Of a stretch of DNA of 64,000 bases, positions 1-64,000 are shown in pieces. The notes under the pieces are model-generated. The model worked only from the letters and a program-made list of their open reading frames with translations, was not told the DNA's origin and searched no databases. The stretch is from contig SMSO01000032.1 of the NCBI GenBank assembly GCA_004764695.1, forward strand, positions 3,702,983-3,766,982. The letters are read 5' to 3'. This DNA is from Schizochytrium sp. TIO01. Taxonomy: Eukaryota; Sar; Bigyra; Thraustochytrida; Thraustochytriidae. The translations under genes were made by a program, and so were the position numbers. The first letter of the stretch is position 1, and each line of letters opens with the position of its first letter.

Positions 1-2679
1 GCACACGGGAAACGCCCGGATTCTGAAACGTAGCAGCAAAGCAGAAGCAAATTGTTCGTAGAAGAAGAGAGGAAGAACCTCAACTTTCTTTGCCTTTCTG
101 TTCTTTTCTTTCATTATAAGCTTCTCGTATTATCTCATCATCTTTCCTTTCCTTTTCTTTTCGCTGTTCTATTTTCACCTCGCTTTCCACCACGTTGAAT
201 ATATCTTCATTATGAGACCTCTCCGTCATCGCCGTCATCTCCCCATTCATAAAACGAAGTTACAAAATCGCCAACGTCGATTTGTTATCACTTCATTAAC
301 TATCGCCACCACCACCACCACCACCACCATCATCTCTTTCTTCATCTGCATCATCATCTTCATCACCAATGTGGAGAACAGCTTCCTTTTCTCTGACATC
401 ATGATATAATTCATTTTAAAGAAACAATAACATGACAATTTAAAATATGATTAGTTTCAACAGGTTAGCAGTAGTGTCTTTTAGGTAAATGTTTTATTTG
501 TTTTAACTTATAATTTTTAATTTTTAATTTTTAATAACATATATAGAAAAAAAAAAATACACGAGAACAGAAAATAATTTCAACATTAAAGTTTCCATAA
601 CCCATCGAAGTCTCGCTGTACCACTTCAAGAACGTCACTTGTGCAAGATCTTATGACAACTCCTTGCTTCGCTCTCCCGCGAGCGCGCTCGAGACACCCT
701 CTGCTCGACTCCCGCTCCTAGGCAGCAGCAACCCACGCACCTACCTGAATTCGAGGTCTGGAGTTCTGTAGGTGTTTGACGGCGTCTCTTGAGCGTGTCC
801 TGCTTGCTGCTCATGGCTTTCCCATCCGCTGCGAGGTCGGCGAGCGAGTGAAAGACGTGGGTTGGCGAGTGGGTGGCGACTTCTGCGAGCGCGGTAGGGA
901 CTCGAAAGTAGTACTTGTCTTTGCTCGCTAGCTCAGGCTGGTGGAGACTGTTCAGCGCTGCTCGTTCGTTCTGTTGATGAAGTTCTCGATGATGTCATTC
1001 TCAAGATCGATAAAACTTTGTCGCATCCATCGGCGACGCCCATGAAGCGAAGAACAGAACAAAACAGAATAGAACAGAATAGAAGTTAGTAAGAGGTTAG
1101 CAGGAGACAGCACCAGTGGGAAAACCGCATTGAGGACCGAAGAGAGGCCTCAGAGAACGAGAAATGCGGGAAAGAAGGTGAAAGAGGCTGGCTGCTGAGG
1201 CTTTCGAGGTTTGCATTCCCTGTGCTTGATCTCTTGGGTTGCTATGCGTGGCTTCAACGAAGGACATAAGTTTATGAAGTAGATGCATGTTCGAAGTTGT
1301 CGAGGTGTTCTTTTACATAATTCCCACATATATTGGAACCCTATTTCATTAAAAGTGACTTTTTTGGATTAGTGTTTTTTTTTTTTTTTTTTTTTCAAAT
1401 ATATATTTTAAAAAATAAAATTATATGGTCATTTCCATTTACGTTCTTTTTATTTCTATTGCATATTTATTTTGATGAGTATTATTTTTATTTTTATTTT
1501 TTAGTGCTTCAGAAAGGAACGATTTTTTTACGGCCAGATATAATTGGTCTTTCATGGCGGGGGAGAGTACATTACAGGCAAAGACGAACATAATCGACCA
1601 CAGAAATGTGCGAATGGCTCTGTCTTCATCAACTTGGATTGTGTGCTGCTGCGCGCTGCTTCTTCGAAAGTCAGGTTTCCTCACCTGACGGCATTCAACA
1701 ACATCCCCTACAATCTAACTCACTCCATAAATAACAGAAAACCAAAAACAGAGAACGAGAACACCGATGGACATCGACAAACATGTTTGCGCCGCTTCTT
1801 GCAATACTTACATTACCGATGGCGAAGTATTGGTGACTCTTTGTCAGAGCTCTTGAACCTAATAAGATTGTGGGAACACTCATCGGAGCTTAGTTGCCCC
1901 TCGAGTTTAATTGCTCATTCGAGGTTGACGTATGCATATGCATGTTCGTATGTATATGAATGTATGTGAATGTATATAAAAGGAGCTAGAATCGCTTCCT
2001 CTTCAGGAAAACATTACTTTACATTCTTTTTTCTTTTTCTTTCTTTAAAATCAAATTTAGAAGAGCTCAGTATCATTTATACTTTAATTAATAATTAAAA
2101 AATCATATTGGAGGGAAGTAGAAAACCCGGAGATCCAGGAAAACGCATCTCCTTTCGGGCCGAGAAGAAGCAACGCCAAACAAACAAAGCCAACAAAGAA
2201 TACAAAATGCTATGCATCGATCGATAAACCAATCACTCATTCACCTATTCACTCACTCACTCACTCACTCACTCAGTCAGTTAGTCAGTGAGACTGTTCT
2301 TCAAGTGCAACATGGCATTGCATCAGCTCTGCATATATCGCACACCTGAAAGAACCGCTCTTCGAATACAGCGCAATCAATACCTATATTAATAATCACT
2401 GCGAAACAAATAAATGAAAACCAAGATGGAGACGTGACAGAAACATGGAACGATTCGAGACGAAATCATCCGAGACGCCAAGACGACAAGGCGGAGCAAC
2501 GAGGCCATGGCCTCCAGCGCTGCGATGAAATCATAGCTATAAACTTGAAGCAACTACAATAAGGTCGTCGGCGTTCTCATGCAAGAAACGATCCCGAAGA
2601 AGAAGAAGAAGAAGAAGAAGAAGAAGAAGAAGAAGAAGAAGAAGAAGAAGAAGAAGAAGAAGAAGAAGAAGAAGAAGAA

Positions 2680-2727
<48 letters not shown>

Positions 2728-3575
2728 AGAGGAGATTTGAGAAAAAAGGCAAAGAACGCCACCGCAGAAGTAGATGAAGCATGACAGAAAGAAACTAAAG
2801 ATCGTTTAATTGATTGATTGTTTGCTTGCTTGCTTGGAACTTCAAGAGTCGAGAAAGAATAAAAAGACGTTCGTTTTCGAAGAAGGAAGAAGAACGAAAA
2901 TAAATTAACAAAAAACAAGGAAAAGCTTCAAAAAGAACGCAAAGAAAAAAGAGAAGAAAAGAAAGAAAGAAAAAAAAAAGCAGAAAGCAGAAAGAGAAAA
3001 GAAAATGATCAATCGACGTCGATCATCATCGAATAAATCGAAAACAAACCAACAAACAAACAACTCAACGAGAAATCAAATAAACCCGCCAAGAGCCTCC
3101 TCGTCGTTGCAGGACGGAGTGAGGACCGCGGCGACCGCAGCAAGGACGACAGTAGCGCAAAGGGATCTTCTTGGACGCACAAGTTCACAGCGTCGGGACC
3201 CGCGAGGTCCCCTTAAGCCGGATCTATTGTTGATTCGCAGATCCGGGCACACGGACGCACAAGGGGACTGGACTACTCCGCGATACATATATATACATAT
3301 ATATATATATACACATTGGCACAGAAACGAAGAGGAAACCTCTCCCCAGTCAAAGACTTTGAGCCGAGGGTTTCATTCCCTTCCGCTGGAATAGCCACTT
3401 CTCCCTTCACGACGAGAATCTTCCGAAGTATTCCCTCAAAAGAACAACAAGAATTCTCTCTCAACAAGAAAGGGAAGGCTGGCCTTGACTTTCTATCATT
3501 GCTCCTCTTTTAGAAGAGCTGAGAGGAATTTGCTAATTTACTTTTCGGCGTTGTTGCAGACACTTGCCACTAAAG
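1..3575. other. Non-coding spacer upstream of the exchanger gene
   Basis: No convincing gene is visible in this 3.6 kb. It holds A/T-rich stretches, a GC-rich CpG-containing patch at about 660-960, a short CAC run at 308-330, CACT repeats at about 2243-2280, the compound GAA/GAT repeat at 2596-2728 and purine-rich runs up to 3000. The short open frames here are low-complexity translations of these repeats. A pyrimidine-rich stretch ending in TTGCAG at 3559 just before the exchanger start looks like a 3' splice site, so part of 3000-3559 may be a 5' UTR or a 5' UTR intron. Confidence 0.6.
2596..2728. repeat. Compound microsatellite (GAA)n-(GAT)n
   Basis: About 28 perfect GAA units run directly into about 16 GAT units. 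All frames without stops give homopolymers (poly-Ser, poly-Leu, poly-His on the minus strand), which explains the two open frames seen there. No protein-like flanks are visible. Confidence 0.95.
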
Positions 3576-5981
3576 ATGAGTGAGGAACAAGAGGAAGTTG
3601 AGAGTGTCGAAAATGGCATCGTGAGCGTCATCGTGCTCATTGGCCTCGGCCTCGTTGTAGCAGGACTCGTGGAGGCTCTCCCACCCAAGATCTTGGAGAG
3701 GTTCCCACAATCCGTCCTGGTGCTCATCCTTGGTCTTGTTGCAGGCCTGCTCGGTATTCACTTCAGTAATGTCACAGGTAACACACGCATGGCAGAACTC
3801 ATCTCTGGATTAGAGATTGACCCAGAAGGCATCCAGCTTATCTTTCTCCCCCCACTTATCTTCAGTGAGCTCTTCAAAATGAACGTCCACGTGTTTCTTA
3901 ACGTTAGCTGGCAAGCAATCCTGCTTGCCTTCCCAGGTGTCTTGATCTCCATGTGTCTCACTGCGCTTTTCCCTATATACATTCTCCCCAACGAGTGGGG
4001 CTGGTATGAAGCCCTCGCCTTTGGTGGCATGTTGGCCGCTACTGATCCCGTAGCAGTACTTGCTATTCTTCACTCACTCAATGCATCCAAGCACTTATCG
4101 ACAATTATTGCAGGTGAAAGTGTTCTCAACGATGGTTCAGCCATCGTGGTTGTCACTCTCTTTCTCAATCTTCAGGCTGGCCAGGTATATTATGCCGGAG
4201 ATGTCATCGCTTTTTCTTTTCGCGAAACCCTCGGATCTGTCGCACTTGGTACAGCCTGTGGATTGGCAATGATGGCAATCTTCCCGCTCCTCAAAAACAA
4301 CCCAACCCCTCTTGTTGCACTCACCTTTGGTGTACCATACCTTTGTTTTGCTGCTGCCCTGGCAATCGACATGAGTGGTGTGCTCTCCCTCGTGCCATTG
4401 GGTCTCATCTGTAACGCATGGGGACGTGCTACCATTGTCGGCGCTGTGGCTGATCGCATGGAACATTTCTGGGACCAAGCTGAATTTTTTGCCAACTCTG
4501 TTCTCTTCGGTATCGCTGGTCTTTATATTGCAGATGATCTCCTCGAAGGTTTAATTAAGGGCTACGATTGGGGCTTTCTGTTCTTGCTCTATGTTCTCCT
4601 CATGGTGATTCGTGGCATCGCAGTAACCATGCTCTATCCGGCAATGTACAAGCTTGGATATGGCTTCAACGTGAAAGAAGCTATTGTTACAACATGGGGT
4701 GGTCTTCGTGGTGCTGTTGGTCTTACTCTTTCTTTTGCAATTCGTGGCACTCAGAATGTATCTGACCAGGTGGGTCAACAAGCAACATTTTACATGGGTG
4801 GTATTGTGATTCTCACTCTTATGGTAAATGCCACCACAAGTGGACCCCTTATCCAGTACTTCAACCTTCAGCGCTCAGGTGATAAGCGTATCCTTGCAGA
4901 GCTGGAGAATGATTTCAAGGGTGTTGCTGAAAAGTCTCTTCTCTTTGCTGGTGCAACTGATGAGCAAATTGAGTCTGTAACTGGATCTAGCCATTCAAGC
5001 GAACCTGCGCACCATGCAGAACAGTCCGATAACAAAGTTGAGGAAACTTTGGCTGCGAAGAGGAGACATTTTCTCTTGGCTCAAGCAGTTACCTTTGATC
5101 ACCTCCTCAGTCGTGGTGTCATTCCACGGGGTGCTTGGTTTCTTGCTATGCAATCTATTGATGTTGAGCTTGATAAACGTGATTCAGAGATTGCTCAGTG
5201 GCGTACTGTCGTTAAGCAGCCTCTTCTCAAGCTCTTCGTTAAGTCGATCAGCGATGAAACGCTCAAAAAGTTTCTCAGCGCCAAGAATGTCAAGGACGAA
5301 GAATTTCTCGAGAAGGAAAGCCATGACCACCCAGACCCTCCTACTGAACTCGGCCGCCATGCCAGATATTCCCTCACCTTGATTTCATACATTGCATTTG
5401 CCTACCTTCGCGCTCATGAAGATGCACGTGCAGCTCTGGACGCAATGGCTAGCGAGGCAGATTTGCTTGGACAACAACGCGCGGCTCTGCATAGGGAATC
5501 CTTGCAGGATTGCCGTGCCCCTGCCAAATTTCTATCTCTGGTTCGTGCTCGGCACCCTGATATTTTGCAGAGCATCAAAGCCGTGCAACTCTCAACAGCA
5601 ATTCGCTGGGATCTTCTCGATCGTGCTGCTCGTCTTGCTGACCTTGGTCTTCTTGAGCACAGTGAGCTGCACCCACTCGTGGAGCTCGCCGATCATATTT
5701 CACAAAAATGTTCCGCGCTGAACCTCGCGCTAAAAGCTGACAAGACCACTAACGCTTCAGGGGACTTCTCGAAGAACCCTGATTTCTATCCGTTTCCCGC
5801 TCTTGCATCCCCTATCAAATCACGCGGGAGCATCGCAGATATTGAGCTCAGCCTTACCGACGTCTCCGAACCTGATCGCATCACAGCAACAACCTCAGCT
5901 CGTGGAGGAACAGATATTCGCGGATTGGAGTCACGGATTCTTGATGAAGTGCGCAACCAGAGTCACTGGTATGGCTCCTAA
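3576..5981 (+). CDS. CPA1-family Na+/H+ exchanger (NhaP/SOS1-like)
   Basis: Predicted 801-residue membrane antiporter exchanging Na+ (or K+) for H+. Diagnostic family motifs are visible: LIFLPPLIFSE near residue 90, ATDPVAV at 155-161, GESVLNDGSAIV at 180-191 (with the Asn-Asp ion-binding pair), and WGGLRGAVGLTLSFA at 374-388. Roughly twelve hydrophobic segments fill residues 15-430. A hydrophilic, mostly helical tail of about 370 residues follows, as in SOS1/NHE-like exchangers, and is probably regulatory. The ATG at 3576 is chosen because it precedes the first membrane helix and lies 17 bases after a splice-acceptor-like TTGCAG. No intron is needed in the coding region. The family call is firm; the exact cation and membrane (plasma membrane or vacuole) cannot be told. 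The next gene lies convergent on the other strand. Confidence 0.93.
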   Translation: MSEEQEEVESVENGIVSVIVLIGLGLVVAGLVEALPPKILERFPQSVLVLILGLVAGLLGIHFSNVTGNTRMAELISGLEIDPEGIQLIFLPPLIFSELFKMNVHVFLNVSWQAILLAFPGVLISMCLTALFPIYILPNEWGWYEALAFGGMLAATDPVAVLAILHSLNASKHLSTIIAGESVLNDGSAIVVVTLFLNLQAGQVYYAGDVIAFSFRETLGSVALGTACGLAMMAIFPLLKNNPTPLVALTFGVPYLCFAAALAIDMSGVLSLVPLGLICNAWGRATIVGAVADRMEHFWDQAEFFANSVLFGIAGLYIADDLLEGLIKGYDWGFLFLLYVLLMVIRGIAVTMLYPAMYKLGYGFNVKEAIVTTWGGLRGAVGLTLSFAIRGTQNVSDQVGQQATFYMGGIVILTLMVNATTSGPLIQYFNLQRSGDKRILAELENDFKGVAEKSLLFAGATDEQIESVTGSSHSSEPAHHAEQSDNKVEETLAAKRRHFLLAQAVTFDHLLSRGVIPRGAWFLAMQSIDVELDKRDSEIAQWRTVVKQPLLKLFVKSISDETLKKFLSAKNVKDEEFLEKESHDHPDPPTELGRHARYSLTLISYIAFAYLRAHEDARAALDAMASEADLLGQQRAALHRESLQDCRAPAKFLSLVRARHPDILQSIKAVQLSTAIRWDLLDRAARLADLGLLEHSELHPLVELADHISQKCSALNLALKADKTTNASGDFSKNPDFYPFPALASPIKSRGSIADIELSLTDVSEPDRITATTSARGGTDIRGLESRILDEVRNQSHWYGS

Positions 5982-6771
5982 GTATTGCACACGTTTGCTG
6001 CAGTCCTCTTCTGTTCTGTCAACCTTTCTATACAACTTTCGTTTTCTCATTTCTTTGGCAGCATGTTAAGCTATGGCCCATCATAAAACTGTTTCGTCGC
6101 TGTCTGTACTTTCATCATGAACTGTTGGCAGCTGTCGTCAAATGTCTTTGTACTGTTATTTCTCTTTGTGTTTTTAATGTGAATCTCATATGTACAACAA
6201 TCGATACAAGCACATATACGCGATTCTTCTCTGTGGCGGGAAGCGCGTGTTGGACATGCCTCCTCATCAGTATCCGAGGGATACCGTGTTCATTTCAATT
6301 CATAAACCACATCCCACCCCCTTTCTGCGAAGTGCGCTTTATTATCTATCCCACCATGGCTCCAGTTGTACCGCCTTTATTCCGTTATAAATTTGATCTT
6401 CTCGCAAGCCCAATTAAATAAACAATTAAAGTTCTTACGGCTACCAATTCAGTATGAGTAGAACGCTGTTGTCTTTTGTGCACATCTTCTCTCGAAATCG
6501 CAGCATTTTGGCAATAATGAGGCCATAAAGCGTACAGTCACTTTCGTACAGGCTGAAGAGATCGGCATAAGGCAGTACTTCGAAGAAAGGTCCTTGCAAG
6601 CCATCAAAATAACTAACTCACATTTTCTTTCAGCCATTCTGAAGCACAAAACTGGAAGAAGAAAAGCACATCTGTAGAAATAATACTTTGGACGTTCATA
6701 CGAATCTATTCCTTGTTTTTACAATGGATAATTCTAAAATCAAAGACACAAAATTAGATTTTTATATATAG
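5982..6771. other. Convergent 3' spacer with AATAAA
   Basis: No gene is seen between the exchanger and the following minus-strand gene. An AATAAA hexamer at 6417-6422, in an A/T-rich context 436 bp after the stop, is a candidate polyadenylation signal for the exchanger. The open frames around 6125-6421 start on non-conserved sequence and resemble nothing known. Confidence 0.4.
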
Positions 6772-7488
6772 TTACGCTACGAGCTCTAGCCGCGCTGTAC
6801 CGACCTCACGCTGGTGCTTCAATGCACGACCCGATGTGCATAACCAGCGTGATACCTCGAGTAGATCTCGTGTGGTTCCCTCTTTGCGGGCTTCTTCCAT
6901 CTTTGCACGTTGCTTATCAACTTGATCACGAACAGAACAACATACATCAGAAGCCTTTGCTTCAAATTGTACGCTAAGACTTGCAGTCATGGCTCTCGCT
7001 GATTCTTCCCGCTCGGCTTGACCAAGTTCTGCACGATCTGCATCGAAACGGTAAGAGTGACTGTCCTCTTTTCGCTGCAGTCTTACAGGTCTCACTAATC
7101 CAGTTTTGAGTTTTCCTGAGCAATGTCTTGATATGCGTCCACTTTGACGTGCCTGGTAGGCTCGGCCTATGTGCATGTTTCTACTGAGAGCCATAGAGTC
7201 ACCTGTCTGGCCTTGATGCATTTCACGAATGCGATCTCGTGCAGGTAAACAAACGCGTTCTTCTTCATGCCAAGCCGGTAGCCGCCAAAGTGCACGCGTA
7301 GGTTGCTCCTCATAAGGGCGCACTTCGTACATACGTAAACCTCTCGTGCGCACGGGCGAAATGGGCTCCACATTACATCTTTCTGTGATCACATGTTTTC
7401 CGTCAGTAAACAAAGGGTATTCTCCACGCCATAGCTTTTCCACATTCACAACCTTCTCTGATTTAACGCTCTTATATTCGCCACCCAT
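6772..7488 (-). CDS. Hypothetical hydrophilic protein, 238 aa
   Basis: An uninterrupted frame starts with an ATG at 7488 and encodes a basic/acidic, Arg- and Glu-rich soluble protein without signal peptide or membrane segments. Residues around 160-215 (runs such as AELGQAEREESARAM and DKQRAKMEEARKE) look helical and could form a coiled coil. The N-terminal half has scattered Trp/Pro/Arg motifs (ALWRLPAWHEEER). I do not recognise the family. It is convergent with the upstream exchanger gene. The composition resembles axonemal inner-junction or microtubule-inner proteins, but that is only an impression. The frame length and non-repetitive composition make real coding likely but not certain. Confidence 0.55.
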   Translation of the reverse strand: MGGEYKSVKSEKVVNVEKLWRGEYPLFTDGKHVITERCNVEPISPVRTRGLRMYEVRPYEEQPTRALWRLPAWHEEERVCLPARDRIREMHQGQTGDSMALSRNMHIGRAYQARQSGRISRHCSGKLKTGLVRPVRLQRKEDSHSYRFDADRAELGQAEREESARAMTASLSVQFEAKASDVCCSVRDQVDKQRAKMEEARKEGTTRDLLEVSRWLCTSGRALKHQREVGTARLELVA

Positions 7489-10400
7489 TTTATCCTCCTA
7501 TTATAACTTCCCTGGGTTTACCACCTTGTAGTCGTTCCACTAATACACTGCTTCCGCGATAATGTTTCTTTGAGGTTCTGCTTTCTAGGCAAGGTCAACA
7601 AGAAAATCCCTCAAACAGCAACCCGCAGGGCGAGAGTTAGCAGCTTGCAAACTACGAATGGGGTTCCTCCTTCGTAATTTCCAAGCCTCCAGGCTCGATA
7701 GGTTTCTTTTCTGAGTCCAGGATACTCACGTCGAGTGCCCTAGTAGCCGAGAAGGCAAAGATTGCAGAATTGCGACAAACAATCTCGGACACCCAAGGAC
7801 CTGCGTATAGAATCTTCGCTGAAGAGCAAATAAAGGGCTTCCGGGCTTCCCGGTTGTTTATCTCAATCTCTCCTCCACACTGCTGACCTCCCCCGCCTCC
7901 ACTTCAAAGTCTGAGATCTACAGCCCCAACTTCGTCGTCGTCATCTAAAAAGAAGGAAAATAACTACCATTATAATATCTGCGCCTCCCTTATGACGGTT
8001 AGGTTATAGAGTCCGCACTGCTGTCCCCGCGCACACCCTACGTCCTAAATTTAATTCCTGTCCTAAATTCAAAATGGGTTCTTCGTCTTTAATTTTCATC
8101 ACAGTACTAAGGAGAACTGAAAGTCACGACACATGCGTGCATCCTACTATATCAGCATAACGTAGGTTGAGTGATTCAATTCACAGTTTCGAGTGCTTGT
8201 GGAGATTTGTCAAGCTCGGTTTATTTAAACATAATGTGCAAATGGATGAACTTCATGCGATTTATACAGCCTTGGATTGCTGAAGTCACCCGGGCGATGG
8301 TGTAATGTCACCACCAGGTTTGCGGAAGGGTTTGGCTGGTGTGGATAAGAGGAAGGGCAGGCTTACAGCTTACAGCTGTGCAGGTTGGCCGTAAACCTCG
8401 GGACCAGATCATAAGCTGCGTTATCTGGCGCTGGCCCGTGAAGTGTAAGTAAATGCAAGCGTTGTACACATGGTACCTCACGTAAGCAATGCTGCAGTCT
8501 AATATTTCTTGAAGGTGGAAGTGCAAGTGAGTCCAAGTATGTTGTTTACAATGGTTCCCTTTTTGCAAAATGAGTGTGGCCCCCTACGAGTAGAACCAGT
8601 TACAACATCACTCATTCCTAATACTGCAACGTGTATGCAAGTAACGAAAGTGTGACGGAGCAGTATGCCTTGAAACACATTGTGAAAATCATATGCAGAA
8701 AATGAGGCTTCTAATATTGCAGATTCTCCACAAAGACAGCTCGCTAATCGATATAAAGAAGTGAGGGAGTTTTTACTTTTGCAGCTTCCTCCAGCGGTTT
8801 AGCTGAGATAAACTTTTGGAGGGACTGATCCAGCATTGTTGATAACGGTGTTGTGGTTACTGGATTATTTTTGGAGCAAGCTAGCTAGTGAGAACCTCCA
8901 ACTCAATCCAATTTTTTAGAGTGTCGCAAAAAAACCTTTACTCCAAATGCTAGGTTTAGTAGGTAGCTAGCTACCTCATGCTGACAAAGGTCTATCTTCC
9001 ATCTGAGCAAAAAAGCTAGCGCTTAGAACGACCTTAAATTAGTATGGAGGGTAGATGAGACGTTCTAGAACAGTGTTCTGTTCTAAACCAACCAAACATG
9101 TAATTTCTCACCTTGATAATTTGGAATCCTATTCCCTAGGTAGTTTATTTAGACATACCAGGTTCACTATTGATTTCTATCTCACTTTACTTCACATAAT
9201 TGAAGATTTGCTATGTAGAATTCACAAACAAGATAGTAGCACTTCCTAAAATGTGGTTTTTCTAGGCTCTGCGGTTGATATTGAATTAAGAAATCCACGA
9301 AATAAGCCTATAAATATAGGCGTCCCAACTTTTCTTCTATATAGTTCATTCACAGCTAGTCTTTTCCAAATTATTCACAAAAATGATGCACACGAGCCTC
9401 AGTCCATGTCATTTTAGTGGTTGCTAAATATGATTTATATATATATCTATTGAACATAATAGCAGCTGATCACATCATGATGGTAAACTTTCAAGTGCAC
9501 TTTATTCGAGGATTTTCTAAAAGGAAGGGTTATTAATGTCAAGAGCAATAATGCATACACACATTATACTGCTTAGTGTTACCAAAAAAGAGATAGAAGA
9601 GCCTATCAGTAGGTAGTGTAACACATTTGAGACCTGAGAATGGCTTTCTTCTCTCTTAGAACAGTCCTTTTATCCTTTTACTGAGTAATAACTCAAGCTG
9701 AAGTATAGGAGGGCTTTGCAAGAACTAGCTCTGATGAGTCTCTCAAAAACAGGGATGTACTAGGAATGAGAAGCTTTGTCTTCTTGGTGAGATGGGCGCA
9801 TTGCGTTTCTTTGAAGCCAAACCAAGAGAACCTATTTGACTTGAGTATTTTCTCCAAGATTTCAACAAATAACCTTTGACTGGTGAGAGTAGCTTAATTT
9901 GAATATTTTCTCAAAAATGAAAACAACAAAAAAACCAAAATAAAAAACGGACTTCCTAGTGTGCAACCATAGTAGTCCATAGCACCTTTACATAATCCAA
10001 TTAGTAATGACATAATCCAATTAGTAATGACAATCAGTCATGGCTGACAAACTGAATAGATTATCGATTTACGATACTATGATTGCTTGGAGATGATTGA
10101 AGATTGTCGGAGATTGTTGCGTTTAGTTGTTGTTAAAGCTAGTGTTGGTACTTATCTTGGCTAGACATGCTCTAGTTGAATCGATTTTATCGATTCGGGT
10201 TGATTTAAATCTGTTGTTTGATAGCTTTGATAGCTTTCTCTTTTGGAGACTTGCTTCGTTCCCATCATTCCCGTATGGGTCACTCCCAAACGAAGTTCTG
10301 TTTAGGTGGAGTACCATACAAATGGATTGGCCAATGGATTGTCATGTGCAAGTCAGCAAGGCGTCCCTCTAAGGCTCGCAAGTTCAATACGTTGTGTTGA

Positions 10401-10583
10401 TCCATTTCCCTTCTTGGTTAGGCAGTCAGCAGTTAGTAGGCAACAGGCTGTGCAGGCTGACCAAGGTCATGCCAAGTTGAAACCATACTTTTATTGCTCA
10501 TAGACCATCCTGGCATCAGCCTTACAGATATCATAGAAGGCCGTGCTGGGACGCGCAGCCAGCGACGAACGCTGCAAGAGTAT
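7489..10583. other. Non-coding spacer, 3.1 kb
   Basis: A/T-rich sequence with many stops in all frames. I see no protein motif. It includes a perfect 20-bp tandem duplication at 9991-10030. The last few hundred bases (10100-10580) include short open frames and several CAG-ending pyrimidine stretches, so an upstream non-coding exon or short first coding exon of the kinase gene is possible. Confidence 0.5.
9991..10030. repeat. Perfect 2 x 20-bp tandem duplication
   Basis: The 20-mer CATAATCCAATTAGTAATGA occurs twice in direct succession with no mismatch, about 550 bp upstream of the kinase start. It looks like a recent slippage or duplication event. No function is evident. Confidence 0.95.
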
Positions 10584-13500
10584 ATGAGTGCACTGCGAGA
10601 AACCCAAGAGCCTGAGATGGCCACAATTCCAAGAGAAAAGGTCACCATCGATTATCCAGAACATATCCTCGGTGAAGGCAGCTTTGGACAAGTCCTATCA
10701 GGTGTGCTGCAAGGGGAAGATGGTGAGAATATATCAGTTGCTATTAAGAGAGTTCGTCAAAAACGTGATCAACTTCAATTTGCTGAGCAAAATGCATTGA
10801 TTGAAGAGGCCCAAAGTTGGCATGGGTTAAATCACAAAAACATCGTCTGCCTGCTTGGGACATGCATCATTCAGAACCGGTTTCATTTGGTCATGGACAA
10901 GTGCGACTTATCTCTAGATAAGTTACTGTATGAAACTAAACCGAGTGGCACATGCACTATCCTTGGACTAGATGATAAAGAGGCCATTTTGCTCGGTGTC
11001 ATACGAGGGCTCTGCTATCTCCATAGTCAAAATGTAATTCATCGTGATCTGAAACCTGCCAATGTGCTCCTCAGTCAAGACCTGGGCCTGATAAAGCTCG
11101 CAGACTTTCGTCTTGCAGTCAGGACAAGCCCGAATGCAACTTTGGCAGAGACTATTTCTGTGGCTGGAACCCCTGTGTACATGGCTCCAGAAGTACTTCA
11201 AGCTCCTGCTCGTTGGACAACAAAGGCAGACATATATTCTCTAGGCGTGATCATGTGGGAGATATACCACGAGGAGACGCCATACGGGCGTTCCTTGCAT
11301 CATTTAGAAGCGCTTAAAAACAGGGTTCTCGCAGGCGAGCGTCCTGTAATATCTGATCAAGTACCTGTCAAACTCTGGATAGTCCGCACCATGGAATCTT
11401 GTTGGGACGAGGACCCTGCAAACAGACCAGCTGCTGAGGAGGCTCTAACGAGGTTGCAGTCTTCAGGTGCTGAACGCCGATCGAGCCTCCTCATTCGTGG
11501 ACTTGTGACTGCATTTATACAGAGAAACCACCGCACACCTGCAAAACAAAATGTGAATGTCGAAACGGTGCGGAGTCTAGTTCGAGACCTGTCTGATCGA
11601 GGCGAGAGGAGTGATCTGTTACGAACACTACAAATCTTGCACAATGCTTTGGAAGCTGAATTCAAAACTGCTGAGACCGCAGATGGTCATGATGACCTGA
11701 GGAGAGCTGTTCGTGAACGGGATATTCTTGTTCATTTGCAGAGAATCGTAAAGGAAGAGGAACACGATGCCGACGTGGTTTCTGAAGCACTTTGGATCTT
11801 TCATTTCGCCTTTCATCGTGAAGCTACCTGTGAGTATACTAAGGCTGCAATGAAGACCTATGGTCTAGGTCCTGTACTAATTAGTATTATGCAAGAGCAA
11901 GCGAGCGAATCAGAAGTGCAGGCTGCAGCATGTGCTTGTGTCAGAACCCTCGCGTACAGAAACACAGAAAGCGCGATTACTCTAGCAATAGATTTAAATG
12001 TGGGCGCAAAGATTGTGGCCGCCACACGCGCGCATCGAACGAATGCAGACGTGCAAAAAGAAGCATGTGCGGCATTGCAAGATCTTGCTTCAAATGATCG
12101 CAACAGAGACATCCTGGGACAAGATTTGAATGTGGGCGCAGAGATTGTGGCCGCCATGAGCACACATCGAACCAATGCAATCGTGCAAGAAAAAGCATGT
12201 GGAGCATTGATGAAACTTGCTCTCAACACTCGCAACAAAGAGATCCTGGGACATGATTTGAATGTGGGCGCAGAGATTGTGGCCGCCATGAGCGCACATC
12301 GAATGAATGCAGGCGTGCAAGAAAAAGCATGTGGGGCATTGAGGAGGCTTGCTCTCAACACTCGCAACCAAGAGATCCTGGGACATGATTTGAATGTGGG
12401 CGCAGAGATTGTGGCCGCCATGAGCACACATCGAATGAATGCAGGCGTGCAAGAAAAATCATGTGGGGCATTGAGGAATCTTTCTGTGAACACTCGCAAC
12501 AAAGAGATCCTTGGCCAAGATTTGAATGTGGGCGCAGAGATTGTGGCCGCCATGAGCGCACATGGAGCAAATGCAGGCGTGCAAGAAAAAGCATGTGGGG
12601 TACTCAGGAATCTTGCTTTAAATGATCGCAACGCAGAGATCCTTGGCCAAGATTTGAATGTGGGCGCAGAGATTGTGGCCGCCATGAGCGCACATGGAGC
12701 AAATGCAGGCGTGCAAGAAAAAGCATGTGGGGCATTAAGGAATCTTGCTTCAAATGATCGCAACGCAGAGATCCTTGGCCAAGATTTGAATGTGGGCGCA
12801 GAGATTGTGGCCGCCATGAGCACACATCGAACGAATGTTGACGTGCAAGAGCAAGCATGTGGGGCATTGAGGAATCTTGCTTCAAATGATCGCAACGCAG
12901 AGATCCTTGGCCAAGATTTGAATGTGGGCGCAGAGATTGTGGCCGCCATGAGCACACATCGAACGAATGTTGACGTGCAAGAGCAAGCATGTGGGGCATT
13001 GAGGAATCTTGCTTCAAATGATCGCAACGCAGAGATCCTTGGCCAAGATTTGAATGTGGGCGCAGAGATTGTGGCCGCCATGAGCGCACATGGAGCAAAT
13101 GCAGGCGTGCAAGAAAAAGCATGTGGGGCATTGAGGAGGCTTGCTCTCAACACTCGCAACGCAGAGATCCTGGGCCAAGATTTGAATGTGGGCACAGAGA
13201 TTGTGGCTGCCATGAGCGCACATCGAACGAATGCAGACGTGCAAGAACAAGCATGTGCGGCATTGACGAATCTTTCTGTCAACAATCGCAACGCAGAGAT
13301 CCTGGGCCAAGATTTGAATGTTGGCCCAGAGATTGTGGCCGCCATGAGCACACATCGAACGAATGCAGGCGTGCAAGAACAAGCATGTTGGGCATTGTCG
13401 GATCTTACCTACAATAATGATCGCAACGCAGAGATCCTTGGCCAAGATTTGAGTGTGGGCGCAGAGATTGTGGCTGCCATGAGCGCACATCGAACGAATG

Positions 13501-15560
13501 CAGGCGTGCAAGAACAAGCATGTGGGGCATTGACGAATCTTTCTGTCAACACTCGCAACAAAGAGATCCTTGGCCAAGATTTGAGTGTTGGCGCAGAGAT
13601 TGTGGCTGCCATGAGCGCACATCGAACGAATGCAGACGTGCAAGAAAACGCATGTGGGGCATTGTGGAATCTTGCTTCAAATGATCGCAACGCAGAGATC
13701 CTGGGCCAAGATTTGAATGTGGGCGCAGAGATTGTGGCCGCCATGAGCGCACATGGAGCAAATGCAGGCGTGCAAGAAAAAGCATGTGGGGCACTCAGGA
13801 ATCTTGCTTTAAATGATCGCAACGCAGAGATCCTGGGCCAAGATTTGAATGTGGGCGCAGAGATTGTGGCCGCCATGAGCACACATCGAACGAATGTTGA
13901 CGTGCAAGAGCAAGCATGTCGGGCATTGTGGAATCTTTCTGTCAACACTCGCAACGCAGAGATCCTTGGCCAAGATTTGAATGTGGCCGCAGAGGTTGTG
14001 GCCGCCATGAGCACACATCGAACGAATGTAGGCGTGCAAGAACAAGCATGTGGGGCATTGTTTAATCTTGCTTCCAATGATCGCAACAAAGAGATCCTGG
14101 GCCAAGATTTGAATGTGGGCGCAGAAATTGTGGCCGCCATGAGCACGCATCGAACGAATGCAGACGTGCAAGAAAGAGCATGTTGGGTATTGTGGAATCT
14201 TGCTCTCAACAATCGCAACAAAGAGATCCTGGGCCAAGATTTGAATGCGGGCCCAGAGATTGTGGCCGCCATGTGCGCGCATCCAACGAATGCAGACGTG
14301 CAAGTAAACGCATGTGGGGCATTGCGGAATCTTGCTTTAAATGATCGCAACTGTAAGGTCTTGGGCCAAGATTTGAATGTGGGCGCAAAGATTGTGGCCA
14401 CCATGCGCGCGCATCTAGCGAGTGCAGACGTGCAAAAACAAGCATGTAGTGCACTAAGTAAGCTGACTTCAAATGATCGCAACTGTGAAATCTTTGGACA
14501 AGATTTGCATGTGGGCCCAGAGATTGTGGCCGCCATGTGTGCGCATCTAACGAATGCAGACGTGCAAAAAGAAGCATGTGGGGTATTGTGCAATCTTACT
14601 GTCAATAACAATCGCAACAAAGAGATCCTGGGCCAAGATTTGAATGTGGGCGCAGAGATTGTGGCGGCCATGCGTGCACACCTAACGAATGCAGACGTGC
14701 AAGAGCAAGCATGTGCGGCATTGTGGAGTCTTTCTTTCAACAATTTCAACTATGAGATATTGGGACAAGACTTGAATGTGGGCGTAGAGATTGTGGCCGC
14801 CATGCGCGCACATCGAACTAATGCAGGCGTGCAAGAGCAAGCATGTGCGGCATTGTGGAGTCTTTCTCTTGATAACAATCGCAACTGTGAGATCTTGGGA
14901 CAGGGTTTGAATGTGGGCACAGAGATTGCGGCGGCCATGTGTGCGCATCTAACGAATGCAGACGTGCAAAAAAGAGCATGTGTCGCATTGTGGAGTCTTG
15001 CTCGCAACAATCGCAACTGTGAGATCTTGGGACAAGGTTTAAATGTGGGCGCAGATATTGCGGCGGCCATGCGCACGCATCTAACGAATGCAGATGTGCA
15101 AAATCAAGCATGTAGGGTACTAAGTAAGCTTGCTTCAAATGATCGTAACTGTGAGATCTTGGGACAAGATTTGCATGTGGGCCCAGAGATTGTGGCCGCC
15201 ATGTGCGCGCATTTAACGAATGCAGATGTGCAAGAAAATGCATGTAGGGCATTAAGTAAGCTTGCTTCAAATGATCGCAACTGTGAGATCCTGGGACAAG
15301 ATTTGAATGTGAGTGCAGAGATTGTGGCGGCCATGCGGGCGCATCTAACGAATGCAGACGTGCAAAAGGAAGCATGTGGGGCATTGTGGGGTCTTGCTCG
15401 CAATAATCGCAACAAAGAGCTTATGGGACAAGATTTGAATGTGGGCGCAGAGATTATGGTGGCCATGCGCGCGCATCTAACGAATGCAAGCGTGCAAATA
15501 CAAGGATCTGGGGCATTGTGGAGTCTTACTTCAAATGATCGCAACTGTGAGATTATGTGA
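10584..15560 (+). CDS. Protein kinase fused to tandem ARM-like repeats, truncated by stop
   Basis: A 1658-residue reading frame counted from the ATG at 10584. The kinase domain spans about residues 15-310: glycine loop GEGSFGQV at 30-37, VAIK lysine at 55, HRDLKPANV from 153, DFR (not DFG) at 174-176, APE at 201-203 and DIYSLGVIMWE. The style is TKL/NEK-like Ser/Thr kinase. From 11991 onward come 27 complete 44- or 45-residue repeats with the consensus DLNVGAEIVAAM..H..NA.VQE.ACGAL.NL..N.RN.EILGQ, resembling armadillo/HEAT helices. The frame ends at a TGA, followed immediately by TAA, where other repeats read Gly-Gln. The same frame then continues for 73 codons to a natural-looking end. The start is uncertain because an upstream exon is possible. 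Function is inferred as a signalling scaffold kinase; the substrate is unknown. Confidence 0.88.
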   Translation: MSALRETQEPEMATIPREKVTIDYPEHILGEGSFGQVLSGVLQGEDGENISVAIKRVRQKRDQLQFAEQNALIEEAQSWHGLNHKNIVCLLGTCIIQNRFHLVMDKCDLSLDKLLYETKPSGTCTILGLDDKEAILLGVIRGLCYLHSQNVIHRDLKPANVLLSQDLGLIKLADFRLAVRTSPNATLAETISVAGTPVYMAPEVLQAPARWTTKADIYSLGVIMWEIYHEETPYGRSLHHLEALKNRVLAGERPVISDQVPVKLWIVRTMESCWDEDPANRPAAEEALTRLQSSGAERRSSLLIRGLVTAFIQRNHRTPAKQNVNVETVRSLVRDLSDRGERSDLLRTLQILHNALEAEFKTAETADGHDDLRRAVRERDILVHLQRIVKEEEHDADVVSEALWIFHFAFHREATCEYTKAAMKTYGLGPVLISIMQEQASESEVQAAACACVRTLAYRNTESAITLAIDLNVGAKIVAATRAHRTNADVQKEACAALQDLASNDRNRDILGQDLNVGAEIVAAMSTHRTNAIVQEKACGALMKLALNTRNKEILGHDLNVGAEIVAAMSAHRMNAGVQEKACGALRRLALNTRNQEILGHDLNVGAEIVAAMSTHRMNAGVQEKSCGALRNLSVNTRNKEILGQDLNVGAEIVAAMSAHGANAGVQEKACGVLRNLALNDRNAEILGQDLNVGAEIVAAMSAHGANAGVQEKACGALRNLASNDRNAEILGQDLNVGAEIVAAMSTHRTNVDVQEQACGALRNLASNDRNAEILGQDLNVGAEIVAAMSTHRTNVDVQEQACGALRNLASNDRNAEILGQDLNVGAEIVAAMSAHGANAGVQEKACGALRRLALNTRNAEILGQDLNVGTEIVAAMSAHRTNADVQEQACAALTNLSVNNRNAEILGQDLNVGPEIVAAMSTHRTNAGVQEQACWALSDLTYNNDRNAEILGQDLSVGAEIVAAMSAHRTNAGVQEQACGALTNLSVNTRNKEILGQDLSVGAEIVAAMSAHRTNADVQENACGALWNLASNDRNAEILGQDLNVGAEIVAAMSAHGANAGVQEKACGALRNLALNDRNAEILGQDLNVGAEIVAAMSTHRTNVDVQEQACRALWNLSVNTRNAEILGQDLNVAAEVVAAMSTHRTNVGVQEQACGALFNLASNDRNKEILGQDLNVGAEIVAAMSTHRTNADVQERACWVLWNLALNNRNKEILGQDLNAGPEIVAAMCAHPTNADVQVNACGALRNLALNDRNCKVLGQDLNVGAKIVATMRAHLASADVQKQACSALSKLTSNDRNCEIFGQDLHVGPEIVAAMCAHLTNADVQKEACGVLCNLTVNNNRNKEILGQDLNVGAEIVAAMRAHLTNADVQEQACAALWSLSFNNFNYEILGQDLNVGVEIVAAMRAHRTNAGVQEQACAALWSLSLDNNRNCEILGQGLNVGTEIAAAMCAHLTNADVQKRACVALWSLARNNRNCEILGQGLNVGADIAAAMRTHLTNADVQNQACRVLSKLASNDRNCEILGQDLHVGPEIVAAMCAHLTNADVQENACRALSKLASNDRNCEILGQDLNVSAEIVAAMRAHLTNADVQKEACGALWGLARNNRNKELMGQDLNVGAEIMVAMRAHLTNASVQIQGSGALWSLTSNDRNCEIM

Positions 15561-15782
15561 TAAGATTTGAATGTGGGCGCAGAGATTGTGGCTGTCGTGC
15601 GTGCGCATCTAACGAGTGCACATGTGCAAGAAACTGCATGTGATACATTGCGTAATCTAGCTTGCAATCGTGAAGCCTTCCAGTTTCTTATCGATGCGGG
15701 TGCACGTGACGCTGTCTTGAACGCATATCGAAGATTTCCATCATCAAGAACTTGTCAGCGAGCTTTTGCAAAGCTACTTTAA
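11991..15782 (+). repeat. 28-copy coding tandem repeat, 132-bp unit
   Basis: Repeat starts fall at 11991, 12123, 12255 and so on every 132 bp, with three units of 135 bp (starting 13311, 14502 and 14769). The 28th starts at 15564 after the double stop. Units 7 (12783-12914) and 8 (12915-13046) are identical at nucleotide level. A two-unit block around 12651-12914 recurs almost unchanged at 13710-13973. Units 18-28 are more diverged and share an RAHLTNADVQ form instead of STHRTN. The regular spacing and identity show recent expansion by unequal crossing-over or slippage, mainly in the middle of the array. The minus strand is also open over much of the array, as a by-product of repetition. Confidence 0.95.
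15564..15782 (+). pseudogene. Detached C-terminal end of the ARM-repeat kinase
   Basis: Directly after TGA (15558-15560) and TAA (15561-15563), the same frame reads DLNVGAEIVAVVRAHL, a 28th repeat, then a non-repeat C-terminus ending in TCQRAFAKLL and a TAA at 15780. This is the expected natural end of the repeat protein. It has no ATG of its own in a suitable position, so it is either untranslated residue of a truncated gene or is reached by readthrough. The two stops each differ by one base from the Gly (GGA) and Gln (CAA) codons found at the same place in sister repeats. Confidence 0.7.
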
Positions 15783-17041
15783 GTGATAACAGATAAATGA
15801 AGTACGTTTGTATTTTTAGCTGTTTTTAGCTACCACCTTAGGGACAGCAAAACCAGGAGAAATGAATTGAAACAAGAAATGCCGTAGAGAGGTATTTTCG
15901 CTCGCTTTTCTGACTAATTAGCTGCCTATGAAATCTTGTCATCTATACCCAGTTGAACTTGCAAATTGAGATGGTCACGGTCAAGAAGGCAAGCTCCTTT
16001 GGGTAGAACACCTGTAAATGATCAAGAAACCAAATTAATCATAATTTACCTGCGAAAATTTAAAGGGATATATATTAGTTTTGAGATTCTGACACAATTG
16101 CGGGCTTGTTCGAACACTTATTGAAAACGCTGTATCAATCAACAATTGGTTTGATATAAGTTTCGACTTTTAATTTTCAGTATTTGTTTCCGCTACGTCT
16201 ATGGTCAAATTCAGAACTAAAATATGGTTTGGATAGTCCCATTCGTTGCATGATACTGTGACTGTGCTTTGGATGGAGAATAACCTTCACTATTGAGCGA
16301 AATGAGAACAGAACGTTTATGTCGAGTCCTTTCGTAGCAAAAGAAAAGAACATATTAAATGCGCATCAGAACAACAAAGGAAACACGTTAGACTGAAGGT
16401 GGTGAAGAACAAAACATGTAAGGAGTTAATACTTGGTAGGAGAGCTATTGTGTAATCAGAATGGAGCATCTACTCTAGCGGCGTTAGTGTTCCTTCGCAG
16501 TGAACCTAGTTCGTCTGTAGTATATACGTGTCTGGTCTATAGCTAGAACAGAACAGCTAAGGTAAACCCTTAAGAGTGATCGCAATCTCCTAACTGATAT
16601 ACTCTTATGGTAACTGCTAAGGGTGATTAGGTGATGAAAAGGGCATAAAGAAATAAATTGTTTTCAAGGCAAAGTAAAATAAAAAGAAAGCAAGACTCAG
16701 AACCTTTCCGCTGCACGCGTGAACTCGCCCTGCGTGGAAGAGAACCCGCGGGATCGCGGGACAGGAAAGCCTCAGGACGAGGCTAGTCGTAGCACTGGAC
16801 TTCAGATCAGGTTGCGAAGCCCAATTCTTTCTGACACGAGCGAGGCCCGAAAAGGAGCGCCGACGTGGCAGCAAACAGTTCACGAGTAGGACTGCTCTTG
16901 TGGGCTTCATTTTTAAGTAAATAACTCATATACGGGGAATAAAACCCAAGCGACGACGAAACGCGTTGCTTGTTTCGTGAGTGTTCGCAACATAAAGGCG
17001 ATTTCGGAGATCGTGCAGTGGAGAGAAAGTTAAAGGTTACC
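15783..17041. other. Spacer between kinase and phosphatase genes
   Basis: No gene is seen. The first kilobase is A/T-rich. The last 300 bp (16690-16980) are GC- and CpG-richer and probably hold the promoter and 5' UTR of the phosphatase gene. The reading frame of that gene is open upstream to about 16970 but lacks an ATG there. Confidence 0.5.
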
Positions 17042-19024
17042 ATGAGCTGGTCTTTCAAGAGCTTTGCGGACGTGAAGAGCTTCGCAGAATCGTCGACAAA
17101 GCTCAAGGTGCCGACCTTTGATGAGCTACGCAACACCGTATCCTCGAGTGTGCAGGCCGTAAATTCCAGTGTCCAAGAGGCGTACAAAGAAGTCAATGCA
17201 AATGTTTCTGCTGGTATGAATAGCAGCGGCAGTACAGGGCTCATGGGCAAGGTTCGCCAGGCGTTTGAACTCGACAGCTTGCATGCCGCTGTGCACCAGA
17301 GTAGTATGGATGAGGCAGACGAAATGCATTTTCCTGAGCTCGACCTAACATATATCACTGATCGTGTTATCATCATGGGGTTTCCTGCAGGCCCAAGACA
17401 TGGAAACTCTGCGAAAACTATCGCAGAGTTTTTGAACAAGCGTCATGGAAATGATTATATGGTGTGGAACATCAGTGAACGCAAGTATGACACAAGCTTT
17501 TACAAGGGCCAAGTCATGGAGTTCTCGTTTCCAGGCTACCCTGCACCACCCATCGGGATGCTCTTCAAACTTGTTATGGGTATGGAGTCTTGGCTGAAAT
17601 CAGACGATAAGAATGTCGTAGTAATCCATTGCATTACAGGCCGTGGACGCAGTGCTACTGTTGCAGCATGCCTTTTAGAATGGGTGGGGCGTGCCGCTTC
17701 ATCACGCGACGCTCTCAGTTTTGTTTGCAAGCGCCGTAAGACAACGCTGTCTCAGGCTGTTGTTCCTTCGCAATTTCGCTACATTGATATGTTCCATGAA
17801 ATTATGGACGGGATTCGGCCTCGCTACGAGCCACTTAACATGAAACGGTTCCGCGTAATTGGAATCCCGGATTTTATGTCCGCGGCAGACAAAGCCCGCT
17901 CTGACTTACCCTCAAATGGAGGTTGCAAGCCGTACCTTCAAGTATACAAGAATGGAAAATTGTTATTTACCACTGAGTGGGAGGATTCTCAAAAGGAAGG
18001 CGGTACCAAGGTCTACAACTATAAGGAGGACACTGAAATTGCAATGGATGTTGACTGTTTTGTCGACGGTGACATCCTGCTGCGACTGCGCCATATCGAC
18101 ACCACCACAGGCAGACATATCTCCATGTTTCGTTATGGATTTCACACCGGCTATGTACCGATGGGTGTTCTCGGAATTCCAAAGGAGGAATTAGATGGTG
18201 CTAGTGTCGACCCTCGCTTTGCCAAGGACTTTTCTATCGAAATTGAATTCGAGCCAACGCAAGACAAAACCGGTAAACAGACTACTGCTGATGCTATGTT
18301 TGATGCCACCATTTCCTCTAAAGCGTCCTTCTGGGATGAAATCGCACGAAAGAAGAAGCTAGCGAGAGAACGCACCCCATCAGAGCTGGACCGTTTGCTA
18401 GATGCCCCTCCCAAAAAACATGAACCTACTGATGCGTCTGATCCGACTAAAAAGCAAGCAGGATCACAGGGTGCAGCAGTAGGCGCTGGGGCTACATCGG
18501 CAGCTGCTGCTTCTAGCACCGCAGATGGCGAAACAAAAGCTCCTCGCCCAGAACCGGTTGTTGAGTTTAGTCTCCTTGATGACGAAGATGATGACTTTGA
18601 AGAGAACCCTCGCAAAAATCGTCTCGTTTCTAGTGATTCAACGTCAGCTCTCTTTAGCAGTCTTGTGGATCCGGTAGATGCCCCTTCTAATTCACATACA
18701 GTTACAGAGCAAGTAAGAGGGAACTCCTCTCCTTCACCTGAAGTACGCAGTAATGATTCCGTGACTGATGACAAAGAGGTTAAGCATGAGGCACGTGAGC
18801 TTCGCAAGGAAGACGAAGATTCTTCGGCAAAATCAAAAATGGCTGAAGATAAAGATGAAGATGTTGATGATCTAGCCGCGCTGGAACGCGATCTTGGCAT
18901 TGACGAGAGTGAAATGGACGATGAAAACGTATCACCAAAGAAATCTGCTTCCAAGTCAGCAGAAGGAGGGAATGATGACGACCCAGAGCTGGCCGAACTT
19001 GAGCAGTATCTGGAAGGTCTTTAA
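17042..19024 (+). CDS. PTEN/tensin-type phosphatase with C2 domain
   Basis: 660 residues from the ATG at 17042 (context ACCATGAGC). An N-terminal helical region of about 95 residues is followed by a phosphatase domain starting at DLTYITDRVIIMGFP. The P-loop is HCITGRGRS with catalytic Cys197 and Arg203 present, so the Cx5R signature is intact, unlike the dead auxilin/GAK domains. The segment aligned with the general-acid loop reads FSFPGYPAPP and lacks an obvious Asp. A C2-like beta domain follows (about residues 265-405, PYLQVYKNGKLL to FSIEIEFEP), then a long acidic disordered tail with two short related motifs (DLAALERDLG and ELAELEQYLEGL). Likely acts on a phosphoinositide or phosphoprotein at membranes. 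An AATAAA at 19071 follows the stop. Confidence 0.88.
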   Translation: MSWSFKSFADVKSFAESSTKLKVPTFDELRNTVSSSVQAVNSSVQEAYKEVNANVSAGMNSSGSTGLMGKVRQAFELDSLHAAVHQSSMDEADEMHFPELDLTYITDRVIIMGFPAGPRHGNSAKTIAEFLNKRHGNDYMVWNISERKYDTSFYKGQVMEFSFPGYPAPPIGMLFKLVMGMESWLKSDDKNVVVIHCITGRGRSATVAACLLEWVGRAASSRDALSFVCKRRKTTLSQAVVPSQFRYIDMFHEIMDGIRPRYEPLNMKRFRVIGIPDFMSAADKARSDLPSNGGCKPYLQVYKNGKLLFTTEWEDSQKEGGTKVYNYKEDTEIAMDVDCFVDGDILLRLRHIDTTTGRHISMFRYGFHTGYVPMGVLGIPKEELDGASVDPRFAKDFSIEIEFEPTQDKTGKQTTADAMFDATISSKASFWDEIARKKKLARERTPSELDRLLDAPPKKHEPTDASDPTKKQAGSQGAAVGAGATSAAAASSTADGETKAPRPEPVVEFSLLDDEDDDFEENPRKNRLVSSDSTSALFSSLVDPVDAPSNSHTVTEQVRGNSSPSPEVRSNDSVTDDKEVKHEARELRKEDEDSSAKSKMAEDKDEDVDDLAALERDLGIDESEMDDENVSPKKSASKSAEGGNDDDPELAELEQYLEGL

Positions 19025-20331
19025 TGGCTTTGTGTTGACACACGGCATTCCCATCCTAGTGTATGTGCTGAATAAACTCTTTTCTGGTTGCTCAATTATA
19101 CACCCAACATGAAATCATGGTACTTACTAATATCATCTTAAGGGCATTCTTGAGGGCTTATTTAAAATCCCCGAGTGTCTACTTCGTTACTGAATCTAGT
19201 AAATGAAAAATTGAAACTGTGGATTAATTTGTAAACTTGCGTATGAACTTCTAGATCCCCATATTCGTCCATGAGAAATTTCACACTACTCTTCAAAGAA
19301 TTCCCAGTCAAAGCATTGTTATGCTATTGTCTGAATCACATGTCTCCAGGATTGAATCGCGTTAGAAAGGTTCTCAAGGACATTGATGGTATTAAGGTGT
19401 GCTTCTATTTTGCCTCCCAGGCGAAGCGCACGAGCCTTCTCTAATAGTTCTTCTTTTTAAAGAAATAACAAATTAACTCTTATGCATTTGGTTTCGAAGA
19501 AGCTTTTACACACTCTAGAAACATAGGAATCTCGTTGCGCGTACTCTTTTATGCTTGTTGAATTGTCACGAATGAGCAAGTTAGGATCCTCCAGATGGAC
19601 CTACCCCTCATTGGTCGCAATAGCATCCAATATTTGAAAAGAAAAATAGAAAATTAAAAAAATGATTTTTTCTATCAAATTGAGAATGTCTTGTTCTGCG
19701 AGAGCACATTTTGCGAAAGGGTTGATCTCATTCATAAACATTATGGTAGGTAATATTGTTTGTACATAGAACATTATTTATGCCATAGCGTCGCCGAGGT
19801 GGTCTTTCTGAACTGGCTGGTAAATTGTGCAAAAGCTTTGAAGTAATTCCCACGACTTGTTAGCGCCTTTCAACTTTAGATTGTGGCATTTTAATTATAT
19901 GCATGCATGGAACGTGATGAAATCAATTGGACAAAAGATGATCTTTTTCTTGCTCCGAATCTTTGCTATAGGAAAACATGAAGAAGATTTTCAATGTCTT
20001 GGTGAGTGTACTCGCAATGGGTTGCGCGCCGATGATGACTTGAGTTACTTTTTGAAACCATGGTCGAAGCATTTCTATATAATGAAAGGTCATTTAGGAA
20101 GTTCAACAAACAAAGTAGAACGAAGTAGTTTCTGCTGGATGTGGAGTCTAAGACAGGAATCCATTGGAATTTTCTTTCAAACTTAAATTAGTCATTCGCC
20201 GCTGATGGCCCTCAAGCAAGTTCGGGACGTTGGTACCGTGAGAATGTCAATCAATTTTCGCGTCAATAGAGGACGTCGAACCTTGAGAATGTTTGGACGC
20301 AAAGACTCACAGGCGAACTCTGTTACGAAAG

Positions 20332-20387
20332 GCGGGCTATGAATAACCCGCGACTCAAAGACATGGTCGTTTCAATCATGTCTTTGA
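20332..20387. repeat. Two adjacent perfect inverted repeats
   Basis: GCGGG (20332-20336) pairs with CCCGC (20347-20351), leaving a 10-nt loop. Immediately afterwards TCAAAGACATG (20355-20365) pairs with CATGTCTTTGA (20377-20387), leaving an 11-nt loop. Two consecutive hairpins with similar loops in non-coding DNA could be a structured RNA, a terminator-like element or a transposon remnant. None of these is proven. Confidence 0.6.
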
Positions 20388-20592
20388 ATAGGTAGTGCAA
20401 GAAAAAGCATCTGGCTGAATATCACGATCGGCTACGTGTCTGCATTTGAGATTAGGATATTGGAAAACCTCAGATGCCCCAAGCTTATTGTGAATGGTTC
20501 CGCACTCATTGCATGTTTTGAGGTGTAACTCTCTTGGCAAATAGCAAGTTTGCACGAAAGGAAAAGTTCAGCCTTGTAAATGAGAAACTAAA

Positions 20593-20739
20593 ATGGCGCC
20601 CCAACGACACATTGTTCGACCTGCCTTAATTTTGATTCTTAGCTTACTGACCATCTGGGAGGTCGCCGATCGCACCGTTGCGCACTCGCCATGCTGGACA
20701 TCGGGATTGGACAGAGGGTGCCGCGCGACAAGGTACTAG
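20593..20739 (+). CDS. Possible small secreted peptide or first exon (48 aa)
   Basis: ATG at 20593 in a good context (AAAATGGCG). It encodes a basic N-terminus, a hydrophobic core (ALILILSLLTIW) and a short Cys-containing tail, which is a classical signal-peptide pattern. The codons are GC-rich in an A/T-rich surrounding. The sequence GACAAG/GTACTA just before the TAG resembles a 5' splice site, so this may be exon 1 of a secreted protein whose later exons I could not find. Low confidence. Confidence 0.22.
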   Translation: MAPQRHIVRPALILILSLLTIWEVADRTVAHSPCWTSGLDRGCRATRY

Positions 20740-21336
20740 TCGAGCCTTGGTTGCCTTGCTCTTCTTTTATTATACCTGACAACCTATCTTCCAACAATAA
20801 ATCCTACATTAACCACTTATAAACTACTATTTAATATCGAGAACGCGGATAGTTTAGACTATCTACGTGCACACGGCGTCAAGATCTTGCTTGCGTGGTT
20901 GCGCAAGCCATAAATAAACAAAGTTTGTGTGTGAATGTATTGGAAGCGTTTTTGGCTCGCACGAACTTACGCGCTTGGGGCAAATGAATCAATTTTTTAC
21001 ATCTATGAACAGGAGGGTGGCACAAATCTAAAGAACCGGTCTTGCATTGAATACTGGCGTTGATGCGCTATACTAGGTAAAGAAAGTTACGATGTCTCTT
21101 ACCTCTGAGAATTTATTTCTTCTTTGTTAAAAGGAAGGAGACATCGGTATGATCATAAATAAAGCGTGAACATACACCAGGGATCATTTTAACTGAATGA
21201 AAGCATGATTAACCACAAGGGAATCTAACTTCGAGGAGGTCACAATGTACAAGAGACCGCTTCTTTATTCGGTCAAAGAGAAACTAGTTGACCTAAATAG
21301 TAAGCTTCTATAATAACATCACTGTTGATGGGTTCC

Positions 21337-23073
21337 TCAAAATGCTGCTGCAGATTTGGACCCAGACATGCCCTTCTTTGTGTCCGATCCATCCCCGTCA
21401 GAAGACACTGACTTTGACTTCTTGTTTTTCTTCTTGCCAGATTTCTTACCTGAACCAGATGTACCCAGAATTTTGTCAAGGTCTCCCAGCGCTCCGTACG
21501 ATTTCGTAGCTCGGACACGTTCCATAGTTTGATTAAGTCGAAACTTTCGTAGGCGCGCTTCTTGTTGGGCTTCAAGACGCTTACGAACGAGTTTTTGTTT
21601 CTGGGCTTCCATTCGTTTCGCCCGTTCTTCATTTGACTCAATCTTTTCGATGATTTGTAGCCTCTTGAACTCTGACATGCGTTTAAGACGCTCAATGTTC
21701 TCAAGTTTATCTTGCTTTCTGAGTTCCTCTTCTGTTTTCTTCAGCTGGTTTTCTTCTTCACGTTGTTTCTCAATTTCTTTCATCTTCTGTTCATGAGCTT
21801 TCATCCTATGCAAAATATCCTCAGCATTATTAGTAACGTTGTTTTTGCAATCCATAGCTGCTTTCCTTCGTCTTGCTTCAATTTCATCGCGCTGTTTCTT
21901 AAGTTCCTCAGCCTCAAGAGCAGCCTTTCGGTCGCGCTCCATTTTACGCTCCATTTCGATCTTTTGCTTGCGGGCATAATCAGATCGCTTTCTGGCCTCA
22001 TGACGCTCAGCCGCCGCCCTGGCACGCTGGAGTTTATCCTCTTGAACCTGGCGCAACCGCTCGGCCTCTCGGCGCTGCATTTCACGTTGCTTTGCAAGAA
22101 CTCTCTGACGCTTGGCATCTCCTTCCTGCATCTTTCGAAGGCGTGCCTGATTGCGCTCTTCTTGCTCCTCAAGAATAGCTTGCGTCTGCTGCTCGAACTC
22201 CTCCTTTTTTCGAATCTTTTCCTTTTCCTTCTCACGCACGTGGCGAAGACGCTCTTTCTCCTGTCGAGCAAACAGCTTCTTCATACGCTCTGCCTCGCGA
22301 AATGCAGCTCGCTCTGCTTCTACTCGCTTGCGTTCGTCTTCTTCTTCCTGGCGCTTCTTTGACAATTCGATCTCTCGTTTCTTCTCGATAGCCATTCGTC
22401 GGCGCTCATCGATCTCACGTTGTCGTAATTCTTGACGTCGTCGTGCATCATCTTCGCGCTTTTGTTTCTCAGCTGCCTGTCGCTGCATATTCAATTCATA
22501 CTCAACCATTTGCTTAATCTCCTCCTCCTGCTTGACCTTTAGTTTTTCTAGTCGCATACGCTCACGTTCAAGCTGTGCTTCGATTTCGGCACCTCCGGGA
22601 ATAGCAAAGTCCTGGTTCTTCTTGCCTTTGCCCTTCTTGCCCCCCTTTGCTTCGATTGCAAGCGCGCGCAGTGGTGATCGCGGGCTAAACATTCGCGCTG
22701 CAATTTCGGACTTTTCTTTTGCAGTAAGTGCGGCAGCGGCACTTTGCGCCGCTGCATCATCGCCTTTGGTCTCTTCAGAGTTGGACTCCTTCGGCGCGCA
22801 TTCAACCTTGAGGGAGTCCAAGAAAGCAATAATCTTGTTCCGCTCCAGTCGAACTTCATCGAGTTTCTGCTGCCGGCGGGTTTCGAAATGCTCCAGCTTG
22901 AGCTTGGCTACCTTTTTAGGGATCTTGCCGCCCTCAAGAAAGTCCGGAAGCCGCGCTGGGCGTAGCTCAACAGGGTCAATACCTTGCCGCAGACATGCCT
23001 CCAATGACCTCGGCGAATCGATGGGCTTCTCCGCTTCGAGGAAATTCTCTAAATTCACGCGCTCGCGCGACAT
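21337..23073 (-). CDS. CCDC177-like coiled-coil protein (probably ciliary)
   Basis: 578 residues from an ATG at 23073. The N-terminus contains SPRSLEACLRQGIDPVELRP followed by KLEHFETRRQQKLDEVRLERNKII. This corresponds to the conserved N-terminal block I recall for animal CCDC177 (SPRSLEAC..CG..PV.L, then Y/FE..R..KL...R.ER..I). The middle (about residues 150-520) is one long charged coiled coil rich in Arg/Glu/Lys/Gln. The C-terminus (from about 530) is a Ser/Lys-rich disordered tail (GSGKKSGKKKNKK). There are no membrane segments. Family members are associated with cilia and microtubules, so a flagellar role is likely but inferred. It is divergent from the PG-repeat coiled-coil gene at 24608, 1.5 kb away. 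Confidence 0.8.
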   Translation of the reverse strand: MSRERVNLENFLEAEKPIDSPRSLEACLRQGIDPVELRPARLPDFLEGGKIPKKVAKLKLEHFETRRQQKLDEVRLERNKIIAFLDSLKVECAPKESNSEETKGDDAAAQSAAAALTAKEKSEIAARMFSPRSPLRALAIEAKGGKKGKGKKNQDFAIPGGAEIEAQLERERMRLEKLKVKQEEEIKQMVEYELNMQRQAAEKQKREDDARRRQELRQREIDERRRMAIEKKREIELSKKRQEEEDERKRVEAERAAFREAERMKKLFARQEKERLRHVREKEKEKIRKKEEFEQQTQAILEEQEERNQARLRKMQEGDAKRQRVLAKQREMQRREAERLRQVQEDKLQRARAAAERHEARKRSDYARKQKIEMERKMERDRKAALEAEELKKQRDEIEARRRKAAMDCKNNVTNNAEDILHRMKAHEQKMKEIEKQREEENQLKKTEEELRKQDKLENIERLKRMSEFKRLQIIEKIESNEERAKRMEAQKQKLVRKRLEAQQEARLRKFRLNQTMERVRATKSYGALGDLDKILGTSGSGKKSGKKKNKKSKSVSSDGDGSDTKKGMSGSKSAAAF

Positions 23074-24607
23074 TGTGAACTCCAGATTAATTCAGCGTGA
23101 TCGCTCGCTGGTCCGTGCGACGTCAAACGCCAAGGCAGACAGACTGCTGCTCGGCGCCCGCCCGGCTCAAGGTCAGCTTTGCAAAAGCGGTTTGCACAGC
23201 ACAAACTTTCTGCCAAAGCCTTAAGAGTGTTGACTCCTGTGCCGCGCCCAGCGCCTCGCCTTCTCAGACGTCCTCTGCGTACCACGACACGAGAAGCTGC
23301 CTGCTGCCGGGTCAAAGGCTTGCCGACTCCAGCAAGCGCTGTGCGTAGAGCTGGTTCTGTTCCTCAGCCTCCTCTTCCGCAGGGCTTTGCTTGAGCTAAG
23401 TTCCCGCTCCTGCGATGTTCATAATCTCTCGCTTGTGTTTTGCGCTTATTTCAAGTCTTTCATGCTCCGCGCCAAAAAGGTGTGCGCGCAGACCCTTCTA
23501 CATTTAACGATACATGTGCGTACCTACAGTCCAATCGCTGGCGAAGAAGAGAGAAATGTGGCGTTCCACATACCGAACGGATCTATCTATCTATGTATCT
23601 ATCTATCTATCTATCTATGTATCTATCTATGTATATAAGCAAATGTATCCATGTTTTTGTTTTGTGCGGATAATTTTGCACGTGGAAGTATGTAAAAGAG
23701 CGCAGGCGCGATTTCGACATCGATGGCATTGAAGGTGCAGGCTGGACAGAAGTAAGGCTGGGAGGTTCTTGGCAAGCAATGGCCCTAGGAAGGTGGTCCA
23801 TTTGGTCCGAGAGGCATGAGTTCTAACATTCTATATTTTGTTTAATATTTTTTATTTATTTTTTTTAAAGAATGAAATGTAGAGAAACGTTTTAGCAAAA
23901 CGTTTTCATGAAAATATTTAAATAATAGTAATCATGATGGGTTTTCTAAAACAGTTTTAAGACAAGGTCTTGAAAAAGAACCTATAAGAATAAGTAGAAG
24001 CAAAAATGAACAAAACGGAATAGGTGCCTGGTCAATGCCATCAAAAATCAAAGAGCGCAACATCTATTAAACTTAAAGCTAGAGAGGTGGTAAGTGGCTG
24101 GCCTAGCTGGTATTTTAATGCACCTCATTTCTGCAGTGTTAAGACAGCCCAAAAAGGAGGAGGGAGAATGAACATCATACTCTGTGTTCAGGACCATCGC
24201 CTGTTTACGAGAGCATGCTTCTCCGTAAGAATGGAACAAAAAGAAAAAGATAAAGGAAAAAAAATAAAGAAAAAGGAACAGGAACAGGAAACACGTGCGC
24301 AGGTAGAATGCAGAATGGTTTGCACACATGCACATGCGTGTAGAACTCTTGCAACTCAAGTTAGCTACTGAGCCAAGCACTCACCTTGCAAGCTGAGGCG
24401 AGCGAAGTTGCTTCGAGGATCGAGAGCTCTGGCGACTGGCATATGGCAAGGCCCTCCATCTGCTCGTGTTGTGTGGCCGCTTAATCCCACGGAGACCAAC
24501 ACCCCTGTCAGCAGCAGCCGCGGGGCCAAGGAGAGCGTAGGCCACAGGCGTAAACATCAAAGCTCACTGATTAGCTGCAAATTGGAGGCATCGAGCTGCG
24601 ACACCCT
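23074..24607. other. Divergent promoter region between two coiled-coil genes
   Basis: 1.5 kb separating head-to-head genes. The first 330 bp are GC-rich with several open frames that look like a 5' UTR/CpG region. A degenerate TATC/TATG microsatellite lies at 23581-23636, followed by A/T-rich DNA at 23830-24000. No protein-like sequence is seen. Confidence 0.5.
23581..23636. repeat. ATCT/ATGT microsatellite
   Basis: About 14 tetranucleotide units of ATCT, interrupted at intervals by ATGT. It lies in the divergent promoter region between the two putative ciliary genes. Confidence 0.9.
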
Positions 24608-26332
24608 ATGGCTGAGCAAAAGGAAGCAGCGCTTGATGAAGGGAACGCTATGACAATGGACAAGAGCAATGCCCTGCAGGTACTACGCGCTGAGCTTGCA
24701 CGAGTCGACGATGAACTTGGAGAGGTACGCCGAAATGCAGCAACTAAAGGCCGCTCTCAGAAGGCAGCACGAGAAGAAAAAGATGGTTACGGTGAGGATT
24801 TTGAGGATGAGGAGGACGCCGGTGACGAAGCTTATGCAAATGATGAAGAATTCGACGAGGAAGAAAAACATGAGAACAAAGGCCTATTAGAGATCAATGA
24901 GACCACCAGAATCTCGAAACGTCAGGCCCCCAAGAGGACTAAATCACCAGCAAATAAACCAAGCAAGCCAGAAACTTCAGTGAATTCTGTAAAGTCGCGC
25001 ATTCTGCAAGGGCAACAAAGCTTGAGCTCCAAAGAAAGAACAAAGCTGAAAGGCATTGCAATGTCCATGTCTGCATCAGATATCCGTTCAATGGTAGAAA
25101 AGTCAACAATCGTGCGACAGGCCATGTTGAATATCGGAGTTCTCCTGGGTGATCTTGTCCCTGGCGGAAACGAGGCGCGATTCAAGAACGAGATGAGCGC
25201 AGAGTTAAAAAGGCAGCTGGAATTCAGACGTCAAGAAACTCTAGTTCAAGTACTTGCTGAGCGGCATCGCTTAGTAGAAAAGCTTGAGGGAAGCAAACAA
25301 AATCAGGAAGAAAAGCAGGCGCCACAGTCTCCTGTCCAACTTTTTGGGCCAAAAGGCAACACAATTAGCATTCTCAGTCAAGCGGAGCAGCGTGAGATTT
25401 TTGAAAAGAAACTTGAGGAGAGACGTGTGAAAGATGCAGAGCGGGACGCTAAAGCTGCGAAACTGCGCCAATGGCACCACGAACTTGAAACCAAGGCCCA
25501 CGAGCACCAAAGGAAGCTACATGAAGATGTGAAGGTTCATCTTGAGCGGGCTTCTGCCCAAAAAGACAAGACGAAGGATAAAACACAAAAACAAATTAGA
25601 GAGCGAGAAGCTCGGCAGGCACGAAAAATGGAGATTTGCGAAGCCATAAAGAATAGGCGTCATCGTGCAATGGCGTTACGCTCAAAAGAAACTCAAGAGC
25701 GTCTACGGGTATTAGCCGAAACCAAGGACCCATTGAAAGCTGCAGCTGCCGGAAATGGAGGAAAACTAAGCCGTACTGCTACTCTTAAACTACAGGCTCT
25801 TCAAGAGCGTGATCAACACCGACGTGAAGTTCGTATTGCTTCGCAAAAACTCAGCAATTTGAAAAAGCGAGAGCTGCGTCTAGAGCAGCATGCTAAACAA
25901 GCAAGGCTCACAGGTATCAAGGAAAAGATGGGCGAGGAAGCCCAAAGAGCCCGGGAACGTAGAGCCGCAACTGAGGTTGATCGCATGCTTAAGATGGAAA
26001 GACTTCAACGACAGCAAGATCATGAAAAGGCGCAAGCGCAGCTTCGTATAAATCGAAAAGTTGCTTTCGCCGAGAGCTTAGACCAGATGCAAGCGGAATT
26101 GACCCGAATGCGAGAGCAAGCTCGACGAGATGATTTTGCTCGTGCCGTAGCACGCGATCAAGCTCACGTTAAAAGTATGCAAGTTCTACCTGGTCCTGGT
26201 GAGTACGATGTAGGCGGAACCTTGAATAGTGTCGGTGGCAAGATTGGCTTATTTGACATTGCTAAAGTCAAAGCTGCAGAAGAACGAGCGTCTGCCGCCT
26301 CACCCGGTCCTGGAGCCTACGAGGCGTTTTGA
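24608..26332 (+). CDS. Coiled-coil protein with C-terminal PG-rich (SHIPPO-like) repeats
   Basis: 574 residues from an ATG at 24608. An acidic N-terminal region (about residues 50-85, rich in Asp/Glu) leads into a Lys/Arg/Glu/Gln-rich coiled coil from about 185 to 520. The end carries two sperm-tail PG-rich repeat signatures, LPGPGEYDV at 527 and SPGPGAYEAF at 565-574. These repeats are typical of axonemal and microtubule-associated proteins such as the ODF3/SHIPPO family. The role is therefore likely structural in the flagellum. A second ATG at codon 15 (MTMDK) is an alternative start. There is no intron. The stop lies 768 bp from the stop of the convergent Ca2+/H+ antiporter gene. Confidence 0.8.
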   Translation: MAEQKEAALDEGNAMTMDKSNALQVLRAELARVDDELGEVRRNAATKGRSQKAAREEKDGYGEDFEDEEDAGDEAYANDEEFDEEEKHENKGLLEINETTRISKRQAPKRTKSPANKPSKPETSVNSVKSRILQGQQSLSSKERTKLKGIAMSMSASDIRSMVEKSTIVRQAMLNIGVLLGDLVPGGNEARFKNEMSAELKRQLEFRRQETLVQVLAERHRLVEKLEGSKQNQEEKQAPQSPVQLFGPKGNTISILSQAEQREIFEKKLEERRVKDAERDAKAAKLRQWHHELETKAHEHQRKLHEDVKVHLERASAQKDKTKDKTQKQIREREARQARKMEICEAIKNRRHRAMALRSKETQERLRVLAETKDPLKAAAAGNGGKLSRTATLKLQALQERDQHRREVRIASQKLSNLKKRELRLEQHAKQARLTGIKEKMGEEAQRARERRAATEVDRMLKMERLQRQQDHEKAQAQLRINRKVAFAESLDQMQAELTRMREQARRDDFARAVARDQAHVKSMQVLPGPGEYDVGGTLNSVGGKIGLFDIAKVKAAEERASAASPGPGAYEAF

Positions 26333-27100
26333 ATATTAAATCGGACACGATAACGTGAGAAGCTAAAGTAGGTGTAGCAGTGTTAATCCAAACGTCCTCA
26401 GATACTCATGGAAGGAGCAATTTGCAGTGCTTCTTTGAACAAGAGTCCCAGAAATGAAGCGGTTTCGATTAAAATGATTTTTTAAAAAGAGAACATAGTA
26501 GAAATAATGAAATGAGCAAAGCTTCAGATTGGTGCCCAAGAGACATTGATGCTTATGACGGAAAGTAGTAATTTCGAAACAAAAAATTAAAAAAAAAAAG
26601 AGAAAAGAAAAGTTACGTTTATGTATTATTGATGAGGGAAGTACCACTGGTAGGCTATTTTGATTTACCAGATATTACTCCTCAGCACTTCAAAACACAA
26701 TCTTAAAAACAAGTGAACAAAATAACTCATCTGACCCGAAGATAAGTGACCAACTTGAATCAATATGTAGGGCGCTTTCCATATTGAATGCGTAGCCTAT
26801 TTTGCATTTTGTTTTTGAATTGTATGTGAGAACAAGTTACTGAAAACTGAGAGTAGCACATGGTGAGATTGGCCACCAGAAACTTCGTGCTGTAAATAAA
26901 CAATCCTCTTATTGGCGCCCACATGCTTCTTGCCCTCGGTAATTAGTTGATTTAAGTATGACTTAGAGTTTGGGGATTCCTGTCTCTTCTGCTTGTGCCT
27001 TCGCTTCCGTCCCACAGAAAACAATCAATCAGCGCACCAAGTTCCACTAGTGTACGGGTGTCTAATCTATCATGTCGGAGGCGAAGGCTCTAAAGCTATT
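26333..27100. other. Convergent 3' spacer
   Basis: Non-coding A/T-rich spacer between the stops of the PG-repeat gene and the antiporter gene. It contains short A runs (26580-26620). No gene or clear regulatory motif is seen. Confidence 0.5.
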
Positions 27101-29077
27101 TTAGGCGAAACAACATGGTTCTCCGCAGACGCACTCCGGCTCGGGAGCAGGTACCGACGCAGGAGGCTCATTGCGGTAAAAGTACGCAACTGCAATGATA
27201 CAGTAGGAAATAATGAGCATGATACCCTCAAGCCATGTGCTTGTGCCTTGTCGTACAGTAGAGGTGACCACGAGTACACTGACGACAAGCACAATTGTCT
27301 CAAACGGATGAAAGTCAAGAGTGAGTGGCTTGTCCACAGCCCATCCAACGAGACACAATGCAGGTACTACACAAAGAGCAATTTGTACAGAAGAGCCGAG
27401 CGCGACACCAAGGGCAAGGTCCATTTTACCCTTGATGGCCACTGTGATAGCTGTAGCGTGCTCCGCAGCGTTACCAATAATCGGAAGAAGAATGAGACCA
27501 ATGAAGACCTCACTAAGGCCCCAGGAAACGGAAACATCCTCAATGGAATCGACAAGCAGCTCAGAGCAGATGGCAACAAGGAGGGTAGTAACACCGAGCA
27601 TGAAAATGGCCGCACGCAGAGTCATAGTGGCCTCTTCAGGATCCTGCTCATCATCGATATCAACCATGTGCGTGCTCATGGTTTCTCCGCTCTGGTGCAA
27701 GTCTAAGTACATTCGACGGCGAGAATCACTTCCTCCGGTGTTTGGGGACGGTGATGGCGGAGGATTGATGGAAATGCTTGGGCGTCGGGGTGCCGAAGTG
27801 TCTACTTGCAGATTTTGGCCATTGTAGTTCTCAGCAGGATCTCCTTGACTAGTACGACTCTGATTGTCTTCATAGTGCACCACAGCTGCTGCTTGCGAGG
27901 CGCTGTCATCATCAATGCCATCCTCAGCGGTGACATTCATAATGTGTGTATGTGTGTGCAATTGAAAGAGCAGAAGCATGCCATAGAGAAAGAAGAGCAT
28001 GAGGGCAGTTACGTGAGAAATGGTAGTAATACTTTCCACCTTGCATGGGACCTTGCAGTCTGAGGCAACCGTAGAGCTAAAGGCTGCTGGGATAGTGAGG
28101 CCAAGCACAGCCATGAGCAGGAGACTGCTGTCAATGGCAGCAATATGGGTGTTAAAGTGTTGCTCACTGTGATAAAATCCACCAAAGAGAAAACAACATC
28201 CGGTAACAAGGAGCTCGTTGCTAAGCACAGATCCGAGAAGCGATACCTGAACAACTCGAAGAAGGCCTTTGCGAATAGCAAAAATTGAAATAATCAGCTC
28301 TGTAGCATTTCCAAGTGTCGCGTTAAGTAAACCACCGATCGTATCGTTCGTGTATAGTGCTACCTCTTCAGTAAAATCTCCAAGAAGCTGGGCAAGAGGG
28401 AGAATTGCAAAAAAGTTGAACAAGAATACTGCTTGGTCACCCCATCCGAGCACAGAGGCGAGCACACCAAGAGGAATGCAGAGCAAACAAATGCAGACCT
28501 TGTTGCCAAGAATATACTCCCGGATGGCAAGGTAATCAGTCTCTACCGTCTTGTTGATGATGTATCCATGTTTTTGCAAAATTGACCCTGTTGCGCTAAG
28601 GTCAACGGTCCTCATGCTGCCATAATCATTCTGCAATCCTGCTGGCGGCGCAGAGTCCGGGTTAAGAAGGGGGATATCCTGGTTGAGATAGTCTGGGGTG
28701 ACACTGTCTTGTCCTGGCGTGTTATTGCCACCCAGCCTTTCGCGTCTCGCCCGAAGACGCACGTTCAAGAGTCCTTTAAATTTAAGTGCACCGGTGAGCC
28801 CAGCAGCAACTCTATTATCGCGGTCGCTGCGAGCCCCATTGTCGCTCACGTGCATAGTAGGGACACTGTACATGGAGATGCTCGAGTTTACGGGCACTAA
28901 AGACGGTCTCCGCTGTCTCTGACCGGGCGGCGCAATATAGGATCTAGATCTGGTGTTATTCTCCATTGTACGATATTTGCGTCCTGACCCACCCCCGTTA
29001 AGATTCCCAGTCCCGTTACTCTCTGTATCACTTGTGTTCTCAAAAGCAACGCTTCTCTTTGGCACGCCCTCTGACAT
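27101..29077 (-). CDS. CAX-type Ca2+/H+ antiporter
   Basis: 658 residues from an ATG at 29077. Both halves of the cation/Ca2+ exchanger fold are present with their signature acidic motifs: GGLLNATLGNATELIIS (GNATE at 256-260) and LPIIGNAAEHATA (535-543). About eleven hydrophobic segments are split by an acidic hydrophilic loop (residues 380-482) in the usual CAX position. The N-terminal 190 residues are hydrophilic and Ser/Arg-rich, reminiscent of the autoinhibitory tails known in CAX proteins. The C-terminus ends in a Cys-rich ECVCGEPCCFA that could be lipid-modified. It probably loads Ca2+ or Mn2+ into a vacuole using the proton gradient. Confidence 0.95.
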   Translation of the reverse strand: MSEGVPKRSVAFENTSDTESNGTGNLNGGGSGRKYRTMENNTRSRSYIAPPGQRQRRPSLVPVNSSISMYSVPTMHVSDNGARSDRDNRVAAGLTGALKFKGLLNVRLRARRERLGGNNTPGQDSVTPDYLNQDIPLLNPDSAPPAGLQNDYGSMRTVDLSATGSILQKHGYIINKTVETDYLAIREYILGNKVCICLLCIPLGVLASVLGWGDQAVFLFNFFAILPLAQLLGDFTEEVALYTNDTIGGLLNATLGNATELIISIFAIRKGLLRVVQVSLLGSVLSNELLVTGCCFLFGGFYHSEQHFNTHIAAIDSSLLLMAVLGLTIPAAFSSTVASDCKVPCKVESITTISHVTALMLFFLYGMLLLFQLHTHTHIMNVTAEDGIDDDSASQAAAVVHYEDNQSRTSQGDPAENYNGQNLQVDTSAPRRPSISINPPPSPSPNTGGSDSRRRMYLDLHQSGETMSTHMVDIDDEQDPEEATMTLRAAIFMLGVTTLLVAICSELLVDSIEDVSVSWGLSEVFIGLILLPIIGNAAEHATAITVAIKGKMDLALGVALGSSVQIALCVVPALCLVGWAVDKPLTLDFHPFETIVLVVSVLVVTSTVRQGTSTWLEGIMLIISYCIIAVAYFYRNEPPASVPAPEPECVCGEPCCFA

Positions 29078-30656
29078 AATTTAACTTATGCTTCCTTCTT
29101 CAGGTCGCCGAAACCTTCGCAGCTTGCGGTCTCTTCAATTCACACCCTCTGCCGTGAATGAAGAGTTTACGCTCTGATGTTGCCACTAGCGTTCCCACCA
29201 GCTAATCGAGCAACTAATCAGTCACTCACTTACGTAGCCAATCAATCAATTAACCGATCAATCTGCAATTGCTTGCAAGTCTAGCGCAAGCTTTCGGTCG
29301 TGCAGCGACAAGCGTTGTTCCAGTTGCAAATCTATTGCCTCTTATAAAATCAATCTTGTCAGTAGCATACCAACACTGGTACTAGTAGTCCACCTAAGTA
29401 AGTATTGTAATATGTGCGGTCTCGGAAGCGGACCTGAAACAAGCAATTAATTTCCAGGCACACGCAAGAAAAGAAAACAACTACTTCTCCTCCCAACAAA
29501 ACCTAATACCAGGCTGGTCAGCAAGCCAGCCTACAACCAAGCAACGCTGTTGAGGATCTACTTCAGAAGACCTCACAGCTGACCCAAGCACCGCTAATTG
29601 CGCTTTTTTGTTTCTAGCCAGTCAGTCAATTTGGTAAGTTTCACGAAGAAATTAAGAGTCTGGTAGCCTAACACGGATTAAAATGAATGACCCCAATTCC
29701 GCAATCGCAGCCACACCTGCAATGCACAACAGCTGCAAGGTTCAAAGGAGCAGCTAGTAAGAATAGCCAGCAAGTTAGGGCTCTGCAGCTTTTCGTGCTC
29801 TAGGTCCAAGCAATGCAGGCCTGATGTTGCCTCGATCTATTAAAGACCGTGGTCGCCTAAGACTCTGCTACTAGCGCCGATGGATTCCTGATAGATATCA
29901 GGATCAAAGCTCGCTTATCTTCTTGCCGCGCCGCGTGCAAGATCGAAGCCGGCCGGCACCCAGGCAGCCCAGCAAGCGAGATGACTCACGCAAGTTCTCG
30001 AGGTCTCAAGGTTCCTCGCTCGCCTTGTGCCAATCGCTTTCCTCGCAACAACTTGGCGACAGTTGAAGAGGGTTTATAAGAGAGATATAAAGGAGCTGAT
30101 TTGATTGATTGCTCCTCGATATCTCGCGACCGACGAGGGATCCTCGCCAGAAACTTTCGTCTCCGGGAAGTACCGGCAGTGGCTTTCTCAGCACTTCACA
30201 GGCCTTCTTGGCTCCTCGCTGCGCACGCGAGGCCCCAGCTTCGTGCTTTCTGGAGCGGAGTTCGCACCGCCTGAGCAGGTTTGCCTTCGCTGGCTCTGCA
30301 AAAGGGAAACAAAACAACGGGAAAATGAACGAACGAACGAATGAATGAATGAACCAACGAATGAACAAGCACAACAGCAGAGGATACCTACCAGCCAGCT
30401 CCACTCCACGTGCAAGCAACGGTGGTGCGCGAGCGGTTCTGATCCAAATTGCTGTTGATTCTCCCAAACCAAGCTCGTCTCAGCTTTTATCGCTGTTTGG
30501 ATGGGTGCTTGAATTGAGTTGGATGAATTGATTGATTCCTCGTGTTTTCATGTGCTGTTGTATTGCAATGATATGTACATTATAATTTAAGTTTAAAAGA
30601 AAAGAAAAAAGTTTTGTAAACGATAGCTTTAATCATCAATTGAGGGCACAGACAGA

Positions 30657-30951
30657 CAAACAAACAAACAAACAAACAAACAAACAAACAAACAAACAAA
30701 CAAACAAACAAACAAACAAACAAACAAACAAACAAACAAACAAACAAACAAACAAACAAACAAACAAACAAACAAACAAACAAACAAACAAACAAACAAA
30801 CAAACAAACAAACAAACAAACAAACAAACAAACAAACAAACAAACAAACAAACAAACAAACAAACAAACAAACAAACAAACAAACAAACAAACAAACAAA
30901 CAAACAAACAAACAAACAAACAAACAAACAAACAAACAAACAAACAAACAA
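30657..30951. repeat. Perfect (CAAA)n microsatellite, about 74 copies
   Basis: About 295 bp of uninterrupted CAAA tetranucleotide. Because the unit is 4 bp, every three units give the same four-residue cycle (QTNK on the plus strand, FVCL on the minus strand) without stops, so all the open frames there are artefacts. The length and perfection imply recent expansion and probable length polymorphism. Confidence 0.98.
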
Positions 30952-33900
30952 GGATCATCAACCGTGCATTCTGAGCAATCGACTCAATACTTCGAGTCCG
31001 CACTTTCTTATACCCTAATTCAATCGTGGACTATTCGTCCTTGGTGTCTACGAAGCTCCTGATTAGGTGGGACGGGCGAGCCCTGAACGCGAGATAGAAG
31101 AAGATGAAACCGCTCCGTGGAAAAACTTATCGGGTAGTACAGCGTACCAATATTAAAATAAAAGAAGAAAACGAAGAAAATTAAAACCTAATTAATACCA
31201 GTTTCTTGCATCAGTTGTTATCAGCATTCCTTCAACATTATCCCCAACATCCAGTTCAAGAACTAAGAACTAAGCCTTTTGACAACCTGCAGTCAGCCAA
31301 GGCCTCGAGAATAGGACTTCAGCGATCTGGTCACAAGCGGCGTTGCGGCTTAATTTCCACGAAAAGGAGCCTGAAGATGTCATTTCCATAAATAAAAAGA
31401 AACCAATACCGATTAAACGCCAGCGCGTGCGAGCATAAACTTTACAGGGGACACAATTGTTCGCAACTCAGCCATCGCCCTTCTGCACAGATATGTTGAA
31501 AGCAATTCAGTTTGAATCCAAGCGAAAACAACTCTTTATGGCATTTCAGTTTCTTCGCTTTTGCTACACTGTTGAGGAATTTATTTCAATTACTCTCACA
31601 ATTCGCTATTTTTGGTTGATAAGTTTGACAGAAAAAGAGAAAAGAACAACAACTTGAAAATTAGAGCCTAATAAAACACTGTCAGTGCTAAAGAAGTAGG
31701 TAGGAGGAGCCTATGTAGGTACTATGATTTGTAAAAGGAACAGGAATTCTGATTATTAGTTTGGACAGTTTATTTTGGAGACCTCAGAAGAAAGAAGTCA
31801 TTCGCTTGGACTTTCAGAGGGGCCATGATCAATTCGACATTTGGCTTCGTGGTGTTTCCTCAGGTGTGGTTATCAAGGCGTTGCAGACTAGCCGCCTTCC
31901 CTGTTGAGGTGCTGCTGCTTGACCACCGCGAGCAGGGCTCAGGGCAGCGGGGCAGGGAAACGTCTTCTTCGAGGGTCAATTGGTTCAAGTATTCTTAAAT
32001 TGCATCTCATAGGGAAAGTGCTCCAAATTCTTAGAGATTACTTTATTTTCTTCCTTGTAAGGCAGAATCGTAAACCTGAGAGACAGCACCAGTATTCTGA
32101 GACAGCCGTAGAATTCTATCACCGCGTAGGCGCCATATGGCCTTTTGGCGGGATGGATACGTTGGCTATTCGTCGAGTGGCCGAAGTAGGCAGCTTCAGC
32201 TCAAGGCGTGCCTTAGAACATCCCCCCTCCTTTGATCTGGCGCTGATCTCGTGAAGACAAAGACTACGTTAGAAGTGCAGCAGCTTGCCTACTGGCACTT
32301 CCCGGGTACCCGCAAAATGCTTTGATAGAGGCACGATGAAGTGGAAACACTTGCATGTTCTTCAGTTTGCATTCGTTGGCCTTGCTAGAGCTCAATCGAT
32401 TGCACTCCAATGGTCGCGATTTGCAGGAAGTCGTTGCAGTAAGGAAGGCATCAAACGCAGCGCACTTTTTTAAGAGTGAGAAAGTACTCACTACGTAATT
32501 ATGGCTAGTAGTCAATAAGAAAAAGATGGTTTGACCCATTTCACAAGAAAGTCGTTACAATGGTATCTACCTTTAACACCCTACCAAAGGTTACTCATGC
32601 GATTCCCTCAGACAGGCCACCACATTTTCACTATTGATTTTCCTGAATTGGAAGGATAAAGATGCAAAAGTCGAGCTAATAGATACCCATCATACATCAG
32701 AGAAGGCTTAATCGTATCGTCTCTGAAGGAAATACTACGAGATAATTTCGGATAAATTGTTCATTCTTTAGGTTTTTGTTTATTTGTTTGTTGTTATTTT
32801 ATTTGTATGACTTCCTTGCGTTGCTACAAATGAGAAGTGCAAGTCTATAATATGAAATAGTTGTCCCATACCTGTGACCTGATTTCTCTCGCCCTGAATA
32901 GTTGCTCTCAATGTGGATATTGCAATGTGTTTCTGCAATGCTTCTGAGCAATGTTTATCATGCTTTGCTTTTTGCTTGTCTTTCATGAAAGGAATTAAGT
33001 AAAAGCCAGGTGAGGGAGCGAACCAAAACCTCAAAATTCAAAACAAGATTCTGAGGAAAACCATCTCATTTTGTATGATATCAACTCCTTCTTTGATAAT
33101 TTGTTTTTAGTATTTACCATTGGTCTTTCTAAGTAGGTATGTGGAGGCTCAAAGTGGATACCTCGTTCTGCAACTTACCGAATGAGACCCACCTTTTTCA
33201 GATGTGTCGGGTTCAAGCGCTTATCTTGAAGAATTCGAGGATTCATGTACTTCAAGCTTATTCTTGTATTCCGAAAAAAAGTGCAAAAGGCTTGGTTTTT
33301 ATTTCTGTGGGATTGGTGTCACCACCTTATTCCCTACTGCGCTTGTAGGGGTTCCTCTGAAATAGCAAAGGCATTCAGCACGCCCAGCGTCATTCAGAAG
33401 TCACACACTTCAGACTAGCACTTCTTCAAATCACGATTACAGGCTACCTAGGTGCTGTAACTTAAATTTGCAACTTCTCAGAATACTCAATCAAAGAGGT
33501 AAGCCAGCCAGCCCGCCTTGAACGCATCTTTTTCCAAGTATTCTGAAAGAGTAGAAATAAAATCAAAATATCACAGTGGCGTAGCTTCTTCCTGCGTCTC
33601 GGAGGTTCTGCTCACCATGACGCTCTACGCGCACACTAGGTAGTTCATAAAACTCAGGTTCTGCGTCAATCTCGTTTGGTGCGTTTATCATCTAGCGCTT
33701 CGCTGGAAACTTCCCCAAGGTCTCTCTGCCAAGAGCATGTGCCGCGAGAACATGAGCAACTACAGAAGGCGTCGGTGTCTCGTCCTCGCAAACTAAGTTG
33801 TCTAAACCCCTGGCCATCCGGCAATCCCAACCGGTATTCTTGAAGGCAAAGTGCGGCCTTCTCGACTCGAAGCTTCTACATATCTTAATATCCTTATGCG

Positions 33901-34592
33901 CAATCCTCAGTTCCAATCCTCAGTTTAAGACTGCCTGGTTTCACTCAAGGTCTTGGCAAGTTTTTGTAATGCATTCAACATTTCGGCTCTCCAAGCGTGA
34001 GCCGTCGAACCTATCACTGATGAGTCGCCAATTTCCTGAGTCGCACCTCAGCCAACTAGGTACTGTATGTGTATGCTTTGCAGCACCTTGCCAACGCTGG
34101 CAAACAGCAACTCGTCAGAGATTGTCTTCAGCGAGGCGCCGAATGACGCGGGTTTTCAAGGTCGTCACCGCAATCCATTCTCAATTCCAAGGTCAGCAAC
34201 GCCCGAGGCTCAGCAGAAGCTGGTTCTGGCTAAACTCGTATCTGAAATCGTCCTCCCTGAGGCGCAACTTGCACGAGGGCCTCTGCTTACAGATCCAAGG
34301 CCCTCTCTTCAGCGGGGTTCTAGGCCTCTGCTCGAACTTGGTGTCCACTCGACTTCCTGAGCTCTGGGAAGGCGGTTAAACCCGCGATGTACGGCCCAGG
34401 GGTGTAGGGCAGCGACAGTCGCCTGTTATTAGCGAGTTTCGGGGCGCTTCAGGCTTCGTTCGAGGCAGCTATGTCGGTTTTTGGCGCCTGGCCGCCCGGG
34501 AAGATCTAGCGGCGTCCCCCATTGTATTCCTGTATGAGTTCATTCAGAGCAAACTGGAACACAAATCGGCGCACGAAAGATTGAGGAAAGAG

Positions 34593-34651
34593 GAAGAAAA
34601 GAAAAAGAAAAAGAAAAAGAAAAAGAAAAAGAGAAAGAAAAAGAAAAAGAA
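34593..34651. repeat. (GAAAAA)n microsatellite
   Basis: About nine hexanucleotide units of GAAAAA with one interruption (GAGAAA), in non-coding DNA. Confidence 0.85.
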
Positions 34652-36576
34652 AACTGAGAAAACCAAAGATCTAAAATAAAAATAGTAAAACAGTTAAACG
34701 GGAATACAGAAAAACTGAAACCTGAAAACTGAAAACTGAAAACTGAAAGCTCGAATTGAAGCGACACAGGGAAAGAAAACCTGCAGTGATAAAGGGCCTC
34801 GTGGCTGTTCGACTTTTGAAGCTTCGTATAGTGGGCCGGAGGGCTGTTCTCGAGGACCGTTGTCTATCGTGGTGGCGAAAGCTTTCCTTTCAGAGCTCTT
34901 GTTTCCATAAGTTGGAAAGATTTCCATTCAAAGTTTGTGATGGGTATTATGTAAAAAAATATTATTAAAAAATGAAAAGATATGACATTTTGATTCTTTG
35001 ATTTTGCTTAGCGATAACCAGTTTAGACATCAAACAAGGCAAACCAAAGCCGGATCTTCAGGGTCCAAGCTGGTGGCTTTGTTTCCGATTTCCACGCCAA
35101 TGGCAGCGCTTTGGATATCTGTCTCATCTGCTCTGAGGTCCCCAAGTCAGTGGGTTCCCGCAAAAGGCGACGAGAAACATTACTTTTGCTACAGGTCTGT
35201 TTGTTCATTTATAAATAAATCGATCGCCCTACTAATTCCAAATGGAAGACAACTTAAAATGTCATTCTTCTCGTCTTCGTTCATTCGTGATTCTTGAAAA
35301 CACTCTTCCCAAACCAATCCCATTCTCACTGAGTCACCCGCACGCTCGCAAAACCTGCGGCACAAGCGCCACCCCATCGTCGAGTCCCTCGCCCTTGAAG
35401 CTCTTTAGAACCGATCTCCACTATCGCTGTACGCGCCTTCGACTCCTTTGACGCTGTAGGAGAAAGAGTGTACTATTCTGCTCATGAGTTGAGATGAGAT
35501 GAGATGAGATGAGATCTGCATATCTATCTACCTGAGAATCGAACGGATCACAAAGCACGAGACGAAGATCAAACAGGTCGCCTCAAGGCACTCGAAGTCA
35601 GCAGGCAGACCACGAGCAGCCTCCGCTAAGACGGCACCAGGCCACCGACGGCGGAGTGACCGGGTAGGAAGCGGCAGCATGCACAAGTTCTTCGAAGATG
35701 GCGGGCGGCCTCGACGCTCAGTGCTGGTGGGTCAGTCAGCTCAAGAAGTCCATCGCAGCCCAGGAAAGCGCATCGTCGTCGATCATGATCGAGGCTCGCG
35801 AAGATCAATCAGATCATGATCCCGCAGGTCGACGTGCCAGCGTAGCGCACCGAAGCAAGCGGACCGAGACGCAGAGGAACTCGACCCACGCACGGTCTTG
35901 AAGAAGGAATTCCTCGTCTCCTTCCTTCTGAAGAGCTCGTGAAACGAAACCTTCAGGTTACGCATCTCTTCAGGAATGCAAGATGCCCAAGCGGCTGACT
36001 CGTTCTGCACGTATGAGCGAGCCATCAGAGGATTCAGGTGCTCGTTCGCTCTGCAGATCGATCGCTGGATCGATGGATTGATTCATAGATGCATGGGAAT
36101 TAGAGACATGCACAATCGCGTGCCCCGCAATTTTCTATTGCAAAGCACCATCATAGAGAATTGCGAATGAATGCACTGAGTTTGATCGCGAGAATATCGC
36201 CATGTCCCGCTCCTTCCCGAGGTGCCTGGGCTGACGGCGTGGCGGCCTGGAGGAGTTGGCAGTGAATGCCTCAGCTTCGGAGTCTTTATCTCAGAGCCGC
36301 TCGCGATGGCGAGAGGTCTTCGAGTTGGTTGAGTTGAGTTCGTCACTTGTGTTGAACATCCTTGAAACTTCCTGGCATTTGATGAGTTGTTTCTCTGAAA
36401 TTCTTACGATTGTTGTTTTATTAATTGCCAGAAAATTAATTCATTGTAAAAAGTGTTTCTTTTTCTCTTCTCTTTTTCTTTTCTCTTTTTCTTTTCTTTT
36501 TTTAATTCGAAAGTCCATCAATCAATCAATCAATCAATGATAAGTAAACTGTAAAAATGAGAGAACTTGAACTGGA

Positions 36577-36577
36577 A

Positions 36578-36649
<72 letters not shown>

Positions 36650-36651
36650 AA
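36577..36651. repeat. (GAAA)n microsatellite
   Basis: About 18 perfect GAAA units, preceded by a run of AATC units at 36515-36540. Non-coding. Confidence 0.95.
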
Positions 36652-37422
36652 AAAAACTTGACTCTAGTCTTAGCTATTCATAGCTGAGGCCTATTGAAAG
36701 CTGACTGGTAAAAAGAACTCGTATCATCGTAAAAAAGTATTCAGCTTTACAATGAGTAGGTATTAAAAAATGATTAATCGACGTCACCAATTCTGCAAAG
36801 AAGTCCCTGCGAAGCAGCCTCTTGGGAATCAGATCCTCAGCAAATCCAAATCGAAGCCTCCAAGGTAAGTCCGGCGATCTTGACAGTAGACGCCAGAGCT
36901 ACTAGCTCGCTCTGCATGCAACTGGTGCAGCAGCTATCGCCGCTCCAAGTCTGAGCCTCGCTCGAGCAGAGCAGAGCAGCTCAGTCGATTCAGGGCCAAC
37001 TCGTCCGTCCATCAGCTCGGCACCAAGGCGCGGAGTATTCACGCGGGCGACATGCGCACCGGGAACCGGGTCCAGCTTGCTTGCAGAGAGTCCGCACGAG
37101 GTCATTTTTCAAGCTGGGCCTGAAGCAGCACAATCTCCATGATCATGAATTCTTCGTTTTTGTCGCGGAGTTCTGCAATCCTTGCAACATAGCTTGACGT
37201 GAGGGAGCCATATAGTAATATAGCGATATTGCTAGCTATTAAGATCTTGTCACTTTGTTCAAGGTTGGGGAGATGCACCGTGCGAGGGGTCACCTCAAGC
37301 GAGCGGCATTGGTGCGGATAAGTGAAGAAGGAGGTACTGTGAATGAAGATTGGAATCTAACGTAGAATTCTGAGATAATGATGCATTCTTACAGATAGGA
37401 AAACACCGGTCAAATACAGAAA

Positions 37423-38574
37423 ATGGCTCCGCCCGTAAAGCATGACGCGTCGTACTATAGCAAGTGCATGGTAGGCGGTATCATTGCATGTGGTACCACG
37501 CACACATCGCTCGTGCCTTTGGATATCGCCAAGATCTCCATGCAGAGCGATCCTGCAAAGTACAAGAGTCTTGTCCAGTCAATGAACCTTATTAAGTCCA
37601 CGGAAGGTTTGGGAGGTCTCACTAAGGGATGGCTTCCTACCCTCATTGGCTACTCATTCCAGGGTTGTGGAAAGTTTGGTCTCAACGAGGTCTTCAAGGA
37701 CTTTTACGGCGGCATGCTCTCTGAGGAAAATGCGGTCAAGTACAGAGGATTGACCTGGACTGCCGCTGCCGCAAGCGCAGAGTTTTTTGCCGACATCGCG
37801 CTCTGCCCATTGGAGATGGTCAAGGTCAAGGTGCAAATCTCCCCGTACGGCACTTTTCCCACCAACTTCTTTGAGGCTACCAGGGCCATGATCGCTGATA
37901 AGTCCACCCGCTTCCCTTTTGGCAGTCTTGTCCCTCTTTGGTCTCGTCAGATTCCAGTAAGTTACTTCTCTGCCCGCAAATATCAAGGCTTATTATCAAC
38001 TCCAAGTTGTCAAGCGAAACATCTTGTCTTGCTAACTTCCAATCTCTAAATACCTCGCACTTATTTTCACCACACAGTACACCATGGCTAAGTTTGTTGG
38101 TTTCGAATTTGGTACGTTTAGAGAACAACATCTCCGTGCACCAGAGTGCATTCTGGAAGAGTCTTTCTATTTCTTTGCAACTGGGCCGTAATTTGCAGAA
38201 ACTAACATCCCTCCCTTTTTTCAATTTATATCACAGTCGCGGAACAACTCTATGGCAACGTCTTTACCAAGCCCCGTGAGCAGTACACCTCCACCCAGCA
38301 GCTTGGTGTCACGTTTATGTCTGGCTACATCGCTGGTATCTTCTGTGCAATTGTCTCGCAGCCTGCTGACAACCTCGTCTCCCAAATGGGCAAGAAGGAG
38401 AACTCTGGCAAAGGCTTTACACAAATGGCAAACGAGGTGGGCATCAAGAACTTGTTTGTTTCCGGCTTGGGAACGCGTATTCTCATGATTGGTACGCTCA
38501 CCGGTCTCCAGTTCTACATCTACGATCAGTTCCGCGTCTTCTCCGGTCTCGGCACCAGTGGTGGAGGACACTAA
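37423..38574 (+). CDS. Mitochondrial phosphate carrier (SLC25A3/MIR1 type), three exons
   Basis: Splicing exons 37423-37956, 38078-38111 and 38237-38574 gives a 301-residue protein. Donors are GTAAGT and GTACGT and acceptors are CACACAG and ATCACAG; the introns are 121 and 125 bp. Three mitochondrial-carrier signatures are present: PLDIAKISMQ, PLEMVKVKVQ and QPADNLVSQMG. The segment around the joins, LWSRQIPYTMAKFVGFEFVAE, is a hallmark of phosphate carriers, confirming the 34-nt middle exon. Function: import of phosphate with H+ across the inner mitochondrial membrane for ATP synthesis. No long targeting presequence is visible; the protein starts MAPPVKHDASYYSKCM. Unspliced frames run on into the introns and should be ignored. 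Confidence 0.96.
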
Positions 38575-39422
38575 AGAATCAATCCGCGCGAACTGGCAGT
38601 CATTTCATGTACATTCACAATTTGCGATCATACGTAGTGACATCAACAACAAAATCAAGTTTCCTTTTTTTATTTCTTCATCATTTCCCTTAAATCTTTT
38701 CCAAGTTTTTGAAACTCCTACTGACCCAAAGCCAAAACGAATTTATGATTCAATAGAAAGACCTACTTTGCAACCAGTACATGTGGAAATATGTATATCT
38801 ATAAAAAATGTGGTACACACATTATAACGGGTACCCATAGGGGTGCGCGAGTACACCGATAACCGTCATCCGACAACTGGGCTCTGCGAGTCTTCCGCTC
38901 AGGATGAAACCCCTACCGGTGACGCTGCTGCACAGCTAATCCCCTGCGGTCTTCAGCATAATCCCAACTTCAAGTCGCTTTGCGGTCTGTGGAGCTCGTT
39001 CCTCAGAGTTAGCAACGCAGCTCTAGTTGATTGCTTTCCAAAGTGCAGGTCGGGACCATCTGATCAGCGCAATTCATTTGTCAAACACTGTGTTAGAACG
39101 TAGTACCGCCTTGGGACGCGGAGGCGTACATACCTGCGATATAGTGACAAGATCAAGCTTTTAGCCTCTAGGCATTTCAGAAAGCATCCATTTGATCTCC
39201 ACAAAGAGGCTTTTGCAGTTGCACCACAACAACGTTGCGCAGGTGGCGTACATCAACTCAAGAAGATTTCCTGGCAATAGGAACAGAAAGTGGGAGCCAA
39301 CGTGGACACGTGCAGCTCGGTAAACATTTGGCAACTGCTGTTAAAAAACGGGGGGGGATCCGTGCTTTGTGTATTAATCCCTTAAACTAATTTAAAAGAA
39401 GGCAGGGATTTTCTTATAAGCA
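38575..39422. other. Spacer between carrier and disordered-protein genes
   Basis: Non-coding. It includes an A/T-rich 3' UTR-like region to about 38830 and a more GC-balanced stretch at 38840-39110 that has an open frame of 86 codons but no recognisable protein features. A G-rich run (GGGGGGG) lies at about 39350. Confidence 0.45.
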
Positions 39423-40427
39423 ATGTTCTCCAAGTCTTCGCGTTTCGATACCCCAGGGTCGGGCCGGAACTCAACACCAAGAACGAAGAAAAAGGCTGGT
39501 GAGAACTGTGCAAGCGGGGCGAATGCATTCATCTCGCAACGAACATTCACGCGCCTCATGCGTGATGCTCAGAGTGATGTGCCTTCGTACATGTGTGCTA
39601 CAACCTCAAGCACTGTGCGAAAGAACTCTAACTGCAAGAATGCAGACGACTATGAGGAGTTGCCCTTTCAGGTCGAGGAGGATGGCCCTGGATTTATGCC
39701 ACTCCCTAAGTTTGGTAAAGACACGAAAGGTTCGTCATCGATGAAACGTGGCAAACATGGACGTTTTAGCATGGCAGGCTCAGTATATACACAGTCTCGA
39801 GGAACTCACTCTGACTCATGCGGATTGGGACATGATGAAGGAAATAAAAAAGCCTATGATGCAGGTGGCTATGTACCTAACATGACAAAGAAATCCAGTG
39901 ATCGCTTTGGTAAAGGGTCCTATTTGCAAACATTATTTGAAGAAGGTGCGACATCAGTATCTGCAGGTACATACGAGGCGCCTTCCTCATTCCCAACTTC
40001 TGCAGAAATGGCCAAGGGTACTAGTGCATTCAGGAGCAAGGCAGGTTCCGATCGAAGCAATTGGATCAAAGAGAATACGTACATGCGCGATCGCGACCTC
40101 GCAGCTTGTGAGGGCTTACGCAATCAAAACAACACTTCACATAGCGACTTCGAGAGGAAGGAGGACGTCGTACCATCCTCAATCTTTAAGAATACAAAGC
40201 CTCGTTTTGCCCCCGAGCCAGTACTAGAGCAGGGCCAAGATGCTTTTGGACCTACCTCTCCGACTTCATCTAGAGACTATTTCGAGGATGATGCGCGACC
40301 AGTTAAGTCTTCTGTGGTTTACAGGCGCCCTAAACACAGCCGGTTTTCTGAATATGGTTCAATGTATAATCCACTCCCTTCTGAGCAGCACAAAGGTGGA
40401 CCCCATGCACCAACCCCCACAAAATGA
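39423..40427 (+). CDS. Disordered basic protein, possibly PG-repeat/axonemal
   Basis: 334 residues from an ATG at 39423. The sequence is Ser/Lys/Gly/Pro-rich, without hydrophobic segments, and probably largely disordered. Short recurring elements such as SSRFDTPGSG, DRFGKGSYLQT, SVSAGTYEAPSSF and KPRFAPEP resemble the spacing of sperm-tail PG-rich repeats (RF...PGPG.Y), but no canonical PGPGxY is present. The assignment to that class is therefore only a suggestion. Codon usage and the lack of repeats support real coding. Function unknown. Confidence 0.65.
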   Translation: MFSKSSRFDTPGSGRNSTPRTKKKAGENCASGANAFISQRTFTRLMRDAQSDVPSYMCATTSSTVRKNSNCKNADDYEELPFQVEEDGPGFMPLPKFGKDTKGSSSMKRGKHGRFSMAGSVYTQSRGTHSDSCGLGHDEGNKKAYDAGGYVPNMTKKSSDRFGKGSYLQTLFEEGATSVSAGTYEAPSSFPTSAEMAKGTSAFRSKAGSDRSNWIKENTYMRDRDLAACEGLRNQNNTSHSDFERKEDVVPSSIFKNTKPRFAPEPVLEQGQDAFGPTSPTSSRDYFEDDARPVKSSVVYRRPKHSRFSEYGSMYNPLPSEQHKGGPHAPTPTK

Positions 40428-41377
40428 GCACATTCAAATTTATTTGTACTAATGATCAAATGATATTTCCTCCACTGAACGTGATCACAGTTTTTCTAGA
40501 TGGGTGTATTCCCAAATCAACCTTGCGAAGTCACAGCATTCTTTAAATAGCAGCAATGATGAACTGTATCTCGCATAATCATTAAAGGACGTGAAGAGCA
40601 ACTGCATTAGTTTCTTTCTGGGCGCTAGTACCGATCTTGGCCCAAAGGATCAACATGGGAGACGTTGCCCAACAAAGTTTAATCCAGTTATTTTTACTAA
40701 AATACGCTTCAGCCCTTGACCCAGCTACATTCATCATGAGCTGATTCCTCTGCACGGTTCATGTTCATGTTCGCCCTAAGATGCTACCGTTGTACACCGA
40801 TCGCAATGTTGTTCCACTTCCACCTTTTCACCTTGGTCGCCTCACTTTCGGCATAAACCCATTCCCCCTAACCTTCCCATTTGCAAACTACATTTGACCG
40901 CGTCACTTTCGAGTCATCATTGCCACACCGGAGCGTTTCCGCTTTCTACACATCAAGTCCCGCCGCCTTTGCTCGCTGCATTGCAGCTTTCCCGAGTTGT
41001 GGCGAGGTTCGCTCGGCAAGTCGATCCGGTCAACTTCTCTTCGGTCCGTGATAACTTGGCACAACGCAGATTGACCGCAGAACAAAGAGCCAATGTGAGA
41101 ATTCTCGTTCCGATAAAACTAGTGCCGAAGCGCTCTGCATGTGCACTTGAAGAGATTCTTACAATGTAGGTTGGCGCCTCGTCGCGCAGGAATCGGAGGC
41201 CGTCGTCGCGATGCAAAATACATTAGCTAGCGAAGATGAGGGTATTACGAAGAAGTTAAATGTAGTCTAAACATTTTTAATGTGGGTACTAATATCCATT
41301 TCTTTGTTCGTACATACATACTTACTTCAGAAGAAGCCGCTTACTTTCTTCACCAGCTCCTTGGTGACTTGACATCA
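40428..41377. other. Spacer upstream of the MsrB-like gene
   Basis: No gene is called. The part from 40740 to 41210 is GC-balanced and contains a 91-codon frame beginning with TTG (40894) on non-conserved sequence, probably promoter or 5' UTR. Nothing else is recognised. Confidence 0.4.
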
Positions 41378-42483
41378 ATGATGCGGCAGGAACATACTCT
41401 CCAGCCGCGCCTCCGCAATAGATCGTCCTGGCGGCCTCGGTCGGTCTTCTTCTCTGCACTAGCTGTTCTGGCAGTCTCCGTTTGCCTCGTGGGTTTCGTC
41501 TTCTCAGGTCCTAATTCTCCTCTTCAGAAGCACAGCAAGGTCCAAAACCAAAACCAAAACCAAAACCAGAATCAAAACCAGAACTTGGACAGCCTCGGAT
41601 TGGGACTCGATATAGAAGAAGGCGACGACGAGCAGGATAACATGGGCACAGCTGGCAGCAAGACCTTTGAGGCGCCCGTTGTTATGGGTGCCGAGTCACT
41701 CATGGCCAAAAAGGCGCACGGTACTTGCTCACGTGGTGTTCAACAAGGTTTGCGCTGGAATGTAGACGCTGCGAATGCTGACAAGATCTGCTGCTTCAAT
41801 AGACACTACGCAGAGTACAGTGGCTACTTCGAAGCTCCTGAAGTGACGTGGAGAAAAGAGGTGTCCAAGACTGAGCCCACCAAGTATTATGACTCAGTCT
41901 TCGGCAAGCTCTGCTTCACAGCTCCCATTTCTCGCTCGTTCGATGAGTTTATGAGGGAATCTCGCAGTCACGGATGGCCATCTTTCCGTGATGATGAGAC
42001 CAGTAAGTTTAATCTGCAATTATTTTGAGACACCAAATACAAGCACTTTTGTGAATATGCGATTGACTAACCTTCTTCTTGATGATTTTTTGACACTGTT
42101 TTTAATCGGGGGGATATGTATTAATTGTTGGCAAATTTGATGGCCATGACTATGAACAGACTGGGATGTCGTGCGCGTTCTACCTGGCGGAGAAGCTGTG
42201 ACCGTTGATGGTGTACATTTGGGCCATAACATTCCTGATAAGAAGGGCAACCGCGTAAGTTATAGTTCGACTGTTTCACCAACTGGCTTTTGCGCTCTAG
42301 ATACTAACGTTAAATGGGAGGATTGTTTCATTATTTGTAATGCGTTAATATTTTATTTACATGGGCCCATTTTATGTTCAATTTGGGGTTGAATGTGAAC
42401 AGTATTGCATCAATCTTGTTTGTATTGCTGGCAATCCTGCCGAAGATATTAAGGAGGAAGAGGTGGAAAGTTCTGCAGAATAA
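41378..42483 (+). CDS. Membrane-anchored MsrB/SelR-like protein, three exons
   Basis: Exons 41378-42002, 42160-42254 and 42403-42483 splice into 266 residues (donors GTAAGT twice; acceptors GAACAG twice; introns 157 and 148 bp). Residues 23-43 form a hydrophobic signal anchor, followed by an Asn-Gln alternating run (56-69). The C-terminal half carries SelR-type motifs: HGWPSF at 198-203, HLGHNIPD at 228-235 and RYCIN at 240-244. Cys242 corresponds to the catalytic (or selenocysteine) position of methionine-R-sulfoxide reductase. The paired CxxC zinc ligands of standard MsrB are not evident, so this belongs to the related ICC.NRH...SGY subgroup. A likely type II protein of the secretory pathway reducing oxidised methionine, although the activity is inferred. 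Confidence 0.88.
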
Positions 42484-43602
42484 GTTTTCTGTTAATGAGC
42501 AATTATATCCATGCCATGCTTCGTTCGTTCCTCGCGGGGTCGCACAGTTTCGCACGCTCCTTGTATTGTCCTTAAAAACTCTGATCGAGCTACCTTTTTT
42601 TTTTCATTCTTCTCTGCCCCTAGCATATCATTTTATCAGTAGAAAACTTTGTTCCAAAATTATACCTTTCTTATCATCTCCACTGAGTTCTAAGAATTAG
42701 TCGTTGCGTCTCTTGGGTCTCTTTAATCCCAAGATGCTTATAGTCATCATTGCTTGTTACCACTTTGATTTACTACTAGTCCACCGCCGCAGCACTGTGT
42801 CCACACACTGCTTTGTATGCATCTAGTACTTGGTCATCTTTGCCTCAGAAATGAAAGCTTGAAACTCGCCGACTCACAACTGAAACTGGAAAATCTGGTA
42901 TTCTCATATCCTATTTCAATTCACAGGGCACATATCAAATGCATCAGAGTATGACGCGACATCTGAGATAAGAGTCGCTAACTATCCACACAGTGTGATG
43001 CATAAAACACGCAAGCAACCAGCGAGTATCCAGGTAGAATAACCATTCATTAACGAAGAGACGTGTACAGAAGGGTGAACGAAGTACAACAAAAGAGAAA
43101 GAACATAGAAGATTAAAAATTAAAAAGATTGAATCCTTAATTAAAAAGATCAAGATCATGCAATTTACTAATTTTGAGTTTCTTTTTATAATTCGCTTGA
43201 GCTTCGCTGGGATCTCGGCAGTATTTTGTAAAGAGCAAAAAGGATCAATAAAACCCTTTCGCGAGGCGGCCGCTGCCAAGGTCGGAGATCCCGGGAACGC
43301 CTGGGTCTTCACTTCTTGGTATTTGGGGCGCCGCTCGCGTAGGTCACGTGTTGCAGAACCTCCGTTGATTGCATAATTGTCGGTCGGATACCTGCCGATC
43401 ACCTCCCTGGCGATTCATCGATCAACTGACCAAGTCGCCGGACTTCAACTCATAATTTCATACTCAACTGACTCTCTGGGAGAGTACGACAGCCGTCTAT
43501 CTGCTCAGGTGGTGGTTGTATTTTGAGGTGGAACCACTCGACTCCGTTGTTTGGAAAAATCGCCTGTAATCCGCCTTGGATTTCCTCAGAACAAGCAGAA
43601 CG
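42484..43602. other. Spacer, 1.1 kb
   Basis: Non-coding between the MsrB-like and transporter genes. The last 350 bp (43250-43600) are GC-richer and include palindromic patches such as GCGGCCGC, and probably hold the transporter promoter. A minus-strand frame of 152 codons (42944-43402) has no protein-like motif. Confidence 0.45.
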
Positions 43603-45600
43603 ATGTCGAGCCAACAACAAAATCGCAGAGGTAGTAATGCGTCGAGAAATGGCATGAGCGGTTATCACAGTGGAGGCAGGAGGAACTCCGAGGGACCGAG
43701 CGCTTTGGCAGCGTCCGTTCCCGGTGAGAACGCTGTGAGCTCGTGGATTCGAAGACATTTTAAGCCTCCTCGTGCGGTCTTCTTACTCACCTTCGTATTA
43801 TTTCTTAATTACGTGGATCGCGGTATTATTGCAGGTGCGGCTACCGATATCCGAGGATGTGTACCTTCAGTAGATTTTTGCGGTGATTTGCACGAAGTGG
43901 AAACTTGCGATGGTGGGCATCTCTCCCCAAACGAAACTATTTGTGAACAGTGCCGTGTCTGTGGTGAGGTATGCCATGGGGAAGCCATCAGACAAACTGG
44001 CTTTGGCATAAGTACAGCTCGTTTAGGTGTCTTGCAGAGTGTTTTTATGCTTGGATACATGTTTGGGGCAGTCCTTTTTGGCCATCTCGTGACAAAAATC
44101 AAACCCTTCCGTTTAATATCATGCGGCCTATCAATTTGGGTAGTTGCAAGTCTACTCAGTGGATTTGCAGGCTTCTCTTGTAAACCAAGTGAAGACGACT
44201 CTGTGTGCTCGTCATACTATTTGATGGTCTTTGCGCGAGCCATGAGTGGTATTGGCGAGGCATCCTTAAATACTCTCTCGTTGCCCTTTTTAGATGATAT
44301 ACTTGACCCCAAAAGCAAAGGGTTTTACATTGGTATTTTTTATACGGCAATTCCTGTGGGTACTGCTTTTGGGTTCATGTGGGCAGGAACTGTCTCTATG
44401 GTAACGGACGGCATGTGGGAATACGCATTCATTATCCAAGCCCCACTAATGGTTCCATTTGCTTTTCTTGCATGGTTTGTGCCATTTGAGTACAAACTCA
44501 ACCCAAATACTGGCCCCCTACCAAGTAGCAATAAGAGCCAAATCGATCCAGATTCAAGTAGCGACGAGGAAAGTGACTCAGAGGTGGATGATGAGGATAA
44601 TGAAGCTCTTAGTGCCATTACAGAAGGTGAGGATGAGGAACGAGCTGATCGAAGCGCTGCGAATACTCCTGTCCCTGCACCAGCACTTCGCGAACCATCA
44701 GTAAGCGTGCAGAGTCTCAACGAGCCACTATTGTCAAATGCTTCAAATCAAGAATCGACTATGGCCGGGGGCTCCAGACCAAATCCTGTTAATACTGATC
44801 GGGATATGGTGCGTCGTAATTCATCCTCACAGCGACTTTTGTCACCTAATTCACGAGCGTCTAGTAAAGCTACACGCAGGATGACCTTTCGTGCTGGTAT
44901 CAAGGCGTGTCTTGTGCGACCAGCATATGTACTGGGTGCTCTTGGTTATGCCATGTATACAGGTGTTGTGGCTGGCTTAGGATTTTACGGACCATCGTTC
45001 CTACAGAATTACCGGTCATGTGATCCTCGGTGGCAATTCTCTCAAACTCGGGCAGACATTCTCTTTGGTGTTATCATTAGTTTTTCTGGTTTGCTGGGAA
45101 CAGTGCTCGGTGGTTATATGGTGGATCAAATCAAAACAGACAGCCTGGGCCAGAAAAATAGGAATGACATGTTGCATCAAATGCTCGTCCAGGTGACGTG
45201 TGGCTTCCTTGGCTCACTGATGGCCCTTATGATGGTTGAACCACTCCTCTTTTTCATATTTCTTTTTTTTGGGGCCGTCTTCATTTTTATGGTTAGCTCT
45301 GCTATTAATATGCTTTTGATGTGGACAGTTCCCAAATCATGTAGGCCAATGGCAAATGCGCTTACTACATTAACTATTCATCTCTTTGGTGATGTTCCAT
45401 CTCCAATCTTCATTGGCTGGGTCTCGGATAACTTTTCTCCCCTTATTACTCTAGCGGTAACTATTTCCTTCTTGCTGGTTTCTGTCATACTATGGTCATG
45501 CATTCTCCCTCTTCCTGAAGAAGCAAAACGACGTAAGCAATCTTCAGCAGATGCATTGCGAGAGTTACAACGCCGTCACTCTTCTATGATCCAAGCATAA
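43603..45600 (+). CDS. Spinster-like major facilitator transporter
   Basis: 665 residues from an ATG at 43603. About twelve membrane segments. TM1 ends in NYVDRGIIAG (69-78), matching the Spinster NY(L/V)DR motif. TM4-5 contain GIGEASLNTLSLPF and FYTAIPVGTAFGF, also typical of Spinster/SPNS transporters. The TM1-2 loop is long and Cys-rich (several Cys between residues 85 and 125, probably disulfide-bonded outside the cytosol). The central cytosolic loop (about 310-430) is acidic, with alternating Ser/Asp/Glu. Animal members export sphingosine-1-phosphate or lysophospholipids; the substrate here is unknown. An AATAAA at 45654 follows the stop. Confidence 0.92.
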   Translation: MSSQQQNRRGSNASRNGMSGYHSGGRRNSEGPSALAASVPGENAVSSWIRRHFKPPRAVFLLTFVLFLNYVDRGIIAGAATDIRGCVPSVDFCGDLHEVETCDGGHLSPNETICEQCRVCGEVCHGEAIRQTGFGISTARLGVLQSVFMLGYMFGAVLFGHLVTKIKPFRLISCGLSIWVVASLLSGFAGFSCKPSEDDSVCSSYYLMVFARAMSGIGEASLNTLSLPFLDDILDPKSKGFYIGIFYTAIPVGTAFGFMWAGTVSMVTDGMWEYAFIIQAPLMVPFAFLAWFVPFEYKLNPNTGPLPSSNKSQIDPDSSSDEESDSEVDDEDNEALSAITEGEDEERADRSAANTPVPAPALREPSVSVQSLNEPLLSNASNQESTMAGGSRPNPVNTDRDMVRRNSSSQRLLSPNSRASSKATRRMTFRAGIKACLVRPAYVLGALGYAMYTGVVAGLGFYGPSFLQNYRSCDPRWQFSQTRADILFGVIISFSGLLGTVLGGYMVDQIKTDSLGQKNRNDMLHQMLVQVTCGFLGSLMALMMVEPLLFFIFLFFGAVFIFMVSSAINMLLMWTVPKSCRPMANALTTLTIHLFGDVPSPIFIGWVSDNFSPLITLAVTISFLLVSVILWSCILPLPEEAKRRKQSSADALRELQRRHSSMIQA

Positions 45601-46196
45601 AAACATTTCCTAATGTTTTTTTATACACTGTAAATTTTAAGCAGAACGATATGAATAAATAAGTCTCTCTTTTTTTCTAATCCATCACTTGTTTAATTCT
45701 TCAGAGTTAGTGTAAAAAAAATAATCCCCTGATCATTATCATCGTTATCTCTTTTTCTTTTTTCCAACTAACAAGTTAGTTCAGGTCATCACGCGTTTAT
45801 CTCTTTTGTTTGAGACACGTTATGCGAAGATATCTGTCTTATTCGTTGAATGTCAGCACCCTGTGAAGCCTATCATTTCTTTTGTCTACCCTGGCCGGCC
45901 GTTCTATTGACTTTGTGGTTTGGGTCTTGATTCGAGAGATATTGTTTGCATCACAATACTCAGATGTCAAAATTTAGGCCATTTTATTGAAATGTTTGAG
46001 TCTAACTTTTGAGTCATTCTGCTTCTTCACTAAAACAAGTTCCTACGGCCAGACTCAGACGTCTCTAAACATCACTTCTTTCATAACAAAAATAATTTTC
46101 GTCTTGATCTTAATTCCACTGCACTGAAAGTGAAATTTGAACAATATCAACAACATCTGTTTTTTAAGAGTGTTAAAATTTTTAAAAGTATAAGTA
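45601..46196. other. Convergent 3' spacer
   Basis: A/T-rich non-coding DNA between the transporter stop and the helicase-like gene stop. Apart from AATAAA at 45654-45659 nothing is recognised. Confidence 0.5.
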
Positions 46197-49100
46197 TTAT
46201 GAAATCTTAATTCCATTGATTGCCTCCACTATGTCCTCGAGGAATGCCTTTAAACCTTCAGGCTTACCCCTGAAAGGTATCTTTATCAATCTATGAAGTT
46301 GAGAAATTCTAGGCTGGACAATACATAGTGTGGAGGGTTTATCAATCTTTTCAATTATGATATTTTCCTGGTAAGCGACAAACTGGTCTGGGTCGAGATC
46401 CCAAAACATGCCGGCTATTTGGTTGAGTGTGGGACTTTGTGGGTGCATAGTTTGAACTTTATGCATTGCTTCTCTGTATCTTTTACGAAACTCTTGCACT
46501 CGAAGATGGCAACCTTGACAGTGTGATAAATAGTCAGATTGATATTGAATATCCAAAGCCTTGAAACATATGTCGCAAAAGAACATGCAGCTTGCATGGG
46601 TTTCACAGAAGTACTTGTGTTCATTTAATACCACCATTGCGGTGCAGCCGCCCTTTCGACACTGTCTCTGTGCTGATTTAATCCTTTTCTTGAGTCTGTC
46701 TTCTTTATCACCAAACAATTCATATTCCATCGAGTCCCTCTTTTTATTCACCCTAAATCTCTCAAATTCGATCGTCTCGATGGTTCCTTCCGCACACACT
46801 TTGCAAAACTGTGGCCCTTTATTTGCTGTGGAGCAATGGATGTAATAACAGCCATCTGAGTTACCGCTTCGCCTTGCCAGAAAAAGGGACGCATTCGGGT
46901 GTAAAGCATCGTCATTGGAGGAAACACACGCGTAACCTTCCTCTTCCTCTTCCTCCTTAGACGAAGGCACTGTTGTATTCTTTATATACGTAACTCGTAG
47001 TTCTTGCTTGCAATGGTGACAGTGAACACCTAATATTAATTGCTCCTCCGAGTGACTGCTATTTCTGTATTTATCAAAATCCGCGCTGGATACCTCCGGT
47101 TGTAAGCACAAAAGACATTTAAGATTTGGCAAAATAAGATTTTCTTGCGCAAAACAAAGGTTTTCGTGTGCGGGAGGTTCATTTTTTGACAAATGGCTAC
47201 GATCAATAGTAAAGCCGCAACGTTTTTGATTAGATTCATCACACAATGCACATGCTCGGAAAACTGCATATGGTAAACTTGCGAGCTGATGCACCAAAAG
47301 TTCAGGGCGAACGCCTCGGTATCTTTTTAGAGCTACAAAACAGGCAGGCTTCTTACAAACTGTGCAACTTATCCACCTGAAGTTCTCATCAAAATGCATT
47401 CCATGTTGGTCTTGCGTTGCATCTTCATCTTCTCTGAGTGAGCCATTTACTCCAGGTAGAAATACCACGTGTCTGTGGGCAGAGGAGTTTTCCTGGGTAT
47501 CAGACATGCTCCCCTCTTCACCCCCTTCTTTGTGTTCTTCATTTCCTTCACTTTCTAATTTCTCATCCTCATCTTCATCTTTGCCTTTGAGTTCAAGTTC
47601 ATCCTCGCTCTCGTTTTTATCGTCACTTTCCTCCTCCTCCTCTTCCTCCTCCTCCTCCTCCTCATCATCATCATCATCTTCTTCTTCTTCATCCTCATCA
47701 TCCTCATCATCCTCATCATCCTCATCATCCTCATCCTCATTTGCATCATTTTCGTCCTGATCTTCGCCATAATTTCCCCCCAACTCTTGGTATCCTTCAT
47801 CTTCACCATCACTATCTTCTGCTATGGCATTATTCAATTTAGCATTAGAAGACACCGCTTCATTTGCTTCACCTGGGTCCTGAGAAGAACTTATCGCAAT
47901 AGAGTTGGTTTCCGCTGTTGAATTTCCATCACCGATATTATGAGGCAATTCAAAAGCTGCAGAGTACGACGGAATTCTAGGATCAATACAAGGTCGATTT
48001 GAAGGGCAACGCCGTTCGTATCGCTCCTCGCCTTGTTCCATACTTTCCTCGCGGTCACTACCACCATCACCAGAATTAGCATCAAAATCATCAAATTGAT
48101 CATCACCATCATCATCATTATCGAAACTGTCGCCTGTCTTATCACTACAAGAAGTACTAACAGTATTAGCATTATCGGCAGTATCAGCATCAGCAACATC
48201 GTCAATAGCAGTGTTACTCTCTAGACTTCGTGACGCCGTGTCGGAATCTTGGTTGCTCAGGTCTTCATCTTCTTCACTAATATCGACATCAGTGGGAATG
48301 GCACACCTTGGGCAGGTGTAGATTCGATGGCCAACGATGGCTTCGATGAGGTCCTTACGAAAGTTGCCAAAAAAAAAGCTTCGTGCCACGCTTATCATCT
48401 GCTGCTTACTATCTGGGATGATCAATAGTTTGCGATGAAATTTTTGATGAGAACCACTTCCACCGATAAATGTCAAGATCTGGGCTTTCTTTTCTTCTTC
48501 AGTCCCACGTGGGGTGACCGTGGCTGTTCCATGTTTGATTTGCTTGTTCAAAATATCATAAACGCGCTCGAAATTCTTCTCATTCCGGACAACCCTTCCT
48601 TGAAACTGGGTGAGGGCGGTGGTTTTCATTGCTCTTGAGCGTAGCGCGATAGCTGCTAAAAGAAGAGGGAGATCAAATCCTCGAGCATGTTTGGAGACCA
48701 CTAAAAGCAGATTTGCTTCGCCATTTTCAAGAACATTTTTGGACTCTCGTTGCTCCAATGGGCAATCCTTGACTTTATCAAGCGGGCTTTGAAGTAAGTA
48801 TCTGCCTTCTCCAGTATCCACGATTATCTTTAAATACTGCTTACGAACGAGTTGACCATCGCCAATACAGACGTAGGTCATATCTCCATCAACCTTTTTC
48901 ATGTAGCTAGTAAACATACCGCCCCCATTGGGGTGGAAAAAGTCAAACGCCATTTGTTGAAAAGGGGAGCAATTTTCCACGTTTGCTGCAGTGACACCTG
49001 CAAGCATTCTTCGTAGGCCATTTAAGGTCCTATGCAGAGCATTACGGTTTGGGAAACTACAGATCGCATAGATAGGAGCAGTAGAATATAAAGCAGTATT

Positions 49101-50774
49101 ATAACTCTTCGCAGCCTCTGTACACTGAAAATCTTCTCCAGGAATCTGTTGAGCACGGAGAAGCACTTCATAATTGAGTTTCGCTAGTGCGGATAGAAAG
49201 TGTAGTAGACCTGTAGTTGGTTTTTCTCCACCTCCTACACAAGCAGGTCCAACAATTGGACGTATACCATCTCTATAGTATAAAACATCTGGTATTGACG
49301 AGTCGCCAGATTCCACAGAACGATTGAGCGCATATCCTGCTCGAAGCAACCCTCCAAAGATACTCCGAACTAGCCGTTTAAGGGAGCTTCGTAAGTCAAG
49401 TGTACCACTCAAATGCATCGACAAAGCAAATGCTGGTTCGACTTCGGACCGAAGTATTGTTGTGGTTTTCGTGTCATCACTACTTGCTACATCCGCCTCA
49501 TCACGAATTAATTTTGATCCGTGCCACATTCCCAACCAATGAAAAACGCCTCCTCCTGTAAATCGGTTTCGATTTTTCAGTGTTTGCCAAAGGCTTACAA
49601 TCAGCACAACTTCATGAATTTTACTCGGAGAATGACAACTCCATCCAAACTTTCCTGTGTTGATGTTTTCCTGGCATTTTGGAATGAGAGGTTGCCATCC
49701 GGCCCACCCACCAATGCAGCTCACGGTCCTTCCTAGAAACCAGGATATGAGGCAGTATGGTCGACTTCCGATTAAGACAGTGTCGTACAATGATGGATAA
49801 ACTTTACATAAGTCACAATCATTGCCGAAGAAAGTTTGATAAAGCTTTCGTGCAACAATTCTTATTTGTTGACGTCCTTGGAGGTCTGTGTACGCAATCA
49901 ACCCAGACATAAACGTGTGTATTATGAGAGTATCTAAGTCCTCCTCACTGTCAGGTAGGATTGCCCTGAAACCGGTTGCATTTTGAAACACAGATTGAAA
50001 TTTTTCGATTTTTTCTTCAATTTCCTCGCGTTCAGCTCCCATAAGCTTTTTTGTTATATTGGGAAGGCTCTGCAAGAGTGTCTCTGGTGGCTCTTTGCTA
50101 TAACCAAAATAAAGAGAGGACATCGTCAAATGCACTTTTCCATCGTTAGAGGTTCTGTATAAAGTAACGTCAGCATTGTCGTGTCGTAGCTGCTGGAAGA
50201 TTTTGTCTATTTCAGGGTCATCTGATTGCAAGTTTTCCACTAGAACCTTTTCTAACAGCTCAGCGGCTGTCAAAATTTGGCCTTGAAACTGCTGTCCAAA
50301 GCAATCCATCGGCACGGGCATTGACCCAATATCTTGCAAATACGCCGTAACGCATCCAATCAAGGTTTTGCCGGAGCCAGTGCCCAAATTCGCTTGAAGA
50401 CCTGGCTGAGTTGCCGCAAGCGGGAAAAGAGCAACCTTTGTTAGCTGCTCATCAGTGACACATCCATCGGAAGGCGTCTTGCCAGTCTGAATCTTCACCT
50501 CTCCACTGCTCAGTGCTGAGAAGACTTCTTTCTGTCCTGATCGGAATAAGTTTGAATTGCATTTTTCACGAACATAATCAGCAATGAGGCAGTGTATGCG
50601 ATCTTTGATTAATTCGCGAGATTCAATGTCTCTATGTATACGTTCGAAGAAATTCCCTTGCGGATCTTGCATTGCCTCCAAGTCCTGCACACTCAAAAGG
50701 ACTGTACCAACGTTCTCAGCGATACGTTCTGAGCTCATAGCATAAATTGGGACGGGATTGAGACTTTGCGACAT
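46197..50774 (-). CDS. Large SF2 helicase-like protein A with CxxC modules
   Basis: 1525 residues from an ATG at 50774. Superfamily 2 ATPase motifs appear in order: TQPGLQANLGTGSGKT (P-loop 131-137), LIRDEADVAS (DEAD 425-428), LSGTLDL (456-461), RGFDLP (698-703, motif V-like) and QGRVVRN (725-731). A GS..QKFH..L segment then leads to the first CPRC pair (821-824). An acidic low-complexity stretch (about residues 830-1110, with poly-Glu/Asp near 1005-1048) separates this from a C-terminal array of Cys/His pairs: CTVC, CLLC, CHHC, CKVC, CRKGGC, CETHASCMFFCDIC and CQGC. Possible roles are nucleic-acid unwinding or translocation with zinc-mediated binding. I do not recognise the family. Its paralogue lies head-to-head at 53034. 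The very long intronless frame argues for a functional gene. Confidence 0.85.
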   Translation of the reverse strand: MSQSLNPVPIYAMSSERIAENVGTVLLSVQDLEAMQDPQGNFFERIHRDIESRELIKDRIHCLIADYVREKCNSNLFRSGQKEVFSALSSGEVKIQTGKTPSDGCVTDEQLTKVALFPLAATQPGLQANLGTGSGKTLIGCVTAYLQDIGSMPVPMDCFGQQFQGQILTAAELLEKVLVENLQSDDPEIDKIFQQLRHDNADVTLYRTSNDGKVHLTMSSLYFGYSKEPPETLLQSLPNITKKLMGAEREEIEEKIEKFQSVFQNATGFRAILPDSEEDLDTLIIHTFMSGLIAYTDLQGRQQIRIVARKLYQTFFGNDCDLCKVYPSLYDTVLIGSRPYCLISWFLGRTVSCIGGWAGWQPLIPKCQENINTGKFGWSCHSPSKIHEVVLIVSLWQTLKNRNRFTGGGVFHWLGMWHGSKLIRDEADVASSDDTKTTTILRSEVEPAFALSMHLSGTLDLRSSLKRLVRSIFGGLLRAGYALNRSVESGDSSIPDVLYYRDGIRPIVGPACVGGGEKPTTGLLHFLSALAKLNYEVLLRAQQIPGEDFQCTEAAKSYNTALYSTAPIYAICSFPNRNALHRTLNGLRRMLAGVTAANVENCSPFQQMAFDFFHPNGGGMFTSYMKKVDGDMTYVCIGDGQLVRKQYLKIIVDTGEGRYLLQSPLDKVKDCPLEQRESKNVLENGEANLLLVVSKHARGFDLPLLLAAIALRSRAMKTTALTQFQGRVVRNEKNFERVYDILNKQIKHGTATVTPRGTEEEKKAQILTFIGGSGSHQKFHRKLLIIPDSKQQMISVARSFFFGNFRKDLIEAIVGHRIYTCPRCAIPTDVDISEEDEDLSNQDSDTASRSLESNTAIDDVADADTADNANTVSTSCSDKTGDSFDNDDDGDDQFDDFDANSGDGGSDREESMEQGEERYERRCPSNRPCIDPRIPSYSAAFELPHNIGDGNSTAETNSIAISSSQDPGEANEAVSSNAKLNNAIAEDSDGEDEGYQELGGNYGEDQDENDANEDEDDEDDEDDEDDEDEEEEDDDDDEEEEEEEEEEEESDDKNESEDELELKGKDEDEDEKLESEGNEEHKEGGEEGSMSDTQENSSAHRHVVFLPGVNGSLREDEDATQDQHGMHFDENFRWISCTVCKKPACFVALKRYRGVRPELLVHQLASLPYAVFRACALCDESNQKRCGFTIDRSHLSKNEPPAHENLCFAQENLILPNLKCLLCLQPEVSSADFDKYRNSSHSEEQLILGVHCHHCKQELRVTYIKNTTVPSSKEEEEEEGYACVSSNDDALHPNASLFLARRSGNSDGCYYIHCSTANKGPQFCKVCAEGTIETIEFERFRVNKKRDSMEYELFGDKEDRLKKRIKSAQRQCRKGGCTAMVVLNEHKYFCETHASCMFFCDICFKALDIQYQSDYLSHCQGCHLRVQEFRKRYREAMHKVQTMHPQSPTLNQIAGMFWDLDPDQFVAYQENIIIEKIDKPSTLCIVQPRISQLHRLIKIPFRGKPEGLKAFLEDIVEAINGIKIS

Positions 50775-51066
50775 TGTTCCAATTGTTGAATTGAGCCTAT
50801 TCCTTGGTTTATTTCTTGAAATTTGATGCCAGCGAGTTGTGGGTTTGCTTGCGACTTTGTTAAAGCATGTGAATTCGGTTGCAATAGACTCTCACTTGTT
50901 GAAGAAAAGGCTTTGATTTGAGGGACACTGTGACAGTTGTAAACGTTGACTTGTTCTGGGTAGGTTTATCTGATAAACGCCTCTAACCTCGCATTAAATT
51001 AAAGCATGGGAGAATTGTATCTGACGAGCCGCTTATCACATGTTGAAGTTGTACGCAGTGCCAATG

Positions 51067-51109
<43 letters not shown>

Positions 51110-53033
51110 TGTGAATACCTATGCAGAAAGATAAACTTTTCTCAAATTTAGGATAATTACTAATGGACCTTTAAAACGTATGAATAAAAGCACTTGATTT
51201 CCCGTGTTCCTCCTTCTTTCTCCTTGTTGTCCAAAAGAGAGCCAAATCCTGACCAAACTAATTTATTATTATCATTTTTTTACTTTTCAAGTAAATTTAA
51301 ATTTAAAAAAAGAAAAAGTTTTAATCTTTAAAATCGCCGCTTGTTTCCTCTGGCTAAACTTACTCTTGGTCCTCACTCGGCAAAACATGATTACACGAAT
51401 CGAGTCAAACCAAGTCAAAACTTTTTAAAGGCAGAACAGATAGCTCCGCCACAATATTCACTTAGACATCTGGAACGGCAATACGTGAAAACCAGAGAAG
51501 TTTTTTACTGAGCTGAGGGTCAGAATCACAATCTTTGATGTGCGTTGATGTGTGACGCTCCTGCAATTCAGTTCCGCAGTCGACCGTAAATTCAAGGTTT
51601 GCGCTGGCCACGAAGTTTTCCGAGGTGGATCTTGCTCCTGGCATTCATTCACGTCAATTGCTGGTTAAAGAGATAAATTTAAGAAACCCCTGCAGCTAAT
51701 TTGCGCGGGCCTGTGTTTTTGAAGAAAGATCGAAGTAGATCAAACTTGAAAGCAAAGATCTCCAAGACGTCTCTATTATAAGGTTCGTCTTCGGCGCCAA
51801 TACAATTTAGTGTCTACGCCTTCGTTAGCATTGCTTTGGTTGTATTCTCAGGAAAGTTGGAACTACATGGCGAGAGAGCTAATTGGAGTCCGTTTTTCCC
51901 AGGTGATACTGCCTTCAACATCCACGTGTCTGGCGCTTCTACCAAGTCTTCATAGCCAGAGAAGCCGCGATCAATTTCCACTCTTTGACCTGGATAGAAT
52001 AAGAGATCAAGCCCTCGTGAACGTCAAGAGCTGGAGTGGCGGTCAAGTCCAAGAAGTTAGGAATTGAAAGCAGCCTGAAGCATACGCATTCAGGAGAACT
52101 GATTTGGGTGCAGTCTGCATTGGCGGTCGGCCGAGGAATGGCTTAATTTGAGCTGCTCAGACGTCTCTAAAGTAGGCAAAGCCTGGTCTCTCCCTGTAGA
52201 TGTGGTGTGCCTGTCCACGTTTTCATCGATTCGCTCTCTAGGTCCGCAAATCGCCAATTCTAAACGCCCGAGCTTACAGAGGCAGGAGTCTCCTCGAGGG
52301 TTTCAACAATCTTGGCTTCATCTTGAAGCGGCGCAGCACTTTGTCCGTCTAAGACCCATGCACAGCTAGCTCTACAGCCGTGACAAAGCGTGACGGCTGC
52401 GTCTAAAACAAAATATCGTTCCAAGCTCACGTGTATCGTTTTATCCATATTTATTATTAGGATTTATAAAACTAACAGACAAAATCTCACTTTGCGAGCC
52501 AAATAAAGCCTGCTGGAGCAGAGGCGCCTCTGGCTGGACCCATCTCTCTCCCTTCTGCTGGCACTCGTTTCTCCCATCCTTTAGGACTGCCAAGGCATGT
52601 GACTACGTCTAGCAGGTGCGATCTTTCAGGTACGATTAGAGATCCCTCGGTTCAGTTCTTCCAAGCCCCATCCACGTTTTCGTTTTGCTCTCAATCTTCA
52701 AATACTCTTTTTTTAAAATTAAATTTGTACATAGCATAAAATAAGAAACAACATAAAATCCCACTCTGAGGAAAAAGGCGCCTACGGCCCTTTCTGTGGT
52801 ACAGGGAGCCTCCCCTTTGCTTCTACACCTGCACATATCATATCGATAATGTTGTGAGCAACCCCTTTTCATATTAAACGCATACTACACTTACACAGAA
52901 AGAGGTCAGCAATTCCTTTACTGCTGCTTCGAGTGGGTAAACGACGAAAATTTTGCCAGTCAAAAGAGCGAGATTGAATTCATATTGCAAGAGGCGGGAA
53001 GCCTTAAATAAGCAGCATACCAGCTTCTTGAAG
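50775..53033. other. Shared upstream region of the two helicase-like genes
   Basis: 2.26 kb between divergent starts. It contains a (TA)n(GA)n compound microsatellite at 51069-51109, A/T-rich parts, and a GC-balanced middle (51780-52400) with short frames but no recognisable protein. A bidirectional promoter could lie here, but the distance is large enough for two separate ones. Confidence 0.45.
51069..51109. repeat. (TA)n(GA)n compound microsatellite
   Basis: About ten TA units run into about nine GA units, 300 bp upstream of the minus-strand helicase-like gene. Confidence 0.9.
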
Positions 53034-56000
53034 ATGCCGCATAATGCAGGTGCGACCGCGGGAGTGAGTCTTGCCAAGTTGAAGGTTCATACGTCTCAAG
53101 ATCTCCAAAATGTATCTCATGTTAGTATCACTAACAACGAAGTTTACACAGAGGCTCTTAAGAATTGTAGATCAATAATTCGGCATGAGGAAATACACGA
53201 TATGATGAATAATACAAGCAAACAGTTTAAAGTTAATCATTCATCCGGAGTGGGTCTGGATCCTGCCGTGTTTTGTACAAACGAGACATTCATAAACCTG
53301 AAAGAATTTTTATGGGAACATTTCGATGAGCACGTTTTCCCTTCATTAAGAGAATGTCAACAAGAGTGCCTTCGTGCTTTGAGGTCCGGAGTAATCTTAC
53401 ACGAGGTAGGTGAAAATGGCGGCAACAAGACATATAAGAATCGTGACTACGGTCCACTTATGGTCACGCAACCGGGCGCACAACATAAAGCTGGACCAGG
53501 TCAGGGGAAAACGATATCCGCCTTTCTTGCGGCACTCCTTCCATTAAGCTCGATCCCAGTAGAGGGTTCTGAATATGGCTACAAGGCTGGAACTCTCGGT
53601 ACATTTATGAAAGGGGTTCTCACCAGACAGAGCATCTCGAAGAATCCTGGCGTTGAACATGTTCTGAATTGCATTCGTCACAATAACAGGAAGGTTCTGA
53701 TATACACAACTAAGGATGGCCAAACTAGGTTGATGGAATCTTCCGTCTTATTTGGATACGGCTCTGAACCAGCAGACAATTTCTGCAGTTTACTTCCTGA
53801 TGTATGGAAACTGTTCAAAGTTTATACAAACGGAGAAACCAGAATATTCACGCAGAGAAACCTATTGATAGAAAATTTAAAGCGATATGTACCCTATTTG
53901 CAAGGAAGACCAAAAAGGTATTGCAGTTCCCACGCCAACTAAACCAAAGAGACAAACACAAATTTGTTTTGGAAACTTTGTTGAGTGGATCGATAGCATA
54001 TCGGGAAAATGACTGTCAGTCTGTACACATTGAACATCTCGGATATGACCTGATCAAGGCTATATTCAAGAAAGAATTTCAAATCTGTAAAATGTGGACA
54101 TCGCTTTGTGAGCCTGTCCTTATTGGACGGCGTTTGTATATGCCACTTATGTGGATTCTAGCTCGAACGGTTGTATGGAGCGGTGGAGTGAATACATGGA
54201 GGGTAATGGCACCAATCGAACAATATGATAATTTTGACTGCAGTATTGAAGCAGAAATCCAAAATTGTGTTTTACTTATTGGATGTTGGGGAACAATGCG
54301 GAGCCAAAGCAAAGGTTCCAAAAAAAAGAATAAAACTGAGAATGGGAAGAATCTCCCTAATTGGATTCAGCATGCAAACTTTGGTATGCTCATCCGCGAT
54401 GAAGCTCATGTGGCATCTGACGAAACCACCAAGACCGAAATATTTCTGAAAGAACATGTTGAGATACAAATACCAGCTGCAATTCATTTCAGCAGTACTC
54501 TTGATATTAACAAAACAAAGATGCATTCCGCTCGTAGCACCTCGTCTGCACGCAAACCAAACGGTTTCCCGATCTCTGACTCGGTCAAAAATAGCAATAA
54601 TCAGCCTGCAACTACTTCTTTGCCACATTTTATTATGTACGACCCCAAAAAGCTAGATATATACGCGAATAGACAAGTACAACATAGAGTCTATGAAGCA
54701 GCTGCGGTGTTCCGACAGGTATTAAGTATTTTTTATTTAATAATTGAGGAAAATATGCGTCTTGCAGGCTATAGAATAGGTAAGAAGAAGTATTCGAATC
54801 TTACGAAGCGCGAAAGGAAGTACCATTTCAGCCTCTGTCGGTCTTTTCCACTTGTTGGACTTTGCTCATTCGCAACATCTCAAGATCTCAACAACTTCAA
54901 GGAACAATATATCGTTCACACAAAAAAGTCTTCTTATAACGAGAAGGACTCCTTTTTGGACGCCTGGATACACCATGCATGCAATCGTGACGGCAGAGGG
55001 TTTTTCTCAGGGTACTTTCATTCTAAATCAAGAAAGTATAGAGTTTTCAAAAAGAACCGCCCCTTGTTGATTCAAAAGATAGTCCCAATAATTTCGACTG
55101 CAGATACAACTGAAATTTACGACTTAAAATCAGGATGTTTCAAAAAGATTCCAGCAACTGATGTACATCTCCTGCTAAACGAAGGTAAGGCCAACTTTCT
55201 GATGGTCCTTCATAAACACCTCCAATGCCTCAATGTACCTCATATGCAGTATGCCATTATACTGAGATCTGAAGGTACCTCAAAACAAACATTTCTACAA
55301 GCTCAAGGACGTATATCACGCAACCCAATAGACCAAGCAGCTATAAGAAGTGCTGCTCTACGAGGGTGCTCCATAGTTGCAAAATCATCTTCCGACAAGA
55401 TCAAACCTCCTTCAGAAAGAATTAAAAGGGACATCGAGCGAGTTTGTAGAGGCACTGGAAATGAACAACGTATGCACACAAAGTTCTTTGTACAGCCAGA
55501 CACAAATTCGCATATCATTCTTGCTGCCCAGGCACTTTTTGAGAATGGATTCAGTATGAACCAAATCCAAGACGACCTAGCAAACACGTTTGAGTGTTGC
55601 TCTAAATGTGGAAAGCCCTTGAAACTTTGTCATGTCGATTCGCTGGGCTATTCAACCCCTCTTCTATGCAAAGCTGATGATCCATGCTTAGACATATGTC
55701 TGCCTAGCATAACAGATTGTTATCCCGCAGCCACTGATTTGATAGGATCTGTTTCCCATGTGGACTGCCTTCCAGTGCACAACAGTGCTTTGCAAGGTTG
55801 TTCTTCATCCAACGGGCCCGTAATAAAAGTTGAGAGCCATGCTGATTCTGAACCAGGAGGACCGCGATCTATTCATGCACCTCCCCGTCAGGCTGTTAGG
55901 GGTAATATCTCGGGAGCTTCAGTGCATCCATTGAAGGCGGAACACAAACACCGAAAAAGTAACTCCCATCACAGCATCTCCCCCAACAAGCGCAAGCACA

Positions 56001-56971
56001 TAAGGGAAAGACACGCCAAATTAAGTTTGTCTTGTCAAACAACAAGTGGCATTCCGGCACGCAATTGTAAAATTATTCAAAAGCCAACTGTGCATGCTAA
56101 TACTCGGCTATCTGAGGCGAACCAACAAGTAACAAGCTGTTCCCGTCAAACAAAAAATCGTAATTTAAAAATGAGTCCTCGATTATCAACGCATCTAGGC
56201 AGTGCTCGAACCCTCAATAAAGCTGATTCGCCATGCATATTGGGCCGTTGCTATATATGCAATAAGGACTGTGTTCCAGTTTCTAGGGAATCCCTCGACT
56301 TGGAGGAAGATCGTTTCAAACTTAACTATAAGCTTTTCAAGGATAAGACAGGCAAAATCGTTGCTGAAGAGAAGCTAGAGAGTGGTCGACTAGTCGGTTA
56401 CAAAGTCCATGAAATGCACCATTCCAAAAAAGGTTCCTCCTTGGTTGTACCGGTGGAAACTTCGAAATCGCAATACCCCAAAGACCTACGCTGCTATTTT
56501 TGCGCGGAAAGCGAACCTTTGTCTGAAATTCTTCTGGAAGAGATTGTAAGATGCAATGAGGAAATAGAACTGAAGTGCCCAATGGGCTTTAAGTGTGCCA
56601 ATTGCTTAAAGGAACTTCGTGTTGGTATATATCTCCATGGTGAATTTGTCAAATTGCCCGGTAATGGAGCAGATTTGGAGACAACTGCTTTGGTGCCATC
56701 ATGCTATTCACGTGGCACATGTGCCAGCGGTTCGAAGAAAAGAAGTTACCGCCAGATGTCTGGGTCGAACGATTCCTTTTCCATTTCAAAAGGGGAAATT
56801 TTTAATAATTACATTCGAGAAGGTCGAGATCCGCAGAATAAATATTGTTTGTTGCTATTGAGGCCATTTCATAAAAACGAAATATGTATGGCTTGTGATC
56901 AATCAAACCGTACACGTATCTTTGTTTCAGATGCAGACAGCAGTCGAAAACGATTAAAAAATATACTATAA
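53034..56971 (+). CDS. Large SF2 helicase-like protein B, frame break near 53.9 kb
   Basis: A diverged paralogue of the gene at 46197-50774. The ATG at 53034 opens a frame ending at 53942; the rest continues in another frame to 56971. Removing 53889-53926 (GTACCC...TTGCAG, 38 nt) joins them into about 1299 residues. A 32-nt alternative (GTATTG...AAAG) also works. Motifs: TQPGAQHKAGPGQGKT (P-loop codons 53493-53513), RDEAHVAS (54398-54409 encode DEAH), FSSTLDI and QGRISRN (from 55304). Further CxxC pairs follow (CSKC, CYIC, CYFC, CANC, CMAC). The P-loop GPGQGKT and the DEAH box differ from copy A. The protein is shorter at the C-terminus, and a basic Ser/His/Lys-rich linker replaces copy A's acidic tract. 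Codons look A/T-rich. The family is unknown. Confidence 0.78.
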
Positions 56972-56999
56972 TGGATCAGTAGTTGTATGCGTGTCAAAC

Positions 57000-58043
57000 T
57001 TAGCTTTTTGAATTTTGATGAACAGGGTAGAATTCGGGTTTAATCTTGACAGTCTTGGTGTGATACACGCGTTGAAATCGAGAAACTTTCTGCTGCACTT
57101 TCCGACCTGGTCGAGAAGGCTTGGTACCTGCGAAAATACGTAATGCTGTCGATTTGCTAGCCTGCTTTGGTTGCGCCTCCGCCTTTGAAATTACTTCCGC
57201 AATTGCTCTTTCTAAATCATCCGCTGAAGGAGTCAAATTTTGTGATGCATGGGGCGGAAGTGCGTACAGCAATGCTCTTGCTTGCTCATAGTGCTGCAAA
57301 GCTTTCTCCATGTGTCGGGTATGCTCCATCTGTGCAGCGAAACTGAAGTGAGCTGCGATTAATAAGGCAGGAACTTGATACGACGCGTCAATATTTTGTA
57401 CCAAGCTCGGTCGTCTTGAAGTCTCATCTGCAAGGGCCCGAGTAGGAACCTCCTCATTCTGAGCAAGGTTTCTTGCAGCTTGTAATGCTTTCAGCGCATG
57501 ATGTGCAGCACGATTGTGTTGGTGCATTTCGGAAAGGATTGCACATAAGTTCAAGTGGGTGCCGATTGGTTTACGTCGCAATTTGAGCTCTGCGTGCAAA
57601 CCTCTTTGGGCTATAGTTAGTGAGCAGTGGAGCTGTCGCTGGTGTCTATGTACACAACTTGAGTTTGCACAAACGATGCTCTGTAGCTCCCAAAATACGG
57701 TTTTTGGAAAAGTAGATGATGCTGCCATGAGCAAGTTTTCCACGCGCATGATGAGCCTTAGTGCGTTGGTGAGATTTTCAGGTGACGGAGTTTCAAGCAT
57801 ACGTACAACATATGCGTTTCCCGCCAGCAGAAGATCTCGTCGCTGTCTCACTTGATCTTCAGGTGAAAGAATAGGCAGAAGCAGGGTGAGTTGAGTGAAC
57901 TTTTGTGCGAAGGCTTGTTCGTATTGATTTGCACTTTCGAGACGCAGTACGTCCGCCTGTAAGTCTTCCAGCGTTGATGCAGAAACCATTGTTGTAGAAG
58001 CACACACAAGATCTCGCGTGTCTTCTTCCGTGGTGGACTCCAT
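57000..58043 (-). CDS. Helical (TPR-like) repeat protein, 347 aa
   Basis: The ATG at 58043 is preferred; the frame stays open upstream to about 58157 without another ATG. The protein is all-helical and Ala/Leu/His-rich. Stretches such as THLNLCAILSEMHQHNRAA and HFSFAAQMEHTRHMEKALQH have TPR-like spacing of small and aromatic residues, suggesting a solenoid of several helical pairs. The C-terminus is basic (KPSRPGRKVQQKVSRFQRVY). No membrane segment or signal peptide is visible. Its stop lies only 28 bp from the stop of the convergent helicase-like gene B, so their 3' ends must overlap if both are transcribed past their stops. The exact family is unknown. Confidence 0.68.
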   Translation of the reverse strand: MESTTEEDTRDLVCASTTMVSASTLEDLQADVLRLESANQYEQAFAQKFTQLTLLLPILSPEDQVRQRRDLLLAGNAYVVRMLETPSPENLTNALRLIMRVENLLMAASSTFPKTVFWELQSIVCANSSCVHRHQRQLHCSLTIAQRGLHAELKLRRKPIGTHLNLCAILSEMHQHNRAAHHALKALQAARNLAQNEEVPTRALADETSRRPSLVQNIDASYQVPALLIAAHFSFAAQMEHTRHMEKALQHYEQARALLYALPPHASQNLTPSADDLERAIAEVISKAEAQPKQASKSTALRIFAGTKPSRPGRKVQQKVSRFQRVYHTKTVKIKPEFYPVHQNSKS

Positions 58044-59521
58044 TTCTATATCGCTGCCTGCGCCTACTGGATAAAGCAAGTGCCCTTCTGCGAGCGGCAG
58101 CGTTGGTGGTCCTTTTGCCACAGCGGAAAGGTGACAGACCTCCCCGCCTCTAGGCAAGCCTCCGGGCCGTTCTTGGAGCCTTTGAGCGGTTTGCTGAGTA
58201 CATGCTAGCTATAGCGCTTCATTTCCTACGCATATAAAATTGAATGTGCTGTTAGGACTTGCAGGATCAAACCGTGAACGGATCTTTTTTAGATTCGTGA
58301 AAAAAAAAAAAGAGTAAAAAAGAATATCCCTGCCTAATTTCATGTAGCAATTAGCTACACAAATTAACTGAATTCGTCACAAGAAGAAAAAAACCAGAGT
58401 CACATGCACGCAGGCTGTTAAAGACAGTTGAGAAGAGTCCATAGGGTTCTGTGCCTCAGGTCGCTCTCGTTCGTAGGTCATCGACTGCTACCATGTAAAT
58501 AGTTCTTCCAATCTGGTACTTGGTTGTTCAAAACTCAGGTGTCCTTTAGCCTGTTGTGCGCTAAAGTAAGTGAATTGCATGAGTCATTTACTCATGTTTC
58601 CTTATATATAGCGATTATCAATTCTTGGAGATGCATTTGCTAGCTATTTGAATTCATAGGTTTGAGATTTCATTTCCTCTTGTTTGAGTTATTTCCATAG
58701 TTTAGTTCGCAAGGTTTTGATACGAGTTCAGATGTTCCTTTATTAATAAACTCGATTTGTCATTGGTGCGCTAGGAACGCATAGACTCACTTTCATCTTT
58801 AGCTGACGCACTAAATTGTAGCTACAAATTTTATAAATGTTCGAAGCCCGTGGATGGAAAAGTTTTTTTGGCTGTCACACAGAGCCTCTTAGGCCTCAAA
58901 GAAACATTTTGCGAACCTAGCTCAATGGTTTAGTATCCTGAAGAAAACCTTATGAATTGATGTACTTTATGGCTTATGTATTACAAACAAACCTCGCATC
59001 TTGCGACAATGTATAGTCAGATTTCTCAGAATCTTGACTACTGCCCTACTTTGTTATATTCCGGCGCACATTCCATTCTGTGAATGTGAGCTGAGAACTG
59101 GAAATTCGTCCGCTGAGTAGACGCAAGAGGAGTATTGCATCCTCCTGCCTGGATCCAGGGAATATGCTAGTCCAAATGAAAGGAGCTGTAAAAAGACCAA
59201 AAAGGGTGACGGATTGCAGAGACTACGCTATCATATAGTTAGTATAATGACATTGTGCGAAACACAATAAATTGTTTATTTGGCAAATTTAAAGAATTAA
59301 TCAGAGGTACATGTTAGAAAATGTCGAAGAATTATAATTGTACAAAAGTCTGCGGGTCTCATGCAGTAGATGGAACTGAATTTGTGCAAGTTGGTGTTTA
59401 TAGCACACTGATAATTGTCGATCTTAACTGCATGCAAGTGAAATACATATATATATGTCGTAAACAGGTCCACAACAAAGAAGACAAGGCATGAGTTTCT
59501 ACATCTGAACATCTGAAAATT
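58044..59521. other. Spacer, 1.5 kb
   Basis: A/T-rich non-coding DNA with no recognised gene between two minus-strand genes. A 71-codon minus-strand frame at 59297-59512 is hydrophobic/Cys-rich but lacks support. TATATATA at about 59445-59456 is a plain A/T run. Confidence 0.45.
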
Positions 59522-60415
59522 CTATTTGAGATTCGGCGATGAGAAATCCTGATTGGCTGCTGCTGCGTTGCTCTCGACTGGTGTCTCTATTATTGTGTTG
59601 AAGTCCGCTTTGGTACAAACATCACAGGCCACAACAGCATGACCATTGCGATCAAATTTATGAAGACAGCAGCCAGGAGAGCATTCCATAGTCGACCAAA
59701 TGAATGTGCAGCCACCGTGAAAAGGTGTAACTTCATGGCGACCACGCAATGTGGAGGTGGGGACTCGTTGGCGAGCGTAAAGCACAATCTGTAGCTCTAC
59801 AAAAATGAGAACTAATAAGATAGTCATAACTAAGATCAGAGGAGGCCTCTTGATGCCAAATCCATTGTTGCCCTCATAGGTGCTGCTTGCTCTGCGCGTG
59901 CGCACGATAGGGGTTCCACAAACCGGCGCCGTCTCAATGAGCCTTTGGCTAAGAGAGGAGTGGAGGTCTAACCGTGACAAAATGCGTACCGAATTGCCTT
60001 CACTGCTGTTGCTAGTAATGCTTGAGGAGGACGCCGGAACTACTCCACTACTAACGGTGTGCGGTTGCTCCCAGAGTTTCGGCTCCTCCGTGAATGCAGA
60101 AGAAGGAGACAGAATTGATGATGCCAAGCCAGAAGTCGCAGCCGCACAAATAGGAGAACTATCCAAGGATTTCATGGACGGGTGCGATGATGCTGATGGC
60201 AACTTTGATGGCATCCAAGATGATGATTTTATGCTACCAGAAGCAACATTATTACTTTTGGTATTGCTGTTGCCACCACCTAGGTTGGGGTCTTGGGCAT
60301 CGAGTCCAGAGACAGTACAAGCTGAGGCGCAGCGAAGGAGCGGAGCTGACGCGGAAGACGCGTCGGTGTGTTGCCAGCTATCGAGGCTAGCTGCAGAAGG
60401 CCTTCCTGCCGGCAT
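59522..60415 (-). CDS. Single-pass membrane protein with six-cysteine tail
   Basis: 297 residues from an ATG at 60415. The first about 190 residues are Ser/Ala/Pro-rich and probably disordered. One strong hydrophobic helix (about 192-213) follows the basic IKRPP. The final about 80 residues hold a compact Cys module (Cys236, 245, 249, 250, 264 and 267, in the order GGC, MEC, GCC, AC, VC). There is no N-terminal signal peptide, so the likely topology is N-terminus in the cytosol and the Cys module in the lumen or outside. The Cys module could be disulfide-linked. I do not recognise the family. The plus strand is also open for 188 codons here, but without protein-like composition. Confidence 0.6.
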   Translation of the reverse strand: MPAGRPSAASLDSWQHTDASSASAPLLRCASACTVSGLDAQDPNLGGGNSNTKSNNVASGSIKSSSWMPSKLPSASSHPSMKSLDSSPICAAATSGLASSILSPSSAFTEEPKLWEQPHTVSSGVVPASSSSITSNSSEGNSVRILSRLDLHSSLSQRLIETAPVCGTPIVRTRRASSTYEGNNGFGIKRPPLILVMTILLVLIFVELQIVLYARQRVPTSTLRGRHEVTPFHGGCTFIWSTMECSPGCCLHKFDRNGHAVVACDVCTKADFNTIIETPVESNAAAANQDFSSPNLK

Positions 60416-60835
60416 CTCGTGCAGACAATTTATTTTTATGTTGTGAGTGAACCAGGGACAGAAACTTTAAGCAGGCGCCCGGGTAACAAAGCGAGGTGGT
60501 GCTTTCTTCAGTAAACTCTAGCGACTAAAAACTAAACAGAACAAGTGAAACTCAAATGGCGAGACACCAAAACTTGAAGACGGCGCCAGTCCAAGCCATC
60601 CACGGGAGCCACGCAAAGCCGCAGGATGGGACGTTCTCCGCGAGTCGCCGTTCCAGGCTCTCGCAATCGACCAACAACCGATCGCCGACCGATCGTTGAT
60701 CGATTGGCGGTCACGCTGCCGGCGATTCGGGTTTTGGATTGGATGGGCAATGCCATTATTGCGATCTCATCGCGTGAAAGCGAAGAAAGTAACAATTTTT
60801 CTCCATCAGTTAGTTAACAATCCATTCCCTTTTAA

Positions 60836-60895
60836 AAAGTCTTTATAAAAGTCTTTATAAAAGTCTTTATAAAAAGTCTTTATAAAAAGTCTTTA
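60836..60895. repeat. Five-copy tandem repeat of a 12-14-bp unit
   Basis: AAGTCTTTATAAA units occur five times head to tail with small length variation. Non-coding. Confidence 0.8.
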
Positions 60896-62466
60896 CCTAT
60901 CTTTTCCCAATCCCTAGTGCCTCTTAGCTGAGTGCTAAGTACCTACCTACCTAAGCAACCTGAAAGAGTTCTCTCCTCACTTTTCTTTGAATTTGGGATT
61001 GAACCTTTTCAATCGAGTTAGTTCTTATAGTTACTACGCAGTGCTTCCTTTAGTTTAAAGACAGACGCCCGAAAGAAGAAGAAGGCGAAGGATCTTTCTT
61101 TTCTGCTCATATTCTGTGACGCCGTTTTAGTATTATGGTCAAACTTTAATAAATAAATAAATAACTTTAAATAAATACCTTTAAATAAATAACTCTAAAT
61201 AAGTAAGTAAAAATGGTATCCTTATAACAGCACTTTGCGGAATGAACACAATTGTACGCTCATTCGAAGCTCCAAGCGCGCGATCAGCCATCTTCGCGTA
61301 CCTTCTAAAGCGCCCTCTCGAGATCGAGGACGCCTCCATCTGCTGCAAACAAAGGCCTTTTTGATCGCGATCTCGAAAGTGCTCTCGAGAAAATAGCTCA
61401 GATTTTGAGCGAATAGATAGACAGATCGATGGACAGATAGATAGATAGTTAGATAAATAGATATCAATCGATGCACGAATGCATCAATGAATAATGAATA
61501 CCCAAAAGATTTCACTCGTTTTCTTTCTCTCTCTCTTTCCCCTCAGTTCCTGCGGCATATATGGAGAGTCTCAGAGTTTATAGTAGCTAAGCCCTAGTCG
61601 CCGCGGACAGAGGAGGACCTTCCCTCTTAGAGTTTAGTGTGGCCACACTGTTTTAATTTGAACTTACTTACTTACTTTATGAAACTAATAATATGAAATT
61701 CTGTCAAAGCGAGTTTTCTGTAGAAATTGCGATTCCTTGAGTTGAGCTCTCGAAGAAAACACGGCCTCTGCAAAGGAGGTTCCATACACTCTGACGCCCC
61801 TCGGGCTTTGAGGCGTCCTCACATTTGCACAGACGGCTTCGACAGATACTTTCAGATTCAGGCCATCGTGAATTCGGGGTAGGTTAGAGAGTCAAAGGAG
61901 ATTCAGGCCTTTCAATAATCCAAGTTTCGCCTAGCCAGCCCCTACCGTTGCCTAGCCCTTCCCTGGCATAGAGGAAATAAGTTTTCATTAATAAGCTTTC
62001 CCTTAATTTCCCCTTTGAAAGTACTTCGAGTTCTCCTTTCTTCAATGGGACGTGACGTAATCTTAGCTTTGGTAATGTACCATTAGGCCCACCCTACGGG
62101 TCCTCAGACAGCCCAACTAGCCAGGCACTAGCAGTTACTACCGCAGACTAAGAAGCTAAGATCAAAAACTTTTCTCTTTTCTCTTTCTGCTCTTAATTTA
62201 AGAAGAACATCACAAATTCAGACTCCAGATAAGGAAGAAGAAGGAAGGAAGACCTCTCTAAACCTGCACTGTAAACTGTTTTGTATACATTCACTGTAAG
62301 CCTAACATTCGAATTTCCCTTTCGGCTAAACCTTTAGGCAGTCTTAAGGTCCGTTTACGGACTCCTATCTATCGCTTCCCTTTCCGAGGTGGACCATCTA
62401 GCGCCAGCCTCCTAAAGTTTTCCGTAACAACCTACATAAGAGCCGTTGCTTCCCGTGTTTAGTATT

Positions 62467-62467
<1 letters not shown>

Positions 62468-62518
<51 letters not shown>

Positions 62519-62519
62519 T
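62468..62519. repeat. (CTTT)n microsatellite
   Basis: About 13 perfect TTTC units. Non-coding. Confidence 0.95.
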
Positions 62520-62839
62520 TTTCTTTTTCTTTTAATTGATTGAAAAGAACGAGGGAAGAAGAGAGTCCATGGGCGGAAAAGGTCAGTGCGCTCCTTCTCT
62601 GTGTCGCATTCGCAATGACCTAAGCGGATTTAAAGACCGCGGTGGGCGGATCTCTGTCCTCTATCGCCTCTCTTGGCGGTTTTCCCTTCTGCTGTCGTTT
62701 CTATCTCTGCCCTTCTTTCTAATTATCTAACTATCTATCTAATTATCCACTCCTTCATTCAATTTTGCTTAGTCACACACACTCTAACTCACTCACTGAC
62801 TGCCTTCCTTTCTGACGAGTGAGAAAGAGAGAAAGAGAG

Positions 62840-62893
62840 TGAATGAGTGAATGAGTGAATTGATGAATGAATGAATGAATGAATGAATGAATG
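62840..62893. repeat. (GAAT)n repeat
   Basis: GAATGAGT units, then perfect GAAT units. The open frames here are translations of the repeat. Confidence 0.9.
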
Positions 62894-63667
62894 ACTGTAT
62901 CTTCGTGTTGGGGTATCGACTCTTAAGCCCTCCAGGCCTGCTCAGGACCGCTCGCCCGTTGCAGGACCGCTATGGGGGAGGCTTGAGCCTTAGAACCTCT
63001 CCTCGTCTATCTTATCAGCCTCTCCGTCTTGATCTATTTATTCTTTTAATAAATTATTCTTTTATCTACTTATTCTTTTATTCATTTATTCATTTATTCA
63101 TTTTTTTGTTGACTGACTGACCTCAAGTTAGTTTCAAAAATTAAAATTAAGATATGGAGGCTTCCTACGTATCACCAGCGTAGGTGTCGAAGCGTAGGAA
63201 CTATTCAGATCACTGCAAGTATGCACCGGCATCTATCTAACCTATTTGTCATCAGCTATTCATGACTCGTTCGGTCTCATGTTTCCAAGCATCACTTTTA
63301 GGCTACTGATGCGGTGCGCATTTTCTTCTGTTTCTTTTGGCTTATAAACTGGAAACTGAAATCTACAATTTGCTGCTTTATTATTATATTTTAATTTTAT
63401 AATTTTATAATTTTATAATAGACATGTAGATACATAGTACATATATGTAAAGAGTAACCACATGATTAAGTTTACTTTTCATATCTATCTGAGATTGAGT
63501 GATTCTATTATTCTAAAGTCAAATATCAGTGGTAGGTCTGTCTGTATCTACGAAGAACAAAGCTCTGAATGCGGACTTCTGTTGTTTGAGAAGGCCTCTC
63601 AAAGCTGTGCATTCCCTCATCGACAATCGGCCAAAGGTGCTTTCTACCGTGTCAACTCCTCCTCTGA

Positions 63668-64000
63668 GGCTGCCTTCCTCAGCATCCGCTCAATCCCAAC
63701 CATCGCCTGAAAGAAAGAGAAGCAGGCAGAGAATTCTACTATGCTATCGAGGACAAAAATGAACTGCTCACTCTTCGAAAGACCCTTGCTCGCAGGCGCG
63801 CGCGCACTGTGGGCGACCCTCCTCTCAAACCGCAGGGGAAATTCGGCCAGAGTACCACCATGTCACGCACCGCTGCGGGAACAGCGGTTAGACTGACCTC
63901 ACCTTTTTGTCCAACTTATCAGGAGTCACTCCACTGGCGCTGCGGGGCTCAGGGGCGACCATGTGGGGTCTCTTCCACTCTCTCTCTCTCCCTCTCTCTC
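63668..64000 (+). CDS. Possible partial exon running off the window
   Basis: A frame open for 111 codons from 63668 to the window end without a stop. Its first part reads LKEREAGREFYYAIEDKNEL and then TLRKTLARRRARTVGDPPL, which has the charge pattern of a helical protein region. A pyrimidine-rich CTTCCTCAG ending at 63682 could be the 3' splice site. The last codons run into a CT repeat. There is no known motif, so support is weak and the end is truncated by the window. Confidence 0.2.

Follow-up and report, generated by a model that had tools for sequence, protein, structure and literature searches.

What kind of protein do two large, neighbouring genes of the thraustochytrid Schizochytrium sp. 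TIO01 specify, and how did the pair arise? The genes, here called p1 and p2, lie in the window, the whole stretch of 64,000 nt that was analysed, which corresponds to C31:3702983–3766982 of a host assembly of 64,063,054 bases in 37 contigs. An earlier sequence-only reading had taken them for a diverged, inverted duplicate pair of SF2 helicase-like genes with CxxC modules, in opposite orientation and 2.26 kb apart, and had been unable to assign them to a named family.

The gene pair and its surroundings

The orientation and the distance are confirmed, and the two genes are arranged head to head:

46197..50774, minus strand: gene p1, 1525 aa, a single intact frame
50775..53033, no strand: spacer between the p1 and p2 starts, 2259 bp, without a wholly contained ORF of at least 100 aa
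53034..56971, plus strand: gene p2, with a change of reading frame near window position 53,820

The spacer length presupposes the ATG at 53034 as the p2 start, which is also where P0001, a public protein of 1312 aa, begins. In the window, p2 is divided between two overlapping ORFs, one specifying the N-terminus (52953–53942) and the other the remainder (53804–56971). P0001 reads p2 intact through the point of change at about 53,820, tracking the first frame up to window position 53819 and the second frame from one residue on; apart from this point, it differs from the p2 of the window at a single residue (955, I/V). As P0001 is intact, a copy of p2 without the break exists in public data, and the frame break most probably reflects an error of the assembly or an allelic difference. 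An intron at this position was also considered and is less likely, since P0001 switches frame there within one residue.

The left neighbour of the pair is an MFS transporter, while the ORF to the right (57000–58157) has no significant Pfam match. Pfam matches were obtained for six of the 12 other ORFs scanned in the window, all to families of cellular type, and include a Na/H exchanger, a kinase with armadillo repeats, a PTEN-type phosphatase, a Na/Ca exchanger and a mitochondrial carrier. Judged by these families, the gene content of the window is eukaryotic. The kinase ORF (nt 10,494–15,560, plus strand) contains a 132-bp tandem repeat (nt 11,990–15,663; 27.8 copies, 85% matches) that is armadillo-like (Pfam ARM_LRRK2/Arm), and a near-perfect ACAA repeat of 76 copies is found at nt 30,648–30,951.

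Relationship of p1 and p2

BLASTP alignment of p1 with the two p2 frames gave 150 bits (2e-40, 621 columns) and, for the N-terminal part, 77 bits (1e-18), with about 24% identity across the full alignment. These values and the head-to-head arrangement support the proposal of an inverted duplicate pair. The shared blocks sit in the same order in both proteins, and the block list drawn up by the earlier reading stands except in AN.L(M/V)V..KH, where p1 has L at the position given as (M/V). When p1, its core and the larger of the p2 frames were searched against the 64 Mb genome, p1 and p2 were the only relatives returned. Four other rows matched p1 (E 1e-5 to 4e-4, query residues 954–1157) and were rejected as low-complexity, because they fall in or beside the acidic tract of p1 and are absent when the core or the C-terminus alone is the query. 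Strongly diverged, head-to-head neighbours of this kind fit an old inverted local duplication.

Motif layout and cysteine modules

The following features were located in the two genes:

50364..50378, minus strand: p1 motif I, GSGKT, residues 133–137
49785..50312, minus strand: p1 extra region in RecA1, between motif I and the presumed motif Ia, with putative limits
49491..49502, minus strand: p1 motif II, DEAD, residues 425–428
48582..48608, minus strand: p1 motif VI, QFQGRVVRN, residues 723–731
48303..48314, minus strand: p1 CxxC right behind the core, CPRC, residues 821–824
47385..48272, minus strand: p1 acidic linker, residues 835–1130, net charge −100, including a triplet repeat at 47629–47749
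46992..47366, minus strand: p1 distal CxxC array to CHHCKQELRV, residues 1137–1261, a weak match to p2
46509..46805, minus strand: p1 CxxC pairs without a clear p2 partner, residues 1324–1422
53499..53513, plus strand: p2 motif I, GQGKT, residue 156
54398..54409, plus strand: p2 motif II, DEAH, residue 456
55298..55324, plus strand: p2 motif VI, QAQGRISRN, residue 756
55598..55609, plus strand: p2 CxxC right behind the core, CSKC, residue 856
56249..56623, plus strand: p2 distal CxxC array to CANCLKELRV

The distance between motifs I and II is 292 residues for p1 and 300 for p2. In the genome's other helicase matches (n = 54, with some genes fetched twice) the median is 107, and every value but that of L067 (307) falls within 93–171. 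By this comparison, both proteins have some 190 additional residues at this place. The distance from motif II to motif VI (301 residues in p1, 303 in p2) exceeds the median of 25 others (186), but four of these span 298–573 residues, so that the spacing is long yet within range. In motif V, the G and D of p1 are absent from p2, and with this alteration p2 may be impaired. The post-core linkers also differ, that of p1 being strongly acidic (net −100 over 296 residues) and that of p2 slightly basic (+12 over 201 residues).

CxxC modules are present C-terminal to the core in both proteins, as had been claimed. The pair right behind the core (p1 residue 821, p2 residue 856) is firmly aligned, its score being reached by none of 500 shuffles. 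The alignment of the distal arrays (CLLC...CHHCKQELRV with CYFC...CANCLKELRV) is weak, 27 of 500 shuffles scoring equally high, so of the aligned cysteine pairs described earlier, the core-adjacent one holds and those ending in ELRV do so less securely. Partnered pairs after the core-adjacent one begin 316–431 residues later in p1 and 217–332 in p2. There are nine CxxC pairs in p1, of which those at 1175, 1324, 1400 and 1419 in the C-terminal part, and that at 320 in the core, lack a clear p2 partner; a p2-specific CxxC occurs at 1285.

Family and database searches

Searches of the Pfam, NCBIfam, PHROG and PADLOC profile libraries returned no significant family match for p1 or p2, in agreement with the view that no named family could be assigned. 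The best PHROG row (E 0.0087) is located in the acidic tract. Neither protein matched the NCBIfam RadD model (NF053632) at E 1 or the XPB and other helicase models of Pfam and NCBIfam, and the PADLOC models of anti-phage defence gave an empty result for both.

A collection of 5.8 billion proteins, in which the best 5,397 to 7,987 candidates by word sharing were scored, returned nothing with whole p1 or the p1 core as query, and P0001 as the sole match to an alignment of the pair (A3). As p1 itself was not returned, the collection covers the organism poorly, and absence from it is weak evidence of orphan status. With the p1 core as the only query, nothing was accepted from prokaryote genomes, and the two plasmid matches, both type I restriction genes, were not significant (E 0.2). 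A literature search on thraustochytrid and stramenopile helicases, zinc ribbons and RadD, with subscription journals mostly outside its scope, found no title or abstract on the pair among the matches listed. AlphaFold models had a mean pLDDT of 35 (three sequences, 841 aa) or 38 (two sequences, 275 aa); predictions at this level are unusable and count neither for nor against two RecA folds.

Placement among SF2 helicases

Membership of SF2 was assessed by aligning a two-row p1/p2 profile of each half to single helicases of the same genome, with column-shuffled profiles as controls. Only targets with a recognisable motif were counted (26 of 30 for motif VI, 44 of 63 for motifs I and II), and L068, the match of which was not open, was dropped before counting. 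With the second half, 13 of 26 targets had motif VI in register, as did 22 of 37 when pieces of equal length were used (the other 15, L011 among them, were out of register); in six shuffled queries any one column was in register in at most 1 of 26. The second-half scores with the 26 targets overlap those of the controls (real best 23.2, shuffled best 22.4), whereas the register does not. With the first half, motif I was in register in 20 and motif II in 9 of 44 targets, some of which are the same gene twice, compared with at most 2 and 3 of 44, respectively, in five shuffled queries. The best first-half score was 30.9 (DEAD-box targets L025 and L027), that of the five shuffled queries at most 22.3. 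That both halves of p1 and p2 are SF2-helicase-like, as first proposed, is well supported by these counts. Tests of this kind against the helicases of a protein's own genome may offer a way to place a helicase that is invisible to Pfam.

The type of SF2 helicase is indicated mainly by the second half. Among the 37 targets of equal length, the highest score was obtained with the XPB-like L013 (26.8), followed by the RadD-like L010 (26.6) and the DEAD-box protein L022 (23.1). With 100 column shuffles, the values were 27.1 against at most 19.4 for L010 and 26.7 against at most 18.7 for L013; unrelated 300-aa pieces (n = 13) reached at most 18.6 against the second-half profile, and the reversed query gave 11.3 with L010 and 19.7 with L013. 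A second XPB-like gene, L011, scored 18.8 and was out of register with the second half. We take L013 and L011 to be XPB-like from the look of their motifs; these two helicases of one genome are 45–47% identical. L010 (G000:C24:4785221-4788694), encoded in a eukaryotic genome, is a helicase that resembles RadD and ResIII and carries cysteine pairs after its core. It matches the RadD model at 1.3e-29 with 103 bits (the model cut-off being 720) and Pfam ResIII at 1e-29, and its PDB matches include 7clg (3.3e-22) and RadD 6jde (1.2e-21).

When the second-half profile was compared with the PDB, the top row was again 7clg, with motifs V–VI aligned (E 0.16). The other rows, out of eight in total, were two of LGP2 (E 0.33), one 'RNA helicase' and four of outer surface protein A, and as the latter half are noise, the E-values (0.16 or worse) are weak. 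The whole-core profile (A2) returned nothing from the PDB, and the first-half profile (A7) returned noise. The full-core profile was also compared with group profiles of the DEAD-box and SNF2 types, built from the loci with pieces above 250 aa (21 of 25 and 18 of 19, respectively). The DEAD-box group gave a score of 42.3, from the Q-motif and motif I only (at most 31.2 in 30 shuffles; HHalign probability 42%), and the SNF2 group 23.8 (shuffles at most 23.2). The first half gives its top scores with the P-loop regions of DEAD-box proteins and does not favour ResIII, which leaves the subgroup only partly settled. A ResIII/RadD/XPB leaning of the pair is moderately supported, and the earlier placement 'outside known SF2 families' was too strong, since the second half points to the XPB/RadD type.

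Origin and function of the pair

The explanation preferred here, to which we give a probability of about 60%, is that a single ancestral SF2 motor of ResIII/RadD/XPB leaning gave rise to p1 and p2 by inverted local duplication long ago, and that the copies then diverged. ATP would be bound and hydrolysed between two RecA-like domains, and the motor would move on a nucleic-acid duplex. The shared RecA1 insertion of about 190 residues and the CxxC modules, as putative zinc-binding elements, could select the substrate, as the zinc fingers of RadD and RecQ have been suggested to do. The duplication would have placed the genes head to head on either side of a single intergenic region, from which they may be co-regulated, and the copies would have specialised since, in the charge of the linker (−100 in p1, +12 in p2) and in a p2 motif V without G and D. 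The most likely role would be that of a genome-maintenance or chromatin/RNA-handling motor, and the pair is apparently restricted to its lineage.

Large DNA viruses carry SF2 helicases, and derivation of p1 and p2 from a virus or mobile element, kept or decaying in the host chromosome, would be compatible with the frame change of p2 in the assembly, with the presence of two copies only, adjacent to each other, and with the failure to find relatives beyond the pair and P0001. However, that failure extends to viral contigs (where the scans need short exact peptide matches and have limited reach) and, with p1 and p2 as queries, to phages; the Pfam-matched ORFs of the window, six of 12 scanned, are of cellular type, and P0001 is intact. 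A viral or element origin is accorded a low probability, and within the reach of these searches the suggestion of an element-derived system found no support. The frame change is also one of the features that would be expected if the helicase fold had been kept and the motor lost, giving a scaffold pair or leaving p2 as a decaying copy, as are the enlarged motif spacing and the absence from p2 motif V of the G and D of p1. Both proteins nevertheless retain intact motifs I, II and VI, and P0001 is unbroken with only one other differing residue, making loss of the motor unlikely. A pair for defence or nucleic-acid sensing of the RIG-I type, in which one copy senses and the other regulates, is the least probable of the alternatives. 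It would account for an SF2 core with C-terminal CxxC pairs, for the differing linker charges and for the strong divergence, and two LGP2 rows and one 'RNA helicase' appear among the eight weak PDB rows. The LGP2 match is not significant (E 0.33), though, the best scores were obtained with XPB- and RadD-like targets, Pfam finds neither a CARD nor a nuclease domain, and PADLOC returned no match, leaving the proposed antiviral function likewise without support.

Codon use does not decide between a host and a viral origin. Pieces of p1 and p2 show correlations of 0.71–0.80 and a GC3 of 0.38–0.41, enclosed by the values of 63 helicase ORFs of the genome (0.49–0.95; GC3 0.37–0.73), but as L071 and L072, which lie on small contigs, are also within range, codon use cannot tell host from virus genes. 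These two helicases are SNF2-like and gave only low scores against p1 and p2, which argues against a viral origin. L071 (G000:C1), L072 (G000:C2) and a third SNF2-like helicase, L069 (G000:C31:5.756 Mb), are mutually 41–48% identical; the contigs of the first two are small (289 and 275 kb), while L069 lies within a contig of 9 Mb. Contigs C1 and C2 might be large-virus or episome DNA. According to PMC12911909, A. limacinum hosts one episomal and one integrated mirusvirus.

A further possibility, which we hold to be improbable, goes beyond the duplicated motor: p1 and p2 could represent an undescribed, RadD-like clade of eukaryotic SF2 proteins and form a two-protein, head-to-head system, whose two motors, alike in the core and unlike in linker charge, would act jointly on foreign or damaged nucleic acid in the lineage. 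Should the preferred explanation of a duplicated SF2 motor be correct, the pair would be a divergent, apparently lineage-restricted SF2 branch in a eukaryote, with a large shared insertion and cysteine modules, and would raise the question of whether orphan helicase pairs of this kind work in genome maintenance or in defence.

Comparison with known systems

Among the systems that p1 and p2 resemble, the RIG-I-like receptors are represented by LGP2, which combines an SF2 core with a C-terminal cysteine module. This arrangement is the point of likeness, and the match is weak (E 0.33); the extra region of p1 and p2 lies in RecA1 between motifs I and II, a position not known for the receptors. PDB entry 7clg ('Putative helicase'), which we take to be the restriction enzyme SauUSI, heads the second-half rows, but at an E-value of 0.16, and no nuclease domain was found in p1 or p2. 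The likeness to XPB/Rad25 consists in the second half being in register with L013, the top of the 37 targets, and the difference in its being out of register with L011 and in the lack of an XPB model match.

RadD (YejH) is a bacterial SF2 protein of DNA repair. According to PMC9049331, its RecA domains, two in number, are succeeded by a pair of zinc fingers; among solved structures, this layout is the nearest to that proposed for p1 and p2. As the RadD model is unmatched, p1 and p2 are not claimed, on profile grounds, as members of this family. They are further unlike RadD in their long charged linker, in distal cysteines far from the core, in being encoded by paired genes and in the stretch of roughly 190 residues added between motifs I and II, as measured against the other helicases of the genome. 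A possible likeness to RadD, in which two C4 zinc fingers come directly after RecA2, lies in the putative zinc modules behind the core, of which a single CxxC pair stands right behind it in both p1 and p2. Their second half scores best with L013 and the RadD-like L010.
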